Assembly (NCBI GenBank): GCA_030693065.1
Contig: JAUYBL010000007.1
Location: 204,710 to 268,709, forward strand
DNA from: Methylococcaceae bacterium
Lineage (GTDB): Bacteria; Pseudomonadota; Gammaproteobacteria; Methylococcales; Methylomonadaceae
Length of the DNA stretch: 64,000 bases
Direction: 5' to 3'
The position numbers and the translations under genes are program-made. The notes beneath the pieces are model-generated. The model was given only the letters and a program-made list of their open reading frames with translations. It was not told the DNA's origin and ran no database searches. Below are positions 1-64,000 of the stretch, one piece after another. Numbering within the stretch: position 1 is the stretch's first letter; each line of letters starts with the position of its first letter.

Positions 1-2096
1 TTTACCATGTCGCCGGTTTTAACCGCTTCTCTTGGATCTTTGATAAACGTGTCTGACAAATGCGAGATATGCACCAGGCCATCTTGATGCACGCCAATAT
101 CAACAAAAGCACCGAAGTTAGCAACGTTGGTAACGACACCTTCCAGGCTCATGCCGGGTTGTAGGTCGGTAATTTTTTCGATACCGGCTTTAAATTCGAC
201 GCTTTTAAATTCCGGTCTGGGATCGCGACCCGGCTTTTCAAGTTCTTGCAGAATGTCGGTGACGGTCGGCAAACCAAAATGTTCATCAGTGAAATTGGCG
301 GGATTTAGGCCGCGTAAAAACTGGCTTTGACCCAGCAGATCACGGATGGATTTGCCGGTGCTGCCGATGATAGCTTCTACGACCGGATAAGCCTCCGGGT
401 GAACGGCTGAGGCATCCAGCGGATTGTCACCATTCATCACACGTAAAAATCCGGCCGCCTGTTCATAAGCTTTATCACCCAAACGCGGCACTTTTTTCAG
501 TTGCTTACGGTTAGTAAATGGGCCGTTTTCATCACGGAAGGCAACAATGTTTTCACTGACGCTGGTCGATAAGCCGGACACTTGTTTCAACAATGCCACG
601 GATGCGGTATTTACATCAACACCCACGGCATTTACGCAGTCTTCAACCACAGCATCCAGGCTCTTGGCCAGTTGCACCTGATTAACATCATGCTGATACT
701 GGCCCACGCCAATAGATTTTGGATCGATTTTAACCAACTCTGCGAGCGGATCTTGTAAACGCCGGGCAATAGACACCGCGCCGCGTAACGACACATCAAG
801 ATTAGGGAATTCTTTCGCGGCCAGCTCGGAAGCGGAATACACCGAAGCACCGGCTTCAGAGACGGTAATTTTGGTGAATTTAAGCGCAGCGTGGCGTTTC
901 ATCAAGTCAGCCACCAGTTGATCGGTTTCGCGCGAGCCAGTGCCGTTGCCGATACTGACAAGATCAACATGATGCAGACCAATCAGTTTTGCCAAGGTTT
1001 CGATGGATTCATCCCATTGCTGTTTGGGAGGGTGCGGGTAAATGGTGTTGGTGGCCAATAATTTACCGGTGGCATCGACTATAGCGACTTTAACGCCGGT
1101 ACGTATGCCGGGATCAAGCCCCATTGTCGCTTTAGGCCCGGCCGGGGCTGCCAGTAATAAATCTTTTAAATTGCTGGCAAATACCCGAATCGCTTCCAAC
1201 TCTGCCGCTTCACGTAGCCGCAGCTTTAAATCCAGGTCAATACGGGTAAATAGTTTTATTTTCCAGGCAAACCGCGCAGTTTCAGCCAGCCAGGCATCGG
1301 CCGGTTTAGAGGTATCGGTGACGTTAAGATGCTTGCTGACAAACTGGGCGTAAAGATCGTGTTCGTCTTTCTCTTCCGCGCCGGGTTTTAGATTGATGCT
1401 TAATAAATCTTCATTGCGACCACGAAATAAGGCCAAAGCACGATGTGAAGGAATTTTATTGATGGCTTCTTGATAATCGAAATAATCCTGAAATTTCGCT
1501 GCGGCCTGTTCTTTACCGGCAACCACGGTGGCGTGCAGCATGCCTTTTAGCCAGATGCGTTCGCGCAATTCGGCCAATAATCCGGCATCTTCAGAAATGC
1601 GCTCCATGATGATTTGTCGAGCGCCATCCAGCGCAGCAGCCACATCGGGCACGGCTTTTTCTGCATCAACATAACTTAGTGCAGTTTGTTCGGGGATTAC
1701 GCTGCGATCGTCCAATATCGCATCTGCCAACGGTTCAAGCCCGGCTTCACGAGCAGTTTGCGCCTTGGTGCGGCGTTTGGGTTTATAGGGCAAATATAAA
1801 TCTTCCAACAGCGTTTTGGTATCGGCGTCTTTAATGGCATGTTCCAATTCGGGCGTGAGCTTGCCTTGGCTGCCGATGCTTTCCAAGATGGTTTTTCGTC
1901 GATCGTTAAGTTCTCTTAAATAGCTTAAACGCTCATCCAACATTCTTAATTGCGTGTCATCCAGGCCACCGGTGGCTTCTTTTCTATATCTGGAAATGAA
2001 CGGTACGGTGGAGCCTTCATCTAATAGTGCAACAGCTGCACTGACTTGTTTGCTATTAACAGATAACTCTTCGGCAATACGTTGAATTACATCCAT
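1..2096 (-). CDS. tex: Transcription accessory protein Tex, 5' part (3' end outside window)
   Basis: Reading the minus strand from the ATG at 2096 gives [20 protein letters not shown] and then an open frame of about 698 codons that runs off the left edge. The order fits Tex: N-terminal helical region, YqgF-like RNase H fold ([19 protein letters not shown]), helix-hairpin-helix part ([15 protein letters not shown]), and the start of the S1 RNA-binding domain near the edge ([20 protein letters not shown]). Tex is a cytoplasmic nucleic-acid-binding protein of about 770-790 residues linked to transcription processes, so only roughly the last 80-90 residues are missing. It is transcribed divergently from mmoX and is probably unrelated to methane oxidation. 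Confidence 0.95.
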
Positions 2097-2221
2097 CTTG
2101 ATAGGTCTTTAAAGGGTTAAGGTGCGCGCATTGTAGCAGCACAGTTGCAGTTAGTCTTAACGCCGAAAACAGGTTGGTAAAAGCACCCGATATTGCAATG
2201 TTGTACGTGCGAAAACTGGAC

Positions 2222-2276
2222 AGTGTTAAGTAATTGGACACTTTAAAGCGCTGTTTACATTCGTAATATCCAGCGC
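2222..2276. promoter_or_regulatory. Candidate upstream activator sites for the mmoX sigma-54 promoter
   Basis: Two short dyads lie 50-110 bases before the -24 element: AGTGT (2222-2226) / ACACT (2238-2242), and GCGCTG (2248-2253) / CAGCGC (2271-2276). Sigma-54 promoters need an enhancer-binding activator, which for sMMO is MmoR, bound at about this distance. The assignment rests on position and symmetry only; no MmoR consensus was available for comparison. Confidence 0.3.
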
Positions 2277-2328
2277 AAACACCCACAACTTATTGTTTTT
2301 TATCAAAATAATGTCGGCACTGACTGTA

Positions 2329-2344
2329 TGGCATAGCTATTGCA
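2329..2344 (+). promoter_or_regulatory. Sigma-54 (-24/-12) promoter of the sMMO operon
   Basis: TGGCATAGCTATTGCA matches the sigma-54 consensus TGGCAYR-N4-TTGCW with the required spacing between the GG and GC doublets. It lies 125 bases before the mmoX ATG, and the predicted transcript start is near 2355. Sigma-54 control of mmoX with the activator MmoR is known in other methanotrophs and is part of the copper-responsive switch. Confidence 0.85.
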
Positions 2345-2355
2345 CTACTTATCTC

Positions 2356-2431
2356 GAGGTTGTCGTTGGGCCCGGGGAGCAACATTAAGACGTGTTATGA
2401 AATCTCATGTGAGCATAGTAACGACAACCTC
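2356..2431 (+). promoter_or_regulatory. Perfect 12-bp inverted repeat in the mmoX 5' leader
   Basis: GAGGTTGTCGTT (2356-2367) and AACGACAACCTC (2420-2431) are exact reverse complements, 52 bases apart. The left arm begins at the predicted +1, so the mRNA would start with the base of a long stem-loop. About 37 bases, including the AAAAGAGGAGTAG Shine-Dalgarno region, lie between the structure and the mmoX ATG. It may be an mRNA-stabilising 5' stem or a protein-binding site. The structure is seen directly; its role is inferred. Confidence 0.6.
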
Positions 2432-2468
2432 ATGTTTTTAAACAATAAACCAAAAGAGGAGTAGTCAA

Positions 2469-4052
2469 ATGGCTATAAGTACAGCAACAAAAGCTGCAAC
2501 CGATGCATTGGCCGTTAATCGCGCGCCAGTTAGCGTAGGTGCTCAAGAAGTTCACAGATGGTTACAAAGCTTCACTTGGGATTTTGATAAAAATCGAACT
2601 AAATATTCGACTAAATACAAAATGGCCAACGATACCAAAGAGCAATTCAAGCTAATCGCTAAAGAATACGCTCGTATGGAATCGGTTAAAGATGAACGCC
2701 AATTCGGTAGCTTGCAAGATGTGTTGACGCGTGTCGATGCAGCTAATCGCGTACATCCTAAATGGAATGAGTCCATGAAAGTAATTTCTAACTTTCTGGA
2801 AGTGGGCGAGTACAACGCGATTGCTGCAACCGGTATGTTGTGGGATTCAGCGACTGCGCCTGAGCAAAAAAATGGCTATTTAGGCCAGGTAATGGATGAA
2901 ATTCGTCATACCAACCAATGCGGCTACATCAACTATTACTTTGCCAAGCAAGGTCAAGATGCGGCCGGTCATAACGACGCTCGTCGTACTCGTGCTATCG
3001 GTCCGCTGTGGAAAGGCATGAAACGGGTATTCTCGGACGGCTTTATTTCTGGCGATGCGGTTGAGTGCTCAATTAACTTACAGTTGGTCGGCGAAGCTTG
3101 CTTTACCAATCCTTTAATCGTTGCAGTCACCGAATGGGCGTCTGCTAACGGCGATGAAATGACCCCGACTGTGTTCCTGTCTATAGAAACTGACGAGTTG
3201 CGTCACATGGCCAACGGTTACCAAACCGTAGTGTCAATTGCTAACGACGAAGCCGCTTCAAAATATCTGAACACTGACTTGAACAATGCGTTCTGGACTC
3301 AGCAAAAATACTTCACGCCGGTATTAGGCATGATGTTTGAGTACGGCAGTCATTTTAAAGTTGAGCCTTGGGTAAAAACCTGGAACCGTTGGGTATATGA
3401 AGATTGGGGCGGTATCTGGATTGGTCGTTTAGGCAAATACGGTGTTGAATCACCAGCCAGCTTACGCGATGCGAAAAAAGACGCGTATTGGGCACATCAT
3501 GACTTGTTCTTACTGGCTTATGCCTTGTGGCCAACTGGGTTTTTCCGTTTGACTCTGCCAACGGCTGAAGAAGCAGAATGGTATGAAGCCAACTACCCAG
3601 GCTGGTATGACATGTACGGCAAAGTCTACGAAGAATGGCGTGCGCGCGGTTGTGAAGATCCAAGCAGCGGTTTCTTACCCTTGCAATGGTTTGCTGAAAA
3701 CAACCACCCTATTTATATAGATCGCGTTTCACAAGTACCTTTCTGCCCTAGCTACAGCAAAGGCGCCAGCACCTTACGTGTTCTTGAATACAACGGCAAA
3801 AAACATTCATTCAGTGACCAATGGGGCGAACGCATGTGGCTGTCGGAGCCAGAGCGTTATGAATGCCAAAATATTTTTGAACAATATGAAGGCCGTGAAC
3901 TATCAGAAGTAATTGCCGAAGGCCATGGTCTGCGTAGTGACGGTAAGACGTTAATCAGTCAACCGCACACTAACAAAGACGGCAAATTGTGGACTTTAGA
4001 TGACATCAAAAAGATCGGCTGCGTATTTGCTGATCCGTTGAAAGCTCTGTAA
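2469..4052 (+). CDS. mmoX: Soluble methane monooxygenase hydroxylase, alpha subunit MmoX
   Basis: Catalytic subunit of the (alpha beta gamma)2 hydroxylase, which oxidises methane to methanol at a non-haem di-iron centre in the cytoplasm. The protein is 527 residues, as in Methylococcus capsulatus. The iron ligands fall at the canonical numbers: Glu114 (VGEYN), Glu144 and His147 (DEIRH), Glu209 (GEACF), Glu243 and His246 (DELRH). Cys151 and Thr213 of the active-site pocket are also present. A Shine-Dalgarno AGAGGAG lies before the ATG. It is the first gene of mmoXYBZDC, behind the sigma-54 promoter at 2329. The name is certain. Confidence 0.99.
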   Translation: MAISTATKAATDALAVNRAPVSVGAQEVHRWLQSFTWDFDKNRTKYSTKYKMANDTKEQFKLIAKEYARMESVKDERQFGSLQDVLTRVDAANRVHPKWNESMKVISNFLEVGEYNAIAATGMLWDSATAPEQKNGYLGQVMDEIRHTNQCGYINYYFAKQGQDAAGHNDARRTRAIGPLWKGMKRVFSDGFISGDAVECSINLQLVGEACFTNPLIVAVTEWASANGDEMTPTVFLSIETDELRHMANGYQTVVSIANDEAASKYLNTDLNNAFWTQQKYFTPVLGMMFEYGSHFKVEPWVKTWNRWVYEDWGGIWIGRLGKYGVESPASLRDAKKDAYWAHHDLFLLAYALWPTGFFRLTLPTAEEAEWYEANYPGWYDMYGKVYEEWRARGCEDPSSGFLPLQWFAENNHPIYIDRVSQVPFCPSYSKGASTLRVLEYNGKKHSFSDQWGERMWLSEPERYECQNIFEQYEGRELSEVIAEGHGLRSDGKTLISQPHTNKDGKLWTLDDIKKIGCVFADPLKAL

Positions 4053-4066
4053 TCGGTCGCTAATCA

Positions 4067-4106
4067 AGGCATTGTAGGGTGCGCGCAATGCGTACCTACG
4101 ATGCCT
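4067..4106 (+). repeat. Intercistronic hairpin between mmoX and mmoY
   Basis: AAGGCATTGTAGGGTGCGC pairs with GCGTACCTACGATGCCTT across a few loop bases, leaving one bulge and G-U pairs. No T-run follows, so it is not a typical terminator. It resembles the dispersed GTAGGGTG/CACCCTAC palindromes seen elsewhere in the window (12632-12717). It may protect the mmoX message from 3' decay and so set subunit stoichiometry. Confidence 0.6.
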
Positions 4107-4132
4107 TCCAATAATTGTAAAGGAGTTAACTT

Positions 4133-5311
4133 ATGTCAATTGAAGTAAGCGGTGGTAGACGCGGTCTAACTGATCCAGAAATTGCAGCCACAATTTTAGC
4201 GGCAATTCCTGATCAGCCCTTAGAAACGCAACGCAAAATGAATTATTTCGTCACGCCGCGCGGTCGTCGTTTAAACGAATATGAAGTGTTGTGTTGCTAC
4301 ACACAGCCAACCCCGGACTGGATTCCAGGTGGCTTGGATTGGGGTGATTGGACCCAAAAATTCCACGGCGGCAGACCTTCCTGGAGCAACGAATCGACTG
4401 AATTGCACAGCACCGACTGGCACAAACATCGTGACCCTGCATTTCGCTGGCATGCTCTGTATGTGAAAGATAAAGCCGAAGAATGGCGTTATACCGACCG
4501 GTTTTTAAAAGCCTATTCTGCCGACGGCCATGTCCGATCTATTGATCCTGTGTGGCGCGATGAAGTATTGGGCGATTATTTAGGTGCGTTCGGTTTCAGT
4601 GAATATGGCTTATTCAACTCACACTCCTCAGTAGTTCGTGATTGCTTGGGCGATACCCTGCGCATGAGCAGCGCCATGATCGGCTTGGATAAAGTTGATA
4701 ACGCGCAAATGATTCAAGCAGAAAGAACCTTCTTGGCGAAATTAGTTCCCGGCTTTGACGAGTCAACTGATGTGCCTAAAAACGAGTGGACTAAAGGTTC
4801 AATCTATAAAGGCGCCAGAGAAACGGTTGAAGAAATTTGGCAAGGCACTTACGACTGGAACGAGATCTTATTCTCAGGTCACATGGTTTACGATCCGTTA
4901 TTCGGTCAATTTGTCCGTAGAGAATTCTTTTTAAGATTGTCGGCTTACTACGGCGATAACTTAACACCGTTCTTTATCAATCAAATGCAGCTTTATCACT
5001 CACAAACCAAAGGCATTACAACTGACATGTTCCATACGTGTCTGGCAGATGATCCTGAGTTTGGCGACTACAACAAACGCTTGTTGCGCGCGTGGAGTGA
5101 TAAATGGCTACCAAGAACTGTCAACGCACTGAAAGATTTCATGGGAATTTTTGCGAAAATTCCTGAAATTAAAGGTGTGACCAGCAAAGACGCCATCGAG
5201 GCGGCTTTAGAGCGCGTATTTGATGATTGGCAACGCGATTACGCCGATCCAATCGGCTACAAAGTCGATACCTCAGCACTGATTAAAACTGTGTTATCTG
5301 GTCTTAAATAA
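4133..5311 (+). CDS. mmoY: sMMO hydroxylase, beta subunit MmoY
   Basis: Structural beta subunit of the sMMO hydroxylase, 392 residues (about 389 in M. capsulatus). It has the ferritin-like helical fold of the alpha subunit but no iron ligands, and it holds the dimer core. The sequence (ERTFLAKLVPGFDES, GTYDWNEILFSGHMVYDP) is typical of the family. Shine-Dalgarno AAAGGAG lies before the ATG. It is separated from mmoX by the 4067 hairpin and followed 9 bases later by mmoB. Confidence 0.98.
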   Translation: MSIEVSGGRRGLTDPEIAATILAAIPDQPLETQRKMNYFVTPRGRRLNEYEVLCCYTQPTPDWIPGGLDWGDWTQKFHGGRPSWSNESTELHSTDWHKHRDPAFRWHALYVKDKAEEWRYTDRFLKAYSADGHVRSIDPVWRDEVLGDYLGAFGFSEYGLFNSHSSVVRDCLGDTLRMSSAMIGLDKVDNAQMIQAERTFLAKLVPGFDESTDVPKNEWTKGSIYKGARETVEEIWQGTYDWNEILFSGHMVYDPLFGQFVRREFFLRLSAYYGDNLTPFFINQMQLYHSQTKGITTDMFHTCLADDPEFGDYNKRLLRAWSDKWLPRTVNALKDFMGIFAKIPEIKGVTSKDAIEAALERVFDDWQRDYADPIGYKVDTSALIKTVLSGLK

Positions 5312-5320
5312 GGAATTATT

Positions 5321-5746
5321 ATGTCTACAAGTTCAAATGCGTATGGCGCAGGCATCATGGCAAAGACTGGCAAAGCCTTTGCTGATGAGTACTTCGCTGA
5401 AGAAAATCAAGTTGTTCATGAAAGTCATGAAGTGGTTTTAGTGCTGAAAAAATCCGATGAAATGAACTCAGTGGTCGAGGAAATTCTGCTCGGTGATCGT
5501 AAAGCTGACAATCCAACCTTGGTCGTTGAGGACCGTGCCGGTTACTGGTGGCTGAAAGCAACGGGTAAAATTGAAGTCGACTGTACTGAAGTATCTGAGC
5601 TGTTAGGTAAAAACTTCAGTGTCTATGATTTTTTAGTGGATGTGTCTTCAACTATTGGTCGCGCTTATACCTTAGGAGAAACGTTCACCATCACGTCTGA
5701 ATTGATGGGGCTTGATGTCAAATTGAAAGACTTGGAAAAAGCATAG
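5321..5746 (+). CDS. mmoB: sMMO regulatory (coupling) protein B
   Basis: Cofactor-less 141-residue protein that binds the hydroxylase and gates oxygen and substrate access and electron flow. The core (VVHESHEVVLVLKKSDEMNS, EDRAGYWWLKATGKIEVDC, VYDFLVDVSSTIGRAYTLG) matches MmoB throughout. The disordered N-terminal tail reads AGIMAKTG. In M. capsulatus the inactivating truncation falls between Met12 and Gly13, numbered without the initiator Met; here that Gly is Ala. Shine-Dalgarno AAGGAATT precedes the ATG. It sits inside mmoXYBZDC. Confidence 0.98.
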   Translation: MSTSSNAYGAGIMAKTGKAFADEYFAEENQVVHESHEVVLVLKKSDEMNSVVEEILLGDRKADNPTLVVEDRAGYWWLKATGKIEVDCTEVSELLGKNFSVYDFLVDVSSTIGRAYTLGETFTITSELMGLDVKLKDLEKA

Positions 5747-5755
5747 GAGATAACC

Positions 5756-6253
5756 ATGGCAAATATTCATGACAACCCTAACCGTGATGCATGGGTTAAA
5801 AAAATAGCAGCAGCTAACACACTGGCAAACGGCGTTAAGCTTTTAACTGATTTTCGTGCCAAACATTTGAGTCCGTTTAAAACTGATTTTTCTTTAGAAC
5901 TTGACGGTCAATGGATTGAGTTAAAAATTGAAGAAAAAGTGGCCTTGTTAAAACACAAAGAGTTTAACGATACCCAGTTTCTTAACAACTCTGCCACTGG
6001 CGAGAATGCACAAAAAGTGGCCGATGCCGCTGTCGCTAAAATCAATGCAACGACAGATATGTACGAAGCAGAACGCATTCATATCAACTTTAGGTTGGCT
6101 AACAAGCCACCTATCTTACCCGTCAATGTATTCCTAGACGCTGATCGTCAGTTAGGCACCAAGTTAATGGAGCTTAGAAACACTGATTACTACGCATTGC
6201 CGTTAGAGGAGTTACGTAAAGTACGTGGCGTTAAAGTCATTACTTTGCAGTAG
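5756..6253 (+). CDS. mmoZ: sMMO hydroxylase, gamma subunit MmoZ
   Basis: Small peripheral helical subunit of the sMMO hydroxylase, 165 residues (about 170 in M. capsulatus). Recognised by position between mmoB and mmoD and by segments such as NPNRDAWVKKIAAANTL and YALPLEELRKVRGVKVI. A strong Shine-Dalgarno (AGGAGATAACC) precedes the ATG. A hairpin at 6261-6286 follows the stop codon, before mmoD. Confidence 0.97.
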   Translation: MANIHDNPNRDAWVKKIAAANTLANGVKLLTDFRAKHLSPFKTDFSLELDGQWIELKIEEKVALLKHKEFNDTQFLNNSATGENAQKVADAAVAKINATTDMYEAERIHINFRLANKPPILPVNVFLDADRQLGTKLMELRNTDYYALPLEELRKVRGVKVITLQ

Positions 6254-6260
6254 CAATGTG

Positions 6261-6286
6261 GTTGGGTTGGCTTACGCCAGCCCAAC
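6261..6286 (+). repeat. Intercistronic hairpin between mmoZ and mmoD
   Basis: GTTGGGTTGGC, loop TTAC, GCCAGCCCAAC form an 11-bp stem with one G-U pair. No T-run follows, so read-through into mmoDC is expected. It may mark an RNA processing or stabilising point that separates the abundant hydroxylase messages from the regulator and reductase genes. Confidence 0.6.
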
Positions 6287-6321
6287 CTACGTATCCGAAA
6301 TTACCAACAACACGGTGAGCC

Positions 6322-6591
6322 ATGTTAGAGCTATTAAACGCAGAGTCCAACTCCCAACCCCTCGATCTACCAACGATGAATTCTGAACTGACCAAGCTTT
6401 ACGATTCACAGCCCTACACCGCCTATACAGAAGATTTGGAATTTATGTGGCGATGGACCATCTATCAAGACAACAAACTTGTTCAAGAAGGCTGTTCATT
6501 AACCTTAGAAGCCTCAAGGCGTTCTGTGGAACATGTGATGACTTTTTTTAACATGAAACGCCAAAACACCCAGGTTGAACAGGAGCTGTAG
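6322..6591 (+). CDS. mmoD: MmoD, small regulatory protein of the sMMO operon (OrfY)
   Basis: 89-residue protein between mmoZ and mmoC, the fixed position of mmoD/orfY. The C-terminal part (LEFMWRWTIYQDNKLVQEG, SLEASRRSVEHVM-like) is the conserved portion. In other methanotrophs MmoD takes part in the copper switch between sMMO and particulate MMO and binds the hydroxylase; its biochemical action is not settled. It is slightly shorter than the M. capsulatus protein (about 103 residues). mmoC starts 3 bases after its stop codon. Confidence 0.93.
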   Translation: MLELLNAESNSQPLDLPTMNSELTKLYDSQPYTAYTEDLEFMWRWTIYQDNKLVQEGCSLTLEASRRSVEHVMTFFNMKRQNTQVEQEL

Positions 6592-6594
6592 TTA

Positions 6595-7632
6595 ATGGCA
6601 AGTACACATCAGGTCAAAATTATTACCCAGGATGACGAGTCGGTAACATTTGAATGCCGTTCAGATGAAGATGTCATCACCGCCGCAGTGCGCCAGGATA
6701 TTTATTTAATGTCGTCGTGTCGTGAAGGCGGCTGTGCCACTTGCAAAGGTTTTTGCGCTGAAGGCGATTACGTCTTAGGCAAAGTCAGCTCCCAAGCGCT
6801 TCCTTACGAAGAGGAAGAAGCCGGAGAAGTATTGTTATGCCGCTGCTACCCAACCACTGATATTGAAGTGGAAGTTCCCTATACCTATGAGCGGATTTCA
6901 TTTTCCCCAGAAGGTCTGGCTTTTGAGGCAGAAGTCACTGAGCTCTCGCAGATTTCCATCAACGTGATGAAATTACAATTGCGCCGCACCGGTGATGATA
7001 AAACCATTAAGTTTGATTCCGGACAGTTTTTTGATCTGGAAATTCCCGGCACCACAACTACCCGCTCTTATTCACCCGCAAACACGTCCAACAAGCAGGG
7101 CGAGCTGGAGTTTTTGATTCGCATAGTGGATGGCGGTAAGTTTTCGGAATTTTTGAAAAACGGCGCAAAAGTCGGTCAAAAACTGACCGTTAAAGGCCCT
7201 TCAGGGATTTTCGGGCTAAAGGAAAATGGCTTTACTCCACGCTATTTTGTCGCCGGTGGCACAGGCCTCGCGCCTATCTTGTCAATGGTCAGGCGGATGA
7301 AGGAGTGGGAAGAACCACAAAAATGCGTCATTTACTTTGGCGTGAATACCGAAGCAGAGATTTTTCATTTAGACGAACTTGATCAGTTAGCTGCTGAAAT
7401 GCCGACGCTGGAGCTGAGAAACTGCGTGTGGAAATGTACGGATGATTGGCATTGCGAAAAAGGCAGCGTAGTCGATATTTTACGCCGCGATTTGCAAGCG
7501 ACTGGCGCTAAACCCGATCTATATCTATGTGGCCCTCCAGGCATGGTCGATGCCACCTTTGCCGTTTGCGCGGAAATGGGCATCCCCAAAGAGCGCATTT
7601 ATTTGGAAAAATTCTTGCCGAGTGGCTCGTAA
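6595..7632 (+). CDS. mmoC: sMMO reductase MmoC
   Basis: NADH-dependent reductase, 345 residues, that passes electrons from NADH through FAD and a [2Fe-2S] cluster to the hydroxylase. The N-terminal plant-type ferredoxin domain has cluster cysteines at Cys42, Cys47, Cys50 (SSCREGGCATC) and Cys82 (LLCRC). The FAD-binding motif RSYS lies near residue 159, and the NAD domain has GGTGLAPILSM and LCGPPGMVD. It is the last gene of the classical operon; a terminator follows at 7649. Confidence 0.98.
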   Translation: MASTHQVKIITQDDESVTFECRSDEDVITAAVRQDIYLMSSCREGGCATCKGFCAEGDYVLGKVSSQALPYEEEEAGEVLLCRCYPTTDIEVEVPYTYERISFSPEGLAFEAEVTELSQISINVMKLQLRRTGDDKTIKFDSGQFFDLEIPGTTTTRSYSPANTSNKQGELEFLIRIVDGGKFSEFLKNGAKVGQKLTVKGPSGIFGLKENGFTPRYFVAGGTGLAPILSMVRRMKEWEEPQKCVIYFGVNTEAEIFHLDELDQLAAEMPTLELRNCVWKCTDDWHCEKGSVVDILRRDLQATGAKPDLYLCGPPGMVDATFAVCAEMGIPKERIYLEKFLPSGS

Positions 7633-7648
7633 CAACTTAATTCATTGC

Positions 7649-7679
7649 AAAGCCGATCTTCACTAAAAGGTCGGCTTTT
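7649..7679 (+). terminator. Intrinsic terminator after mmoC
   Basis: AAAGCCGATC and GGTCGGCTTTT form a 10-bp stem (one G-U pair) with a 10-base loop and end in TTTT. It lies 17 bases after the mmoC stop codon, so mmoXYBZDC is probably one transcript and the BLUF-to-mmoG group needs its own promoter or read-through. Confidence 0.75.
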
Positions 7680-7747
7680 GTATGTGGACTCAATCAAGAT
7701 TCTGTTACCTAAGAAAGAACATCTAACAATAAAAAAGGGAGTAAGCC

Positions 7748-8173
7748 ATGTCACTAAATTGTTTGGTATACGTCAGCTTAGCCAACCAGGAGATGTCTGA
7801 TAATCACCTGCAAGCCATGCTCAAGAAAGCTCGGGAAAAAAATGAAAAACTCAGCATCACCGGTATGTTGCTATATCGTGATGGCTTTTTTATGCAGGCC
7901 CTGGAAGGTGAGTTAAATGATATTGAAGATTTATTTAAAACCATATCTCAAGATCCTCGCCATCGTGATTTGCTGCTAATTTACAAAAAGCCCATACAAC
8001 AACGAGGCTTTCCCGATTGGACCATGGGCTTTAATAAAATTAGTGATGAGTCGGTTGAAGCTATCGATGGTTACACCAATTTTTTGAAGAATCCAACCCC
8101 GGAATTCTTTAATCAAAAAGCCAGTGAAGCAGAAGCAGTGCTAGACCAATTTAAACATCAACTGTTCTTTTGA
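7748..8173 (+). CDS. BLUF-domain blue-light sensor protein
   Basis: 141-residue protein made almost entirely of one BLUF domain (FAD-binding blue-light photoreceptor). Residues known to form the photoactive flavin hydrogen-bond network are in register: Tyr8 (LVYVS), Asn32 (REKNEK), Gln50 (FFMQALEG) and Trp91 (PDWTMGF). There is no fused output domain, so it would act through a partner. A good Shine-Dalgarno (AAGGGAGTAA) precedes the ATG. It lies between the mmoC terminator and an unknown small gene, in the same direction as the mmo genes. The family call is firm; a link to sMMO rests only on position. Confidence 0.93.
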   Translation: MSLNCLVYVSLANQEMSDNHLQAMLKKAREKNEKLSITGMLLYRDGFFMQALEGELNDIEDLFKTISQDPRHRDLLLIYKKPIQQRGFPDWTMGFNKISDESVEAIDGYTNFLKNPTPEFFNQKASEAEAVLDQFKHQLFF

Positions 8174-8182
8174 GCCGCGGCT

Positions 8183-8530
8183 ATGTCGTTAACCACAACA
8201 TCATTTGAACTGGGACTCAAGGCCGATGACGAACAGTTTCTTAAAGATATGGTTACTCAGCTTGATGAAACAATCAGAAAATTGGTGGTTGAAGAGAAAG
8301 AGCTAATAAACAAAATCGGCACTGTTCGCGTAGAAGAATTAATAGAGTTTTGGAAACAAGAGTTACCCGAGGAAGAAGAGCACTTTTTTAAAATGACACT
8401 GGATTACTGGGACAAAATACTGATTCGTAATTGGGCACGTTCCAAGCGCCTACATCACACTCGGGCCGAGGTGGGGCGCACTTTCATGAAATTGAATTCT
8501 TATAGAGGCATTGATAACAAGCATGAGTAA
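8183..8530 (+). CDS. Small protein of unknown function between the BLUF gene and mmoG
   Basis: 115 residues, highly charged and mostly helical; residues about 15-55 (DEQFLKDMVTQLDETIRKLV, EEKELINKIG) could form a coiled coil. No signal peptide, membrane segment or known motif was recognised. Its frame overlaps the mmoG start by 8 bases (ATGAGTAA), and it starts 9 bases after the BLUF stop codon, so the three genes look like one transcription unit. No clear Shine-Dalgarno is visible (GAGCCGCGGCT), suggesting coupling to the BLUF gene. A partner protein for BLUF or MmoG is possible but speculative. Confidence 0.75.
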   Translation: MSLTTTSFELGLKADDEQFLKDMVTQLDETIRKLVVEEKELINKIGTVRVEELIEFWKQELPEEEEHFFKMTLDYWDKILIRNWARSKRLHHTRAEVGRTFMKLNSYRGIDNKHE

Positions 8531-10208
8531 ACAAATTATCTATAACCCAGAAGCCCGTTTAAGGATGATGCAAGGCATCGATAAAGTAGCCAATGCGGCA
8601 ATCGTTACCATGGGCAGCGCCGGGCCTGCTGTGTTAATTCAACACCGTACCGATGGTATTTTGCCAGTGTTTACCCGTGATGGCGTGACGGTCGCCAGAT
8701 CGATCAATTTCGATGATCGCCTTGCCGATTTGGGCGGTCGCATGTTGCGTGATGTTGCGGGGGCAGTCTCCCGCCAAGTGGGCGATGGCACCACAACAGC
8801 CATCGTCTTGGCACAAAAAATTGCCCAAGAAAGTGTTAAAAGCGTCGTTGCCGGCTTTCATCCATTACAACTTAAAAAAGGCCTGGATTTAGCGTTAACC
8901 TTGGTTGAAAAGCATTTACTAGACACCGCCGTTACCGGTGTCACTGCCGACTGGATTGAAAAGATTTCTGCTGTCGCCACCAAAGATGAACCAGGCGTGG
9001 GTCGCTTGCTAGCTCAAGCCTTGGCAGAGCTTGGCAGCGAAGGCCAATTGAACTTTCAATTGGGAAATAGCCGCAATGATGAACTTGAAATCGTTGAGGG
9101 CATTCATTACGAACAAGGCTATTTATCGCCCTATTTTGTCACTGATAAAGCGCGCCAAGAAGCCGTATTGGATAACCCGTATATCTTGTTATATGACCGT
9201 GACATTAGCGACTTGATGGACTTAGTACCGATTTTGGAAGAAGTCAAAGCAGAAGGCCGTTCGTTATTGATCATTGCTGAAAATGTGATTGATAAAGCGC
9301 TGTCCGGACTATTAATCAATCATGTGCGCGGTATTTTTAAAGTGGTGGCAGTTAAAGCCCCAGGCTTTGGCGATAAGCGCATCGATCGCTTGAAAGATTT
9401 AGCTTTACTGACCGGCGGCAAAGCCATCTTAGATGATTACAGCAGTCCGAAACTTGAACATGTCACTTTAGACATGCTGGGCCAAGCACAAAGAGTTGTA
9501 GTTACCGAAGGCACCATCACCATCATCGGTGCCAAAGGTGATCGACACGCGGCCCAACAACTCATCGATAATTTGCGTGCCCAAGCTGATCTTATTCTGG
9601 CTAAAAAACCCGGCCAAGGCTCAGCCAGCGGCAATAGACATGATTTTGGCGAACTTGAAGAACGTATTGCCTTGCTATCCGGCAAAACCGGCATGTTTAG
9701 CGTTGGCGGCACCACCGATGTTGAAATAAAGGAGCGGATGGTGCGTATTGAAAATGCCTACATGTCAGCAAAGGCGGCGCTTGAAGAAGGTGTGTTGCCT
9801 GGCGGTGGAGTTGCTTTATATCGCTGCATCAAAATTCTGGATGCTGTAATCGCTGAAAATGCCGAGCAACAACAAGGCATTGCCATTATGAAGCTGGCAT
9901 TAGCCGCACCGTTACAAAGTTTAACCCGCAATGCCGGAATCAATTCAGAAACGGTTATCGCCAAACTGGATGCTGTTGATGACGATCATTTAACGATCGA
10001 CACCCAACGCAATAGTTATGGCAATTTTCTGGACATCGGCATTATCGACCCAGTTAAAGTCATGCGTTTGGCGCTACGCAATGCCGTCAGCGTGGTAACA
10101 ACGCTGATTACTACCGAAGCAGTAGTAATGGATGTACCGGATTTATCGATTATGAACGGTTATTCACCAGAATGGGCGGCAGCAACCCGTGAAGATCCGC
10201 GGGCATAA
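8523..10208 (+). CDS. mmoG: MmoG, GroEL-like chaperonin of the sMMO cluster
   Basis: 561 residues from the ATG at 8523 (MSKQIIYNPEARLRMMQG). It aligns with GroEL along its length: equatorial TRDGVTVAR (Asp53) and GDGTTTA (Asp88), apical EGIHYEQGYLSPYF, and GVLPGGGVAL. Three departures are visible. The LGPKG nucleotide loop reads MGSAG. The catalytic Asp398 of E. coli GroEL corresponds to Asn411 here (VRIENAYMSAK). The C-terminal Gly-Gly-Met tail is absent. MmoG is required for sMMO expression in other methanotrophs, probably for folding or assembly of MmoR or the enzyme. mmoQ, mmoS and mmoR do not follow it. Confidence 0.93.
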   Translation: MSKQIIYNPEARLRMMQGIDKVANAAIVTMGSAGPAVLIQHRTDGILPVFTRDGVTVARSINFDDRLADLGGRMLRDVAGAVSRQVGDGTTTAIVLAQKIAQESVKSVVAGFHPLQLKKGLDLALTLVEKHLLDTAVTGVTADWIEKISAVATKDEPGVGRLLAQALAELGSEGQLNFQLGNSRNDELEIVEGIHYEQGYLSPYFVTDKARQEAVLDNPYILLYDRDISDLMDLVPILEEVKAEGRSLLIIAENVIDKALSGLLINHVRGIFKVVAVKAPGFGDKRIDRLKDLALLTGGKAILDDYSSPKLEHVTLDMLGQAQRVVVTEGTITIIGAKGDRHAAQQLIDNLRAQADLILAKKPGQGSASGNRHDFGELEERIALLSGKTGMFSVGGTTDVEIKERMVRIENAYMSAKAALEEGVLPGGGVALYRCIKILDAVIAENAEQQQGIAIMKLALAAPLQSLTRNAGINSETVIAKLDAVDDDHLTIDTQRNSYGNFLDIGIIDPVKVMRLALRNAVSVVTTLITTEAVVMDVPDLSIMNGYSPEWAAATREDPRA

Positions 10209-10229
10209 ATCACCTAGGATTTCGCCAAA

Positions 10230-10322
10230 ATTAGCTTTCTCATTTACGATCGTGTTGTAGGGGCAAATTCATTCGCCCTGAGCGATTAAAATCGCCTCTA
10301 CAGTTGAATTAGGAAAGTTATT
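10230..10322. repeat. MITE-like palindromic repeat after mmoG
   Basis: Core arms TGTAGGGGC (10256-10264) and GCCTCTACA (10294-10302) are inverted, with outer imperfect arms (AGCTTTCTCATTTAC / GAATTAGGAAAGTT). A degraded fragment of the same core (GAGCGATTAAAATC and its surroundings) recurs at about 18780-18818. It looks like a non-coding dispersed element. Confidence 0.55.
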
Positions 10323-10431
10323 TCAACCATATCCTTAAAGCAGCCGGGGCCATAATTAACCCCTCCGGCGAACACCGAGCGTTACCTTCCTCCCCTCCCA
10401 TGGGGTTTTACCTATTCCAATGTGTAATAGG

Positions 10432-10466
10432 GGCAATGCGACCTATGTGTTGCATTGCCTTTTTTT
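10432..10466 (+). terminator. Intrinsic terminator downstream of mmoG
   Basis: GGCAATGC (10432-10439) and GCATTGCC (10452-10459) form a perfect 8-bp stem with a 12-base loop, followed by seven T. It lies 224 bases beyond the mmoG stop codon. It may end the BLUF-mmoG transcript, or a separate small RNA starting near 10330, because 10340-10410 is itself GC-rich and able to fold. Confidence 0.8.
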
Positions 10467-10535
10467 AGGGCTCTGTTTTCAGCGTCGACAGAATATATTC
10501 AGTTGAGATTATCAAAACTCAGGCCTTCATAGACG

Positions 10536-10675
10536 TCAGCTAGATTCAAACACAACATTATCGTCCGCTTGATAAAGTTCAAAATCCCACTGATTATTGC
10601 GACGATAACATTCAACCCGCTGAGTATCCTGTGCTATCAGCACATATTCCTCGTTAATCTCCAATATCAATGGAA
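10536..10675 (-). pseudogene. Remnant of a Uma2-family (DUF820) nuclease-like gene
   Basis: The minus strand reads IPLILEINEEYVLIAQDTQR, then VECYRRNNQWDFELYQADDN, ending VVFESS-stop. This resembles the C-terminal third of Uma2-family proteins, which are abundant in cyanobacteria and in methanotrophs. No start codon or N-terminal nuclease motif is present and the frame degrades upstream, so it is a decayed fragment. The rest of 10467-10857 holds no recognisable gene. Confidence 0.55.
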
Positions 10676-10857
10676 TGGATAATATCCACACGCCTTCGCG
10701 TAAGTCAAAAACCGTCGCCCATGATAAACGACCAATCTGTGGTCAACTTCACAAACCCCCATCAGTGTCTATACTAATCTTTCAATCACACTGACAGCAG
10801 ACCATTACCGACATGGCCCAACGTTGCAACAAAACGCCAACGGGAATTCACAACATC

Positions 10858-11433
10858 ATGCACATCCAGTCGCATTACAACCAAGGCTTTACCCTGATTG
10901 AACTGATGGTCACCATCTCCATCGCGGCGATTCTGTTAGGAATAGCTATCCCAAGTTTTACTTCCACCATTACCAGCAACCGCTTGACCACCAATGCAAA
11001 CGAATTAGTAACGGCATTAAATTTGGCGCGTAGTGAAGCGATTAAGCGTGGGCAACACGTTGTGGTAAAAAAAACAGGGCCTAATTGGGAAAATGGCTGG
11101 CAAGTATTTGTTGATATTGATCGGTCAACAACAGCAAAAGAGAACGTACTTGATACGGGAACGGATATTGAGCTAAGAGCTTATGCGGCACTTCCCGCCT
11201 CCTATACTTTAAGAGGTAATACTAACTTTGTTAACTTCATTAGTTATAAACCAGATGGACGCAGTAACAATATCGGTAGTTTTGCGCTTTGCGATGGAGG
11301 CAATATCACTGGAGCAAAACTTATCATTGTTAATGCCGTCGGTCGAATACGACAAGGTACAGATGCCGATCATGACGGGATTCCAGAAAAAGAAGATGGC
11401 ACTGAAATCAGCGGATGCACAACGGGATTTTAA
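10858..11433 (+). CDS. GspH/FimT-family pseudopilin
   Basis: Type IV prepilin-like protein with a short leader and class III cleavage motif (NQG|FTLIELMVTISIAAILL), then a soluble domain ending SGCTTGF. The ATG at 10858 gives a usual 10-residue leader; an upstream in-frame ATG at 10813 would make it 25 residues, and neither has a clear Shine-Dalgarno. It heads the cluster fimT-pilV-pilW-pilX-pilY1-pilE, whose products form the minor-pilin tip and prime pilus assembly. The next gene starts 3 bases downstream. Confidence 0.9.
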   Translation: MHIQSHYNQGFTLIELMVTISIAAILLGIAIPSFTSTITSNRLTTNANELVTALNLARSEAIKRGQHVVVKKTGPNWENGWQVFVDIDRSTTAKENVLDTGTDIELRAYAALPASYTLRGNTNFVNFISYKPDGRSNNIGSFALCDGGNITGAKLIIVNAVGRIRQGTDADHDGIPEKEDGTEISGCTTGF

Positions 11434-11436
11434 TCG

Positions 11437-11874
11437 ATGAATAAAAACACCGGCTTTACCCTAATAGAAGTCCTAATAGCTATGCTGGTTTTGGCAGTTG
11501 GCTTGCTCGGTTTGGCTGGCTTGCAAGCCACCAGTCTTAGAAATAACCAAAGCGCTTACAACCGCAGCCAAGCAACGCAATTAGCTTATGACATAGCAGA
11601 CCGAATGCGAGCTAACCTTGCCGGAAAAACCACCTATACAACCGGTACGGCCACAGCAACAGCAGCTTGTTTAACTACAGTGGGCTGTACTAAAGAGGCG
11701 ATGGCTGAAAATGATCTTAAAGAATGGAATGATGCGATTACTGCAACCCTACCTGGTGGAACTGGCACCATAACCGTTACCACCGGGGTATATACCATTG
11801 CAATCACCTGGGATGACGACCACGATGGCGTCACCACTAATAATCCCAATTTCCAAACGAGCTTTCAGCTATGA
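11437..11874 (+). CDS. pilV: Type IV pilus minor pilin PilV
   Basis: 145 residues with prepilin motif NTG|FTLIEVLIAMLVLAVGLLG and the family segment GLQATSLRNNQSAYNRSQAT, then DIADRMRAN. PilV proteins are minor pilins in the priming complex with PilW, PilX and PilY1. The end overlaps the pilW start (ATGA), indicating translational coupling. Confidence 0.93.
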   Translation: MNKNTGFTLIEVLIAMLVLAVGLLGLAGLQATSLRNNQSAYNRSQATQLAYDIADRMRANLAGKTTYTTGTATATAACLTTVGCTKEAMAENDLKEWNDAITATLPGGTGTITVTTGVYTIAITWDDDHDGVTTNNPNFQTSFQL

Positions 11875-12584
11875 AAAACAAAGCCCATCAAACCGGCATG
11901 ACGCTGATAGAAATTATGATTGCCTTATTAATAGGCGCATTTTTATTGGGTGGGGTACTTCAAATATTTATCAACAGCAAACAAACCAACAGAATGCAGG
12001 AAAGTTTATCCAGGTTGCAAGAAAACGGCCGGTTTGCACTGGATTTTTTAGCCAAGGATATTCGTATGGCAGGGTATTGGGGCTGCCATAGCGCTCCAAG
12101 CCCGAACAGTGATATTGCGGGTGCGAATGATAATGCAGCTACCGGAGACAACATTGATAACGGCACAGACACCTTAACTATCAAAGGCGCATTTATCTTG
12201 TCACCTACTGATACATGTAGTGTGGCTGCAAATCTAGCTAATAGCTGTGATAGTGATAATGATGGTATCGGTGATGTTATTTGTTCCACACACGCTAGCT
12301 CAACGATTACTTACAAAATCAACAATAGCGTTTTACAAAAGGATACTGACGGAGTGGTAGAAGGCATTGAAGACATGCAAATTTTGTATGGCGCTGATAC
12401 CGATGCCAACGGCACACCTAATTATTATGTTGCCGCTGGCACAGTTGGTCTTGATATGGCGCGAGTGGTTAGCATTCGGATCAACCTTACTGCCCGCACG
12501 CTTGAGAATACCTTGACGACAACAGGGGACGGCAGAATCAGGCGTAATTTCACATCGACTATCGCCGTGCGTAACCGTTTGTAA
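11871..12584 (+). CDS. pilW: Type IV pilus minor pilin PilW
   Basis: 237 residues. The prepilin leader and N-terminal helix read QTG|MTLIEIMIALLIGAFLLGG, followed by LQENGRFALDFLAKDIRMAG and YWGC, both conserved in PilW. The remaining domain holds paired cysteines. It lies between pilV (4-base overlap) and pilX (15-base gap) and is part of the minor-pilin operon. Confidence 0.93.
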   Translation: MKNKAHQTGMTLIEIMIALLIGAFLLGGVLQIFINSKQTNRMQESLSRLQENGRFALDFLAKDIRMAGYWGCHSAPSPNSDIAGANDNAATGDNIDNGTDTLTIKGAFILSPTDTCSVAANLANSCDSDNDGIGDVICSTHASSTITYKINNSVLQKDTDGVVEGIEDMQILYGADTDANGTPNYYVAAGTVGLDMARVVSIRINLTARTLENTLTTTGDGRIRRNFTSTIAVRNRL

Positions 12585-12599
12585 TGCACAGGGGCCACC

Positions 12600-13244
12600 A
12601 TGAATAAACTACAAATAACTGATGGCAAATTGAGTAGGGTGACACTAAAAGTAGGCACTTTTCTGCCTGCTGCGAACCCAGTTGAGTGGTGGGCAGAAAA
12701 AATTGCCCACCCTACTCGACTGTCAAATCCCGTCTGCAACCATCAATCCGGCGCTGTGCTGATAGTCAGCTTAATTATGCTGCTGCTATTAACATTGATA
12801 GGTGTTACCAGTATGCAAACCACCTCATTGGAAGAAAAAATGGCAGGTAACATGCGCGATAGAGATTTAGCGTTTCAGGCCGCAGAATCTGCGCTTACTG
12901 TCGCAGAAGCCACTCTCAATCCGATTCCTCCTGCTGTCCTACCAACTTTTGTCGTTGCGGGTACTGGCGGCTTTTATACATCAGACACAACCGTTAATCT
13001 AAGCGAATCTCAAATTGTAACGGACAGTTTTTGGACAACTAATCCTGTAGCTACGTCAACGGTGACTGGGCTAGGCAACGGTATTGCTACCCCTAAATAT
13101 ATTATTCAAATAATGCAACCTGGGCTGGGCCTAGCCACCTGTCTTGATGGCTCATCTGGTTGTACAAACTATCGAATCAGAGCACGTGCCACAGGCGGTT
13201 CAACTAACGCCGTGGTTATTTTAGAGTCGATTTACAAACGCTGA
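12600..13244 (+). CDS. pilX: Type IV pilus minor pilin PilX with an unusually long leader
   Basis: 214 residues. The family signature QSG|AVLIVSLIMLLLLTLIG starts at about residue 50, followed by LEEKMAGNMRDRDLAFQAAE, typical of PilX. Normal PilX leaders are about 5-15 residues. Here the first ~50 are encoded largely by an inverted repeat (12632-12717) inserted in frame after the start. No canonical start codon lies closer to the cleavage site in this frame. Whether the prepilin peptidase accepts so long a leader is unknown. The neighbours support the minor-pilin assignment. Confidence 0.9.
   Translation: MNKLQITDGKLSRVTLKVGTFLPAANPVEWWAEKIAHPTRLSNPVCNHQSGAVLIVSLIMLLLLTLIGVTSMQTTSLEEKMAGNMRDRDLAFQAAESALTVAEATLNPIPPAVLPTFVVAGTGGFYTSDTTVNLSESQIVTDSFWTTNPVATSTVTGLGNGIATPKYIIQIMQPGLGLATCLDGSSGCTNYRIRARATGGSTNAVVILESIYKR
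12632..12717. repeat. Palindromic element inserted within the pilX leader
   Basis: Outer arms GAGTAGGGTG (12632-12641) and CACCCTACTC (12708-12717) are perfect. Inner segments GGCACTTTTCTGCC and GGGCAGAAAAAATTGCCC also pair. The element adds about 29 codons without breaking the frame. Confidence 0.75.
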
Positions 13245-13431
13245 AGCACATTAAACAGGCTTTCGGAAAAGCAATCTACCCAATGAAGATTTACCATGAA
13301 TACGTTAAAAAAATATAGATACCGCTTTACCTACAAAGGTCTTCTAGTTGCAGATGGCAGGTAAAAAACAACTGCCCCCCTACTTCACTTTCTATTAAGC
13401 CGCCACGAATTGATTCAAAAGGAATCTCATC

Positions 13432-16400
13432 ATGAAATCGAAAACAAGTTCAAATTTCTATACTGGGCTGGCAGGATTGATAGGCTGCTGGCTTGCCCTG
13501 TTAAGTGCGCCTGCCAATGCGGTAATAGTCTTACCGAATGCACCACTGGGGGTTTCTACCTCGGCCAAACCAATGACCATGATTACGGCTGGGAAAGATC
13601 ACAAATTATTTTACGAAGCCTATAACGACGCCAGCGACATTGATGGTGACGGTACCTTGGACATACGCTTCAAACCGAGTATTACCTATTACGGTCTATT
13701 CGACTCCAAAGTGTGTTACAGCTATGACAACAACTTATTCAGTCCGGCCGCTGCTACCAGTGACGGCAAATGTTCTAACCAATGGTCGGGCAATTGGCTG
13801 AATTACATCACCACCAGCCGCATTGATGCGCTGCGCAAAGTACTTTACGGCGGTTTTCGAGAAGTGGACAGTACTACACAAACCATTTTGCGCAGGGCTT
13901 ATATTCCGGGAGACGCACACTCCTGGGCCAAGGAATACACCAGTGCGACAGTCGACGGCTACAAAATCACCGACTATACCCCGCTAAGCCAGCCAGGTAG
14001 CGGCAAACGGCATTTTATCGGCAATCTTACTAATACTGCAGGAATAAACTGTTCTACATTAAGCAATTGCAGCAATTTGGCTCCATTACTCAAAATTCGG
14101 AAAGATGTCGGTGATAACCGCCGAGTATGGGAATGGGCATCTAAAGAAAGACCCGTATTACAAAATAAGCTTTCTGACGGCCCGGATACTGGTACTGGCG
14201 AGGATGATTTCCCTAGTGGAAGTACTGTTCAAGAGCACACAGTTCGCGTAGAAGTATGCACCACCTCTTACCATGACGGTTGTAAACAATATAGCAGCAA
14301 TTTCAAACCAGTAGGTCTATTGCATGACTACGGTGAAAACGACTCTATGTTATTCGGTTTAATTACTGGTAGTTACAACAAAAACATGTCGGGTGGTGTA
14401 TTGCGCAAGGTGGTTTCCTCGTTCAGTAGCGAGGTTAACACCACCACGGGGCAGTTTACTGCTAACAACACAATCGTTAAATCCTTCGATAATCTGCGCA
14501 TCCGGGATTTCAACAACGGCAGAACTGATAACGCCTATCGAGGCGGCTGGGTCACGACCCGCGCAATGAACCAAGGTGAATTCGTCGATTGGGGCAATCC
14601 CATTGCAGAGATGATGTACGAGAGTCTTCGCTACTTCGCTGGCAAAGCTGCGGCTACTTCCGAATACGATACCAGTGGGAGTTACGATGGCGACATAGGA
14701 TTAACAACAGCAGCTTGGGATAACCCTTACAACACCACTACCAGCGCTGCAAAAGCGCCTTGGTGTGCCAAACCCAACATGTTGGTAGTCAGTGATATTA
14801 ATCCATCGTTTGATTCAGATCAATTACCTGGCAGTTACAGCACATTTGGCAGTTTTACCGGCGATGTCACCGATCTCGATGTGAAGACGCTGGCCGATAC
14901 TATTACCTCTAACGAAAGCGACATTACAGGCAATCGTTTTATTGGACAATCAGGAACAACGTTCGATGGTGCGCCCACAGCGAAAAATGTAACATCCTTA
15001 GGTACGATACGTGGCCTATCACCGGAAGAACCCACCAAACAAGGCAGTTACTACAGCGCATCGGTGGCTTATTTCGGCAAGATTAAAGATTTAAACTCTG
15101 CAGATAATAAACAGAGCGTCGATTCTTTTTACGTTGCGCTGGCATCACCATTACCCAGAATCCAGATTCCAACGGCTAACGGTCAAATCACATTAGTCCC
15201 CTTTGCCAAATCTGTCGCCGCCTCCAATACTAAGGGGCAGTTCCAATCTACCGATCAAATTGTCGATTTTTACGTTGAAACCATTGCTAACTCAGGTTCC
15301 ACAACATCTCCCGACTATGATCTTTTGAATAACGGAGGCCGCTATCACGCGAAGTTTATTATCAATTATGAAGATGTGGAACAAGGCGCAGACCATGACA
15401 TGGATGCAATAGCGGAATACGAGGTTAGGTTGCTGGACACCGGCAAAGTTCAAGTCAAAGTCACCCCTACCTACGAGGCTGGCGGTGACAAGCAAAACAT
15501 GGGCTATATCATTTCAGGAACAACCAAAGATGGCGTTTATCTGGTTGTTCAGGATGAAAATTTCGACAGGCCATATTTTTTAAATACCCCGCCAGACTTG
15601 GATCCAGGAGCATGCGACGCCAGCACACCTCCTGCTGCATGCAGTAAGTTACCTTATACAGTGACCTATCCAGGAGGAAGTTATAGCAATCGGGAATTTA
15701 CTGCCGGCAGCTCTTCGGCCGCAACATTACTCAAAGACCCACTCTGGTACGCCGCAAAATGGGGTGGCTTTGTTGATAAAAACAATAACAACCTGCCTGA
15801 TCTTACCGCTGAGTGGGACGCTGATAATAATGGTGTGCCGGATACGTATTTCTTGGTACAAAATCCCTTAAAACTCAAAGAAACATTAAAACGAACGCTC
15901 GATAACATCATCGAACGTAGCGCCAGCGCCGGTAACGTCACCTCAAATAGTACGGCCATCAATACCGATACCAAGGTGTTTCAATCGCTTTTTAATAGTG
16001 CATCCTGGTCGGGCAATTTGTTGGCTTATACAGTTAGCACTACCGGCATTAGTGCGACACCCAGTTGGCAAGCTGCGGACCATGTGCCCGCTCCTGATGA
16101 TCGTAAAATATTTACCAGCATCGGTGGTGCGGCAAAAGAGTTTAAGTGGAGTGCGCTATCAACTGGTGAACAGTCGACATTAACGTCATTCGGTGCGTCG
16201 GAAAATATTGTCAATTACCTACGCGGCGACCGTACTAATGAGCTGCAAAACAGCGGCTCTTTGCGTAATCGGACGACTAATGTACTTGGCGACATCGTGC
16301 ATTCTTCGCCCTATTTCGTAAAAGATACCAACACCGTTTATGTAGGCGCCAATGATGGTATGTTGCATGCTTTTAACGCCACTACCGGCACTGAGCTATT

Positions 16401-17709
16401 TGGTTATATACCGAGCCAGAGCTTGTCGCGCCTAAAAAATCTAAGTAAGACAGACTATGGTTCGTCAACAAACCCACATGATTATTTCGTCGATGGTGAC
16501 ATTGCTGTTTCCACTCTTGCGCAAACGCCAGGCCATAATTATTTGGTTGCCAGCCTAGGTCAAGGCGGCAAGGGCTTGTTCGCGCTTGATGTAGCCTCAC
16601 CTGCAAGTTTTGGTGCCAGCCATGTGTTGTGGGAATATCCAAGTACTAGCGATAACAATTTAGGCCTGATGCTTGGTCGCCCGATTATCGCCAAAATGAA
16701 TGACGGCACAATGGCAGTGATTATCGGCAACGGTTACAACAGCACCAACGGCAAGGCTGTGCTGTATATTTTTAATTTAGCAACCGGTGCGTTGCTAAAA
16801 TCCATCGATACCCTTGCCGGAGGCGACAATGGCTTAGCGACGCCGGGCGTGTTCGATAGTGATGGTGATGGCAAAATTGACTGGATTTACGCCGGAGATT
16901 TAAAAGGCAATGTCTGGAAGTTTGATGTCAGGGGCGCTGAAAGTGATCATTCGACATGGGCTGTTGGATTGTCTGGATTGCCGTTGTTTGTAGCAAAAAA
17001 CTCTTCTAATCAGCTGCAACCAATTACTGCACAGATAAACGTGGCCGTAAATACTTCTTTGGGTGACCCAAACTCTGGCAAGCGCTTTGTTTTCTTTGGT
17101 ACAGGTAGCTATTTCCGAACTGGAGACCCCAATAATGTCGAGGTGCAAAGTTGGTACGGTTTAATTGATGATGATGTGCAAATTACAGATCGTACCGTCC
17201 TTAGACTGCGGACTGTTTTGGCCGAGGGTACTGTAAGCAGCAAACAAGTGCGTACTTTTTCAGAAGCCAGCGCTAACGATATGGTCGGTAAAAAAGGCTG
17301 GTATTTCGATTTGACTAAAGCTAATGGGACAGCAGAAGGTGAACGCATGGTGACATCATCAAAAGTCTATGCTCTGGCTGAACCTACGTTGATCGCCAGC
17401 TCAATCATTCCTGTCATTGATCCCTGCGTACCAGGCGGCAAAGGCTATGTAAATGCAATCAGCCCATTTACTGGCGCAAGACTGGGTAAGGGCTTTTTTG
17501 ATCTCAACAGAAACGGCAACTTTAACGACGATAAACTCGCCAGCATAAATATTGGAGCCATTGATTTCGATGTGGGTATGCCCAGTGAATCGGTGCTGAT
17601 CGGTAATCTATTGGTCGTTTGCGGCTCATCAGGTGAGTGCAAGGAAGTCCCGATCAATCTGGGAGCAGGTGGAAGTCGGATTTCTTGGCGGGAAATTTTC
17701 AAAAAATAA
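13432..17709 (+). CDS. pilY1: Type IV pilus tip protein PilY1
   Basis: 1425-residue secreted protein with a signal peptide (hydrophobic stretch, cleavage after SAPANA). The N-terminal half is variable. The C-terminal half is the PilY1 beta-propeller (DIVHSSPYFV, VYVGANDGMLHAFNATTG, YLVASLGQGGKGLFALDV). Calcium-binding-type loops are visible: DIDGDGTLD near residue 70, DKNNNNLPD near 780 and DSDGDGKID near 1142; the last corresponds to the site that controls pilus retraction in Pseudomonas. It is longer than P. aeruginosa PilY1 (about 1160). An N-terminal von Willebrand A domain could not be assigned with confidence. It lies among the minor pilins, with a 187-base leader after pilX. Confidence 0.95.
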   Translation: MKSKTSSNFYTGLAGLIGCWLALLSAPANAVIVLPNAPLGVSTSAKPMTMITAGKDHKLFYEAYNDASDIDGDGTLDIRFKPSITYYGLFDSKVCYSYDNNLFSPAAATSDGKCSNQWSGNWLNYITTSRIDALRKVLYGGFREVDSTTQTILRRAYIPGDAHSWAKEYTSATVDGYKITDYTPLSQPGSGKRHFIGNLTNTAGINCSTLSNCSNLAPLLKIRKDVGDNRRVWEWASKERPVLQNKLSDGPDTGTGEDDFPSGSTVQEHTVRVEVCTTSYHDGCKQYSSNFKPVGLLHDYGENDSMLFGLITGSYNKNMSGGVLRKVVSSFSSEVNTTTGQFTANNTIVKSFDNLRIRDFNNGRTDNAYRGGWVTTRAMNQGEFVDWGNPIAEMMYESLRYFAGKAAATSEYDTSGSYDGDIGLTTAAWDNPYNTTTSAAKAPWCAKPNMLVVSDINPSFDSDQLPGSYSTFGSFTGDVTDLDVKTLADTITSNESDITGNRFIGQSGTTFDGAPTAKNVTSLGTIRGLSPEEPTKQGSYYSASVAYFGKIKDLNSADNKQSVDSFYVALASPLPRIQIPTANGQITLVPFAKSVAASNTKGQFQSTDQIVDFYVETIANSGSTTSPDYDLLNNGGRYHAKFIINYEDVEQGADHDMDAIAEYEVRLLDTGKVQVKVTPTYEAGGDKQNMGYIISGTTKDGVYLVVQDENFDRPYFLNTPPDLDPGACDASTPPAACSKLPYTVTYPGGSYSNREFTAGSSSAATLLKDPLWYAAKWGGFVDKNNNNLPDLTAEWDADNNGVPDTYFLVQNPLKLKETLKRTLDNIIERSASAGNVTSNSTAINTDTKVFQSLFNSASWSGNLLAYTVSTTGISATPSWQAADHVPAPDDRKIFTSIGGAAKEFKWSALSTGEQSTLTSFGASENIVNYLRGDRTNELQNSGSLRNRTTNVLGDIVHSSPYFVKDTNTVYVGANDGMLHAFNATTGTELFGYIPSQSLSRLKNLSKTDYGSSTNPHDYFVDGDIAVSTLAQTPGHNYLVASLGQGGKGLFALDVASPASFGASHVLWEYPSTSDNNLGLMLGRPIIAKMNDGTMAVIIGNGYNSTNGKAVLYIFNLATGALLKSIDTLAGGDNGLATPGVFDSDGDGKIDWIYAGDLKGNVWKFDVRGAESDHSTWAVGLSGLPLFVAKNSSNQLQPITAQINVAVNTSLGDPNSGKRFVFFGTGSYFRTGDPNNVEVQSWYGLIDDDVQITDRTVLRLRTVLAEGTVSSKQVRTFSEASANDMVGKKGWYFDLTKANGTAEGERMVTSSKVYALAEPTLIASSIIPVIDPCVPGGKGYVNAISPFTGARLGKGFFDLNRNGNFNDDKLASINIGAIDFDVGMPSESVLIGNLLVVCGSSGECKEVPINLGAGGSRISWREIFKK

Positions 17710-17827
17710 ATTACGAACGGGGATCCTTAATGTGCATTATCGTCGCGTGGCGCACATTATAAATCTACGCTTAAATCCACCGGCGGAATACGCGCTACGG
17801 TATTTCGCCCAACAAGAAAATGTAACT

Positions 17828-18244
17828 ATGAAAAAATCTACTGGTTTTACTCTGATTGAACTAATGATAACTGTTGCCATTATTGGAATTTTAGCCAGCA
17901 TTGCTTATCCCAGTTATCAAGACAGCGTAAGAAAATCGCGCCGGGCGGATGCAAAGGGGGTTTTGCTGGGCTTAGCGAATGCGATGGAACGGCGGTATAC
18001 GGAAACAAATAGCTATGTGGGCGCTGCAGGCACACCAGGCACACCAGCAGACACTGGCGCGCCCCGGATATTTGAAATTCCCACTGAGACCACTAGCTTT
18101 TACACAGTAACGATTAGCGCTGCCAATGCTAGTAGCTATACCTTAAGTGCAGTGCCAACTGGTGCGCAAACAAGTGATACCTGCGGAACGTTAACGATAA
18201 CGCAGACCGGAGCCAAAACCCCAACGACAGCGGGCTGCTGGTAG
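17828..18244 (+). CDS. pilE: Type IV pilin-like protein PilE (minor pilin)
   Basis: 138 residues from the ATG at 17828; the leader is MKKSTG|FTLIELMITVAIIGILA with the Phe+1 and Glu+5 of type IV pilins. YPSYQDSVRKSRRADAKG is the usual PilE continuation, and a C-terminal disulfide pair (DTCGTL, AGCW) is present. As the last gene of a FimT-PilVWXY1 cluster it is most likely the minor pilin PilE rather than the main fibre subunit. Confidence 0.92.
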   Translation: MKKSTGFTLIELMITVAIIGILASIAYPSYQDSVRKSRRADAKGVLLGLANAMERRYTETNSYVGAAGTPGTPADTGAPRIFEIPTETTSFYTVTISAANASSYTLSAVPTGAQTSDTCGTLTITQTGAKTPTTAGCW

Positions 18245-18354
18245 TTAATAAGCGCGAACAAAGCACACTTTGCACCAACTAAATCAATCGCTCAAACAAT
18301 CAGATCTCCCAGAACTTGGTGTAAGATAGCCACACGTTAAAAATGAGGTGGCGT

Positions 18355-18729
18355 ATGTTTGATGATGAATTATTTGAAGATTGGCTGGATAAAAAAACCA
18401 AAGCTATTTTTTTAAAGTTGGGTGAGGAAACCATTACCAGCGATGAAATGATTTTGTTGGTGCTCAAAGCGCAGACCAATCATTTTGAGCATTTAGATAA
18501 AGATTTACGCACCGAAATGGCTAGTCTGAATAAAGAACTGCGGGAAGAAATGATTTTACTTCGCATGGATATGGATAAGCGCTTTGAGCAGGTTGATAAA
18601 CGCTTTGAGCAAGTTGATAAACGCTTTGAAGTGCTAACGTCTCGTATTGATCATTTTATGGTGTGGTCGTTTGGAACGACACTGACTGTCGGCGGTTTGG
18701 TCATCGCGGCCATTAAGTTTTTGCCTTAA
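18355..18729 (+). CDS. Coiled-coil protein with a C-terminal membrane anchor, function unknown
   Basis: 124 residues from the ATG at 18355, which has a clear Shine-Dalgarno (GAGGTGG); an upstream ATG at 18343 overlaps that site and is less likely. The middle is a heptad-type coiled coil (TNHFEHLDKDLRTEMASLNK onward) with the unit DKRFEQV three times in tandem at 18577-18636. The C-terminus is one membrane helix (FGTTLTVGGLVIAAIKF). It resembles small DUF1640/DUF3782-like coiled-coil proteins. No neighbour suggests a role. Confidence 0.8.
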   Translation: MFDDELFEDWLDKKTKAIFLKLGEETITSDEMILLVLKAQTNHFEHLDKDLRTEMASLNKELREEMILLRMDMDKRFEQVDKRFEQVDKRFEVLTSRIDHFMVWSFGTTLTVGGLVIAAIKFLP

Positions 18730-18833
18730 ACCAAGCAAGGTCTAAAACAGCCGTTTTATTCAGCCAGCTACCACTTAACAATTCACCGTCGGAGCGATTA
18801 AAATCTCTTCCTGCATAGATTGAGATAGTGACG

Positions 18834-20294
18834 CTAAAACAAACTATCCCACATTGCATCGACTTTTTTGATGACATCGGGAGACATCACAATCGTTCTG
18901 CCCCACTCACGGTTGGTTTCGCCGGGCCATTTGTTGGTGGCATCGAAACCAACCTTGGAACCCAAGCCGGACACCGGCGATGCAAAATCTAAATAATCAA
19001 TCGGTGTATTTTCCAGGATGGTTAAGTCTCTGGCCGGGTCCATGCGTGTAGTCATAGCCCAAATAACTTCTTGCCAGTTGCGCACATCAATATCGTCATC
19101 CACCACAATCACAAACTTGGTGTACATAAACTGGCGCAAATAAGACCACGTCCCCAGCATGACGCGTTTGGCATGACCGGCATATTGCTTTTTCATGCTG
19201 ATTACGGCCATGCGATACGAGCAGCCTTCGGGCGGCAGGTAAAAGTCGATAATTTCCGGAAATTGCTTTTGTAGGATGGGCACAAACACTTCGTTTAAGG
19301 CCACGCCCAAGATGGCAGGTTCATCGGGCGGCTTGCCGGTGTAGGTACTGTGATAAATAGGTGCCTGGCGCTGGGTAATTCTTTCGATGGTGAATACCGG
19401 GAACTCGGCCACTTCGTTGTAGTAACCCGTGTGGTCGCCATAAGGCCCTTCCGGAGCAGTTTCACCTGGATAAATAAACCCCTCCAGAACAATTTCCGCG
19501 CTGGCCGGGACTTGCAAATCGTTAATCATCGACTTGGCAAGTTCGGTTTTGCTGCCTCGTAATAAGCCGGCAAAGGCATATTCAGACAAGGTATCCGGCA
19601 CCGGCGTTACCGCTGCAAGAATGGTGGCAGGATCAGCACCCAAGGCAACAGAGACTGGAAACGGTTTGTCAGGATAAGCAATTTGCCATTCCTTAAAATC
19701 CAGCGCGCCGCCTCGATGCGCCAGCCAGCGCATAATGACTTTATTTTTACCAATGACTTGCTGGCGATAAATGCCCAAGTTCTGGCGGGTTTTATGCGGA
19801 CCTTTGGTGATGACTAAGGGCCAGGTAATTAATGGCGCCGCATCTTCCGGCCAACAGGTTTGAATAGGGTAGTCGCTAAGGTCGATTTCATCGCCGATTC
19901 TGATCAACTCCTGACAGGGTGGCGAGCTAATCAGCTTAGGTGCCATATTCAGGACTTGTTTAAATACCGGAAACTTTTCCCATGCGTCTTTCATGCCTTT
20001 GGGCGGTTCCGGCTCTTTAAGATAAGCCAGTAACTCACCAATACCACGAAGTTCGCTGACCGATTGCGCGCCCATACCCATTGCAACCCGGCGCGGCGTG
20101 CCGAACAAGTTGGCCAGCACCGGGATGTTATATCCCACCGGATTTTCAAACAATAATGCTGGCCCCGCCTGTTTTAAGACACGATCAGCAATTTCGGTCA
20201 TTTCCAAGTTGGGACTAACCGGCACAGTAATGCGCTTGAGTTCGCCTTGTTTTTCCAGTTGTTTGATGAAGTCGCGTAGATCGTGGTATTTCAT
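18834..20294 (-). CDS. ubiD: UbiD-family 4-hydroxy-3-polyprenylbenzoate decarboxylase
   Basis: 486 residues from [20 protein letters not shown]. UbiD decarboxylates the polyprenylated ring precursor of ubiquinone using prenylated FMN made by UbiX. The signature [12 protein letters not shown] and YCTL-type core segments ([32 protein letters not shown]) identify the family, and the length is close to the E. coli enzyme (497). The start overlaps the prlC stop codon (ATGA), so the two are co-transcribed, although their functions are unrelated. Confidence 0.96.
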
Positions 20295-22357
20295 CCCGCT
20301 GCGACTCCTGCGGCCGGTTGGGTTTCGATACCACAATGTCTGAGCAATGCATCAATGCTAGGTTTACGGCCGCGGAAGTTGACGAATAGATCCATCGCGT
20401 TTTGGCTACCGCCTTTTTCAAGAATGTTCGTTAAGAACGCATGGCCGGTTTCTGGATCGAAAATACCGTTTTCTTCAAACATGGAAAATGCATCGCTGGA
20501 TAGCACTTCCGCCCACTTGTAACTGTAATAACCAGCCGCATAACCGCCCGCAAAAATGTGCCCGAAACTGTGGGCAAAACGATTGATTTTGGGTGGTTTA
20601 ACAACGGCCACTTGTTCTCTGACTTGGTCGAGAATATCGTAGATGCGCCCGCCTTGAGCCGGATTGTAATCCTGATGAATTTTGAAATCGAACAGGCTGA
20701 ATTCTATTTGTCTAACCATGACCATACCGGCCTGGAAATTTTTCGCAGCTAGCATCTTGTTAAACAACGCATCCGGCAACGGTTCGCCGGTTTGAAAATG
20801 CCCCGAAATTAATGCCAAGGCTTCTTGTTCCCAACACCAGTTTTCCATGAATTGGCTGGGTAGTTCGACCGCATCCCATTCCACGCCACTGATGCCGGAA
20901 ACGCTCAAATGATCAACCAGAGTGAGCATGTGATGCAGGCCGTGGCCAAATTCGTGGAACAGGGTGGTGACATCATCATGTGTCAACAAGCTCGGTGTGT
21001 CGCCAGCCGGTGGCGTGAAATTGCAGGTTAAGTAAGCAACCGGAATCTGAATGCCATCATCGGTCTTTTTACGGCCAACACAATCATCCATCCAGGCGCC
21101 GCCGCGTTTTTTGGCGCGAGCGTAAAGATCAATATAAAACCTGCCCCGCAATTGACCGGCTTTGTCGTGGATCTCGAAAAACTGTACATCCGGATGCCAG
21201 CTGTCGAAGTCTTTGATTTCAGTAATGTTTAGCCCGTAAAGCCGTTGCACAACGGCAAACAGGCCGGGCAACACGCGGGTAATCGGGAAATAGGCTTTTA
21301 CTTCTTCTTGAGACAGTTGGTATTCATGCTGGCGCATCTTCTCGGAGTAGTAAGTCATATCCCAAGATTGCAAATCATCACTGCCGTCGAACTGTTTGGC
21401 GAAAGCGCGCAGTTGCGCCAGATCAGTACGCGCCTGCGGCAAGGATTTGGCAGCCAAATTCTCCAGAAATTGCACGACATCATCGGGACGGTCGGCCATT
21501 TTGGTGGACAGCGACAATTCCGCGTAATTGTTAAAGCCAAGCAGCTGGGCTTTTTCATGACGCAGCTGCAGGATCTTTTCCATGATGTCGCTGTTATCAA
21601 ACTGCCCTGCTTGCGGGCCTTGATCGGATGCCCGAGTGGCAAAAGCTTCGTAATGTTCGCGACGTAATTCGCGGTTGTCTGCGTAAGTCAGTACCGAAAT
21701 ATAAGACGGAAATTGCAAGGTAATCAGCCAACCTTGTTGATCTTCATGTTCAGCTGCCTGTCTTGCTTGAGCCAATGCAGATTCCGGTAATCCTGCCAAA
21801 TCGTTGACATCGGTAATTAATTTACTCCAAGCATTGGTAGCATCCAGTACGTTTTCTTCGTATTTGCTGGTTAGTTGCGATAATTCTTGGCTGATTTCTT
21901 TATAGCGCTGTTTTTTGACTTCATCCAGACCGATGCCGGATAACTTGAAGTCTCTTAATGCGTTATTGATAATTTTTTGCTGGGCGATATTGAGTGCTGC
22001 GAATTCTTTACTGTCAGCAATAAAACGGTAGGCATTAAACAATTGCTCGTTTTGACCAATTTCTGTGGAGTAATCGCTTAACAGCGGCAAGCAGGCGTTA
22101 TAAGCGTCACGTAAAGCATCAGAATTGAGCACGGAATTCATATGACTGACTGGCGACCACGCCTTGTTCAGCTTGTCTTCAACATTTTCCAGCGGTTCGA
22201 CAAGGTTGTCCCAGGTGTAAACATCGGTAGCTTCCAGACGAAGCTTTATTTCGGCGCGCGCGTCAGCCAATAATTGCTCTATGGCCGGCAGGACATGCTC
22301 GGGATTGATTTGCGAAAATAAGGGTAATGGGCTGTTGGCTAATAATGGATTTTGCAT
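20291..22357 (-). CDS. prlC: Oligopeptidase A (M3 family zinc peptidase)
   Basis: 688 residues, close to E. coli PrlC (680). The zinc site HEFGH is present ([16 protein letters not shown]), with the third ligand in the downstream [14 protein letters not shown] segment. This cytoplasmic enzyme degrades short peptides, including cleaved signal peptides. It precedes and overlaps ubiD by 4 bases. Confidence 0.96.
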
Positions 22358-22390
22358 GGCGTTACCAGATAGGCAGTGGCGAGAAAGAAT

Positions 22391-22852
22391 TTATTCTTCA
22401 AAAAATACCGCAGTTTTAGATAAATGATCGTGCCAGCTGCGTTTATTTTTGTCGATGAGTATCCACAGAAAACCGCAACCTAAGGTCATCCAAGATAACA
22501 CGGCACAAACAAAGCGCAAGCCTGCTTGCGGCCAACTGATTACTTGTTTATCGAGGGTTAATACTTTGATTTTCCAAGCGCGAAGGCCCAATGTCTGGCC
22601 GCCGTGGGTCCAAAACCAGCCGTAAAAAAGAAAACTAATGCTCAGCAAATAGAGACGGTAAAGCCATAGCTGACTATCAGTAGCCGCAGCGCCTGAGTTA
22701 AATGGAAGTAAGAGTGCCGTGGCAACAAATAAGATTGCAACCAGTAATAAGAAGTCATACAGCATCGCCGCAAATTGGCGAAAAAAACCGGGAGCCAATA
22801 TTAAATCGGCTCCCGGTTTAAATTTGTTATTTGTGTTTTTTGATCTGGACAA
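22391..22852 (-). CDS. RDD-family membrane protein
   Basis: 153 residues with three hydrophobic segments (FLLLVAILFVATALLL, YLLSISFLFYGWFW, FVCAVLSWMTLGCGFLWILI) and the RDD layout: R-F-A-A-M-x-Y-D early, then GGQTLGLRAWKIKVL. RDD proteins are inner-membrane proteins, some of them Na+/H+ exchangers, mostly of unknown role. The only start giving the full domain is TTG at 22852, directly after the stop codon of the small gene upstream, so initiation may depend on coupling. Confidence 0.85.
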   Translation of the reverse strand: MSRSKNTNNKFKPGADLILAPGFFRQFAAMLYDFLLLVAILFVATALLLPFNSGAAATDSQLWLYRLYLLSISFLFYGWFWTHGGQTLGLRAWKIKVLTLDKQVISWPQAGLRFVCAVLSWMTLGCGFLWILIDKNKRSWHDHLSKTAVFFEE

Positions 22853-23032
22853 TTAGTCTTTAAACAAGGCCAGCTTTTGGCCAAAGTACATGCACATGGC
22901 TATTAAAAAGCCGAACATTGCCAGAGAAAATAAAAAAGGCGGCCTATGGAACAGAAGAATAAAGAAATCTGTTACAAAAAGGCTAGTTAATAAAGGATGG
23001 TCTATAAAGCCATTTAGAATCTTTTTGTACAT
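22853..23032 (-). CDS. Small membrane protein of unknown function (59 aa)
   Basis: ATG at 23032, stop codon immediately before the TTG of the RDD gene. Translation starts MYKKILNGFIDHPLLTSLFV and continues into TDFFILLFHRPPFLFSLAMF and GFLIAMCMYFGQKLALFKD. It has two hydrophobic stretches, a positive N-terminus and a weak Shine-Dalgarno (TTGGAA). The head-to-tail contact with the RDD gene and the clean membrane-protein composition argue that it is real. No family was recognised. Confidence 0.6.
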   Translation of the reverse strand: MYKKILNGFIDHPLLTSLFVTDFFILLFHRPPFLFSLAMFGFLIAMCMYFGQKLALFKD

Positions 23033-23265
23033 AACAATTCCAATTAAGCTCGCTCGAAAGGCGAATTTTTAAGGTTAAGGTTGTCTAATTTTCTGGCCTA
23101 GCTAACGACATCAAGGTGAAAAATAGCATTGTCGACAGCTTTCAGAGTCGCGATTCTACTATACCGAAAAGGGGAATGTAAAAGAAAACCCGCTTGGCGG
23201 TTGGGTTGGAATTCGTTCAAATGATATGATTGCCGCAATCGCTAAACCAACAGGGAGTGAGAGCC

Positions 23266-24630
23266 ATTTTAAACTTTTTCAAAAAAATCATTAAGGGGGC
23301 CAAAAGCGAAGCCGCCCCGGTCGCCACTAATGGCAAAATATATAGCCGCTCGGAACATACTATTTCGCGGTCACAAATCAGTGAAAATGCGCTGAAAGTA
23401 TTGTATCGACTGCAAAAAGAGGGCTTTGATGCCTATCTGGTTGGCGGCTGTGTGCGCGACTTATTACTGGGACGTGAGCCCAAAGATTTTGACGTGGTCA
23501 CCAATGCGGATCCTGAGCAAATTAAAAAAGTTTTCCGCAATTGCCGGTTGATTGGCCGCAGGTTTCGTCTTGCCCATGTTCATTTTGGCCGCGAAATTAT
23601 CGAAGTTGCCACCTTTCGTGGCGCAAGTGATGCCGATAATAATAAGCAAGTGCTGGATAAAGAAGGCCGCTTATTGCGCGACAACATCTACGGCACCATA
23701 GAAGAAGACGTCTGGCGTCGCGATTTCACCGTCAACGCCTTGTATTACAACATCAAAGACTTTTCTGTAGTGGACTATGTGGGCGGCATGGACGACCACA
23801 AAATGGCCTCACTCAAACTTATTGGCGACCCGGCAACGCGTTTTCGTGAAGACCCTGTGCGGATGCTCAGAGCTGTGCGTTTTGCCGTCAAGCTGGGTTT
23901 TAATATCCACCCTGATTGTGAAAAACCCATGCATGATCTGGCCGGGATATTGGCAAGCATTCCGTCTGCCAGGCTTTATGATGAAGCCTTAAAGCTGTTT
24001 TTATCCGGCTATGCCTTGCAAACTTTTGAAATGCTCAGGCATTACGGCTTATTCAAGGTACTATTTCCGTCAACTGAAGCGAGCTTATCGGTTGAAGAAA
24101 ATGGCTTTCCACGGCTGCTGCTAATTAAAGCGCTGGAAAACTCCGACAACAGAATTGCTCTGGGTAAAACCGTTACCGCTTACTTTTTATTCGCGGCCTT
24201 CTTGTGGGAACCTGTGCAAATCCTGGCCAAGAAAAAAATGACTCGCGGCGAACCGGAATTTATCGCTTATCAAGAAGCAGCCAACGAGGTACTTGCCCGA
24301 CAAGTTAAGAGCACCGCAATGCCAAAACACATCACCATGGCAATGCGCGAAGTCTGGAGCCTACAACCCAAATTTAACATTCGGTTAGGCTCAAAACCCA
24401 GCCGTTTGCTCACTCACCCTCGTTTTCGGGCGGGTTATGATTTTCTGCTGTTACGTGCCGAAACCGGCGGCGTAGATCCGGAAATAGCCGAATGGTGGAC
24501 CACCTATCATCTTGCCGACGAAAACGAACAACGCAAAATGACCCAGCCGCCGCGCAATGCCTCTGCTACCAAGCGTAAAAGAACTTATCGCAGAAAGCCG
24601 AAAGGCGACACACCAAGCCCGGATGCTTAA
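23266..24630 (+). CDS. pcnB: Poly(A) polymerase I, probable AUU start
   Basis: Adds 3' poly(A) tails that promote RNA decay. Nucleotidyltransferase-fold motifs are present (YLVGGCVRDLLLGREPKDFD, GRRFRLAHVHFG, RRDFTVNALYYN), with a basic C-terminus (SATKRKRTYRRKPKG). The Shine-Dalgarno AGGGAG (23252-23257) lies 8 bases before an ATT at 23266; the canonical alternatives are a GTG touching the Shine-Dalgarno (23257) and a TTG with none (23230). E. coli pcnB is a documented AUU-start gene, so the AUU is preferred here. folK follows after 3 bases, then panB and panC. Confidence 0.93.
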   Translation: MLNFFKKIIKGAKSEAAPVATNGKIYSRSEHTISRSQISENALKVLYRLQKEGFDAYLVGGCVRDLLLGREPKDFDVVTNADPEQIKKVFRNCRLIGRRFRLAHVHFGREIIEVATFRGASDADNNKQVLDKEGRLLRDNIYGTIEEDVWRRDFTVNALYYNIKDFSVVDYVGGMDDHKMASLKLIGDPATRFREDPVRMLRAVRFAVKLGFNIHPDCEKPMHDLAGILASIPSARLYDEALKLFLSGYALQTFEMLRHYGLFKVLFPSTEASLSVEENGFPRLLLIKALENSDNRIALGKTVTAYFLFAAFLWEPVQILAKKKMTRGEPEFIAYQEAANEVLARQVKSTAMPKHITMAMREVWSLQPKFNIRLGSKPSRLLTHPRFRAGYDFLLLRAETGGVDPEIAEWWTTYHLADENEQRKMTQPPRNASATKRKRTYRRKPKGDTPSPDA

Positions 24631-24633
24631 CGC

Positions 24634-25131
24634 ATGACAAACACGGTAACCGCTTTTATAGGGCTGGGCAGTAATCTCGCCACACCAAGCCAACAAATTA
24701 ACGGCGCACGCTCAGCAATAGCAGCAACCGCCGGGATACAAGAACTGGCTTTTTCCAGCTTATATCAAAGCGCGCCGATGGGGCCTAAAGATCAGCCGGA
24801 TTACGTCAATGCGGTAATGGCAATTAGCACTGCTTTATCACCTCTCGAACTATTAAAGGCCTTGCAACAGATTGAGCAAGAACATGGTCGCGTCAGAACC
24901 GGTGAACGCTGGGGACCGAGAACGCTGGACCTGGATTTATTACTCTACGGCAACCAACAAATTCAATTGCCGGACTTAATCGTGCCACATGTTGGTATTG
25001 CCGACAGAGAATTTGTCTTATATCCCCTTTATGAAATTGCACCTGACTTGACTGTGCCTGGCAAAGGTAGTTTGAGCGACTTAGTGGCCAACTGCCCGTT
25101 GCGGGGTTTACAGCGTTTGATCCAATCATGA
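24634..25131 (+). CDS. folK: 6-hydroxymethyl-7,8-dihydropterin pyrophosphokinase
   Basis: 165 residues. HPPK transfers pyrophosphate from ATP to hydroxymethyldihydropterin in folate synthesis. Family motifs are GLGSNL near the start, SLYQSAPMGPKDQPDYVNAV, and GERWGPRTLDLDLLLYG with the catalytic Asp pair. It overlaps panB by 4 bases. The run pcnB-folK-panB-panC is common in gammaproteobacteria. Confidence 0.96.
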   Translation: MTNTVTAFIGLGSNLATPSQQINGARSAIAATAGIQELAFSSLYQSAPMGPKDQPDYVNAVMAISTALSPLELLKALQQIEQEHGRVRTGERWGPRTLDLDLLLYGNQQIQLPDLIVPHVGIADREFVLYPLYEIAPDLTVPGKGSLSDLVANCPLRGLQRLIQS

Positions 25132-25928
25132 CTCAATCAACAACTCCCTCGCTAACCGTCACCGACTTGGCGGCGATGAAACAACGCGGTGAAAAAATCA
25201 CCTGTCTGACCGCTTACGATGCCAGCTTTAGCGCAGTTATCGATAAGGTGGGTATTGATGTCATTTTAGTCGGCGACTCGTTAGGCAATGTTATTCAAGG
25301 CCACACCACTACGTTGCCGGTCACCTTGCGCGATTTGGCATATCACACGCAATGCGTCACTAAAACCAAACAACGGGCATTTGTCATCGCTGATTTACCT
25401 TTCTTGGGTTACACCACGCCGGTACTTGCCGCTAAAAATGCCGGTAAATTACTGCGCGCCGGGGCGCAAATGGTTAAATTGGAAGGCGCAAAGATTGACT
25501 GCGTTAAATTTTTGGTTGATCAAGGTGTGCCTGTGTGTGGACATCTTGGCTTACTGCCGCAATCCATTCATCTCGTTGGCGGCTACAAAATACAAGGCAA
25601 AGCACCGGAAGCTGCGCAACAGTTACTCGCCGATGCTCTGGAACTACAACAAGCAGGCGCGCAATTACTGGTATTGGAATGCGTCCCTGCAGCCTTAGCC
25701 AAAGACATCAGTAGCCAATTAGCTATTCCTGTCATCGGCATAGGTGCGGGCGTTGCTTGCGATGGTCAGGTCTTGGTCCTTTACGACATGCTAGGGTTAG
25801 GTGTTGGCAGTCGGCCGCGTTTTTCAATGGATTTTCTGCAAAATACTGCATCTATTGAAGACGCCATTGCCGCATTTCACCGTGCAGTTAAACAAGCCAC
25901 CTTCCCTTCTGCTGAACACAGTTTCTAA
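25128..25928 (+). CDS. panB: Ketopantoate hydroxymethyltransferase
   Basis: 266 residues. It makes ketopantoate from 2-ketoisovalerate and methylene-tetrahydrofolate, the first step of pantothenate (coenzyme A) synthesis. Signature segments are LTAYDASFSAVIDKVGID, VGDSLGNVIQGH, VKLEGA and GIGAGVACDGQVLVLYDMLG. It is translationally coupled to folK and followed 5 bases later by panC. Confidence 0.97.
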   Translation: MTQSTTPSLTVTDLAAMKQRGEKITCLTAYDASFSAVIDKVGIDVILVGDSLGNVIQGHTTTLPVTLRDLAYHTQCVTKTKQRAFVIADLPFLGYTTPVLAAKNAGKLLRAGAQMVKLEGAKIDCVKFLVDQGVPVCGHLGLLPQSIHLVGGYKIQGKAPEAAQQLLADALELQQAGAQLLVLECVPAALAKDISSQLAIPVIGIGAGVACDGQVLVLYDMLGLGVGSRPRFSMDFLQNTASIEDAIAAFHRAVKQATFPSAEHSF

Positions 25929-25933
25929 GCATC

Positions 25934-26776
25934 ATGCAAATCGTCAGCACAGCATCCGAATGTCGCAGCATTATAAAAACCTGGCAATTGGCTGGAGAGC
26001 GCGTAGCTTTTGTCCCCACTATGGGCAACTTACATGATGGGCACATCAAGCTAGTCACTGAAGCCCAAAAGCAAGCTGAACGAGTTGTCGTCAGCATCTT
26101 CGTCAATCCCACTCAATTTGGGCCAGGCGAAGATTTTGATAGCTATCCGCGTACTGAAGCTGCAGACCAAGCCAAACTGGCTGCCGCAGGTGCTAATTTA
26201 GTTTTTTTACCAGCCGTATCTGAAGTGTATGCGAGCAATGCCAAGACCACTGTTTCGGTCAACGGACTATCAACGGTTTACTGCGGCGCGGCAAGGCCGG
26301 GGCATTTTGATGGCGTCGCCACCGTTGTCTGTAAATTATTCAACATCGTGCAGCCGGATTTAGCCTTGTTTGGCCGAAAAGATTTTCAACAATTAGCGGT
26401 GATTCGCACCATGGTGCGGGATTTAAACATCCCCGTCGACATCATCGGCGTAGATACCGTCAGAGAAGCCAGCGGCTTGGCGATGAGTTCGCGTAATGGC
26501 TATTTGTCCGCGCAGGAAAAACAAACGGCGGCCCAACTTTATCAAACCTTGTGTCAGGCACGCGATGCGGTATTAGCCAAGCAATCTTTTCCGGATATTG
26601 ACCAACAAGCACTCAATTCGTTAAAAGCAGCAGGCTTTGTCCCTGATTATTTTGTTATTTGCCGAAGTGATGATTTGGCAAAAGCCAATTCCGAAGATAC
26701 TGAATTAGTAATACTTGTTGCGGCTAGATTGGGCAAGACTCGATTAATTGATAACATCGCTTTTAGCCGATCCTAA
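25934..26776 (+). CDS. panC: Pantothenate synthetase (pantoate-beta-alanine ligase)
   Basis: 280 residues. It joins pantoate and beta-alanine with ATP, completing pantothenate synthesis after PanB. Motifs are VPTMGNLHDGHIKLV (HIGH-type), VSIFVNPTQFGPGEDFDSYP, LFGRKDFQQLAVI and the KMSKS-like MSSRNGYLS. It is the last gene of the pcnB-folK-panBC run. Confidence 0.97.
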   Translation: MQIVSTASECRSIIKTWQLAGERVAFVPTMGNLHDGHIKLVTEAQKQAERVVVSIFVNPTQFGPGEDFDSYPRTEAADQAKLAAAGANLVFLPAVSEVYASNAKTTVSVNGLSTVYCGAARPGHFDGVATVVCKLFNIVQPDLALFGRKDFQQLAVIRTMVRDLNIPVDIIGVDTVREASGLAMSSRNGYLSAQEKQTAAQLYQTLCQARDAVLAKQSFPDIDQQALNSLKAAGFVPDYFVICRSDDLAKANSEDTELVILVAARLGKTRLIDNIAFSRS

Positions 26777-26824
26777 TCACAAGCCTTTAAAATTAATAAT
26801 CCCAACCACTTTGGAGATACCACG

Positions 26825-27475
26825 ATGATTACTTTATATGGCGTTGCAATCAGCAATTATTACAACAAAATTAAATGGGCAATGATGGAGAAGGAAATTG
26901 CTTTTTTGGAGGAATTTGTTGCTCCTGGCCAAACCGATGCCGTATTAAAGCGGTCTCCGTTGGGAAAAATCCCGTTTATTAAAACGGCCGATGGTTATTT
27001 GTCAGAATCCCAAGCCATTCTTGAATATTTAGAAGACAGCTACCCAGAACATCCGTTATATCCGCGCGATGCTTTCGAACGCGCTAAAACCCGCGAGTTT
27101 ATTCAACATCTTGAATTAAATGTCGAACTGATTGCCCGCCGTATCTATTCACAAGCCATTTTTGGCGGCACGGTTTCTTCTGAAACGATAGATGAAGTCA
27201 AAGTTAAGCTTGAAGCTGGTTTAAAGGGCTTGGCAAGGTTGATTAAGTTAGAGCCTTACGCGCTGGGTAGTGAATTTTCCGCGGCGGATATTGTTGCCTG
27301 GCCACATTTGCAATTGGTGTCTTTCGCCAGCCAAAAGATCTATGGCACTGACTTAGTCTCACAACATATTCCGGGTATTGATGATTACATCAAATTGATT
27401 GAAAGCCGTCCGTATGCTCAACAAGTCGGCAATGATCGTAACGCTGCATTGACGGCATTTTTTAGTAAGCAATAA
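26825..27475 (+). CDS. Glutathione S-transferase family protein
   Basis: 216 residues. The N-terminal thioredoxin-like half holds SPLGKIPFIKTADGYLSESQ (cis-Pro and the Glu-Ser pair that binds the glutathione gamma-glutamyl group). The C-terminal half is helical and ends in ESRPYAQQV. Shine-Dalgarno GGAG lies before the ATG. The substrate cannot be inferred. Confidence 0.9.
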   Translation: MITLYGVAISNYYNKIKWAMMEKEIAFLEEFVAPGQTDAVLKRSPLGKIPFIKTADGYLSESQAILEYLEDSYPEHPLYPRDAFERAKTREFIQHLELNVELIARRIYSQAIFGGTVSSETIDEVKVKLEAGLKGLARLIKLEPYALGSEFSAADIVAWPHLQLVSFASQKIYGTDLVSQHIPGIDDYIKLIESRPYAQQVGNDRNAALTAFFSKQ

Positions 27476-27488
27476 GTTAACTTCAGGT

Positions 27489-27583
27489 CTTGGGAACCTC
27501 TAAAAACGCACTATAAAACAATAGATTCCGTTCGTGGTGAGCTTGTCGAACCATGAACGAAATGGTTTTTCAAGGTTTCCACT
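27489..27583. repeat. MITE-like element built on a CCGTTCGTGG/CCATGAACG palindrome
   Basis: The inner palindrome (TTCCGTTCGTGGTGAGC ... CCATGAACGAAA) belongs to the family also found at 55657-55712, 57283-57330 and 58130-58285. Outer imperfect arms (GGGAACCTCTAAAAAC / GGTTTTTCAAGGTTTCC) enlarge it to about 95 bases between two convergent genes, where it could also act as a terminator. Confidence 0.6.
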
Positions 27584-27585
27584 TG

Positions 27586-28209
27586 TCATTGAAAAATCGC
27601 CAGACGAACGCCCGCCAAAATAAACGCCACCCCGGCCAATCTATTTATCACCAGGTAAAATTTTTGCTTGGACGCTTTAGCAATGCCCAATCCCATAACG
27701 CTGTAAAACGAATAGGCCAGCAAATCAAAAACGATGGTCAATAAGCAATAAATCAGCAGTTGCGGCACTAATGGCTGAGCGGGATTGACGAACTGCGGCA
27801 GCAACGCGCCAAAATACAGCAAGGCTTTAGGATTGGATGCCTCAACAAAAAAACCTTTAAAAAAAGTTCGCATGCGTTTGGCTGTATGCTGATTATCCTT
27901 GGCAACTTGTAAGCGTTGCATTGCTCTCGACACCAACAACTGCAGACCTAGCCCTACCAAATAGGCTGCGCCAAGCCAACGAAACCATTGAAACAAAACC
28001 GGGGAAGTCGCAAGCAAACCGGCAATACCCAATGCCGATAAACCAAAAAAAGCGATATTAGCAACACAAATCCCAAGCACCGCAAATAGAATATGACGTT
28101 TTCCGTAAGACGCAGCGGTAGAGGCAACAAATAACGCAGCCGGACCGGGGCTAAAACAAATCAGCACGGTGGTGACGGAAAACACAGTCAAAGCTTCGTA
28201 ACTAATCAC
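27586..28209 (-). CDS. LysE/RhtB-family amino-acid exporter
   Basis: 207 residues and about six hydrophobic helices. The N-terminal signature (FSPGPAALFVASTAASYGKR) and the motif FFVEASNPKALLYFGALLPQF identify the LysE/RhtB translocator family of inner-membrane exporters. The substrate is unknown. It is convergent with the GST gene and lies downstream of thyA. Confidence 0.92.
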   Translation of the reverse strand: MISYEALTVFSVTTVLICFSPGPAALFVASTAASYGKRHILFAVLGICVANIAFFGLSALGIAGLLATSPVLFQWFRWLGAAYLVGLGLQLLVSRAMQRLQVAKDNQHTAKRMRTFFKGFFVEASNPKALLYFGALLPQFVNPAQPLVPQLLIYCLLTIVFDLLAYSFYSVMGLGIAKASKQKFYLVINRLAGVAFILAGVRLAIFQ

Positions 28210-28245
28210 CGATCACTCCTGTTGTGGCAGGTTGCGTATTTGGCG

Positions 28246-29079
28246 TTATATAGAGATAGCCGCTTTTATCGGCTCATGCGATTGGTAATCGACGATTTCA
28301 AAATCTTCGTAGCTGTAATCAAATAGCGATTCCGGTTTACGTTTTATCTGCAAAGTTGGCAATGCATAAGGCTCACGGCTTAACTGCAGTTTGGCTTGTT
28401 CCTGGTGATTGAGATATAAATGCACATCGCCGCCGGTCCAGATAAAGTCGCCCACCTCCAAATCGCACTGCTGAGCCACCATGTGCGTCAATAAGGCATA
28501 ACTGGCAATATTGAACGGCACGCCCAAAAACGTGTCGCAGCTGCGCTGGTAGAGCTGACAAGACAGTTTGCCATCGGCCACATAGAACTGAAACAACGCA
28601 TGACATGGCGCTAAGGCCATTTTGCCTTGGGCGACATTTTGTTGCGGGCTGATACTTTCATCCGGTAAATCGGCAACATTCCAGGCAGAAACAATCAATC
28701 GGCGGCTGTTGGGCGTTTTTTTAAGTTGCTCGATAACTTGCTGAATTTGGTCAATATGACGGCCATCGGCAACAGGCCAGGAGCGCCATTGATAACCATA
28801 AACCGGTCCCAGCTCGCCATCGGCATCGGCCCATTCATCCCAAATGCTGACCTTGTGCTCGTGCAGATAAGCCAGATTAGTGTCGCCTTTTAAAAACCAC
28901 AGCAGCTCATGGATGATGGATTTAACGTGGATCTTTTTTGTAGTCACCAGTGGGAAGCCTTGCTGCAAATCAAAACGCAGTTGATGACCGAAAATCGACA
29001 AGGTACCGCTACCGGTGCGGTCGCCTTTTAAATTGCCTTCGTGCAGGATCTTATCCAGCAATTGCAGATACGTTTTCAT
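28246..29079 (-). CDS. thyA: Thymidylate synthase
   Basis: 277 residues from [20 protein letters not shown]; longer upstream frames lie inside lgt and are rejected. It converts dUMP to dTMP with methylene-tetrahydrofolate. The catalytic Cys lies in [12 protein letters not shown], and the dUMP site is [20 protein letters not shown]. The start overlaps the lgt stop codon (ATGA), the common lgt-thyA coupling. Confidence 0.97.
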
Positions 29080-29870
29080 GCGGCGTCTGCAGGTGCGTTC
29101 TTGTGAGCAAAATAAACCATCAAGCCACCAAAAATAATCATCGGTGTTGACAGTATCTGACCCATGGTGACCCAGTCCAGCGCCAAATAACCTAAATGCG
29201 CATCCGGCATTCTGAAAAACTCGACAAAGAAGCGGAAACAACCGTATAGAAACAACGCAAGCCCGGTTGCGCCCATCGTCGGCCTGGGCTTGCTGGAATA
29301 AATCCACAAAATGGCAAACATCACCACACCTTCCAAAAAGGCTTCATAAAGTTGTGACGGATGTCTGGCCAATGGCCCGCCAGTTGGAAACACCATGGCC
29401 CAAGGCACATCGGTAGTTCGTCCCCATAATTCTGAATTGATGAAATTGCCAAGACGACCCGCGCCTAAACCTATCGGTGCCAGTGGCGCGATAATATCGG
29501 TCAATTGCATCATGGTGCAGTTCTGCTTCTTGGCAAATAGCCACATCGCCACAAACACCCCCAACATGCCGCCATGAAAGGACATGCCACCCTGCCATAT
29601 TTTGAACAGAATAATGGGGTTTTCTATGAAAACATCAAAGTTATAGAACAGGATATAACCGATGCGACCGCCCAAAATGACGCCCAAAGCGCCGTAGGTG
29701 ACCAAGTCTTCAATAGCTTCCGGCTTAACCACCGACCATGGTGCTGATGCACGCTTTTGCCCCAAGAAATACACGGCGGCAAAACCGATCAAGTACATCA
29801 ATCCGTACCAGTGGATTTTAATCGGGCCGAGAGCAACTGCGATGGGGTCAATATTGGGATAGGTCAGCAT
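29076..29870 (-). CDS. lgt: Prolipoprotein diacylglyceryl transferase
   Basis: 264 residues, polytopic inner-membrane enzyme that adds diacylglycerol to the lipobox Cys of prelipoproteins. The Lgt signature [14 protein letters not shown] is present, together with the HGG region ([11 protein letters not shown]) and HPSQLYEA. Co-transcribed with thyA. Confidence 0.97.
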
Positions 29871-30098
29871 GTTTGATGTCTGTTAATAAGTTTATAGCAT
29901 TGATTTTTAATGACTATTTCCATGTCATGTATTTTTATACCGATTGGTCTATTTTGCGAAAATCTTAATTCGGTAAATCGCACAGGCCGCCAACCGGTTT
30001 GGCGTATTCTAACCAATTAAAACTGGTGCGTTCGCAAATTCTATTTGGATAGCAGATGAGAAAATCAGTCCGGCAATTGATTATTTTACCGGCATCAA
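29871..30098. other. Intergenic stretch upstream of lgt, no gene seen
   Basis: About 230 AT-rich bases between the lgt start and the antitoxin operator. No open frame with coding character, RNA gene or strong repeat was recognised; the lgt-thyA promoter should lie here. Confidence 0.5.
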
Positions 30099-30121
30099 AG
30101 TAATACCATTAAAGTATTACT
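30099..30121. promoter_or_regulatory. Operator-like dyad before a truncated antitoxin gene
   Basis: AGTAATAC (30099-30106) and GTATTACT (30114-30121) are exact inverted repeats 20 bases before an AbrB-type antitoxin start codon. Such antitoxins autorepress through sites like this, so it is probably the relic operator of the disrupted toxin-antitoxin operon. Confidence 0.5.
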
Positions 30122-30140
30122 ACCAATATCGAGGACTATC

Positions 30141-30251
30141 ATGCGTGTAACAAGTAAGGGTCAAGTAACCATCCCTGTTAATCACCATGCAAAACTTACC
30201 AGGGAATCGGGGGAATCAAGACTGAAAAGTTGCCACCCCGGTATTGTGTAA
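30141..30251 (+). pseudogene. Truncated AbrB/MazE-type antitoxin
   Basis: The frame begins MRVTSKGQVTIPVN, the hallmark start of SpoVT/AbrB-fold antitoxins (which continue IPxxIR). It then leaves the family consensus after about 13 residues and stops at codon 37. The break coincides with the start of IS21-like sequence, so the rest of the antitoxin, and any toxin, is gone. Confidence 0.75.
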
Positions 30252-30290
30252 TCATCCGGTATTTTGCAGGAGTCACTCTGGGTGTTATCG

Positions 30291-30549
30291 ATGGAATTTA
30301 TAGCCGAAATCAGACGGCGTCATTTGGTGAGCGGCAAGAGTATTAGCTCAATTGCTCGCAGTCTTAAACTATCTCGTCCTACAGTTAGCAAAGCCGTAAA
30401 AGCGCAAGTAGAACCCCTTTATCAACGTCAGCGTCAACCCGCACTAGCTGGGCGAGTTTCAAGAACAACTCACTGATTGGCTAGCTTTAGATGCCAGACT
30501 GTCAAAACGTCAACGGCGGACAGCACAACAACGATGTCAGATCTCATAA
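30291..30549 (+). pseudogene. IS21-family IstA transposase remnant
   Basis: MEFIAEIRRRHLVSGKSISS followed by IARSLKLSRPTVSKAV is the N-terminal helix-turn-helix of IS21-type IstA. EPLYQRQRQPALAG is also typical. A frameshift near 30455 moves the continuation (GEFQEQLTDWLALDARLSKR) to another frame, which stops at 30549. The DDE domain and istB are missing. It is a 5' relic of an insertion sequence that broke the antitoxin gene; 30550-30727 contains nothing recognisable. Confidence 0.75.
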
Positions 30550-30727
30550 TTAGAGATAAAAACTTAACAAAATCTCACAATTTATGAAATCTGAATAAAC
30601 TGAGTTATTGCTTCCGATGAAAGTCGGTAGTTGGAAAACCCTGAAAAAATTCTAAAGGAAGCGGAACAATATTGGTAAAGAGAAGCAGCATGACCAAGTC
30701 ATTCGCTATGCAACGAAGCTAAAACAA

Positions 30728-31036
30728 TTAATCTTCGTCCTTTTTCTTCCTGGTTTTTTTTGACTTCCCGGGATTAACGATAGCCGCATCGACGGTTGTC
30801 GCTGATTCGACGCTCGTGGGCATCAGACCGATTTTAGAAATTCCTACAAAGGCACTCGGTAACGTCGCTTCAGGTGTAGGTCCAAACATACCCGTACCAA
30901 TCTGAAATTCCATCAGTAAATCATATTTCCCCTCGTGAATTCCGTAATGTTTGACCAATAATTCCGTTAATTCGCGAAGCGACAGTACGGGAGCTACCGC
31001 CTTTGGCAATCGAACGATTTCATTAATGTCTTGCAT
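30728..31036 (-). CDS. Third gene of the hicAB operon, function unknown
   Basis: 102 residues, with a globular N-terminal part (LSLRELTELLVKHYGIHEGK, YDLLMEFQIGTGMFGP) and a very basic, disordered tail (KSKKTRKKKDED). The start lies inside the hicB 3' end (14-base overlap), so it is translated from the hicAB message. No family was recognised. The YDLLMEF segment and the overlap suggest a conserved accessory protein, not a chance frame. Confidence 0.7.
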   Translation of the reverse strand: MQDINEIVRLPKAVAPVLSLRELTELLVKHYGIHEGKYDLLMEFQIGTGMFGPTPEATLPSAFVGISKIGLMPTSVESATTVDAAIVNPGKSKKTRKKKDED

Positions 31037-31478
31037 ATGAGTTATCAGCAGTATTGGTGGACATGCTAAACCACTGAGGTTGAGCAGATGGGATTGAGCT
31101 TTGTTGGCTAGCTATCGATATATTGAAATGGTTGTTCACTTCATGGCTAACATATAGATAGGACTCTAACGCACGCTTAACAACTTCATTCAAAGATACA
31201 TTGTCATTGTAAGATCTCAAAATTGCCTCTTTATGCAGCTCTGGTGTAACTCGGACATTAAATTGGCCTTTCAAGGGTTTTTTAGCTTCGATCCCAAGCT
31301 CGACACAGGTTTTAATATAGTCGTCCACAGCCGATTCAAACTCTTGTTTCAACTGTTTTGGTGTCTCGGCCTCGTAAGTAATCAAATCATCGATAAACAG
31401 CAGCTTTCCGTGACAAATTTCATCCTCTGCATCGATTTCGCATGTTCCCTCGTAATCTTTATACTTGAGTGTTTTCAT
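31023..31478 (-). CDS. hicB: HicB-family antitoxin
   Basis: 151 residues. The N-terminal half is the partial RNase-H-like HicB fold (MKTLKYKDYEGTCEID, FIDDLITYEAETPKQLKQEF). The C-terminal half is a ribbon-helix-helix-type DNA-binding region (KGQFNVRVTPELHKEAILRS, then SLNEVVKRALESY) used for autorepression. The start overlaps the hicA stop codon (ATGA). It neutralises HicA. Confidence 0.9.
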   Translation of the reverse strand: MKTLKYKDYEGTCEIDAEDEICHGKLLFIDDLITYEAETPKQLKQEFESAVDDYIKTCVELGIEAKKPLKGQFNVRVTPELHKEAILRSYNDNVSLNEVVKRALESYLYVSHEVNNHFNISIASQQSSIPSAQPQWFSMSTNTADNSYARH

Positions 31479-31738
31479 TTCTTATCTATCAGCCCTTTGC
31501 ATGTGAGGTGATCAATGACTTGTCCAATGTAGACTTTTTTAACAATATTGCCTGGATGCGGTTTGTGAAGATTGATCACAGCTTCTAATTCTTTGTTAAA
31601 AAACTTTCGTCTTGATCCATCGTTTTTTAGTTCTTTATAGCCAAATCCTTCCAGAACCTTTTTTAACTCATCCCAAGTAATGTCGGCAGGAATAGGTTGT
31701 GCCAACAATCTTTCTAGCGCTTTCTGCTGCTTCGACAT
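31475..31738 (-). CDS. hicA: HicA-family mRNA interferase toxin
   Basis: 87 residues with the double-stranded-RNA-binding-like HicA fold: WDELKKVLEGFGYKELKNDG, then GSRRKFFN, and the catalytic-His segment INLHKPHPGNIVKKVYIGQV. HicA cleaves mRNAs and is held by HicB, encoded just downstream. The toxin-first order is usual for this family. Confidence 0.88.
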   Translation of the reverse strand: MSKQQKALERLLAQPIPADITWDELKKVLEGFGYKELKNDGSRRKFFNKELEAVINLHKPHPGNIVKKVYIGQVIDHLTCKGLIDKK

Positions 31739-31931
31739 AACTTTAGCCTAGAAAGTTATTTTTGTAACTGAAAAACGGTTACACATTGTCATTTATATTG
31801 TTCTTCCCGTCAATTTCACGTTCAAAATTAAAATATCATCACTGGTTAAAGATACCAAGAGTCATATGTAACATGCTCGCAGCGCCTTGCTATTCTGCTC
31901 ATAATCACAACTCATCACCATACATACAACA

Positions 31932-34900
31932 TCAATGCAAAGTTGAAAACTGAATCTGCTGTACATACTGAAACACCACATCGGCACGGGCCTCGATGTC
32001 TTCGTTGGAAAAGTCATCGGGCATTCCAGCCAGCAGTTGGTCAATGATCGCCGCCTTCATTTGCGCCTGACTCGAAGCCTTGTCGCGTAAGTTACCCAAG
32101 ACTTGTTGATGTTGAGCGATGGTATCCATCAGATCCTGAGCCACTTTTTTTATCTTGGTAATGTCGCTTTTGGTGATGGCGTCTACATCCTTGGATAACA
32201 AATCAAACACCGCCAGCGCTTTATCGTCTTTGAAGCCTTCACGAATGTAGCGTTTTTCTTCTTCATTCAGCGCCTCATGCGTCTTGAACAGCTCCTCGAA
32301 AACCCGCTGAATTTCTGCGTCGTCTTTATCCTGGTTGTATTCGGCGATAATTTCCTGGTAACGCTTTAGTAGATCGATGCGGGTAGGATTCTGCTTTAGC
32401 ATGGCTTCCAGCCGGGCTTCGATGCGCTCTTGAAGATCCAATATTGTCTTGGCTTTGTAGGGTGATTTTTCAAACTCGATGCGCAGACGCTCAAAATCGA
32501 TGCCGGATAAGTCGTACTGCTTTGGCGAACTGTTAATTTGATTCTTTGGCGCAACCTCCAGCGCGGCATCAATCACTCCGCGAATATCCTGCATGATCGC
32601 GGTGATGTCGACCTTAGGCCTGGGCTTTTGCAGGAGGTTGTACAAAGCACTGATCGCGCTATCCTGGGGTTCGTAGGCAAACAGACCTGAATGGGGAAAT
32701 AAGCCGCGGAAACGGTCCGCCACATCCTCAGCCAGCACCAAAAAAGTCTTTTTGCTTTCCGCTGATTTACTCACCGCATTTTGCGCATCTAACAACGCCT
32801 GCCAGCTTTCGCTACCTTCTCTAGCACGGATCAAGACATCCAGATCAAAATTCACCGAAGCAAGGTGCGCGCGCACTTTGTCGATGGCCGCTTCATACTC
32901 TAAGAGCGCTTTTTCTTCATCAATAAGCGGGTCGGTGGGGTTTTCTTTACCGCCTTGGGCATAAGTCGCCAGGGCTTTGCGCAGGCTTTTCAACATACCG
33001 TTGTAATCAATGATCAAGCCGTTTTTCTTGTTGGCTGCCACCCGGTTGACGCGGGCGATAGCCTGCATCAGCGTGTGCCCTTTCATCGGCTTGTCCAGAT
33101 ACAGCGTCGCCAACGACTTGACGTCAAAGCCGGTCAGCCACATTGCGCAAACCACCGCAACCCGGAACGGGTGCTTGTTGTCTTTAAAGCATTCGTCGAT
33201 GGCCTTGCCGTCAATACCCTTGGACATGGCCTCGCGGTAAGGCACCATGTCGATACCTTCGGCGGCAAAATCTTTCACTTCGTTCTGCTCGGGGCTGAAG
33301 ATCGGGCGAATCTGGGTGTCCGCCATCCAGGCAATCTGTGCCCGCAATCTGGCGACATAGGCTGTTTCAGGTTTGCCCGCTTTGGCGAAAACCATCTCTT
33401 CCTTTTCTAACAGCCCACGCAAAACGACAATCTTCTCGTCCCACTTGAGCTGAATGCGTTGAGTCATCTTGGCGCAGGTGACCTTGTCTATACAAACCAT
33501 GATGGCTTTCGCATTACCGCCGTACTTTGGAAGATCACCCGCCTTGCTTGGCGCCTCCATCAAACGCCAGCGCTGGTGAAAGTGCTCGACAAAATCGGTA
33601 GCGACATCATTCAGGTGGGTATCGGAAGTTAACACCGGGTATTCCCGTGCCAGTTCGCGATAGAGTTTTTCTTCCTGCTCCTCGGTCAGTTCGCCTTCCT
33701 GGCGAGCGGCGTCGATGCGCGCGGCGATACGAGCGTTCAGTTCTTCGTCAACAATCTTTAGCTTTTCGCCGCGATTTTCGTAATACAACGGCAAGGTGGC
33801 GCCATCCGCCACAGCACGTTGAAAGTCGTAAATGGAGATGTACGGACCAAACACCTGCTCAGTAACGCTACGTTCCGGCCCGTCGATTAACGGCGTACCG
33901 GTAAAGCCAATAAACTTGGCTTTGGGCAGTGCCATGCGCATATTCAGCGCTAAGCGCCCGTATTGGGTGCGATGGGCTTCGTCGGATACCACGATAACGT
34001 CGTCTCGCTGGTTCCAGGCATCGTGGACCCGGTTGCGGAACTTGTGGATCAGGCTGAAGACATAACGCCGATTTTGATCGCGCAATAACCGCTCCAAACC
34101 TTCCGCGCCGGTGGCTTTGTCACCTTTATTGGTCGATACACCGCAGCCAACGAAGGTTTTATGAATTTGATCGTCCAGCTCCTTGCGGTCTGTCAACAGC
34201 ACGAAGGTATAGCCCGCCGACACAGTGCGATGCACCTTCTGGCAGAAAAACACCATCGAGTAACTTTTGCCGCTGCCTTGCGTATGCCAAAACACCCCCA
34301 ACTTGCCCGCCAGCACCGCTGGATTGGCGTTACCTTCTTTGAGCCAATCGATGGCACGATTAACGCCCATATACTGATGATTGCGGGCGACAATTTTCAG
34401 GGTCTGCTCTTCGCTGCTGTCAAACAGCGTGAAGTTTTCCACGATGTCGAGCAGCGCGGCCTTACTGCACAAGCCTTGCAACAGAATCGGCAAAATAGGC
34501 TTAAGCGTCGGCTCGTCATGTTTCGGTGCCGGATCGGGATCGTCTTCGTTCTGCCGCTTGCAGCGATAAAAATGATCCCAAGTGCTGGTGATCGATCCAT
34601 AACGCGCATCAAGGCCGTTAGATACAATAACCAAAGCGTTGTAATGGAACAGCTGCGGGATGGTGTCTTTGTAATCGGTGTAGTTGTCGTCGAACGCCGC
34701 CTTTAAGCCTTTGTCATGGCGTTTGAGTTCGATAAACACCAACGGCAGGCCATTGACGAATCCTACCAAATCACAACGCCGCCTAAATGGCCCGTTTTGC
34801 ACCCACAATTCGCGCACCACGACAAAATCGTTTTCCTTCGGTTTGTCGAAGTTGATGACGCTGATATGCACATCATCGGCAGCTTCACCGCCAGGCGACT

Positions 34901-35234
34901 TTAAGGTGATGCCATCGCGCAGCAAACGCCATTTCTCGGCATTATGCTGGAGCAAATTCTTGGTCGGATCGGCATCCAGTAACAAATCTCGGGCCTGGTG
35001 TAACTTGGAACGGCCAACGTCAGTGGCGGCCAGCCTGGGATTCAGCTTGGTCAGCGCCTTGTCCAACTCACGCACCAAGACCACTTCGCCGGCATCCTTG
35101 CGTCCCAGCAGCGACTCAGGGCCAAAAGTCTCGCCGTTGAAGGCGTAGACCGAGCGCCAGTCTAATGCCTGCTCAAACAGCTTGGCGGCGGGTTCCTGGA
35201 TGTTGTTGTCTTCTGAATGTTTGTCGTTTGCCAT
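31932..35234 (-). CDS. hsdR: Type I restriction enzyme, R subunit (system 1)
   Basis: 1100 residues. The N-terminal nuclease domain carries the PD-(D/E)xK core (CDLVGFVNGLPLVFIELKRH). The helicase motor has Walker A FWHTQGSGKSYSM and the DEAH box VVSDEAHRTQYG, followed by motif III TGTPLI and motif VI QAIARVNR. It translocates and cleaves DNA that HsdMS finds unmethylated. It is the last gene of a minus-strand locus hsdM-hsdS-(DUF559)-hsdR; an 11-bp inverted repeat (ATGCCTTATAT, 35233-35243 and 35349-35359) straddles its start. Confidence 0.96.
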   Translation of the reverse strand: MANDKHSEDNNIQEPAAKLFEQALDWRSVYAFNGETFGPESLLGRKDAGEVVLVRELDKALTKLNPRLAATDVGRSKLHQARDLLLDADPTKNLLQHNAEKWRLLRDGITLKSPGGEAADDVHISVINFDKPKENDFVVVRELWVQNGPFRRRCDLVGFVNGLPLVFIELKRHDKGLKAAFDDNYTDYKDTIPQLFHYNALVIVSNGLDARYGSITSTWDHFYRCKRQNEDDPDPAPKHDEPTLKPILPILLQGLCSKAALLDIVENFTLFDSSEEQTLKIVARNHQYMGVNRAIDWLKEGNANPAVLAGKLGVFWHTQGSGKSYSMVFFCQKVHRTVSAGYTFVLLTDRKELDDQIHKTFVGCGVSTNKGDKATGAEGLERLLRDQNRRYVFSLIHKFRNRVHDAWNQRDDVIVVSDEAHRTQYGRLALNMRMALPKAKFIGFTGTPLIDGPERSVTEQVFGPYISIYDFQRAVADGATLPLYYENRGEKLKIVDEELNARIAARIDAARQEGELTEEQEEKLYRELAREYPVLTSDTHLNDVATDFVEHFHQRWRLMEAPSKAGDLPKYGGNAKAIMVCIDKVTCAKMTQRIQLKWDEKIVVLRGLLEKEEMVFAKAGKPETAYVARLRAQIAWMADTQIRPIFSPEQNEVKDFAAEGIDMVPYREAMSKGIDGKAIDECFKDNKHPFRVAVVCAMWLTGFDVKSLATLYLDKPMKGHTLMQAIARVNRVAANKKNGLIIDYNGMLKSLRKALATYAQGGKENPTDPLIDEEKALLEYEAAIDKVRAHLASVNFDLDVLIRAREGSESWQALLDAQNAVSKSAESKKTFLVLAEDVADRFRGLFPHSGLFAYEPQDSAISALYNLLQKPRPKVDITAIMQDIRGVIDAALEVAPKNQINSSPKQYDLSGIDFERLRIEFEKSPYKAKTILDLQERIEARLEAMLKQNPTRIDLLKRYQEIIAEYNQDKDDAEIQRVFEELFKTHEALNEEEKRYIREGFKDDKALAVFDLLSKDVDAITKSDITKIKKVAQDLMDTIAQHQQVLGNLRDKASSQAQMKAAIIDQLLAGMPDDFSNEDIEARADVVFQYVQQIQFSTLH

Positions 35235-35286
35235 GCCTTATATCCTTAACTTTATTACTGATGATTACCGACGCTTCGGCACAGCA

Positions 35287-35460
35287 ACGATCCCCTCTCC
35301 CACCGGGAGAGGGTTAGGGTGAGGGTGAGGGTTAGGGTGAGGGGATCAATATAAGGCATTTTCATTAATTTAATTCTCCTCACCCCGACCCTCTCGGCAA
35401 TTGCTCCTGCATTGCCCTACTACTCCACATCCCTGTGGGTATCCAGCAGGAGAGGGAGTA
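35287..35460. repeat. REP/BIME element with a nested second element
   Basis: Palindrome CCCTCTCCCACCGGGAGAGGG followed by several GGGTGAG/GGGTTAG units, then a spacer and an inverted second half (CTCCTCACCCCGACCCTCT ... CAGCAGGAGAGGG). That second half is interrupted at 35394-35443 by a different sequence (CGGCAATTGCTCCTGCATTG onward), found again at 55304-55350 (inverted) and 58201-58270. Confidence 0.75.
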
Positions 35461-35783
35461 TTTACGACAACCAATCGAATCGCCTCCAAAACCGCATCCA
35501 ATTCTTGTAAAACCTCATTGTTCCAAAAACGCACAACCCGGTACCCCATTTGCTGCAAATACTGGCTGCGCAGCTCGTCGTATTCCTGCTGATCGGCATG
35601 TTGTCCACCATCCAGCTCGATGATGAGCTTGGGTTCCAGGCATAAGAAATCCGCGATATAAGGCCCTATAGTCTGTTGCCTGCGAAACTTACAGTTCAAC
35701 AATTGCCTATTTCTCAAGCGACTCCACATCAAACGCTCGGTATCGGTCTGGTTTTTACGTAATGCTCTGGCAAATTCTTTCAT
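35370..35783 (-). CDS. DUF559-family (Vsr-like endonuclease fold) protein
   Basis: 137 residues. The conserved part is FARALRKNQTDTERLMWSRL, then FRRQQTIGPYIADFLCLEPK, LIIELDGGQHADQ and GYRVVRFWNNEVL; the Asp and Glu-x-Asp residues suggest a Vsr/restriction-like nuclease fold. The last ~30 residues (TPSPAGYPQGCGVVGQCRSN onward) are translated from the nested repeat at 35370-35460, so the native C-terminus has been replaced. DUF559 genes often travel with RM loci; a repair or nicking role is speculative. Confidence 0.8.
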   Translation of the reverse strand: MKEFARALRKNQTDTERLMWSRLRNRQLLNCKFRRQQTIGPYIADFLCLEPKLIIELDGGQHADQQEYDELRSQYLQQMGYRVVRFWNNEVLQELDAVLEAIRLVVVNTPSPAGYPQGCGVVGQCRSNCREGRGEEN

Positions 35784-35844
35784 CGCTTTTTGATTCGTTT
35801 AGCCTAGCTCGAGTAACAACTCCCTCTACTTCAGAAAGAGCTCC

Positions 35845-35955
35845 AGTAACGCTCCCTCTCCCTCAGGGAGAGGGCTGGGGTGAGGGGATCAAATAAAGCA
35901 TTTTTCTTATTTTAATTCTCCTCACCCTACCCTCTCCAGCAGGAGAGGGGATTTG
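35845..35955. repeat. REP/BIME element between the DUF559 gene and hsdS
   Basis: Intact copy of the family: CCCTCTCCCTCAGGGAGAGGG, GGGGTGAGGGGATCAAATAA, a T-rich centre, then CTCCTCACCCTACCCTCTCC and CAGCAGGAGAGGGG. Compare 39611-39713, which is in the opposite orientation. Confidence 0.8.
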
Positions 35956-36024
35956 TGCTTCGCGCCAAATTGATTTTGGTTCATGCCCAGTTATCTGTGT
36001 ATCGGCGTCAACAACAAGCATCGT

Positions 36025-37143
36025 TTAAACACGAATAGCGCCCGACATCAGATTGGGGAGCAGTTCGTCACGGGCATTTTGCAAAGCTGTATTCTGTCTC
36101 TTGAGTAAACTAATTTGCTGAAATACCGGCGCAATCTTCTGTTCAAAGCTGGTCAATGTGGATGCATCAGGATGCAGAACCTCTAGTCCGTAAGCGTAGT
36201 TTCTATTTAACCCTGGAACAGCTGCGTCGCTACTAATGAAATTCATTGTTTTCAAGAGATGGAACAGATAGTAACTAACGTCTGAACCCGAGACAAAATA
36301 GACTGTGTCGATGGCAAAACAAGGTACATCAGAAAAAAATACGCTACCAACGTTGCCTTTGCGTCCGACAATAATCGCAGGACCATCAACAAGCGATTTA
36401 TTGTGAGTACCAACAATACCACTTGATCCGTAGACAGGAACTTCTCCGGCGGTACGATTACTTTCCTTTAATGCCTTACCGTAGTTCAGTGTTGTAATAT
36501 CTTTTAGATAACATTTCCGCCACCCTTCCGGTAAACCATCCTGCCATTTCACCAACTCGTGTCCCGGAAACCGCAGATTGACGAACCACTCGCGGTACAG
36601 CAGCCGCGCTGATTCTTCGAGCAAGGCGATGCGGCGGCGGTTGGTTTCGATCAAATCGTCGTAAGTTTTGATCACCGAAGCTGTTTGAGCTTGCTCACTT
36701 AAATTTGGGAGTGTTCCGATATGAAGCGCCCGAATATCTTTCATATTCAGGTGATGTACTGTCGCACCACCAGATTTGCTAAGAAGTTGCCCCCTAATTA
36801 AAGGGGTCAACAGCAAGTAACACAAGTAATCGGGTACAGCTTTTGATTTATCAGGCCTCAATAGGACAGTTCTTTGTCCAAGGCAAAATTGTTGCTCTTC
36901 GGGAATAACCGCTACGTTCCCAACCGGAGCTTCTCGAGCCAATATGAGATCACCTGGTAAAGGTACGGCCCTTTTAGTCCAATCAGTGTAAGTTGCTTCA
37001 GAAACTCGATTGACGCCATCTAAAATGAAAAAACCGTGTCCAATATTCGGCGTTCGAATAGATGGGTACCCTGTTTCCTGAATAGGCGCAGTTTTGTGTT
37101 CGCAATCAACGATCAATTCGCAATAATCGTTGAGGCTATTCAC
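36025..37143 (-). CDS. hsdS: Type I restriction-modification specificity subunit (system 1)
   Basis: 372 residues with two target-recognition domains, each followed by a conserved helical spacer (TASVIKTYDDLIETNRRRIA; FEQKIAPVFQQISLLKRQNT). HsdS sets the DNA sequence recognised by HsdM and HsdR. The start is GTG, overlapping the hsdM stop codon (GTGA), so the two are translationally coupled. The recognition domains are more AT-rich than the spacers, as expected from domain exchange. Confidence 0.94.
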   Translation of the reverse strand: MNSLNDYCELIVDCEHKTAPIQETGYPSIRTPNIGHGFFILDGVNRVSEATYTDWTKRAVPLPGDLILAREAPVGNVAVIPEEQQFCLGQRTVLLRPDKSKAVPDYLCYLLLTPLIRGQLLSKSGGATVHHLNMKDIRALHIGTLPNLSEQAQTASVIKTYDDLIETNRRRIALLEESARLLYREWFVNLRFPGHELVKWQDGLPEGWRKCYLKDITTLNYGKALKESNRTAGEVPVYGSSGIVGTHNKSLVDGPAIIVGRKGNVGSVFFSDVPCFAIDTVYFVSGSDVSYYLFHLLKTMNFISSDAAVPGLNRNYAYGLEVLHPDASTLTSFEQKIAPVFQQISLLKRQNTALQNARDELLPNLMSGAIRV

Positions 37144-39410
37144 TCAAACAACTCCGCAAAGCTAGCCTGAATCCCTGCCGCAAGGCCAGCTGCTTTCTCA
37201 TTCAATTCCGCCAGTTCGCTATGAATTTCCATCATGCGCGTCCTGAAAGCCTCGCCGTCATCATCGTCTTCGACGTTAAGCGTCACGCCGACATAACGCC
37301 CCGGTGTCAATGAATAGTCGTTGGTGGCAATCTCGGCTTGCGTGACCGCCTTGCATAAACCGGGCACATCTTCATACAAGCCATGCGGGAAGCGGCTAAG
37401 CAGCCAGTGGCCTTGGGCGATGAAGTAAGCGGCACGCTTGCAGGCGTCCACGGCCAGATCGCGCACGGTGGGTTTTTCGCGTTTTTTCAGGTCGCGGGGC
37501 AACAAGGCTTTCTTGGCTTCGCGGGCACTATCGAAAGCCAAGCCGGACCACTGGCGAACGCGCAGGCTTTTTTCTGCCAACTCCAGCAGCTTGAGCGCCG
37601 CCTTGTAACGAGCTTCCAATTCCGCCAGCGCAGTTTTCAAGCTTGGGTTAAAAGCTTCGAGGCGGTTTTGCATATCCTTGCGCGCGGTAAAATCGGCATC
37701 CAGGCCCAAGGCTTCGATGGCCGATAGTTCTTTGCTTGCGGCATGCAACAAAGTATCCAGCGTGGTTTGGCATTCGGTATGTTGCGCTTGCAGGTCGGCT
37801 AGAGCGCTGCGGTAGTCTGCAAGCAGCTCATCGTTCAAGCCGTGTTCCTCGCCCAGTTTGTCGCGCACGGCGGCAACGGCGTTGCTGTCTTCGGTCAGTT
37901 TGCCGAGAGCGGCCAGATCAGCGATTAAGCTTTCGACCATCTGCTGATCGGCGCTCAAGCGTTCTGGTAATGTCGCCAGCTTTTGGCCGACCTGATGTTG
38001 ATAGCGTGCCAGCAGCTCAACAAACTTGTGCTGTTCGCCGCGATACAGCCAGGCAACCGCATTAAGGTTAGCAAGCTGTTCGTCGGTAAACACATGCGAG
38101 CGGGCAGACACCACGGTGTAAACGTTGCGGGCGTCGATCATCAACACCGTGTTGAGCAGGTCGGCCGGTTTGCCTTTGTCGTAAAACCATAGTGTACATG
38201 GCAAGCTGCGGGTATAGAAGAATTTGGGGCCGATGGACATCATCACGTCGACATGGCCGGTTTCAACCAGCTTTTGGCGAATATCGCGGTCTTTGTTGCC
38301 TGCATCCGAGGCACTGGAAGCCATGACGAACCCGGCCCGGCCATTGGTGTTTAAATAGCTGTAGAAGTATTGAATCCACAGGCTGTTGGCATTGGAGATG
38401 TTTTCGCCTTCGCCGCCGTTTTTGCCTTTGCTCTTGCCGGTAATGCCCGGCAGCCCGAAAGGCAGGCGGCCGGTCTGGTTCTCGCCGACTTGGCTTTTAA
38501 TCTTGGCAACCTGCACGCCATCGACGTTGAACGGCGGATTGGCCATCACGAAATCACAAAGGCCGACCAGTTGGTGATGGTCTTCGTAGAAGGTATTGCC
38601 GATGCGGATTTTGCCTTCCAGGCCATGCACAGCCAAGTTCATCCGCGCTAGTTTGCTATTGAGGTCGGCTTTTTCCTGTCCGTAAAAAGTGATGTCGATG
38701 TCGTGGGTGTTCTGGTGACAAACGTCTTCGATAAAATGGCCGGTCTGCACAAACATGCCCGCCGAGCCGCAAGCCGGATCAAGCACGGTGCCATGGCCGG
38801 GCTCGATAATGTTAACAATCATCCGTACCAGACTGGGCGGTGTAAAGAACTCGCCGCCTTCCTGAGCGCCGCTTTGGGCGAACTGGTTGAGGAAATATTC
38901 GTAAATGCGCCCGAACACGTCGCCCTTGGCTTGCGCGAGCACCGGGCTGTTGAAGATTTTGACCAGTTCCGCCAACAAATCGCGCTCCAGCCCGAGATAA
39001 TCCTTAGGCAAGGCACCAGCCAATAACTTGTTGCCATTTTGATCGGTGACGGAATCTTCAATGGCAATCATCGCGTCGCGGATCGCTTCGCCGACATTGG
39101 TGCCTGCAGGCAATGCAGCCAGGTAATCGTAACGCGAGGTTTCAGGCAGGTAAATGGCAGCTTTGCCCTGAAAGCCGAGTTTAATGCGCTCTTCACGCAG
39201 GGCACCGGTCGCGCGGGCCGGGATGTCTTTCTCCACATCAGGCAACAAGGCGTTGAAACGGGTGGTGGCATGACGCAGGAAGATCAACCCAAGCACGGGC
39301 ATTGAGTATTCGTTGGCGGTGAGCTTGGAATTAGCGCGAAGCTGGTCGGCCGCTTCCCAAAGGTCGTCTTCGAGTTGTTTGAGTTCTTGATAATCCATTA
39401 AAGACGCCAT
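37140..39410 (-). CDS. hsdM: Type I restriction-modification DNA methyltransferase (system 1)
   Basis: 756 residues from the ATG at 39410. It methylates adenine using S-adenosylmethionine: motif I DPACGSAGMFVQ, motif IV NPPF (CDFVMANPPFNVDG). It is longer than classical HsdM (about 500) because residues beyond about 430 form a long helical, probably coiled-coil extension (LLARYQHQVGQKLATLPERL, LAELEARYKAALKLLELAEK). A GTG at 39431 could add 7 residues but lies in a perfect palindrome. Coupled to hsdS. Confidence 0.94.
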   Translation of the reverse strand: MASLMDYQELKQLEDDLWEAADQLRANSKLTANEYSMPVLGLIFLRHATTRFNALLPDVEKDIPARATGALREERIKLGFQGKAAIYLPETSRYDYLAALPAGTNVGEAIRDAMIAIEDSVTDQNGNKLLAGALPKDYLGLERDLLAELVKIFNSPVLAQAKGDVFGRIYEYFLNQFAQSGAQEGGEFFTPPSLVRMIVNIIEPGHGTVLDPACGSAGMFVQTGHFIEDVCHQNTHDIDITFYGQEKADLNSKLARMNLAVHGLEGKIRIGNTFYEDHHQLVGLCDFVMANPPFNVDGVQVAKIKSQVGENQTGRLPFGLPGITGKSKGKNGGEGENISNANSLWIQYFYSYLNTNGRAGFVMASSASDAGNKDRDIRQKLVETGHVDVMMSIGPKFFYTRSLPCTLWFYDKGKPADLLNTVLMIDARNVYTVVSARSHVFTDEQLANLNAVAWLYRGEQHKFVELLARYQHQVGQKLATLPERLSADQQMVESLIADLAALGKLTEDSNAVAAVRDKLGEEHGLNDELLADYRSALADLQAQHTECQTTLDTLLHAASKELSAIEALGLDADFTARKDMQNRLEAFNPSLKTALAELEARYKAALKLLELAEKSLRVRQWSGLAFDSAREAKKALLPRDLKKREKPTVRDLAVDACKRAAYFIAQGHWLLSRFPHGLYEDVPGLCKAVTQAEIATNDYSLTPGRYVGVTLNVEDDDDGEAFRTRMMEIHSELAELNEKAAGLAAGIQASFAELFE

Positions 39411-39415
39411 AAAAA

Positions 39416-39453
39416 AATTCGAGGTAACCACATTCGTTCGGTTACCTCGAATT
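39416..39453. promoter_or_regulatory. Perfect 14-bp palindrome immediately before hsdM
   Basis: AATTCGAGGTAACC (39416-39429) and GGTTACCTCGAATT (39440-39453) are exact inverted repeats 10 bases apart, ending 6 bases before the hsdM ATG. They cover the ribosome-binding region. Either a repressor operator or an mRNA hairpin limiting hsdM translation would fit. Confidence 0.65.
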
Positions 39454-39560
39454 AAAAAACATGAATGTTAAATGTTCAAGCTGGGAGGAAAACTGCCGAA
39501 CTCCCCTTAACTGCATGACATCATTTTTTGTTTCAGTCTGCAGTCACTCTTAAAACTTAT

Positions 39561-39757
39561 TTCATTAGTTTTGAGATTTTTTTGGGAACTATTCAGCGCG
39601 AAGCACAACAGCCCCTCTCCGGAGGGAGAGGGTAGGGTGAGGAGAATCTAAAGCAAAGAAAAATGCTTATTTTGATCCCCTCATCCCAACCTTCTCCCGG
39701 TGGGAGAAGGGGCGAATTGCCGCGCTGAATAGTTATTTTTTTCATTAATTATGAGAT
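39561..39757. repeat. Composite repeat between hsdM and gyrB
   Basis: Three layers are visible. 17-base direct repeats TTCATTAGTTTTGAGAT (39561-39577) and TTCATTAATTATGAGAT (39741-39757) differ at two positions. Inside them are perfect 14-bp inverted repeats AACTATTCAGCGCG (39587-39600) and CGCGCTGAATAGTT (39721-39734). Inside those is a REP/BIME copy (39611-39713). This accounts for most of the non-coding stretch 39454-39773, where gyrB also ends. Confidence 0.7.
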
Positions 39758-39773
39758 CTGACAGTCACGATAG

Positions 39774-43306
<3,533 letters not shown>

Positions 43307-43316
43307 GGTGCAGTGG

Positions 43317-44417
43317 TTACAGCCTCATCGGCATAACGACAAATTTGTAAATAGAATCATTGGGTTCATCAATAATGCAACTGCTGATGTTGCTGGCAAT
43401 AGTCAATACAGCAAGTTCAGAATCTAAGTTAGACACAGCATCCAACAAATACTGCGCGTTAAAAGCTATCGTTAACGGCTCACCTGTATATTCAATAATC
43501 AATTCTTCTTCAGCTTCATCATGCTCTGGGTTATGAGTGCTGATGCGCATGCTGTCCGACGTAATATCAAGCGTTACGCCTTTGAATTTTTCATTGGATA
43601 AAATGGCAACGCGAGTCAGGGCTTCTTTGAACAACTGTTTTTGAATGTGAATTTGGTTCAAAAATTCTTGGCCGAATACTTTACTGAAATCGGGATATTT
43701 CGCATCAACCAATTTTGCAGAAAACACCAGGTTGTTGATAAAAATCCGCACATTGCTGCTGGAAAATTCTACTTTCAAATCAATATCAGGATTATCTAAC
43801 AGCCGATTTAATTCTTGTACGCCTTTTCTAGGCATGATGATTCGTGCTTCAAATCCTGCTGGTTGTTCCAATTGATCTTCAAAAACGGCTAAGCGGTGCC
43901 CATCAGAGCCTACTAATTTCAATCTGCTGTTAGATATATTTAGTAACAAGCCATTGAGATAGTAACGAACATCCTGATTGGCCATGCAAAAAATGGTTTT
44001 TTCCAACGCTTTTTTAAGCTGCCCGGCATTGATAACAAAATGATGTTCCAATTCCGATTCGGAAAATTCAGGATAATTTTCTGCAGGTAAACAACTTAAA
44101 GAAAAACGGCTCCGATTAGAAAGGATTTTGACCTTATCATCTTGTAGCTCCAGTTTTATATCAGCGCCATTGGGCAATAATCGGCAAATATCTAAAAACT
44201 TTCTTGCAGGAACGGTAATTGCGCCTGGCGTGGAATTGGCTACATTAACCTTAGCGATAATCTGAATTTCCAAATCCGTGCCGGTCAACGTTAACTGATC
44301 GTTTTCCATTACCAAGAGCACATTGGACAAAATGGGCATGGTTTGTCTTTTTTCTATCACACTGACAATTTGCTGCAGTGGACTTAAAAGGTCTTCTCTA
44401 TTAATAATAAATTTCAT
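43317..44417 (-). CDS. dnaN: DNA polymerase III beta subunit (sliding clamp)
   Basis: 366 residues, standard for the family (MKFIINREDLLSPLQQIVSV, GSDGHRLAVFE, C-terminus FVVMPMRL). The ring-shaped dimer tethers polymerase III to DNA. It follows dnaA after a 187-base gap and precedes recF. Confidence 0.98.
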   Translation of the reverse strand: MKFIINREDLLSPLQQIVSVIEKRQTMPILSNVLLVMENDQLTLTGTDLEIQIIAKVNVANSTPGAITVPARKFLDICRLLPNGADIKLELQDDKVKILSNRSRFSLSCLPAENYPEFSESELEHHFVINAGQLKKALEKTIFCMANQDVRYYLNGLLLNISNSRLKLVGSDGHRLAVFEDQLEQPAGFEARIIMPRKGVQELNRLLDNPDIDLKVEFSSSNVRIFINNLVFSAKLVDAKYPDFSKVFGQEFLNQIHIQKQLFKEALTRVAILSNEKFKGVTLDITSDSMRISTHNPEHDEAEEELIIEYTGEPLTIAFNAQYLLDAVSNLDSELAVLTIASNISSCIIDEPNDSIYKFVVMPMRL

Positions 44418-44604
44418 AAAAGATTATTTTCTATTTTTACTATTAGCTTAGTTAATTACTGTTAATAACTACTTTTTATACTTTAAAATCAAAAAGATAG
44501 GGTGTTCATGTTGATGTGTTAAACCAGGTAAGATGCTTGTGCATAGATTGTGGGTAAATAGTGCTTGTTAACAACAACAGCATTTATACACAGGTTGCTC
44601 AATG
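44418..44604. promoter_or_regulatory. dnaA-dnaN intergenic region with DnaA boxes; oriC candidate
   Basis: An AT-rich block (44418-44500) lies next to DnaA-box-like 9-mers: TGTGGGTAA (44549-44557, reverse complement TTACCCACA), TTATACACA (44584-44592) and the weaker TGTGCATAG (44538-44546). The first two differ from TTATCCACA at one position. Together with the flanking dnaA/dnaN and nearby parS sites this suggests the origin or a DnaA-autoregulated promoter. The dnaA-rpmH gap shows no convincing box. Confidence 0.5.
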
Positions 44605-45918
44605 CTAATGTGACAGGGTTCTTAACAGGTTGGAATAATCTTCAGCAACCTTGCTGTCAGCCTCCTTAAGCTCTGCAATGCGTTTACATGCATTCATTAC
44701 TGTCGTGTGATCTCGCCCACCAAAAGCATCGCCTATTTCTGGAAAGCTGTGTGAGGTTAGTTCCCTTGCTAAACACATGGCCATTTGGCGAGGACGAGTA
44801 ATTGATTGTCGGCGGTTTTTAGAAGATAAGTCGGCAACTCTAATTTTGAAATATTCAGCAACCGTTTTTTGAATATTATCGATATTAACCAATTTATCCT
44901 GTAAAGAAATCAAATCATGCAAAGCTTCTTTGGTAAATTCAGTCGTGATTTCTTTGCCGGTAAACTGTGCGTTGGCAATGACTCGTCTAAGGGCGCCTTC
45001 AAGATCACGGACATTAGAAGGGATTCTTTTAGCCATAAAAAAAGCAACTTCTTGCGGCAGTTCCACGTTAACCAATGCCGCTTTATTCATCAGAATAGCC
45101 GCACGAGTTTCCAGGTCGGGGGGCTCAATAGATACCGGCAAGCCCCAACTGAATCTTGATTTCAAACGATCTTCAAGACCAACGATTTCTTTGGGATATT
45201 TGTCACAGGTCAAAACGACCTGATGCTTTTTTTCTAAAAGCGTATTAAATGTATGAAAAAACTCTTCTTGTGAGCGCTCTTTGCCGGCAAAAAACTGAAT
45301 ATCATCAATTAACAGCACATCAATGCTTCGGTAATACTCTTTGAAAGAATTAATGGCGTTTTGTTGCAAAGCCCTGACCATATCCTGGACAAACTTTTCT
45401 GAGTGCAAATAAACAACCGTTGCTGAAGGATTATGTTGTAAAACAGCATTGCCAATAGCGTGCATTAAATGCGTTTTGCCCAATCCTGAGCTTCCGTATA
45501 TAAGCAAAGGATTATAAGCCTTGCCGATATTCTCAGAGACTTGCATAGAGGCAGCACGTGCTAATTGATTCGATTTGCCTTCAACAAAATTATCAAAGGT
45601 GAATGCTTTATTTAAAAAATTGGGTCCCGCTTTTTTTCCATCTGCAGCTTTGGGTACCTTAGTAACCTGGGGAGTGACACTTCTCGAGCCTATTTCAAAA
45701 ATCAAATCTAATGTGCCATTAGAAAATTCATGAATAGCGTCTGCAAGTTTTACAAAATAGTGCTCTTTTACCCAATCCAGTACAAAACGGTTGGGGGCTA
45801 GCAAGGTCAATTGTCCATCAGCTTCTTGGGCTTGAAGTGGACGGATCCAGGTACTGAAATCGGATGCGGAGATTTCATTTTCTAATTTTGCCAGGCAATT
45901 AGTCCAAATAGCGCTCAT
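44605..45918 (-). CDS. dnaA: Chromosomal replication initiator DnaA
   Basis: 437 residues. AAA+ ATPase with Walker [18 protein letters not shown], Walker [14 protein letters not shown] and the C-terminal DNA-binding signature [15 protein letters not shown]. It opens oriC. Domain II is short. It is divergent from rpmH and first in dnaA-dnaN-recF-gyrB. Confidence 0.98.
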
Positions 45919-46000
45919 TAATAATTATAACTTTCTGATTAATTTGATTAAATAAACTGCGTGCAATCTGTGTAATGCAACCAAGCGGAAGCCTACGGAA

Positions 46001-46029
46001 TTGACAGGGGTAGTGCTTTATCTTATCAT
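46001..46029 (+). promoter_or_regulatory. Sigma-70 promoter of the rpmH-rnpA operon
   Basis: TTGACA (46001-46006), a 17-base spacer and TATCAT (46024-46029), about 65 bases before the rpmH start codon. A perfect -35 and near-consensus -10 fit a strong ribosomal-protein promoter. Confidence 0.85.
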
Positions 46030-46096
46030 CCGCTGTCTTTTTTATCCGTTTTTGTTAATGCCCGTTTTATCTCGTTTATTTTAAGGAACAAGTGCA

Positions 46097-46231
46097 ATGA
46101 AAAGAACCTATCAACCCAGCAAAATCAAGCGCGCTAGAACTCATGGTTTTCGCGCCAGAATGGCAACTAGAAATGGTCGTAAAGTACTTAATGCTCGTAG
46201 AGCAAAAGGCCGCGCCAAATTAACTGTTTAG
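46097..46231 (+). CDS. rpmH: Ribosomal protein L34
   Basis: 44 residues, very basic ([20 protein letters not shown], then [20 protein letters not shown]), the standard L34 sequence and length. Shine-Dalgarno AAGGAAC precedes the ATG. It heads rpmH-rnpA-yidD-yidC-mnmE. Confidence 0.98.
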
Positions 46232-46611
46232 TTGACAATGACCTAACCGAGGAGTCTTTTAGTTTTCCTCCAAAGTTAAGGTTAAAAAAACCAATTGAAT
46301 ACAAAAAGGTATTTTCCAAGCCCGTAAAATCATCTGATCAGTATTTTACGTTGCTAGCCATCAAAAATGATTTTGATCATCCAAGATTGGGCTTGGCAAT
46401 CGCCAAAAAAAACATAAGAAAGGCAGTACACAGGAATGTGATTAAACGAACTGTCCGGGAAAGTTTCAGATTAAAACAACAAAATTTGGGGAGTATGGAT
46501 GTTGTTGTATTGGCTCGCAAAGAAGCAATTGACGCACCTTCTCAATTACTAAGACAGTCACTGGAAAAACACTGGCTTAGGTTGGTAAATCGATGCGCTT
46601 CTTGCTCATAG
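46219..46611 (+). CDS. rnpA: Ribonuclease P protein component, non-canonical start
   Basis: The frame holds RnpA homology from [19 protein letters not shown] through [10 protein letters not shown] and [10 protein letters not shown] to the RNR-type motif [13 protein letters not shown]. The first canonical start codon in it is a TTG at 46351, which would delete the conserved N-terminus. From the last upstream stop (46198) to 46351 there is no ATG, GTG, TTG or CTG in frame. An ATT at 46219, 9 bases after AAAAGG, overlaps the rpmH end and is the best candidate; it would give 130 residues. A sequence error is possible. The gene overlaps yidD at its 3' end, the usual arrangement. Confidence 0.85.
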
Positions 46612-46826
46612 CACTCTTAAAGTTTTACAAATACTTTATTAGCCCGTTGTTAGGCAATAATTGCCGTTTCTATCCCAGCTGTTCAAGTTATGCTTTAGAA
46701 GCACTCCAAGTTCATGGAGCCATCATCGGCTCCTACCTCACCCTTAAAAGATTATTGAGATGTCATCCTTTTCACGAAGGCGGCATTGATCCTGTTCCAG
46801 AAAAATTTGGTAAAAAAAATGGATAA
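46593..46826 (+). CDS. yidD: Membrane protein insertion efficiency factor YidD
   Basis: 77 residues with the YidD signature [20 protein letters not shown], then [12 protein letters not shown] and [15 protein letters not shown] small membrane-associated protein that aids YidC-dependent insertion. Overlaps the 3' ends and starts of both neighbours (rnpA and yidC). Confidence 0.96.
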
Positions 46827-48552
46827 CATAAGATTTGTACTAATCGTAACTTTTGCAATGCTGGTCTTTATGCTGCAACAAGCGTGGCAAGCAGACTATG
46901 GTCCAAAACCTCAAGTTGCTGAAGTGGTAACTTCAGAAGCTGTCAGCACCAAAGAGGACCTTCCGGCTACTGCAGCCAATACTGCACAAACACAAACAGA
47001 GCAGCAAACTGGCGAAGCACCCACCGCTCCAAAAGTCGCAGTGTCAAATAATTTGATCACTGTAAAAACTGACGTTATTGCCCTACAGATAGACTTGCAA
47101 GGCGGCAGCATCACCAATTTGGATTTATTAAATTATCCTGTCGAAAAAGAAAACACTGTCGTAAACACTTTGCGCAGCTTGGTCGGGTTATCAGTTCCAG
47201 AAATCAATTCTGCACCGGTGCGTTTATTTAATAATAACCAAGAAAAATTATTCCTTGCTCAAAGTGGTTTGATAGCTGCGCCAGGTCAAACAGCACCTGA
47301 TCATTACACCCCCTTTACCAGCCAGCAAACCAGCTACAGCCTGCAACCCGGCCAAGATAGCCTGGTCGTGCCAATTACCTGGACTGATGGCAATGGCCTA
47401 GTCGTCACCAAAAGCTTTACCTTTAAACCGGGCAGTTACGAAATTACCCTGGCTCAAAAAGTAAGCAATCAATCGGGCAAAATCTGGAGCGGCAGACAAT
47501 ATAACCAACTGGTAAGAGCGCCTGATCAAACTACCGGCGGTATGTTGACCGGCGGCATGCGCGCTTATACTGGTGGCGTTATTTCTACTCTGAAAGAAAA
47601 ATATAAAAAGATCAGTTTTGATGACATGACCGATGAAAATCTGGATGTCACCAGCCAAGGCGGTTGGACGGCGATTATTCAACATTACTTTGCTTCTGCC
47701 TGGATTCCGCCCGCAGAGCAAGAAAATCATTTTTATACCAAAGCGTTATCAGATGGTCGTTATGTCATCGGCTCAATTTCACCCATGACAAATGTTGAGC
47801 CCAATGCTGACACGCAATTTGTTTCGCAATTATTTGCCGGCCCAAAGATTCAGCCAATGATGGAAAAAATCGCTCCAGGCTTAGAATTAACAGTTGATTA
47901 CAGCGTGCTGACAATTATTGGTAAACCTATCTATTGGTTGCTCAATCAAATTCATAGTGTGACCAATAACTGGGGTTGGGCGATTATCGGCGTCACCTTA
48001 GTCATCAAATTGCTGTTCTTTCCGTTATCGCAAGCCAGCTACAAATCAATGGCGAAGATGCGCAAAATTCAGCCGCGTCTTAAAGAACTGCAAGAGCGTT
48101 TTGCTGACGATAGACCTCGTTTCAACACTGAAATGATGGCTATGTATAAAAAAGAAAAGGTCAATCCACTGGGTGGCTGCTTACCGATACTGGTACAGAT
48201 CCCCGTCTTTATGGCGTTGTACTGGGTATTGAGCGAAACCGTTGAGTTCCGCCAAACACCTTTTATTCTGTGGATTCAAGATATGTCCATCGAAGATCCT
48301 TTGTACATATTGCCGATCATCATGGGCATCACCATGAAAATTCAGCAAAGCCTAAACCCGGCGCCTATCGATCCGGTACAAGCTAAAGTGATGAAGATGT
48401 TCCCAATCGTATTTACCGTGTTCTTCCTGTTTTTCCCTGCAGGTCTAGTGCTGTACTGGGTAGTCAACAACACGCTGTCGATCTTGCAACAATGGTATAT
48501 CACCAAACATGTGCTTGAAGACGATGCGCACGCTCACCATAAAGCCCATTAA
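46819..48552 (+). CDS. yidC: Membrane protein insertase YidC
   Basis: 577 residues from [20 protein letters not shown]. An N-terminal anchor, a large periplasmic domain, then the conserved insertase core ([27 protein letters not shown]-type [34 protein letters not shown]). It inserts membrane proteins alone or with Sec. The start overlaps the yidD end by 8 bases. Confidence 0.97.
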
Positions 48553-48558
48553 CAGGCT

Positions 48559-49899
48559 ATGCTGATAAACGGCGGCACCATAGCCGCCATTGCGACACCG
48601 CCCGGTAACGGCGGTGTCGGCATCATCCGAATCTCCGGGCCTCTGGTTTCCCAGATAGCCACCCAACTGCTCAACAAAACCTTAACTCCTCGGCTAGCGC
48701 ACTATTCATCTTTTGTGGATGAACACGGCGTAATTATCGATTCCGGCATTGCCTTGTATTTTCCTGGCCCCGCCTCCTATACCGGCGAAGACACCCTTGA
48801 ACTGCAAGGCCACGGCGGCTCAGTCGTCTTGGATATGCTGCTAAGACGAGTTCTCGCACTGGGTGCCAGATTAGCCAATCCCGGCGAATTTACCGAACGC
48901 GCCTTCCTTAACAACAAACTGGATCTGGCCCAAGCCGAAGCCGTTGCCGACTTAATCGAAAGCAGCACCGAGCAATCCGTGCGGTCCGCGCAAAAATCCA
49001 TGCAAGGCGTTTTTTCAACACAAGTAAACGAGCTGGTTGAAGAACTCACCGAACTTAGAATTTATGTTGAAGCAGCAATTGATTTTGTTGATGAAGAAAT
49101 CGACTTTTTATCCGATGGCGTCGTCGAAAATCGCTTAACTAAACTGCAGCAAAAACTCACCCAAATCCAGGCCACCGCGCAACAAGGCCGATTATTACGT
49201 GACGGCATGACGATCGTGCTGGCAGGCAAACCCAACGCCGGTAAATCCAGTTTACTTAACGCTCTGGCAGGACACGAAGCCGCCATCGTCACCGACATTG
49301 CCGGTACCACTCGCGACGTGTTAAGAGAACGCATACAGCTTGATGGTATGCCCTTGCACATCATTGACACCGCAGGCTTGCGCGAAAGCGACAACGCCGT
49401 AGAAAAAGAAGGCATCCGCCGCGCCCATGCAGAAATCCAAAAAGCCGATAAAGTGTTATTGCTGATCGACGCCCGCGACCCTGAAACCCAATCCATCCTC
49501 GACACCCTGCCTCAAGATGTCGACATCGTTAAAATCTACAACAAAATCGACTTGCTCGGCATTGCCCCGGAAATTAAACAAAGCGAACACGACACCAGCA
49601 TTTACCTGTCTGTAAAAACCGGTAACGGCATGGAGTTGTTAACTCAATATCTCAAACAAAGCGTTGGCTTTAATGCCTCTGCCGATAACGTCTTCATCGC
49701 CAGAAGAAGGCATATCGAAGCCCTAAATAAAGGCCAAGAATTTGTCGAAAGCGCCATTGAGCAGCTAAAAGTCCAAGCCGGAGAACTGGTCGCCGAAGAC
49801 TTAAGACAAGCCCAAAACAGCCTTGGCGAAATCACCGGCTTTGTCAGTTCTGACGACCTGCTTGGAAAAATCTTCTCCAGCTTTTGCATCGGTAAATAA
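48559..49899 (+). CDS. mnmE: tRNA modification GTPase MnmE (TrmE)
   Basis: 446 residues. With MnmG it installs the 5-carboxymethylaminomethyl group on U34 of some tRNAs. The N-terminal folate-binding domain ([20 protein letters not shown]), G domain ([32 protein letters not shown]) and C-terminal FCIGK are all present. It ends the rpmH operon; the second RM locus begins 94 bases later. Confidence 0.97.
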
Positions 49900-49993
49900 C
49901 CCGTCTCAACTGACGCAAAACCGTTATAGACCATAGTTTGTATGGTGTGGATTTATCCGCACCTACAACCAAACCAATCCCAGAAAGGATTCC

Positions 49994-51478
49994 ATGTTCG
50001 AACAAGCTTTCAAAAATATCGACGACGTACTTCGTAAAGAAGCCGGTTGTGCCAGCGAATTGGATTACACCGAACAAACTTCCTGGCTGCTGTTCCTCAA
50101 ATATCTGGATAGTCTGGAACAAGACAAAGCCGTGGAAGCCGAGCTGGAAGGCCGCCAATACCGTTTTATTCTTGACGAAGCCTATCGCTGGGAAAGCTGG
50201 GCAGCACCCAAAACTGCCGACGGCAAACTAGACCACAATCAAGCGCTGACCGGCGACGACTTGCGCGACTTTGTCGATCGCAAATTGTTCCCTTATCTGC
50301 ATGGCTTTAAGCAGCGTGCCGATGGCCCCAACACCATCGAATACAAAATCGGTGAAATTTTCGGCGAGATCAAAAACCGCATTCACAGCGGTTACAACCT
50401 GCGCGAAATCATCGACCACATCGACGAACTGCGCTTTCGCTCGCAAACCGAAAAACACGAGCTGTCGCATCTCTACGAAGCCAAGATCAAAAACATGGGT
50501 AACGCCGGGCGCAACGGCGGCGAGTATTACACGCCACGGCCCTTGATTCGCGCCATCGTACAAGTCACCCAACCCAAAATCGGCGAACGCATTTATGACG
50601 GCGCAGTCGGTTCGGCAGGTTTCTTGTGCGAAGCCTTTGATTACCTGAAAAACCAGCCCAACCTGACCACCAGCGATCTGGAAATCCTGCAAACCCGCAG
50701 CTTTTACGGCAAGGAAAAGAAGTCGCTGGCTTACGTCATCGCCATCATGAACATGATTCTGCATGGCATCGAAGCGCCCAACATCATCCACACCAACACC
50801 CTGGCGGAAAACCTGGCCGACATTCAGGATAAAGACCGCGTCGATGTCATCCTGGCAAATCCACCGTTTGGCGGCAAAGAGCGCAAGGAAGTACAGCAAA
50901 ACTTTGCCATCCGCACCGGCGAAACCGCCTTCCTGTTCTTGCAACACTTTATCAAAATGCTCAAAGCCGGTGGTCGTGCCGGTGTGGTCATCAAAAACAC
51001 CTTTCTGTCCAACACCGACAATGCCTCGGTATCTTTACGCAAACTGCTGTTGGAAAGCTGCAACCTGCACACCGTGCTGGATTGCCCCGGCGGCACCTTT
51101 CAGGGCGCCGGCGTCAAAACCGTGGTGCTGTTCTTCGAGAAAGGCGCCCCGACCCATAAGGTTTGGTACTACCAGCTCGACCCCGGCCGTAACATGGGTA
51201 AGACCAATCCACTCAACGATGCTGACTTGGCCGAGTTCGTCGAACTACAACAAACCAAAGCCGACTCGCCGAAAAGTTGGAGTGTCGATGTTACCGGTAT
51301 TGATCCGGTGACATTTGATTTGTCGGTGAAAAATCCCAACGGCGGCGAAGAGATCGTTCACCGTAGCTCGCAGGACATCATGGACGAAATTATCAAATTG
51401 GATGCGGAAAGTGCGGAAGTATTAGATAGAATTCGTATCTTGCTGAACGATGACAATGGAGAGCCGAGTCATGTCTGA
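49994..51478 (+). CDS. hsdM: Type I restriction-modification DNA methyltransferase (system 2)
   Basis: 494 residues. The N-terminal HsdM helical domain (ELDYTEQTSWLLFLKYLDSL) is followed by the adenine-methyltransferase core: motif I reads YDGAVGSAGFLCEAF (usually DPACGSGG, so the Pro is Gly) and motif IV is VILANPPFGG. Shine-Dalgarno AGAAAGGA precedes the ATG. The end overlaps hepT by 8 bases. It belongs to a different lineage from system 1 HsdM, being shorter and unlike in sequence, so the two loci are not a recent duplication. Confidence 0.95.
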   Translation: MFEQAFKNIDDVLRKEAGCASELDYTEQTSWLLFLKYLDSLEQDKAVEAELEGRQYRFILDEAYRWESWAAPKTADGKLDHNQALTGDDLRDFVDRKLFPYLHGFKQRADGPNTIEYKIGEIFGEIKNRIHSGYNLREIIDHIDELRFRSQTEKHELSHLYEAKIKNMGNAGRNGGEYYTPRPLIRAIVQVTQPKIGERIYDGAVGSAGFLCEAFDYLKNQPNLTTSDLEILQTRSFYGKEKKSLAYVIAIMNMILHGIEAPNIIHTNTLAENLADIQDKDRVDVILANPPFGGKERKEVQQNFAIRTGETAFLFLQHFIKMLKAGGRAGVVIKNTFLSNTDNASVSLRKLLLESCNLHTVLDCPGGTFQGAGVKTVVLFFEKGAPTHKVWYYQLDPGRNMGKTNPLNDADLAEFVELQQTKADSPKSWSVDVTGIDPVTFDLSVKNPNGGEEIVHRSSQDIMDEIIKLDAESAEVLDRIRILLNDDNGEPSHV

Positions 51479-51896
51479 AGACATTCGTTGGAAACAACGT
51501 TTCAATAACTATCTTAGAGCCTTGCGCACCCTAACCGAAGCCGTGGAATTGGCCGAACAACGCGAACTGTCAAACCTGGAAGAACAAGGCATGGTGCAAG
51601 GCTTTGAATTTACCCATGAACTCGCCTGGAATGTGCTCAAGGATTTTCTGGAAGACAAAGGCATCGTCGGCCTGATCGGCTCGAAAGATGCTACGCGCGA
51701 AGCCTTCAGAAATGGTTTGCTCGAAGATGGCGAAGCGTGGATGCAAATGATCAAGGCACGTAACCTCAGCTCACACACCTACAATCCCGGCACCGCCCAA
51801 GCCATTGTCGAAGACATCCTGACACGCTTTTACCCGGCTTTTGAGCAGATGGCTCGAAGATTCACGGCATTGGCACAACAACCCGAGAACGAATAA
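51471..51896 (+). CDS. hepT: HEPN-family toxin HepT (HI0074-like)
   Basis: 141 residues from the ATG at 51471 (MSEDIRWKQRFNNYLRALRT), chosen because GGAGAG lies about 8 bases upstream. All-helical HEPN protein with the motif RNLSSHTY at residues 97-104, an exact RX4HXY: in HepT toxins Arg and His form the RNase site and the Tyr is AMPylated by MntA. In HI0074 annotations the same family is called nucleotidyltransferase substrate-binding protein. It overlaps hsdM by 8 bases and its stop codon overlaps the MntA ATG (TAATG), so the toxin is made in tight coupling with both. Confidence 0.9.
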   Translation: MSEDIRWKQRFNNYLRALRTLTEAVELAEQRELSNLEEQGMVQGFEFTHELAWNVLKDFLEDKGIVGLIGSKDATREAFRNGLLEDGEAWMQMIKARNLSSHTYNPGTAQAIVEDILTRFYPAFEQMARRFTALAQQPENE

Positions 51897-53452
51897 TGCG
51901 CTTCGGATTGATGGAGTCCACTATCGATGCGATTTGTGGCGTTTTGGCCCACCACCCCGCAGTGGAAAAGGCCGTGCTCTATGGTTCACGCGCCAAAGGC
52001 AATTTCAAGCCCGGTTCGGATATAGACCTGACCCTGTTTGGCGCTGCGCTGGATGCACGTCAACTGGCGATGATTGACGAAGAACTGGATGACTTGCTGC
52101 TGCCCTACCAGATTGACCTGTCAATTTTTGCTCAGCTCGATCACGCCAAACTTAGGGAACATATCGAACGGGTGGGTGTAGAGTTTTATCGGCGAGAAAA
52201 TGGGGCCTCTGAAACTCGAAAGCTTGGAGGTGTTAGAAAGGATTCGGGAGTTGTTGTGAAGGAAGGTTGGAGGAGGCAGAAGCTTCAAGATGTTTGTGAG
52301 CTTGTTAATGGACGGGCATATAGCAAGCCCGAATTGCTAAGTGAGGGTAAATATCGTGTTTTACGTGTCGGAAATTTCTTTACTAACAATCACTGGTATT
52401 ACTCGGATTTAGAGCTAGAAGAAAAGAAATACTGTGACAACGGCGATTTGCTTTACGCATGGTCGGCGTCCTTTGGTCCTCGTGTTTGGTCTGGTGAAAA
52501 AGTAATTTTTCATTATCACATTTGGAAAGTTATTCCAGATCGAATGTTGGTTGAGCAAAAGTTTTTGTTCTACTTTTTTGTTTGGGATACTGAACAAATC
52601 AAAGAGGACCAGGGAACAGGCACGACAATGATTCATGTCTCGAAAGGCTCTATGGAAGATCGAGATATATTTGTTCCGCCAATTCCAGAACAGCACCGCA
52701 TCATCGCCATCCTCGACGAAGCGTTTGACGGCATCGCCACCGCCAAAGCCAGCGCCGAAAAGAACCTGCAAAACGCCCGTGCGCTGTTTGAAAGCCATCT
52801 GCAAGCGGTGTTTAGTCAGCGGGGTGAGGGATGGTCAGAAAAACGATTAGGTGATTCTTCGATATTGAAAATCATTGACGGCGATAGAGGCAGCAATTAT
52901 CCCAGTAAAGAAGATTTCTCGGATGAGGGTTTTTGTCTTTTTCTCAACACAAAAAATGTACGGCCCGATGGATTCAATTTTGACACCACAATGTTTATTG
53001 CTGAAGAAAAAGATAACGTTCTACGCAAAGGTAAATTACAGCGCCAAGATGTAATTCTTACAACACGCGGCACGATTGGAAATGTTGCACTTTTCGATGA
53101 AGGTGTGGAATTTGAAAACATACGCATTAATTCAGGAATGCTCATTTTTAGGCCTAATTTAGAGAAAATTATGCCGTCATTTCTTTTTGAAGTATTTCGC
53201 TCTGGGATTATGAAGAGCCAAATGATTCGACATGTATCTGGTGCTGCGCAACCTCAGTTACCAATAAAAACACTCATTGATTTTGAAATACCGGTGCCTA
53301 GTACATTGGAATCTCAACGTGAAATCGTAGCTAGCGTCAGGGGTATTGAAGAAGAAACCCAGCGCCTCGAAGCCATCTACCAACAAAAACTCGCCGCCCT
53401 AGACGAACTGAAAAAATCCCTATTACACCAAGCCTTCAGCGGCCAGCTTTGA
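51896..53452 (+). CDS. MntA nucleotidyltransferase (antitoxin) domain fused to HsdS specificity subunit
   Basis: 518 residues. Residues 1-105 are a minimal nucleotidyltransferase with GSX10DXD at 30-44 (GSRAKGNFKPGSDID), the AMPylating antitoxin of HEPN/MNT modules. Residues about 120-518 are a complete HsdS: recognition domain 1, central spacer (IPEQHRIIAILDEAFDGIAT onward), recognition domain 2, and distal spacer (EETQRLEAIYQQKLAALDEL) ending HQAFSGQL. No stop codon separates them. A GTG at 52256 with GGGAG five bases upstream could also start HsdS alone (MKEGWRRQKLQDVCELVNG). The 52250-52680 and 52850-53330 stretches are AT-rich, as is usual for exchanged recognition domains. Confidence 0.93.
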   Translation: MRFGLMESTIDAICGVLAHHPAVEKAVLYGSRAKGNFKPGSDIDLTLFGAALDARQLAMIDEELDDLLLPYQIDLSIFAQLDHAKLREHIERVGVEFYRRENGASETRKLGGVRKDSGVVVKEGWRRQKLQDVCELVNGRAYSKPELLSEGKYRVLRVGNFFTNNHWYYSDLELEEKKYCDNGDLLYAWSASFGPRVWSGEKVIFHYHIWKVIPDRMLVEQKFLFYFFVWDTEQIKEDQGTGTTMIHVSKGSMEDRDIFVPPIPEQHRIIAILDEAFDGIATAKASAEKNLQNARALFESHLQAVFSQRGEGWSEKRLGDSSILKIIDGDRGSNYPSKEDFSDEGFCLFLNTKNVRPDGFNFDTTMFIAEEKDNVLRKGKLQRQDVILTTRGTIGNVALFDEGVEFENIRINSGMLIFRPNLEKIMPSFLFEVFRSGIMKSQMIRHVSGAAQPQLPIKTLIDFEIPVPSTLESQREIVASVRGIEEETQRLEAIYQQKLAALDELKKSLLHQAFSGQL

Positions 53453-53457
53453 ATGCT

Positions 53458-53492
53458 AACCTGTATAAAAATTCCTATTTTTTATACAGGTT
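53458..53492. terminator. AT-rich 14-bp hairpin after hsdS
   Basis: AACCTGTATAAAAA (53458-53471) and TTTTTATACAGGTT (53479-53492) are perfect arms with a 7-base loop, 5 bases after the hsdS stop codon. The U-rich right arm could end transcription. The segment ATTTTTTATACA recurs at 53517-53528, so protein binding is an alternative. Confidence 0.55.
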
Positions 53493-53497
53493 AGTTT

Positions 53498-53572
53498 AAC
53501 GTGATAAGAAAACTTCATTTTTTATACACGTCATACAAACATGTTAAGATAATTGTGTTTTCTTATCATGTT
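53498..53572. promoter_or_regulatory. Inverted-repeat operator candidate before fic
   Basis: AACGTGATAAGAAAAC (53498-53513) and GTTTTCTTATCATGTT (53557-53572) match at 15 of 16 positions, 43 bases apart, ending 13 bases before the fic ATG. The Fic protein has a C-terminal winged-helix domain, so autoregulation through these sites is plausible. Confidence 0.55.
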
Positions 53573-53585
53573 ATGAGTAAAGGGT

Positions 53586-54653
53586 ATGGTTGAATTAGAA
53601 ATTCCCAGTAATGACAGCTTGGAAGTTAAAGCCGTTTGGCAAAACCTTGCCGAAGCACATCGTTATTTGGCTGAGCTAAAAGGTTTATGCGAATCGCTAC
53701 CTAACCGGGCAATACTTCTGGATACGCTTTCTATTCAAGAAGCGAAAGATAGTTCGGAAATAGAAAACATCATCACCACACACGATGAGCTATACGCTTA
53801 CGAACCCAACAGTCTTTCATCACCCGCCGCTAAAGAGGTACAAAATTATATTGCTGCGTTAAGGGTAGGATTTTCTGATGTGCAAGAATCCGGCTTGATC
53901 CGCCTGAATACGATTTTACGGGTGCAAGAAGCTGTTGAACAAAATAACGCCGGTTTAAGAAAATTACCGGGGACGATGCTTAAAAACCAAAGCACAGGCG
54001 CAACGGTTTATGAGCCGCCGCAAAACGCGCTGGTCGTTGAAAAGTTAATGGCTGATTTAGTGGGGTTTATTCATGCCGATGATGAACTCGACCCTTTGTT
54101 GCGCATGGCAATTGCCCATCATCAGTTTGAAAGTATCCACCCTTTTTATGACGGCAATGGCCGCACGGGCCGAATATTGAATCTGTTAATTATGCAACGT
54201 GAAGGTTTGCTGGATTTGCCAGTGTTGTATTTAAGCCGTTACATCACATCAACCAAAAGCCAGTATTATCAATTGCTGCAAGCAACCCGAGACTCACATG
54301 ATTGGGTGGCTTGGTGCGTTTATATCGTTAAAGGCGTAGCCGTTACTGCTAAAAATGAAATTAAGTTAGTCAAACAGTTACGCGAGTTGATGCAAGCTAC
54401 CAAGCAACGTTTACGCACTGAGTTGCCAAAACTTTATAGCCAAGAGCTGTTAAATAATTTATTCCGCCATCCCTATACAAAAATTGAGTTTGTAGAAAAC
54501 GATTTAGGGGTTTCACGCATTACTGCGGCAAAGCATTTAGACGCCTTAGCCACTAATGGCTTTGTGCAAAAGAAGAAAATTGGCCGTAATAACTATTATA
54601 TAAACGTTCCGCTATTTAACCTTTTAACGCAGATTACATTAGACGATGAATGA
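53586..54653 (+). CDS. Fic-family AMP-transferase with winged-helix C-terminus
   Basis: 355 residues. Fic core motif HPFYDGNGRTGR at about residues 184-195 (catalytic His). An N-terminal inhibitory motif SSEIEN (S/T-x3-E-G/N) lies near residue 57, so this is an intramolecularly inhibited Fic of the DUF4172/Fic_N type. The C-terminal region (NDLGVSRITAAKHLDALATN, then GRNNYYIN) is a winged helix. It AMPylates target proteins; the target is unknown. Lies between hsdS and hsdR and overlaps hsdR by 8 bases. Confidence 0.93.
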   Translation: MVELEIPSNDSLEVKAVWQNLAEAHRYLAELKGLCESLPNRAILLDTLSIQEAKDSSEIENIITTHDELYAYEPNSLSSPAAKEVQNYIAALRVGFSDVQESGLIRLNTILRVQEAVEQNNAGLRKLPGTMLKNQSTGATVYEPPQNALVVEKLMADLVGFIHADDELDPLLRMAIAHHQFESIHPFYDGNGRTGRILNLLIMQREGLLDLPVLYLSRYITSTKSQYYQLLQATRDSHDWVAWCVYIVKGVAVTAKNEIKLVKQLRELMQATKQRLRTELPKLYSQELLNNLFRHPYTKIEFVENDLGVSRITAAKHLDALATNGFVQKKKIGRNNYYINVPLFNLLTQITLDDE

Positions 54654-57267
54654 AGCTGAAACCCGCGCCGACTATATTGACCCTGCTTTAGTCGCGGCGG
54701 GCTGGGGTGTAGTTGATGGCAGCCGGATTCGGCGGGAATATCCGATCACCTTGGGCCGCATCGAAGGTCACGGCAAACGCGGCAAAGCCGTAACTGCCGA
54801 TTATGTACTGGAATACCGCAACACCAAGTTGGCGGTGGTCGAAGCCAAAGCTTGGGATAAGCCGCTGACAGAGGGCGTCGGTCAGGCCAAAGATTACGCA
54901 GGTAAATTGGCCGTTCGATTTACTTATGCCAGCAACGGGCAGGGCGTTTATGGCATTGATATGGATACCGGTGTTGAGGGTGAGCAGGTTGGTTTTCCGT
55001 CGCCAGATGAATTGTGGAATCGAACCTTTGCGGTGGAAAACTTCTGGCGTGACCGCTTTGCCGCCGTGCCGTTTGAAGATCGCGGCGGCTATTTTCAAGG
55101 CCGTTACTATCAGGATATTGCCGTTGAACGAGTGTTGCAGGCTATCGCCAACGGCCAAGACCGTATCTTGCTGACCCTGGCAACCGGTACTGGCAAAACC
55201 TTTATCGCCTTTCAATTGGCCTGGAAACTGTTTCAAAGTCGCTGGAATCTGGCCGATTGGAAGGTAGCTTCAAAGCCCTCTCCGGAGGGAGAGGGTTGGG
55301 TGACGACTGCAGGGATGCAGGAGGTAGAGCAACGCAAGGAGCAGTTGCCGCAGGGAAATCAAAATGAGGAAAAAACACTTGAATTACCCCCTCATCCCAG
55401 CCTTCTCCCTCAGGGAGAAGGAGCCAACGCTCTTAATTCAACGCCTTTGAAAGGCGAACCAACCCGCAGACCACGCATTTTGTTTTTAGCCGACCGCAAC
55501 ATTCTGGCGAATCAGGCGTTCAATGCGTTTTCTGCATTCCCTGAAGATGCGTTGGTGCGCATTGAACCCGCCGACATTCGCAAGAAAGGTAAGGTGCCGA
55601 AGAACGGCAGTTTGTTCTTTACCATTTTTCAGACTTTCATGTCGGGCCAAGCCACTGATACCGTTCGGGCTGAGCCTATCGAAGCCCTTCGACCCGCTCA
55701 GGGCGAACGGCGTTGTTACTTCGGGGAATACCCGCCCGACTTTTTTGACTTCATCGTCATCGACGAATGTCACAGAGGCGGTGCCAACGACGAAAGCAAT
55801 TGGCGCGGCATTTTGGATTATTTTTCACCTGCCGTACAGCTCGGTCTAACTGCCACTCCCAAGCGAAAAGATAACGTCGACACTTACGCTTACTTCGGCG
55901 AACCGGTGTTCATCTACTCACTAAAAGACGGAATTAACGACGGCTTTTTGACGCCGTTCCGGGTCAAGCAAATTGCCACGACCATGGACGATTATGTATT
56001 TACCTCCGACGACACGGTGGTAGAAGGCGAAATCGAGGCCGGCAAACGCTATGAAGAAAAAGACTTTAACAAGATCATCGAAATCAGGGAACGGGAGTTT
56101 AAGCGCGTGGAAATTTTCATGTCGCAAATCGACCAGCGTGAAAAAACCATCGTATTTTGCGCCAACCAAAGCCACGCCCTACTGATTCGCGATTTGATCA
56201 ATCAGGTTAAAACCAGCACTGATCCCAACTATTGCCAGCGGGTTACTGCTAACGATGGTGCTCTCGGCGAGCAGTGGTTGCGCGACTTTCAGGATAACGA
56301 AAAAACTATCCCGACCATTTTGACCACCTCGCAAAAGCTGTCGACGGGTGTTGATGCCCGCAATGTGCGCAATATTGTCTTGCTTAGACCGATCAATTCG
56401 ATGATCGAATTCAAGCAGATCATCGGACGCGGCACCCGGCTTTATGATGGCAAGGATTACTTCACCATTTACGATTTCGTCAGGGCGCACCATCACTTTA
56501 GCGATTCGGAGTGGGATGGCGAACCCGTTGATCCGGACGTGTGTAGTCAATGCGGCAATTTTCCTTGCCGCTGTGAGAAAGCACCGCCGAAACCTTGTGC
56601 TGTCTGCGGCGAGCAGCCTTGCCAGTGTCCGAAAGAAGCCTGTCCTGAATGTGGTCAAGACCCTTGCGCCTGCCGCAAAAAAGTCAAAGCCAAAATCAAA
56701 TTGGCCGACGGCAAAGAACGCACTATTCAACACATGACAGTGACCAGCTTCTGGCATCCGGACGGCACGCCGATGTCGGCTGCACAATTCCTGGAAGCGT
56801 TGTTTGGAAAGCTACCGGAGTTTTTCAAGGATGAAGAAGAACTGCGCAATTTATGGAGCGAGCCGACTACGCGCAGAAAACTATTGGAAGGCTTGGCGGA
56901 AAATGGCTTTGGTAAAGATCAACTGGATGAAATGCAGCGAGTGATTGAAGCTGAAAACAGTGACTTATTCGATGTGCTGGCCCATGTTGCTTATGCGTTA
57001 ACACCGATCAGCCGTGAAAATCGCGCCGGTTCCGCCCGCATCGAAATTGGTCGTCATTTCAATTACAAGCAACAAGCCTTCCTGGATTTTGTGTTGTCGC
57101 ATTACGTGAGTGTCGGCGTGGAAGAACTGGATCAAGCAAAGCTGACACCGTTGCTGCGGCTTAAATATCACAACTCGATAGCCGATGCGGTGATTGATTT
57201 GGGTAAGCCGGAAGCAATTGGCCAAGTGTTTGCCGGTTTTCAGAAGTATTTGTATCAACAGGCATAA
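54646..57267 (+). CDS. hsdR: Type I restriction enzyme, R subunit, EcoEI-like (system 2)
   Basis: 873 residues. N-terminal nuclease part (DYVLEYRNTKLAVVEAKAWD), Walker A LATGTGKTFIA near residue 178, motif II IDECHRGG near 373, then the helicase C domain (GRGTRLYDGK). Residues about 632-679 hold three tandem Cys units (CSQCGNFPCRC, CAVCGEQPCQC, CPECGQDPCAC), likely zinc-binding knuckles. Two in-frame repeat insertions are seen: residues about 206-265 (55262-55441) and 337-355 (55657-55712), both in linkers between helicase motifs. The frame stays open, so the protein may still be active. Confidence 0.94.
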   Translation: MNEAETRADYIDPALVAAGWGVVDGSRIRREYPITLGRIEGHGKRGKAVTADYVLEYRNTKLAVVEAKAWDKPLTEGVGQAKDYAGKLAVRFTYASNGQGVYGIDMDTGVEGEQVGFPSPDELWNRTFAVENFWRDRFAAVPFEDRGGYFQGRYYQDIAVERVLQAIANGQDRILLTLATGTGKTFIAFQLAWKLFQSRWNLADWKVASKPSPEGEGWVTTAGMQEVEQRKEQLPQGNQNEEKTLELPPHPSLLPQGEGANALNSTPLKGEPTRRPRILFLADRNILANQAFNAFSAFPEDALVRIEPADIRKKGKVPKNGSLFFTIFQTFMSGQATDTVRAEPIEALRPAQGERRCYFGEYPPDFFDFIVIDECHRGGANDESNWRGILDYFSPAVQLGLTATPKRKDNVDTYAYFGEPVFIYSLKDGINDGFLTPFRVKQIATTMDDYVFTSDDTVVEGEIEAGKRYEEKDFNKIIEIREREFKRVEIFMSQIDQREKTIVFCANQSHALLIRDLINQVKTSTDPNYCQRVTANDGALGEQWLRDFQDNEKTIPTILTTSQKLSTGVDARNVRNIVLLRPINSMIEFKQIIGRGTRLYDGKDYFTIYDFVRAHHHFSDSEWDGEPVDPDVCSQCGNFPCRCEKAPPKPCAVCGEQPCQCPKEACPECGQDPCACRKKVKAKIKLADGKERTIQHMTVTSFWHPDGTPMSAAQFLEALFGKLPEFFKDEEELRNLWSEPTTRRKLLEGLAENGFGKDQLDEMQRVIEAENSDLFDVLAHVAYALTPISRENRAGSARIEIGRHFNYKQQAFLDFVLSHYVSVGVEELDQAKLTPLLRLKYHNSIADAVIDLGKPEAIGQVFAGFQKYLYQQA
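55272..55428. repeat. REP/BIME plus nested element inside hsdR (system 2)
   Basis: CCCTCTCCGGAGGGAGAGGG and CCTTCTCCCTCAGGGAGAAGG are the two REP halves. Between them 55304-55350 is an inverted copy of the nested element of 58201-58270 (CGACTGCAGGG ... GCAGTTGCCG). The whole unit is read through as protein. Confidence 0.8.
55657..55712. repeat. CCGTTCG-type palindrome inside hsdR (system 2)
   Basis: CCGTTCGGGCTGAGCC, then TATCGAAGCCCTTCGA, then GCTCAGGGCGAACGG form a double hairpin of the same family as 58138-58160. It encodes VRAEPIEALRPAQGERR within HsdR. Confidence 0.7.
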
Positions 57268-57282
57268 GTAAGCAGCCAGGGA

Positions 57283-57330
57283 TTTTTCCGTTCATGGTTC
57301 GATAAGCTCACCACGAACGGAAAAATTTAC
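57283..57330. repeat. CCGTTCATGG/CCACGAACGG palindrome after hsdR
   Basis: TTTTTCCGTTCATGG and CCACGAACGGAAAAA face each other around TTCGATAAGCTCA. With flanking A and T runs it can serve as a bidirectional terminator between the RM locus and gmk. Confidence 0.7.
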
Positions 57331-57360
57331 CACCTCATAACGACAAGACTCTAAAGCAAA

Positions 57361-58101
<741 letters not shown>

Positions 58102-58129
58102 ATCCTCTCTACTAAATCTTCAATATCGG

Positions 58130-58285
58130 ATTATCCGTTCGCCCTGAGCCTGTCGAAGGGTGGATGGTTATATCCAACCACTCATGGTTCGACAAGCTCT
58201 CGGCAACTGCTCCTGCGTTGCACTATCTCCCGCATGCCCGATAAAGCGGGGCAGGCTCTCCCTGCAGTCGACCACGAACGGTTGA
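58130..58285. repeat. CCGTTCG-type repeats with a nested element, downstream of gmk
   Basis: The first unit is CCGTTCGCCCTGAGCCTGTC ... ; the second begins CATGGTTCGACAAGCTC and ends ACCACGAACGG but is split by 58201-58270 (CGGCAACTGCTCCTGCGTTG ... CCCTGCAGTCG). The interrupting sequence is the same as those in 35394-35443 and 55304-55350. Confidence 0.75.
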
Positions 58286-58288
58286 ATT

Positions 58289-59059
58289 CTACTTAATCTT
58301 CGCCAACCAGCTAACAACTCGTTTACCTAGCAAACCCTCGTCATGCAGGTATTGATGACCTTCGTCATTGATGGCTAATTGCCGATAATCGGTATTTTCT
58401 TTGGTCACCAAGCGCCTATCTCTCGCGCTTTCGGTGACATCCGGCAAATCCAAGGCACCGTAAACATCCAGCACCGGAATTTTGATATTTTTGATAAATG
58501 CTATCGTTTGAGCTGTTTGGCTGTTTGTTTCAGGCACCGGCAAGCTGATCGCAACAATGGCTTTAATATCAGCTGGTTGTTCACTTTGTGCATACACCGC
58601 TTGCAAAGCCCCCAAGCCGTAACCCACCACGGCAATGTTTTTGGCGCCGTTATCTTTGGCGTATTTAATTCCCGCTTGTAGTCGGGCCAAGGCTTCAGGA
58701 AACAACGGGTAATAATCTTCGGCCCCTGCGCCTAATTCTCGTAACGGCAGTTGCAGCGATAACGTGGCCCAATTGTAAGCAGGCAATAAACGTCGCAACT
58801 GATAAATCACAGCCTGTTGATCGGGATGACCACCTAAGTCATGCAGCAAAATAACCGTACCATTGCTGGCAGGTTTTTCTGTTTCCGCATATAGGGCTAA
58901 AAATTTGGTCGGCCCAGCCTCTAGCCAGACTTGTTTACCGTAGCTCAAGGTTTTATTGATGGTTTCGGCGACATCAGCTTCACGTTTGACGTCACCGGCG
59001 TGTACTTGGCTGACAGTAAGGCTGAGTAGCAGGGCTAAAATGAACCTGGTTTTACACAT
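58289..59059 (-). CDS. DUF3530-family alpha/beta-hydrolase-like periplasmic protein
   Basis: 256 residues with a signal peptide (FILALLLSLTVSQVHAG). The sequence follows an alpha/beta-hydrolase fold (GTVILLHDLGGHPDQ, NWATLSLQLPL, NIAVVGYGLGALQAVY, GHQYL), but the nucleophile elbow reads GYGLG with Gly where Ser is expected. DUF3530 proteins share this fold and their function is unknown; this one may be non-catalytic. It follows flgL on the same strand after only 8 bases. Confidence 0.8.
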   Translation of the reverse strand: MCKTRFILALLLSLTVSQVHAGDVKREADVAETINKTLSYGKQVWLEAGPTKFLALYAETEKPASNGTVILLHDLGGHPDQQAVIYQLRRLLPAYNWATLSLQLPLRELGAGAEDYYPLFPEALARLQAGIKYAKDNGAKNIAVVGYGLGALQAVYAQSEQPADIKAIVAISLPVPETNSQTAQTIAFIKNIKIPVLDVYGALDLPDVTESARDRRLVTKENTDYRQLAINDEGHQYLHDEGLLGKRVVSWLAKIK

Positions 59060-59067
59060 CCTGAATA

Positions 59068-59964
59068 CTACAAATACTTAAACAGCGACAGGTTTTGCAC
59101 TTTAGCAAACGACTGTTGTGCTGCTTGTAGCGAGGTATTTTGCAGATTGAATTTGCTAATCGCCGAGGCGTAATCCAAATCTTCTGTGTCAGAAAGCACT
59201 TTGGTCATTTCCGCCGCGTAATCAAGATGATTTTCTTCTTGCCGATCCAGCGTATTGAGCCTGACACCGACTGACGATTGCGTGGTGATTATTTTATCCA
59301 GTGCGGTTTTCAAATCGTCCAATGACGCGGCACTGGGGGTGTTGTTTTTCATCGCAGTGGCGAATTTATCGATAGCTTCCAAGGTGCTATCGACGCCCGG
59401 TGTACCAAAGACGCTGGTGCCTAAATCGCCATCTGCCATTTGCCGATCGGCGCTTATTTGTAACACACGCGGACCGCTTGCGCTGCCGCCGTAACTATAA
59501 AGTCCTGAGCCTGGAGCGGTTTCGGTAAAGCTTGGTTGGTTACTGTTAAATCCAGAAAATATATACTCGCCGTTAGCATTTTGGGTGTTCGCCAAGCCGG
59601 CTAATTGCTCGTTAAGTGCGCGCATTTCTGTGGCAATCGCAATCCGATCACTGGGTGAATTGCTGCCATTTAAGCCTTGCACGCCCAAGTCTTTGACTTT
59701 GTGCATCAAGTCCACAGCGCTCTGTAATACGCCATCTGCCAATCCTAACCGTTGCCTGGTCGAGTTGATGTTGCTTTGATATTGCTCGGTTTGTTTAATC
59801 GTTTGGTTAAGATCAACTACCTTGGCAGCAGCCATTGGATCATCGGCAGGCGTCAGATTTTTTTTACCGGATGACAACTGCATCTGGGTTTTGTTCATCT
59901 TGGCTTGTTGGTCAAGCAATGAGCTGAGACTGGTTTGTTGAGTAAAAGCGGTTGAAATACGCAT
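59068..59964 (-). CDS. flgL: Flagellar hook-filament junction protein FlgL
   Basis: 298 residues. The N-terminal helix (MRISTAFTQQTSLSSLLDQQ, then KMNKTQMQLSSGKKNLTPAD) and the C-terminal coiled-coil segment (DYASAISKFNLQNTSLQAAQ) match the flagellin/FlgL family. It joins the hook (through FlgK) to the filament. It follows flgK after 9 bases. Confidence 0.94.
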   Translation of the reverse strand: MRISTAFTQQTSLSSLLDQQAKMNKTQMQLSSGKKNLTPADDPMAAAKVVDLNQTIKQTEQYQSNINSTRQRLGLADGVLQSAVDLMHKVKDLGVQGLNGSNSPSDRIAIATEMRALNEQLAGLANTQNANGEYIFSGFNSNQPSFTETAPGSGLYSYGGSASGPRVLQISADRQMADGDLGTSVFGTPGVDSTLEAIDKFATAMKNNTPSAASLDDLKTALDKIITTQSSVGVRLNTLDRQEENHLDYAAEMTKVLSDTEDLDYASAISKFNLQNTSLQAAQQSFAKVQNLSLFKYL

Positions 59965-59973
59965 AATAATCTC

Positions 59974-61596
59974 CTAGCGCACCGCGCCAAGCAAAGTATC
60001 GAATAATGACTTGGTGATTGAAATTGACTGGGCCGATGCTTGATAAGCATTTTGAAATTTAATCAGATTGGCCGCTTCTTCATCCAAATTAACGCCAGCT
60101 AAATTTTCTCGCGACGTTTTTGCCTGATTAAGCACCACTTCTTGTGCTGCACTGCTGATACTGGCGGCATGGGTCAGATCGCCAACTTTGGCAACCAATT
60201 GTCCATAAACTTCAGTAAACGATGATTTACCCCCCAATAAAGCGGCTTTACTTTCCAGTTGGGCCATTTTTAAGGCGTTGGTATTATCGCCAGGGCCAGC
60301 GGTTGGATTGCTCGCGGCGGCAATTTGTCTGGGGTCGGTGATGGCGACAGTAAGCTTTTTCGCCGCTTCCATCGTGGGCCTGACTAAAAAGCTGTCGCCC
60401 GCATTCAAGCCGCTGGGCGTTAGCGTAAATCCGGGGCCGGTAATGGGTGAGCCGGCATAAGTCGTTGTGGTGTTATCGCTTAATTGTTTTAACTGGTAGT
60501 TGGTGCCATCGTAACTCAACAAATAATCACTGGCTGCCAAATTGGTGCTGGGGGCTGAATAGCTGGCAGTCAGTGTGCCCGGACCAGATTGATTGGCAAA
60601 CACGGGGATAGCAGGCGCACCAAAGTTAAATAAAGGTGTGCCGGAGTTACCGTTTAAATCGCGTCCGGAGGTTTGCAGCGCATTAAATTCAGTCGCGAAG
60701 CCAGCGGCAATCAAGCCCAATTGATTTTGCGCGGGATCTAACACGTCATCTCTAAATTTAAGTGCCCCGGCTAATTCACCGCCAGTCACTTGATTGGTTA
60801 TATTTTGGCCGTTAATCAAAACATTTTTTTGTGACGCATCGGTTGCTGAATTTCCAAGCGACATACGCGAGGCATTGAGCCCCAGCACCAACGATTGACC
60901 ACTGCCGACAAACACGCTCATAGAGCCATCGGCCTGAGCCACTGTTGACACGCTGATTTTTTCGGCAATTTTGGCAACTAATGCATCGCGCTGATCGAGT
61001 AAGTCATTCGGTAAGCGCTCAGTTGAAGACAGGCCGGATTCGATGATGATTTTGCCATTGAGCTCAGCGATACTTTTAGCGTAACTGTTGATGTCATCAG
61101 TAATCGCCTGCATTTGGTTATTGGTTTGCTGACGCAAGGCATTAAATTGAGTCGATAAATTTGTAAACTGGTCAGTTAAAGATTCCGCGTTAGACAGCAT
61201 CACCTGTCTGGCGGGTATCGAGGCCGGATCATTGGCCACTTCATTCACGGCACTAAAAAATGCTTTTAGGGTAGGCGATAAACCGGTCGATTGATTGGCA
61301 ATCAGGTTGTCGACTTGCGAGGCCATTTTATAAAAACCATTGGTTTCTGAAAATGCCGAGGTAGAAGTGTTTAGTTGACCGGTAATAAATTGATCATAGC
61401 TGCGTGCGACCGTGGCGACATTAACGCCGTTACCAATAAAACCGACGCCGCTATAGTCTGATTGGCGCGTCGCGTATTCGGTACGCTGACGGCTGTAGCC
61501 CTCGGTGTTGACGTTGGCAATGTTATGACTGGCGGTTTCCAAGGACCGCTGTGCGGCCATCAACCCAGATAATGCAGTACCGATAATGCTGCTCAT
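59974..61596 (-). CDS. flgK: Flagellar hook-associated protein FlgK
   Basis: 540 residues. N-terminal rod/hook signature (GTALSGLMAAQRSLETASHN, IANVNTEGYSRQRTEY) and C-terminal VNLDEEAANLIKFQNAYQAS are diagnostic. It is secreted by the flagellar export system and forms the first hook-filament junction ring. The start overlaps the flgJ stop codon (ATGA). Confidence 0.96.
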   Translation of the reverse strand: MSSIIGTALSGLMAAQRSLETASHNIANVNTEGYSRQRTEYATRQSDYSGVGFIGNGVNVATVARSYDQFITGQLNTSTSAFSETNGFYKMASQVDNLIANQSTGLSPTLKAFFSAVNEVANDPASIPARQVMLSNAESLTDQFTNLSTQFNALRQQTNNQMQAITDDINSYAKSIAELNGKIIIESGLSSTERLPNDLLDQRDALVAKIAEKISVSTVAQADGSMSVFVGSGQSLVLGLNASRMSLGNSATDASQKNVLINGQNITNQVTGGELAGALKFRDDVLDPAQNQLGLIAAGFATEFNALQTSGRDLNGNSGTPLFNFGAPAIPVFANQSGPGTLTASYSAPSTNLAASDYLLSYDGTNYQLKQLSDNTTTTYAGSPITGPGFTLTPSGLNAGDSFLVRPTMEAAKKLTVAITDPRQIAAASNPTAGPGDNTNALKMAQLESKAALLGGKSSFTEVYGQLVAKVGDLTHAASISSAAQEVVLNQAKTSRENLAGVNLDEEAANLIKFQNAYQASAQSISITKSLFDTLLGAVR

Positions 61597-62633
61597 GACA
61601 ATGACTCGGTTGAAGCAATTTTAATTTCGTCCATGGCACTCATAGAGTTGCTTTGGTAAATACTCATTACTTTTTCCGCGTAACGAGGATCGGTCGCATA
61701 GCCTGCTTGTTGCAGCTCATGCATATAGCGTTGGGTATTACCGGCTTGTTTTAATGCCTGCTGATAACGCGGATTGCTTTTAATAAAGTCGACATAGTCG
61801 TTAAAACTTTCTTTAAACGACCCATAAGTTCTAAATCCTGCATTCACCTTTTGCGCGACGCCATGGTCAAATTCCAGCGTTGACACCTTAGCTTGTGGGC
61901 CTTGCCACGATTTATCGGCCTTGATGTTGAAAACATTAAAACTGCTTTCGCCGTCGCGGGTTTTAATCAATGATTTTCCCCAGCCGCTTTCTAATGCTGC
62001 CTGCGCCAAAATAGCTTTAGGTTCAACACCCAGTTCTTTAGCGGCTTGCTCGGCATAAGGCTGGAGTTGCCGGACAAATTGTTCAGCAGACCTTATTGGT
62101 CCAGCCGATTCACCCTTGGCGGTGATGGGTGTGATGTCTTGCTTTAACTTGCTGGTATCGTGCGGATACGAGCTAATAGTCACTGCACCGTCTTGATATT
62201 CAGATCCCGGCTGCACAGCTTTGGCCGCGGCAGGCGCATCACCGGCATGGGTATGTTGTATCGAGCCTTTGTCGGCACTGGAAGAGCGGTTGAGAAAATC
62301 TTCTGTTTCTAATTTTTCTTGTTTGTCTTCGGGCTCTTCTTTACGCATTTGCTTAACGATTAAATCAGCCAGTCCAATGCCTGGTTTGCCGGCCAGATGC
62401 ACGGCCAGCTGTTGATCGTACATGTCGTTATAAAACTTGCTTTGGTCATTATCCAGAATGCCTTCTGCCAATTTGGCTTCCCGCATGCCTTTCAATACAT
62501 TGTTGATAAATATCGATTCAAACTGCTTGGCAACTTCCTTGAGTGCTTCCGGCGATTCCTTTCTGGCATCGTTTTTAAGCTTGGCCAGACCATTAAAATC
62601 GGTATAGACATCGGCGTTATTGACGTTTTGCAT
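61593..62633 (-). CDS. flgJ: Flagellar rod assembly protein / muramidase FlgJ
   Basis: 346 residues from the ATG at 62633, which has GGAG 8 bases upstream; a TTG 6 bases earlier is too close to it. The N-terminal rod-capping domain (VAKQFESIFINNVLKGMREA, MYDQQLAVHLAGKPGIGLAD) and C-terminal glucosaminidase domain (AKAILAQ-type PKAILAQAALESGWGKSLIK with the catalytic Glu) are both present. It makes room in peptidoglycan for the rod. Coupled to flgK. Confidence 0.95.
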   Translation of the reverse strand: MQNVNNADVYTDFNGLAKLKNDARKESPEALKEVAKQFESIFINNVLKGMREAKLAEGILDNDQSKFYNDMYDQQLAVHLAGKPGIGLADLIVKQMRKEEPEDKQEKLETEDFLNRSSSADKGSIQHTHAGDAPAAAKAVQPGSEYQDGAVTISSYPHDTSKLKQDITPITAKGESAGPIRSAEQFVRQLQPYAEQAAKELGVEPKAILAQAALESGWGKSLIKTRDGESSFNVFNIKADKSWQGPQAKVSTLEFDHGVAQKVNAGFRTYGSFKESFNDYVDFIKSNPRYQQALKQAGNTQRYMHELQQAGYATDPRYAEKVMSIYQSNSMSAMDEIKIASTESLS

Positions 62634-62647
62634 GACCAACGCTCCTA

Positions 62648-63751
62648 CTAAATAACAATTAACTCAGCCCGTAATGCGCCAGCTGATTTAAGCGCTTCCA
62701 AAATAGCCACCAAATCACTGGGAGCCGCGCCGACGTTATTGACTGCTTTAACAATTTGATCCAATGACACGCCGGGATTAAAGACAAACATGTGGTTTTT
62801 TTCTTCTTCGACTTTTACGTCCGATTTAGGTGTGACCACGGTTTTGCCATCTGAGAATGCATTAGGCTGACTGACTTGCGGATTTTCACTGATCGTTACC
62901 GTCAAACTGCCATGCGACACCGCGGCAGGTTGCACTCTGACTTTGCTGTTAATGACAACTGTACCGGTACGTGAGTTAACGATAATTCGTGCCGGAGCGT
63001 CATCAGGAGAGACGTCCATATTCTCAACCATCGATGCAAAAATCACTTTTTGACCGGGGTCAATGGGGGCATTAACTTTGATCGACGTTGCATCCAACGG
63101 TTTGGCGGTATTGGGTCCAAGCACTTTATTGATGGACTCAGCTACCCGGCTGGCAGTGGTGAAATCAGACGCATGTAAGTTAAAGGTTAAGGAATTGCTT
63201 TCTGTAAATGGCGCATTGACAGCCCGTTCGACAGTGGCACCATTTGGTATACGACCAACACTGGGATTATTAACGGTAACACTGGAACCATCCTGACCCG
63301 ATGCCGATAATCCGCTAACCACCAAACTGCCTTGGGCGATTGCATACACCTGACCATCCGCACCTTTAAGTGGGCTCATTAATAAGGTACCGCCACGTAA
63401 ACTTTTTGCATCACCAATTGAAGACACGGTGACATCAATTTGTTGACCTGGTTTAGAAAAAGCCGGAAGTTCAGCCTGAACGGCTACTGCGGCGATGTTT
63501 TTGGCTTTTGGATCGACGCCGGGCGGAAAAGTCACTCCCAAGCGCGCCAACATGCTGCGTAAACTTTGTCCGGTAAATAAGGTTTTGTCGCCAGATTTAT
63601 CTAAACCGGTGACCAAGCCATAACCCACCAGTTGATTAGTGCGCACGCCTTCAATACTGGCAATATCTTTAATACGCTCAGCATAAGCCGCATCAACACA
63701 GACAGTGGCGACTAAAACCAACCAGCCAAACTGCTTAAGTAACGTTTTCAT
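62648..63751 (-). CDS. flgI: Flagellar P-ring protein FlgI
   Basis: 367 residues from the ATG at 63751 with Shine-Dalgarno GGTGGAG; a longer upstream frame overlaps flgH and is rejected. Signal peptide ending VDAAYA, then the FlgI core ([40 protein letters not shown]). C-terminal [20 protein letters not shown] is typical. It forms the periplasmic bushing around the rod. Confidence 0.96.
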
Positions 63752-63764
63752 GTCCAACTCCACC

Positions 63765-64000
63765 CTAAAACGGGAACCACGCACTAAAGAAAATTCTTGA
63801 TACCCAGCCCATTTTGCTGGCATCGGCCATGGCGCCGTCACCGGTATACATCAAGGTTGCATCGGCCACTTTGTCGGATGAAATGATGTTGTTGGCGCTG
63901 ATGTCGATCGGCCGGACGATACCGGAGAGCCGGATAAACTCATCGCCCTGATTTAGCGTCACGCGCTTCTCGCCACGTACTTTTAAATTGCCGTTGGGTA
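63765..64000 (-). CDS. flgH: Flagellar L-ring lipoprotein FlgH, C-terminal part
   Basis: Minus-strand frame entering from the right edge: [40 protein letters not shown], then [15 protein letters not shown] and the end [15 protein letters not shown]. This is the conserved C-terminal third of FlgH, the outer-membrane ring subunit. It ends 13 bases before flgI. The start lies outside the window. Confidence 0.95.

Follow-up and report, generated by a model that had tools for sequence, protein, structure and literature searches.

A putative BLUF photoreceptor gene as an optional member of soluble methane monooxygenase clusters in Methylococcales

The described proteins closest to the one reported here are the short BLUF (blue-light sensor) proteins PixD (Slr1694, Tll0078) and BlsA of Acinetobacter. 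In PixD, Tyr8, Gln50, and Asn32 are reported to make up the flavin hydrogen-bond network and Trp91 to be less important, and stable dimers, like a stable complex with PixE, are reported to require the C-terminal region (PMC5899715). BlsA, which we liken to our protein by description only, is likewise a stand-alone BLUF protein whose output depends on a C-terminal tail; removal of its last 14 residues altered light-regulated motility (PMC6695109), and BlsA was reported to act on iron metabolism through Fur (PMC5955987). Among the genes of soluble methane monooxygenase (sMMO), the one before mmoG has been named orf1/mmoE in three organisms, with its function given as unknown and a role as the MmoG lid among those considered (PMC9324122). 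A search of titles and abstract beginnings in the open-access literature found no description of BLUF in sMMO operons or methanotrophs, or, among the 25 listed of 334 matching papers, of blue light in connection with methanotrophs or sMMO.

The sMMO locus and its BLUF protein

The window analysed here is a 64,000-nt stretch of a Methylococcaceae bacterium contig (JAUYBL010000007.1 of assembly GCA_030693065.1, positions 204,710 to 268,709). It holds a complete sMMO cluster, with mmoXYBZDC in order, an MmoD equivalog, and a linked mmoG, and the following features were located.

2329-2343, + strand: sigma54-type promoter match TGGCAT-N5-TTGC upstream of mmoX (pattern search)
2469-4052, + strand: mmoX, sMMO hydroxylase alpha subunit (list of open reading frames, ORFs)
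4133-5311, + strand: mmoY (ORF; order conserved in named loci)
5321-5746, + strand: mmoB (ORF; order conserved in named loci)
5756-6253, + strand: mmoZ (ORF; order conserved in named loci)
6322-6591, + strand: mmoD (NCBIfam TIGR04550, 107.4 bits against a cut-off of 80)
6595-7632, + strand: mmoC, sMMO reductase (ORF and comparison with named loci)
7649-7678, + strand: terminator-like hairpin between mmoC and the BLUF gene, -15.6 kcal/mol, with a short T-run (folding)
7748-8173, + strand: stand-alone BLUF gene, 141 aa (ORF; PF04940, 108.6 bits)
8093-8170, + strand: BLUF codons 116-141, conserved C-terminal tail PTPxFF...EAEAxLxxFKHQxFF, the proposed partner-binding part
8183-8530, + strand: mmoE/orf1 homologue, 115 aa, predicted helical (ORF)
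8523-10208, + strand: mmoG, GroEL-like chaperonin (Pfam PF00118 and NCBIfam GroEL subfamilies above cut-off)

The mmoX gene has relatives of up to 99% identity in named methanotroph records. An initial annotation had placed a stand-alone BLUF domain with Tyr8, Asn32, Gln50, and Trp91 between mmoC and mmoG, together with a 115-residue protein overlapping mmoG. The ORF coordinates confirmed this arrangement, with 9 nt between the BLUF stop and the start of the 115-aa ORF and an 8-nt overlap between that ORF and mmoG, and the PF04940 match and an alignment with TePixD confirmed the domain and its four residues. After mmoG, at 10813-17709, the window carries a run of ORFs with N termini that we take to be of the type IV (minor) pilin kind and a 1425-aa ORF that is presumably PilY1-like, both labels being judged from sequence. 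Restriction-modification-like subunits and accessory ORFs, judged from length and N-terminal sequence, occupy 31932-39410 and 49994-57267.

The PF04940 match covered residues 4-94, with a curated cut-off of 25 bits, and no second Pfam domain above cut-off was detected in the 141-aa protein. Because the alignment with TePixD (1x0p) was gapless over residues 1-107, the PixD numbering applies to the window protein. Met93 is present as well, and none of the five residues varied across 20 aligned close relatives (18 distinct). The protein thus shares with PixD the Tyr8-Gln50-Asn32-Trp91-Met93 set and the size class (141 aa, the class being about 140-150) and carries no enzymatic output domain; it differs from PixD in its C-terminal 34 residues, which did not align in the 1x0p search, and in the location of its gene in a methane monooxygenase operon. 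The sequence is best read as that of a short BLUF photoreceptor similar in type to PixD and BlsA, which would bind FAD.

The mean pairwise identity among 17 distinct rows was 80% for the tail (residues 116-141), 76% for the core (residues 1-97), and 49% for the linker between them (residues 98-115). A 26-residue tail conserved like the core points to a protein partner, and this conservation, together with the C-terminal precedents in PixD and BlsA, makes the tail the probable output surface. The AF2 model of the BLUF protein (mean pLDDT 69) placed a helix at residues 118-140, with pLDDT below 50 across residues 109-141. In a search against PHROGs, the BLUF protein (7748-8170) matched phrog_19899 with E 1.9e-26; the function of this family is unknown, and the match makes it probable that phages or prophages carry BLUF-type genes.

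Distribution and descent of the BLUF gene

An intact BLUF gene was found between mmoC and mmoE in 13 of the 62 named loci in which this interval was visible, 15 of the 62 being other than Methylococcales by title. A full-length BLUF relative of at least 60% identity occurred in 19 Methylococcales genomes, namely, 16 that were fetched and mapped, the window's own genome, and G065 and G122, whose coordinates are those of L004 and L008. All 19 were among the 74 genomes with an MmoE match, and none of the 237 Methylococcales genomes without an MmoE match had such a relative (Fisher p 2e-13, kinship ignored). The order mmoC-BLUF-mmoE-mmoG was kept in 16 of the 16 fetched genomes. Among the eight BLUF pairs with dS under 1.3, dN/dS was 0.05-0.13 in six and 0.30-0.31 in the two involving the BLUF of locus L025; these low ratios and the invariant photoactive residues indicate that the surviving copies are under purifying selection. 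Recurrence in the same interval and the low dN/dS in six of eight pairs place the BLUF gene in the sMMO cluster beyond chance. The initial annotation had put forward light or redox control of sMMO as a testable idea, and its interpretation stood only in part: a complete BLUF gene lies in the sMMO cluster, is under selection, and has close full-length relatives that recur in these clusters and hardly elsewhere, but its absence from related mmo clusters, which had been named as evidence against the idea, holds for 55 of the 74 genomes and fails for 19. The BLUF gene is therefore an optional gene of Methylococcales sMMO clusters.

A 2025 paper, in a comparison involving M. psychrophilus Z-0021 and M. 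miyakonense HT12, lists an "unknown hypothetical protein" in the interval that holds the BLUF gene, and the word BLUF is absent from its main text. Since Z-0021 (L013) has the BLUF gene and HT12 (L015) is without it, the unnamed gene is probably the BLUF gene.

Partial, decayed, and additional copies were also observed. G287 has a partial BLUF copy adjoining MmoE where the contig ends, L003 retains a remnant of 44 codons with an in-frame internal deletion and both start and stop kept (5427-5561), and L010 retains the tail only (15222-15299); a search of the BLUF-free intervals gave no convincing remnant beyond these last two (best 18.5 bits). An internally deleted BLUF gene in L184 (G281), from 1429 onwards, sits on a short contig without mmo genes as neighbours. 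L006/G121 carries a second BLUF gene of 61-62% identity beyond an MmoR-like gene, and G285 carries two further copies outside the interval (65% and 57%) whose reading stops about 4 codons early. The genome from which the window comes encodes a further BLUF protein, fused to a PsiE-type domain, its gene being divergent from that of a MerR regulator with B12-binding domains (L002, 904-1776 on the minus strand and 1933-2919 on the plus strand). Two bins contain both kinds of operon: JAURYI01 (G285) has L025 with the BLUF gene and the complete L018 without it, and G099 has them on contigs C55 and C14, the BLUF-bearing operon being cut by a contig end. If not contamination, such bins would offer a natural pair for differential regulation.

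In 49 of 71 named loci, the 400 nt preceding mmoX contained a sigma54-type match, by a pattern that follows the sigma54 consensus and was run without a chance control; the same search gave no match in the mmoC-BLUF gap of the window. The hairpin in that gap was absent from the listing of a separate scan, and a similar one was found in L159, of the same genus as the window. Fourteen gaps were folded against 100 shuffles each (those of the window and L159, and the 12 from intact named loci other than L036); z was -2.5 or beyond in four, -1.4 to -1.8 in six, and without signal in four, and the sequence of the structured gap was not conserved. A structured mmoC-BLUF gap is thus frequent and not universal. 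Downstream, the BLUF stop lay 2-37 nt from the predicted mmoE start in 10 of the 13 intact named loci, or -5 to +14 nt in the same ten when the start was extrapolated from the window MmoE. The spacing was 112-175 nt in L036 (Methylotuvimicrobium buryatense, BLUF gene at 15899-16324), L037, and L075, and M. buryatense also has about 480 nt between mmoC and the BLUF gene.

The BLUF gene broadly co-diverges with the operon: for the window and the 13 intact named loci, 14 operons in all, its distances tracked the operon mean with a Mantel r of 0.78, a value reached in 0 of 2000 permutations, as did those of MmoE (0.82). On an operon tree of concatenated MmoXYBZC and MmoG with 66 rows, BLUF presence required 11 changes for intact copies, or 12 with remnants scored as present; gains and losses were indistinguishable, and a single gain implied 17 losses plus two decayed copies. 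The BLUF tree itself had little resolution, 21 of its 38 inner branches being open, and monophyly of the mmo BLUFs was neither shown nor rejected (AU p 0.398 with 19 rows and 0.478 with the two further copies). The BLUF of L025 (15300-15725) looks recombinant, its first 72 residues being those of the L009 protein and the rest resembling another lineage. An identical protein is encoded in L156 (2234-2659) and in G099, a different bin possibly from the same study, and its presence in G099 makes an assembly error less likely.

MmoE, the 115-aa neighbour

The initial annotation had regarded the 115-residue protein or MmoG as the likely partner of the BLUF protein. For the 115-residue protein as a private partner this was not borne out: the protein is orf1/MmoE, which most loci have without a BLUF gene, and it was therefore rejected as a BLUF-specific partner. 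The named set comprised 75 mmoX loci, of which 67 showed mmoG on the mmoX strand; tblastn (E <= 1e-3) found the homologue within 276 nt upstream of mmoG in 63 of these, and a profile search added L040, L042, and L045, so that MmoE was present in 66 of 67 and only L058 (Skermanella) lacked it by both searches. The positive loci include Methylocella, Methylosinus, Methylocystis, and betaproteobacterial records, and the fetched stretches of these alpha- and betaproteobacterial loci gave no BLUF match (E <= 1e-3). Within Methylococcales, MmoE matched in 74 of 311 genomes, including all 66 that bear mmoX. Eight further genomes made up the rest: G058, G067, G118, G187, G226, G259, and G287, each with additional mmo genes beside MmoE in the fetched loci, and G041, with broken mmoC, mmoE, and mmoG matches. 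MmoE thus belongs to the sMMO set. Two tandem mmoE copies precede mmoG in L034 (the same record as L189) and in L063.

Its identity with orf1/MmoE of PMC9324122 follows from the place before mmoG and from homology to the genes of Methylococcus capsulatus Texas (L038) and Methylovulum miyakonense HT12 (L015). The three organisms named in that paper compare with 66 of 67 named loci here, alpha- and betaproteobacterial ones included, and the two long helices described there compare with four in our model.

The AF2 model of MmoE is all-helical, with a mean pLDDT of 87.7. The GroES-type co-chaperonin fold is a beta-barrel. A GroES-type beta-barrel lid for MmoG is thus not what the model predicts, and a lid role through another fold could still apply. 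Foldseek of the model against PDB gave nothing at E <= 0.001 (329 matches at E <= 10), VIA-align gave a top Z of 9.3, inside the range of common helical arrangements, and no PDB sequence came below E 0.2 in a profile search. Pfam Nsp1_C was discarded as an assignment, being found in 2 of 41 members only and below cut-off in the window protein. A plasmid search with MmoE gave no match.

Candidate targets and biological meaning

The reading that we favour, and to which we give an even chance, is that the BLUF protein travels with sMMO as a functional photoreceptor and signals through its tail to a partner in the sMMO set, adjusting sMMO biogenesis or expression. The protein would be made when sMMO is made and would bind FAD; blue light would change its C-terminal helix, and the helix would bind a protein and so adjust how sMMO is assembled or expressed. 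The likeliest targets would be MmoE/MmoG, through hydroxylase folding and MmoR function, or MmoR itself. The best MmoR-like sigma54 activator of the window genome (68% identical; G000:C25:18329-20095) is found some 190 kb upstream of the operon, on one contig with it, and an MmoR-like gene directly follows mmoG in L156-L158 and L170. The near-confinement of the gene to sMMO clusters and its close spacing to mmoE favour an sMMO target, and MmoE and MmoG are possible targets only as neighbours; the 55 of 74 genomes without an intact BLUF gene in the cluster, the hairpin before the gene in the window, and the stable folds of several relatives in that gap speak against this reading, as do the wider spacings in M. 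buryatense, L037, and L075 and the lesser importance reported for Trp91 in PixD (PMC5899715). A narrower version, which we consider doubtful, has the tail reversibly binding MmoE as a proposed cofactor of MmoG, with light gating hydroxylase folding or MmoR activation; it would mean a light-regulated chaperonin pathway, present as an optional module which, in some genomes, only one of the two sMMO operons carries.

Solitary BLUF proteins of other Methylococcales bear on where the partner lies. These are 45-57% identical, full-length or nearly so, and include a related tail; compared with the mmo type, they mostly have LDPFF for RDGFF and mostly FK.E.LF for the end FKHQ.FF. In the loci fetched, their genes were not beside mmo genes and were next to thiC, asparaginase, recD2, or lpxB. 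Ten neighbour proteins were scanned with Pfam. The seven from these relatives were asparaginase, ThiC, amidohydrolase, ATP synthase, radical SAM, RecD2, and LpxB; the two near the extra G285 copies were AA_kinase and MMPL, and the one at L178/L006 was a sigma54 activator between mmoG and the second BLUF gene. No partner candidate was shared among the ten. Because a related tail is conserved away from mmo genes, the partner of the tail need not be an sMMO protein, and the ancestral partner was probably encoded elsewhere.

It is accordingly possible, though we hold it only tentatively, that the BLUF protein does sense light, that the sMMO promoter serves only to switch it on in the sMMO-expressing state, and that it acts elsewhere, for example on pili or motility or on a regulator, in the way that PixD works through PixE. 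The related tails beside unrelated genes agree with this, as do the minor-pilin-like genes read from N-terminal sequences after mmoG in the window and the reported action of PixD-PixE on pilus-driven phototaxis (PMC5899715). However, intact full-length mmo-type BLUFs were confined to genomes with an MmoE match, which argues that BLUF action matters where sMMO is, and the pilin neighbourhood is not general, since L156-L158 and L170 carry the MmoR-like gene in its place. A near-neutral passenger, spreading with sMMO clusters and being lost, would account for the patchy distribution, the changes counted on the operon tree, and the remnants in L003 and L010; the low dN/dS and the photoactive residues invariant in every row make it improbable.

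Still less probable, in our view, is a sensor of flavin redox, oxygen, or temperature for sMMO rather than of light, the target of which would overlap that of the reading we favour. One BLUF-bearing locus is labelled Methyloprofundus (L075), a deep-sea genus. BlsA, moreover, was reported to integrate temperature with light (PMC5955987, PMC6712483). The window protein, however, keeps the whole photochemical residue network, which a pure redox sensor need not keep.

Returning to the favoured reading of a photoreceptor acting on sMMO, the presence of the BLUF gene in the cluster suggests that light influences how the enzyme is made or used; that light lowers rather than raises sMMO is a guess. 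Methane oxidation in Sphagnum is reportedly enhanced by light (PMC7109220), so the effect could take either sign. For lakes, light has been suggested as an inhibitor of methane oxidation (PMC7474682, PMC12211021), with effects perhaps limited or absent (PMC7474682), and light inhibition would affect estimates of day-night methane emission (PMC7474682, PMC12211021). Folding is reported as an obstacle to making sMMO in other bacteria (PMC9324122), and the presence of MmoE with mmoG nearly everywhere matters for such production. A photoreceptor gene within the sMMO operon would reduce the light effect to a question about a single gene, and named strains that carry it include M. buryatense 5G and M. 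psychrophilus Z-0021.
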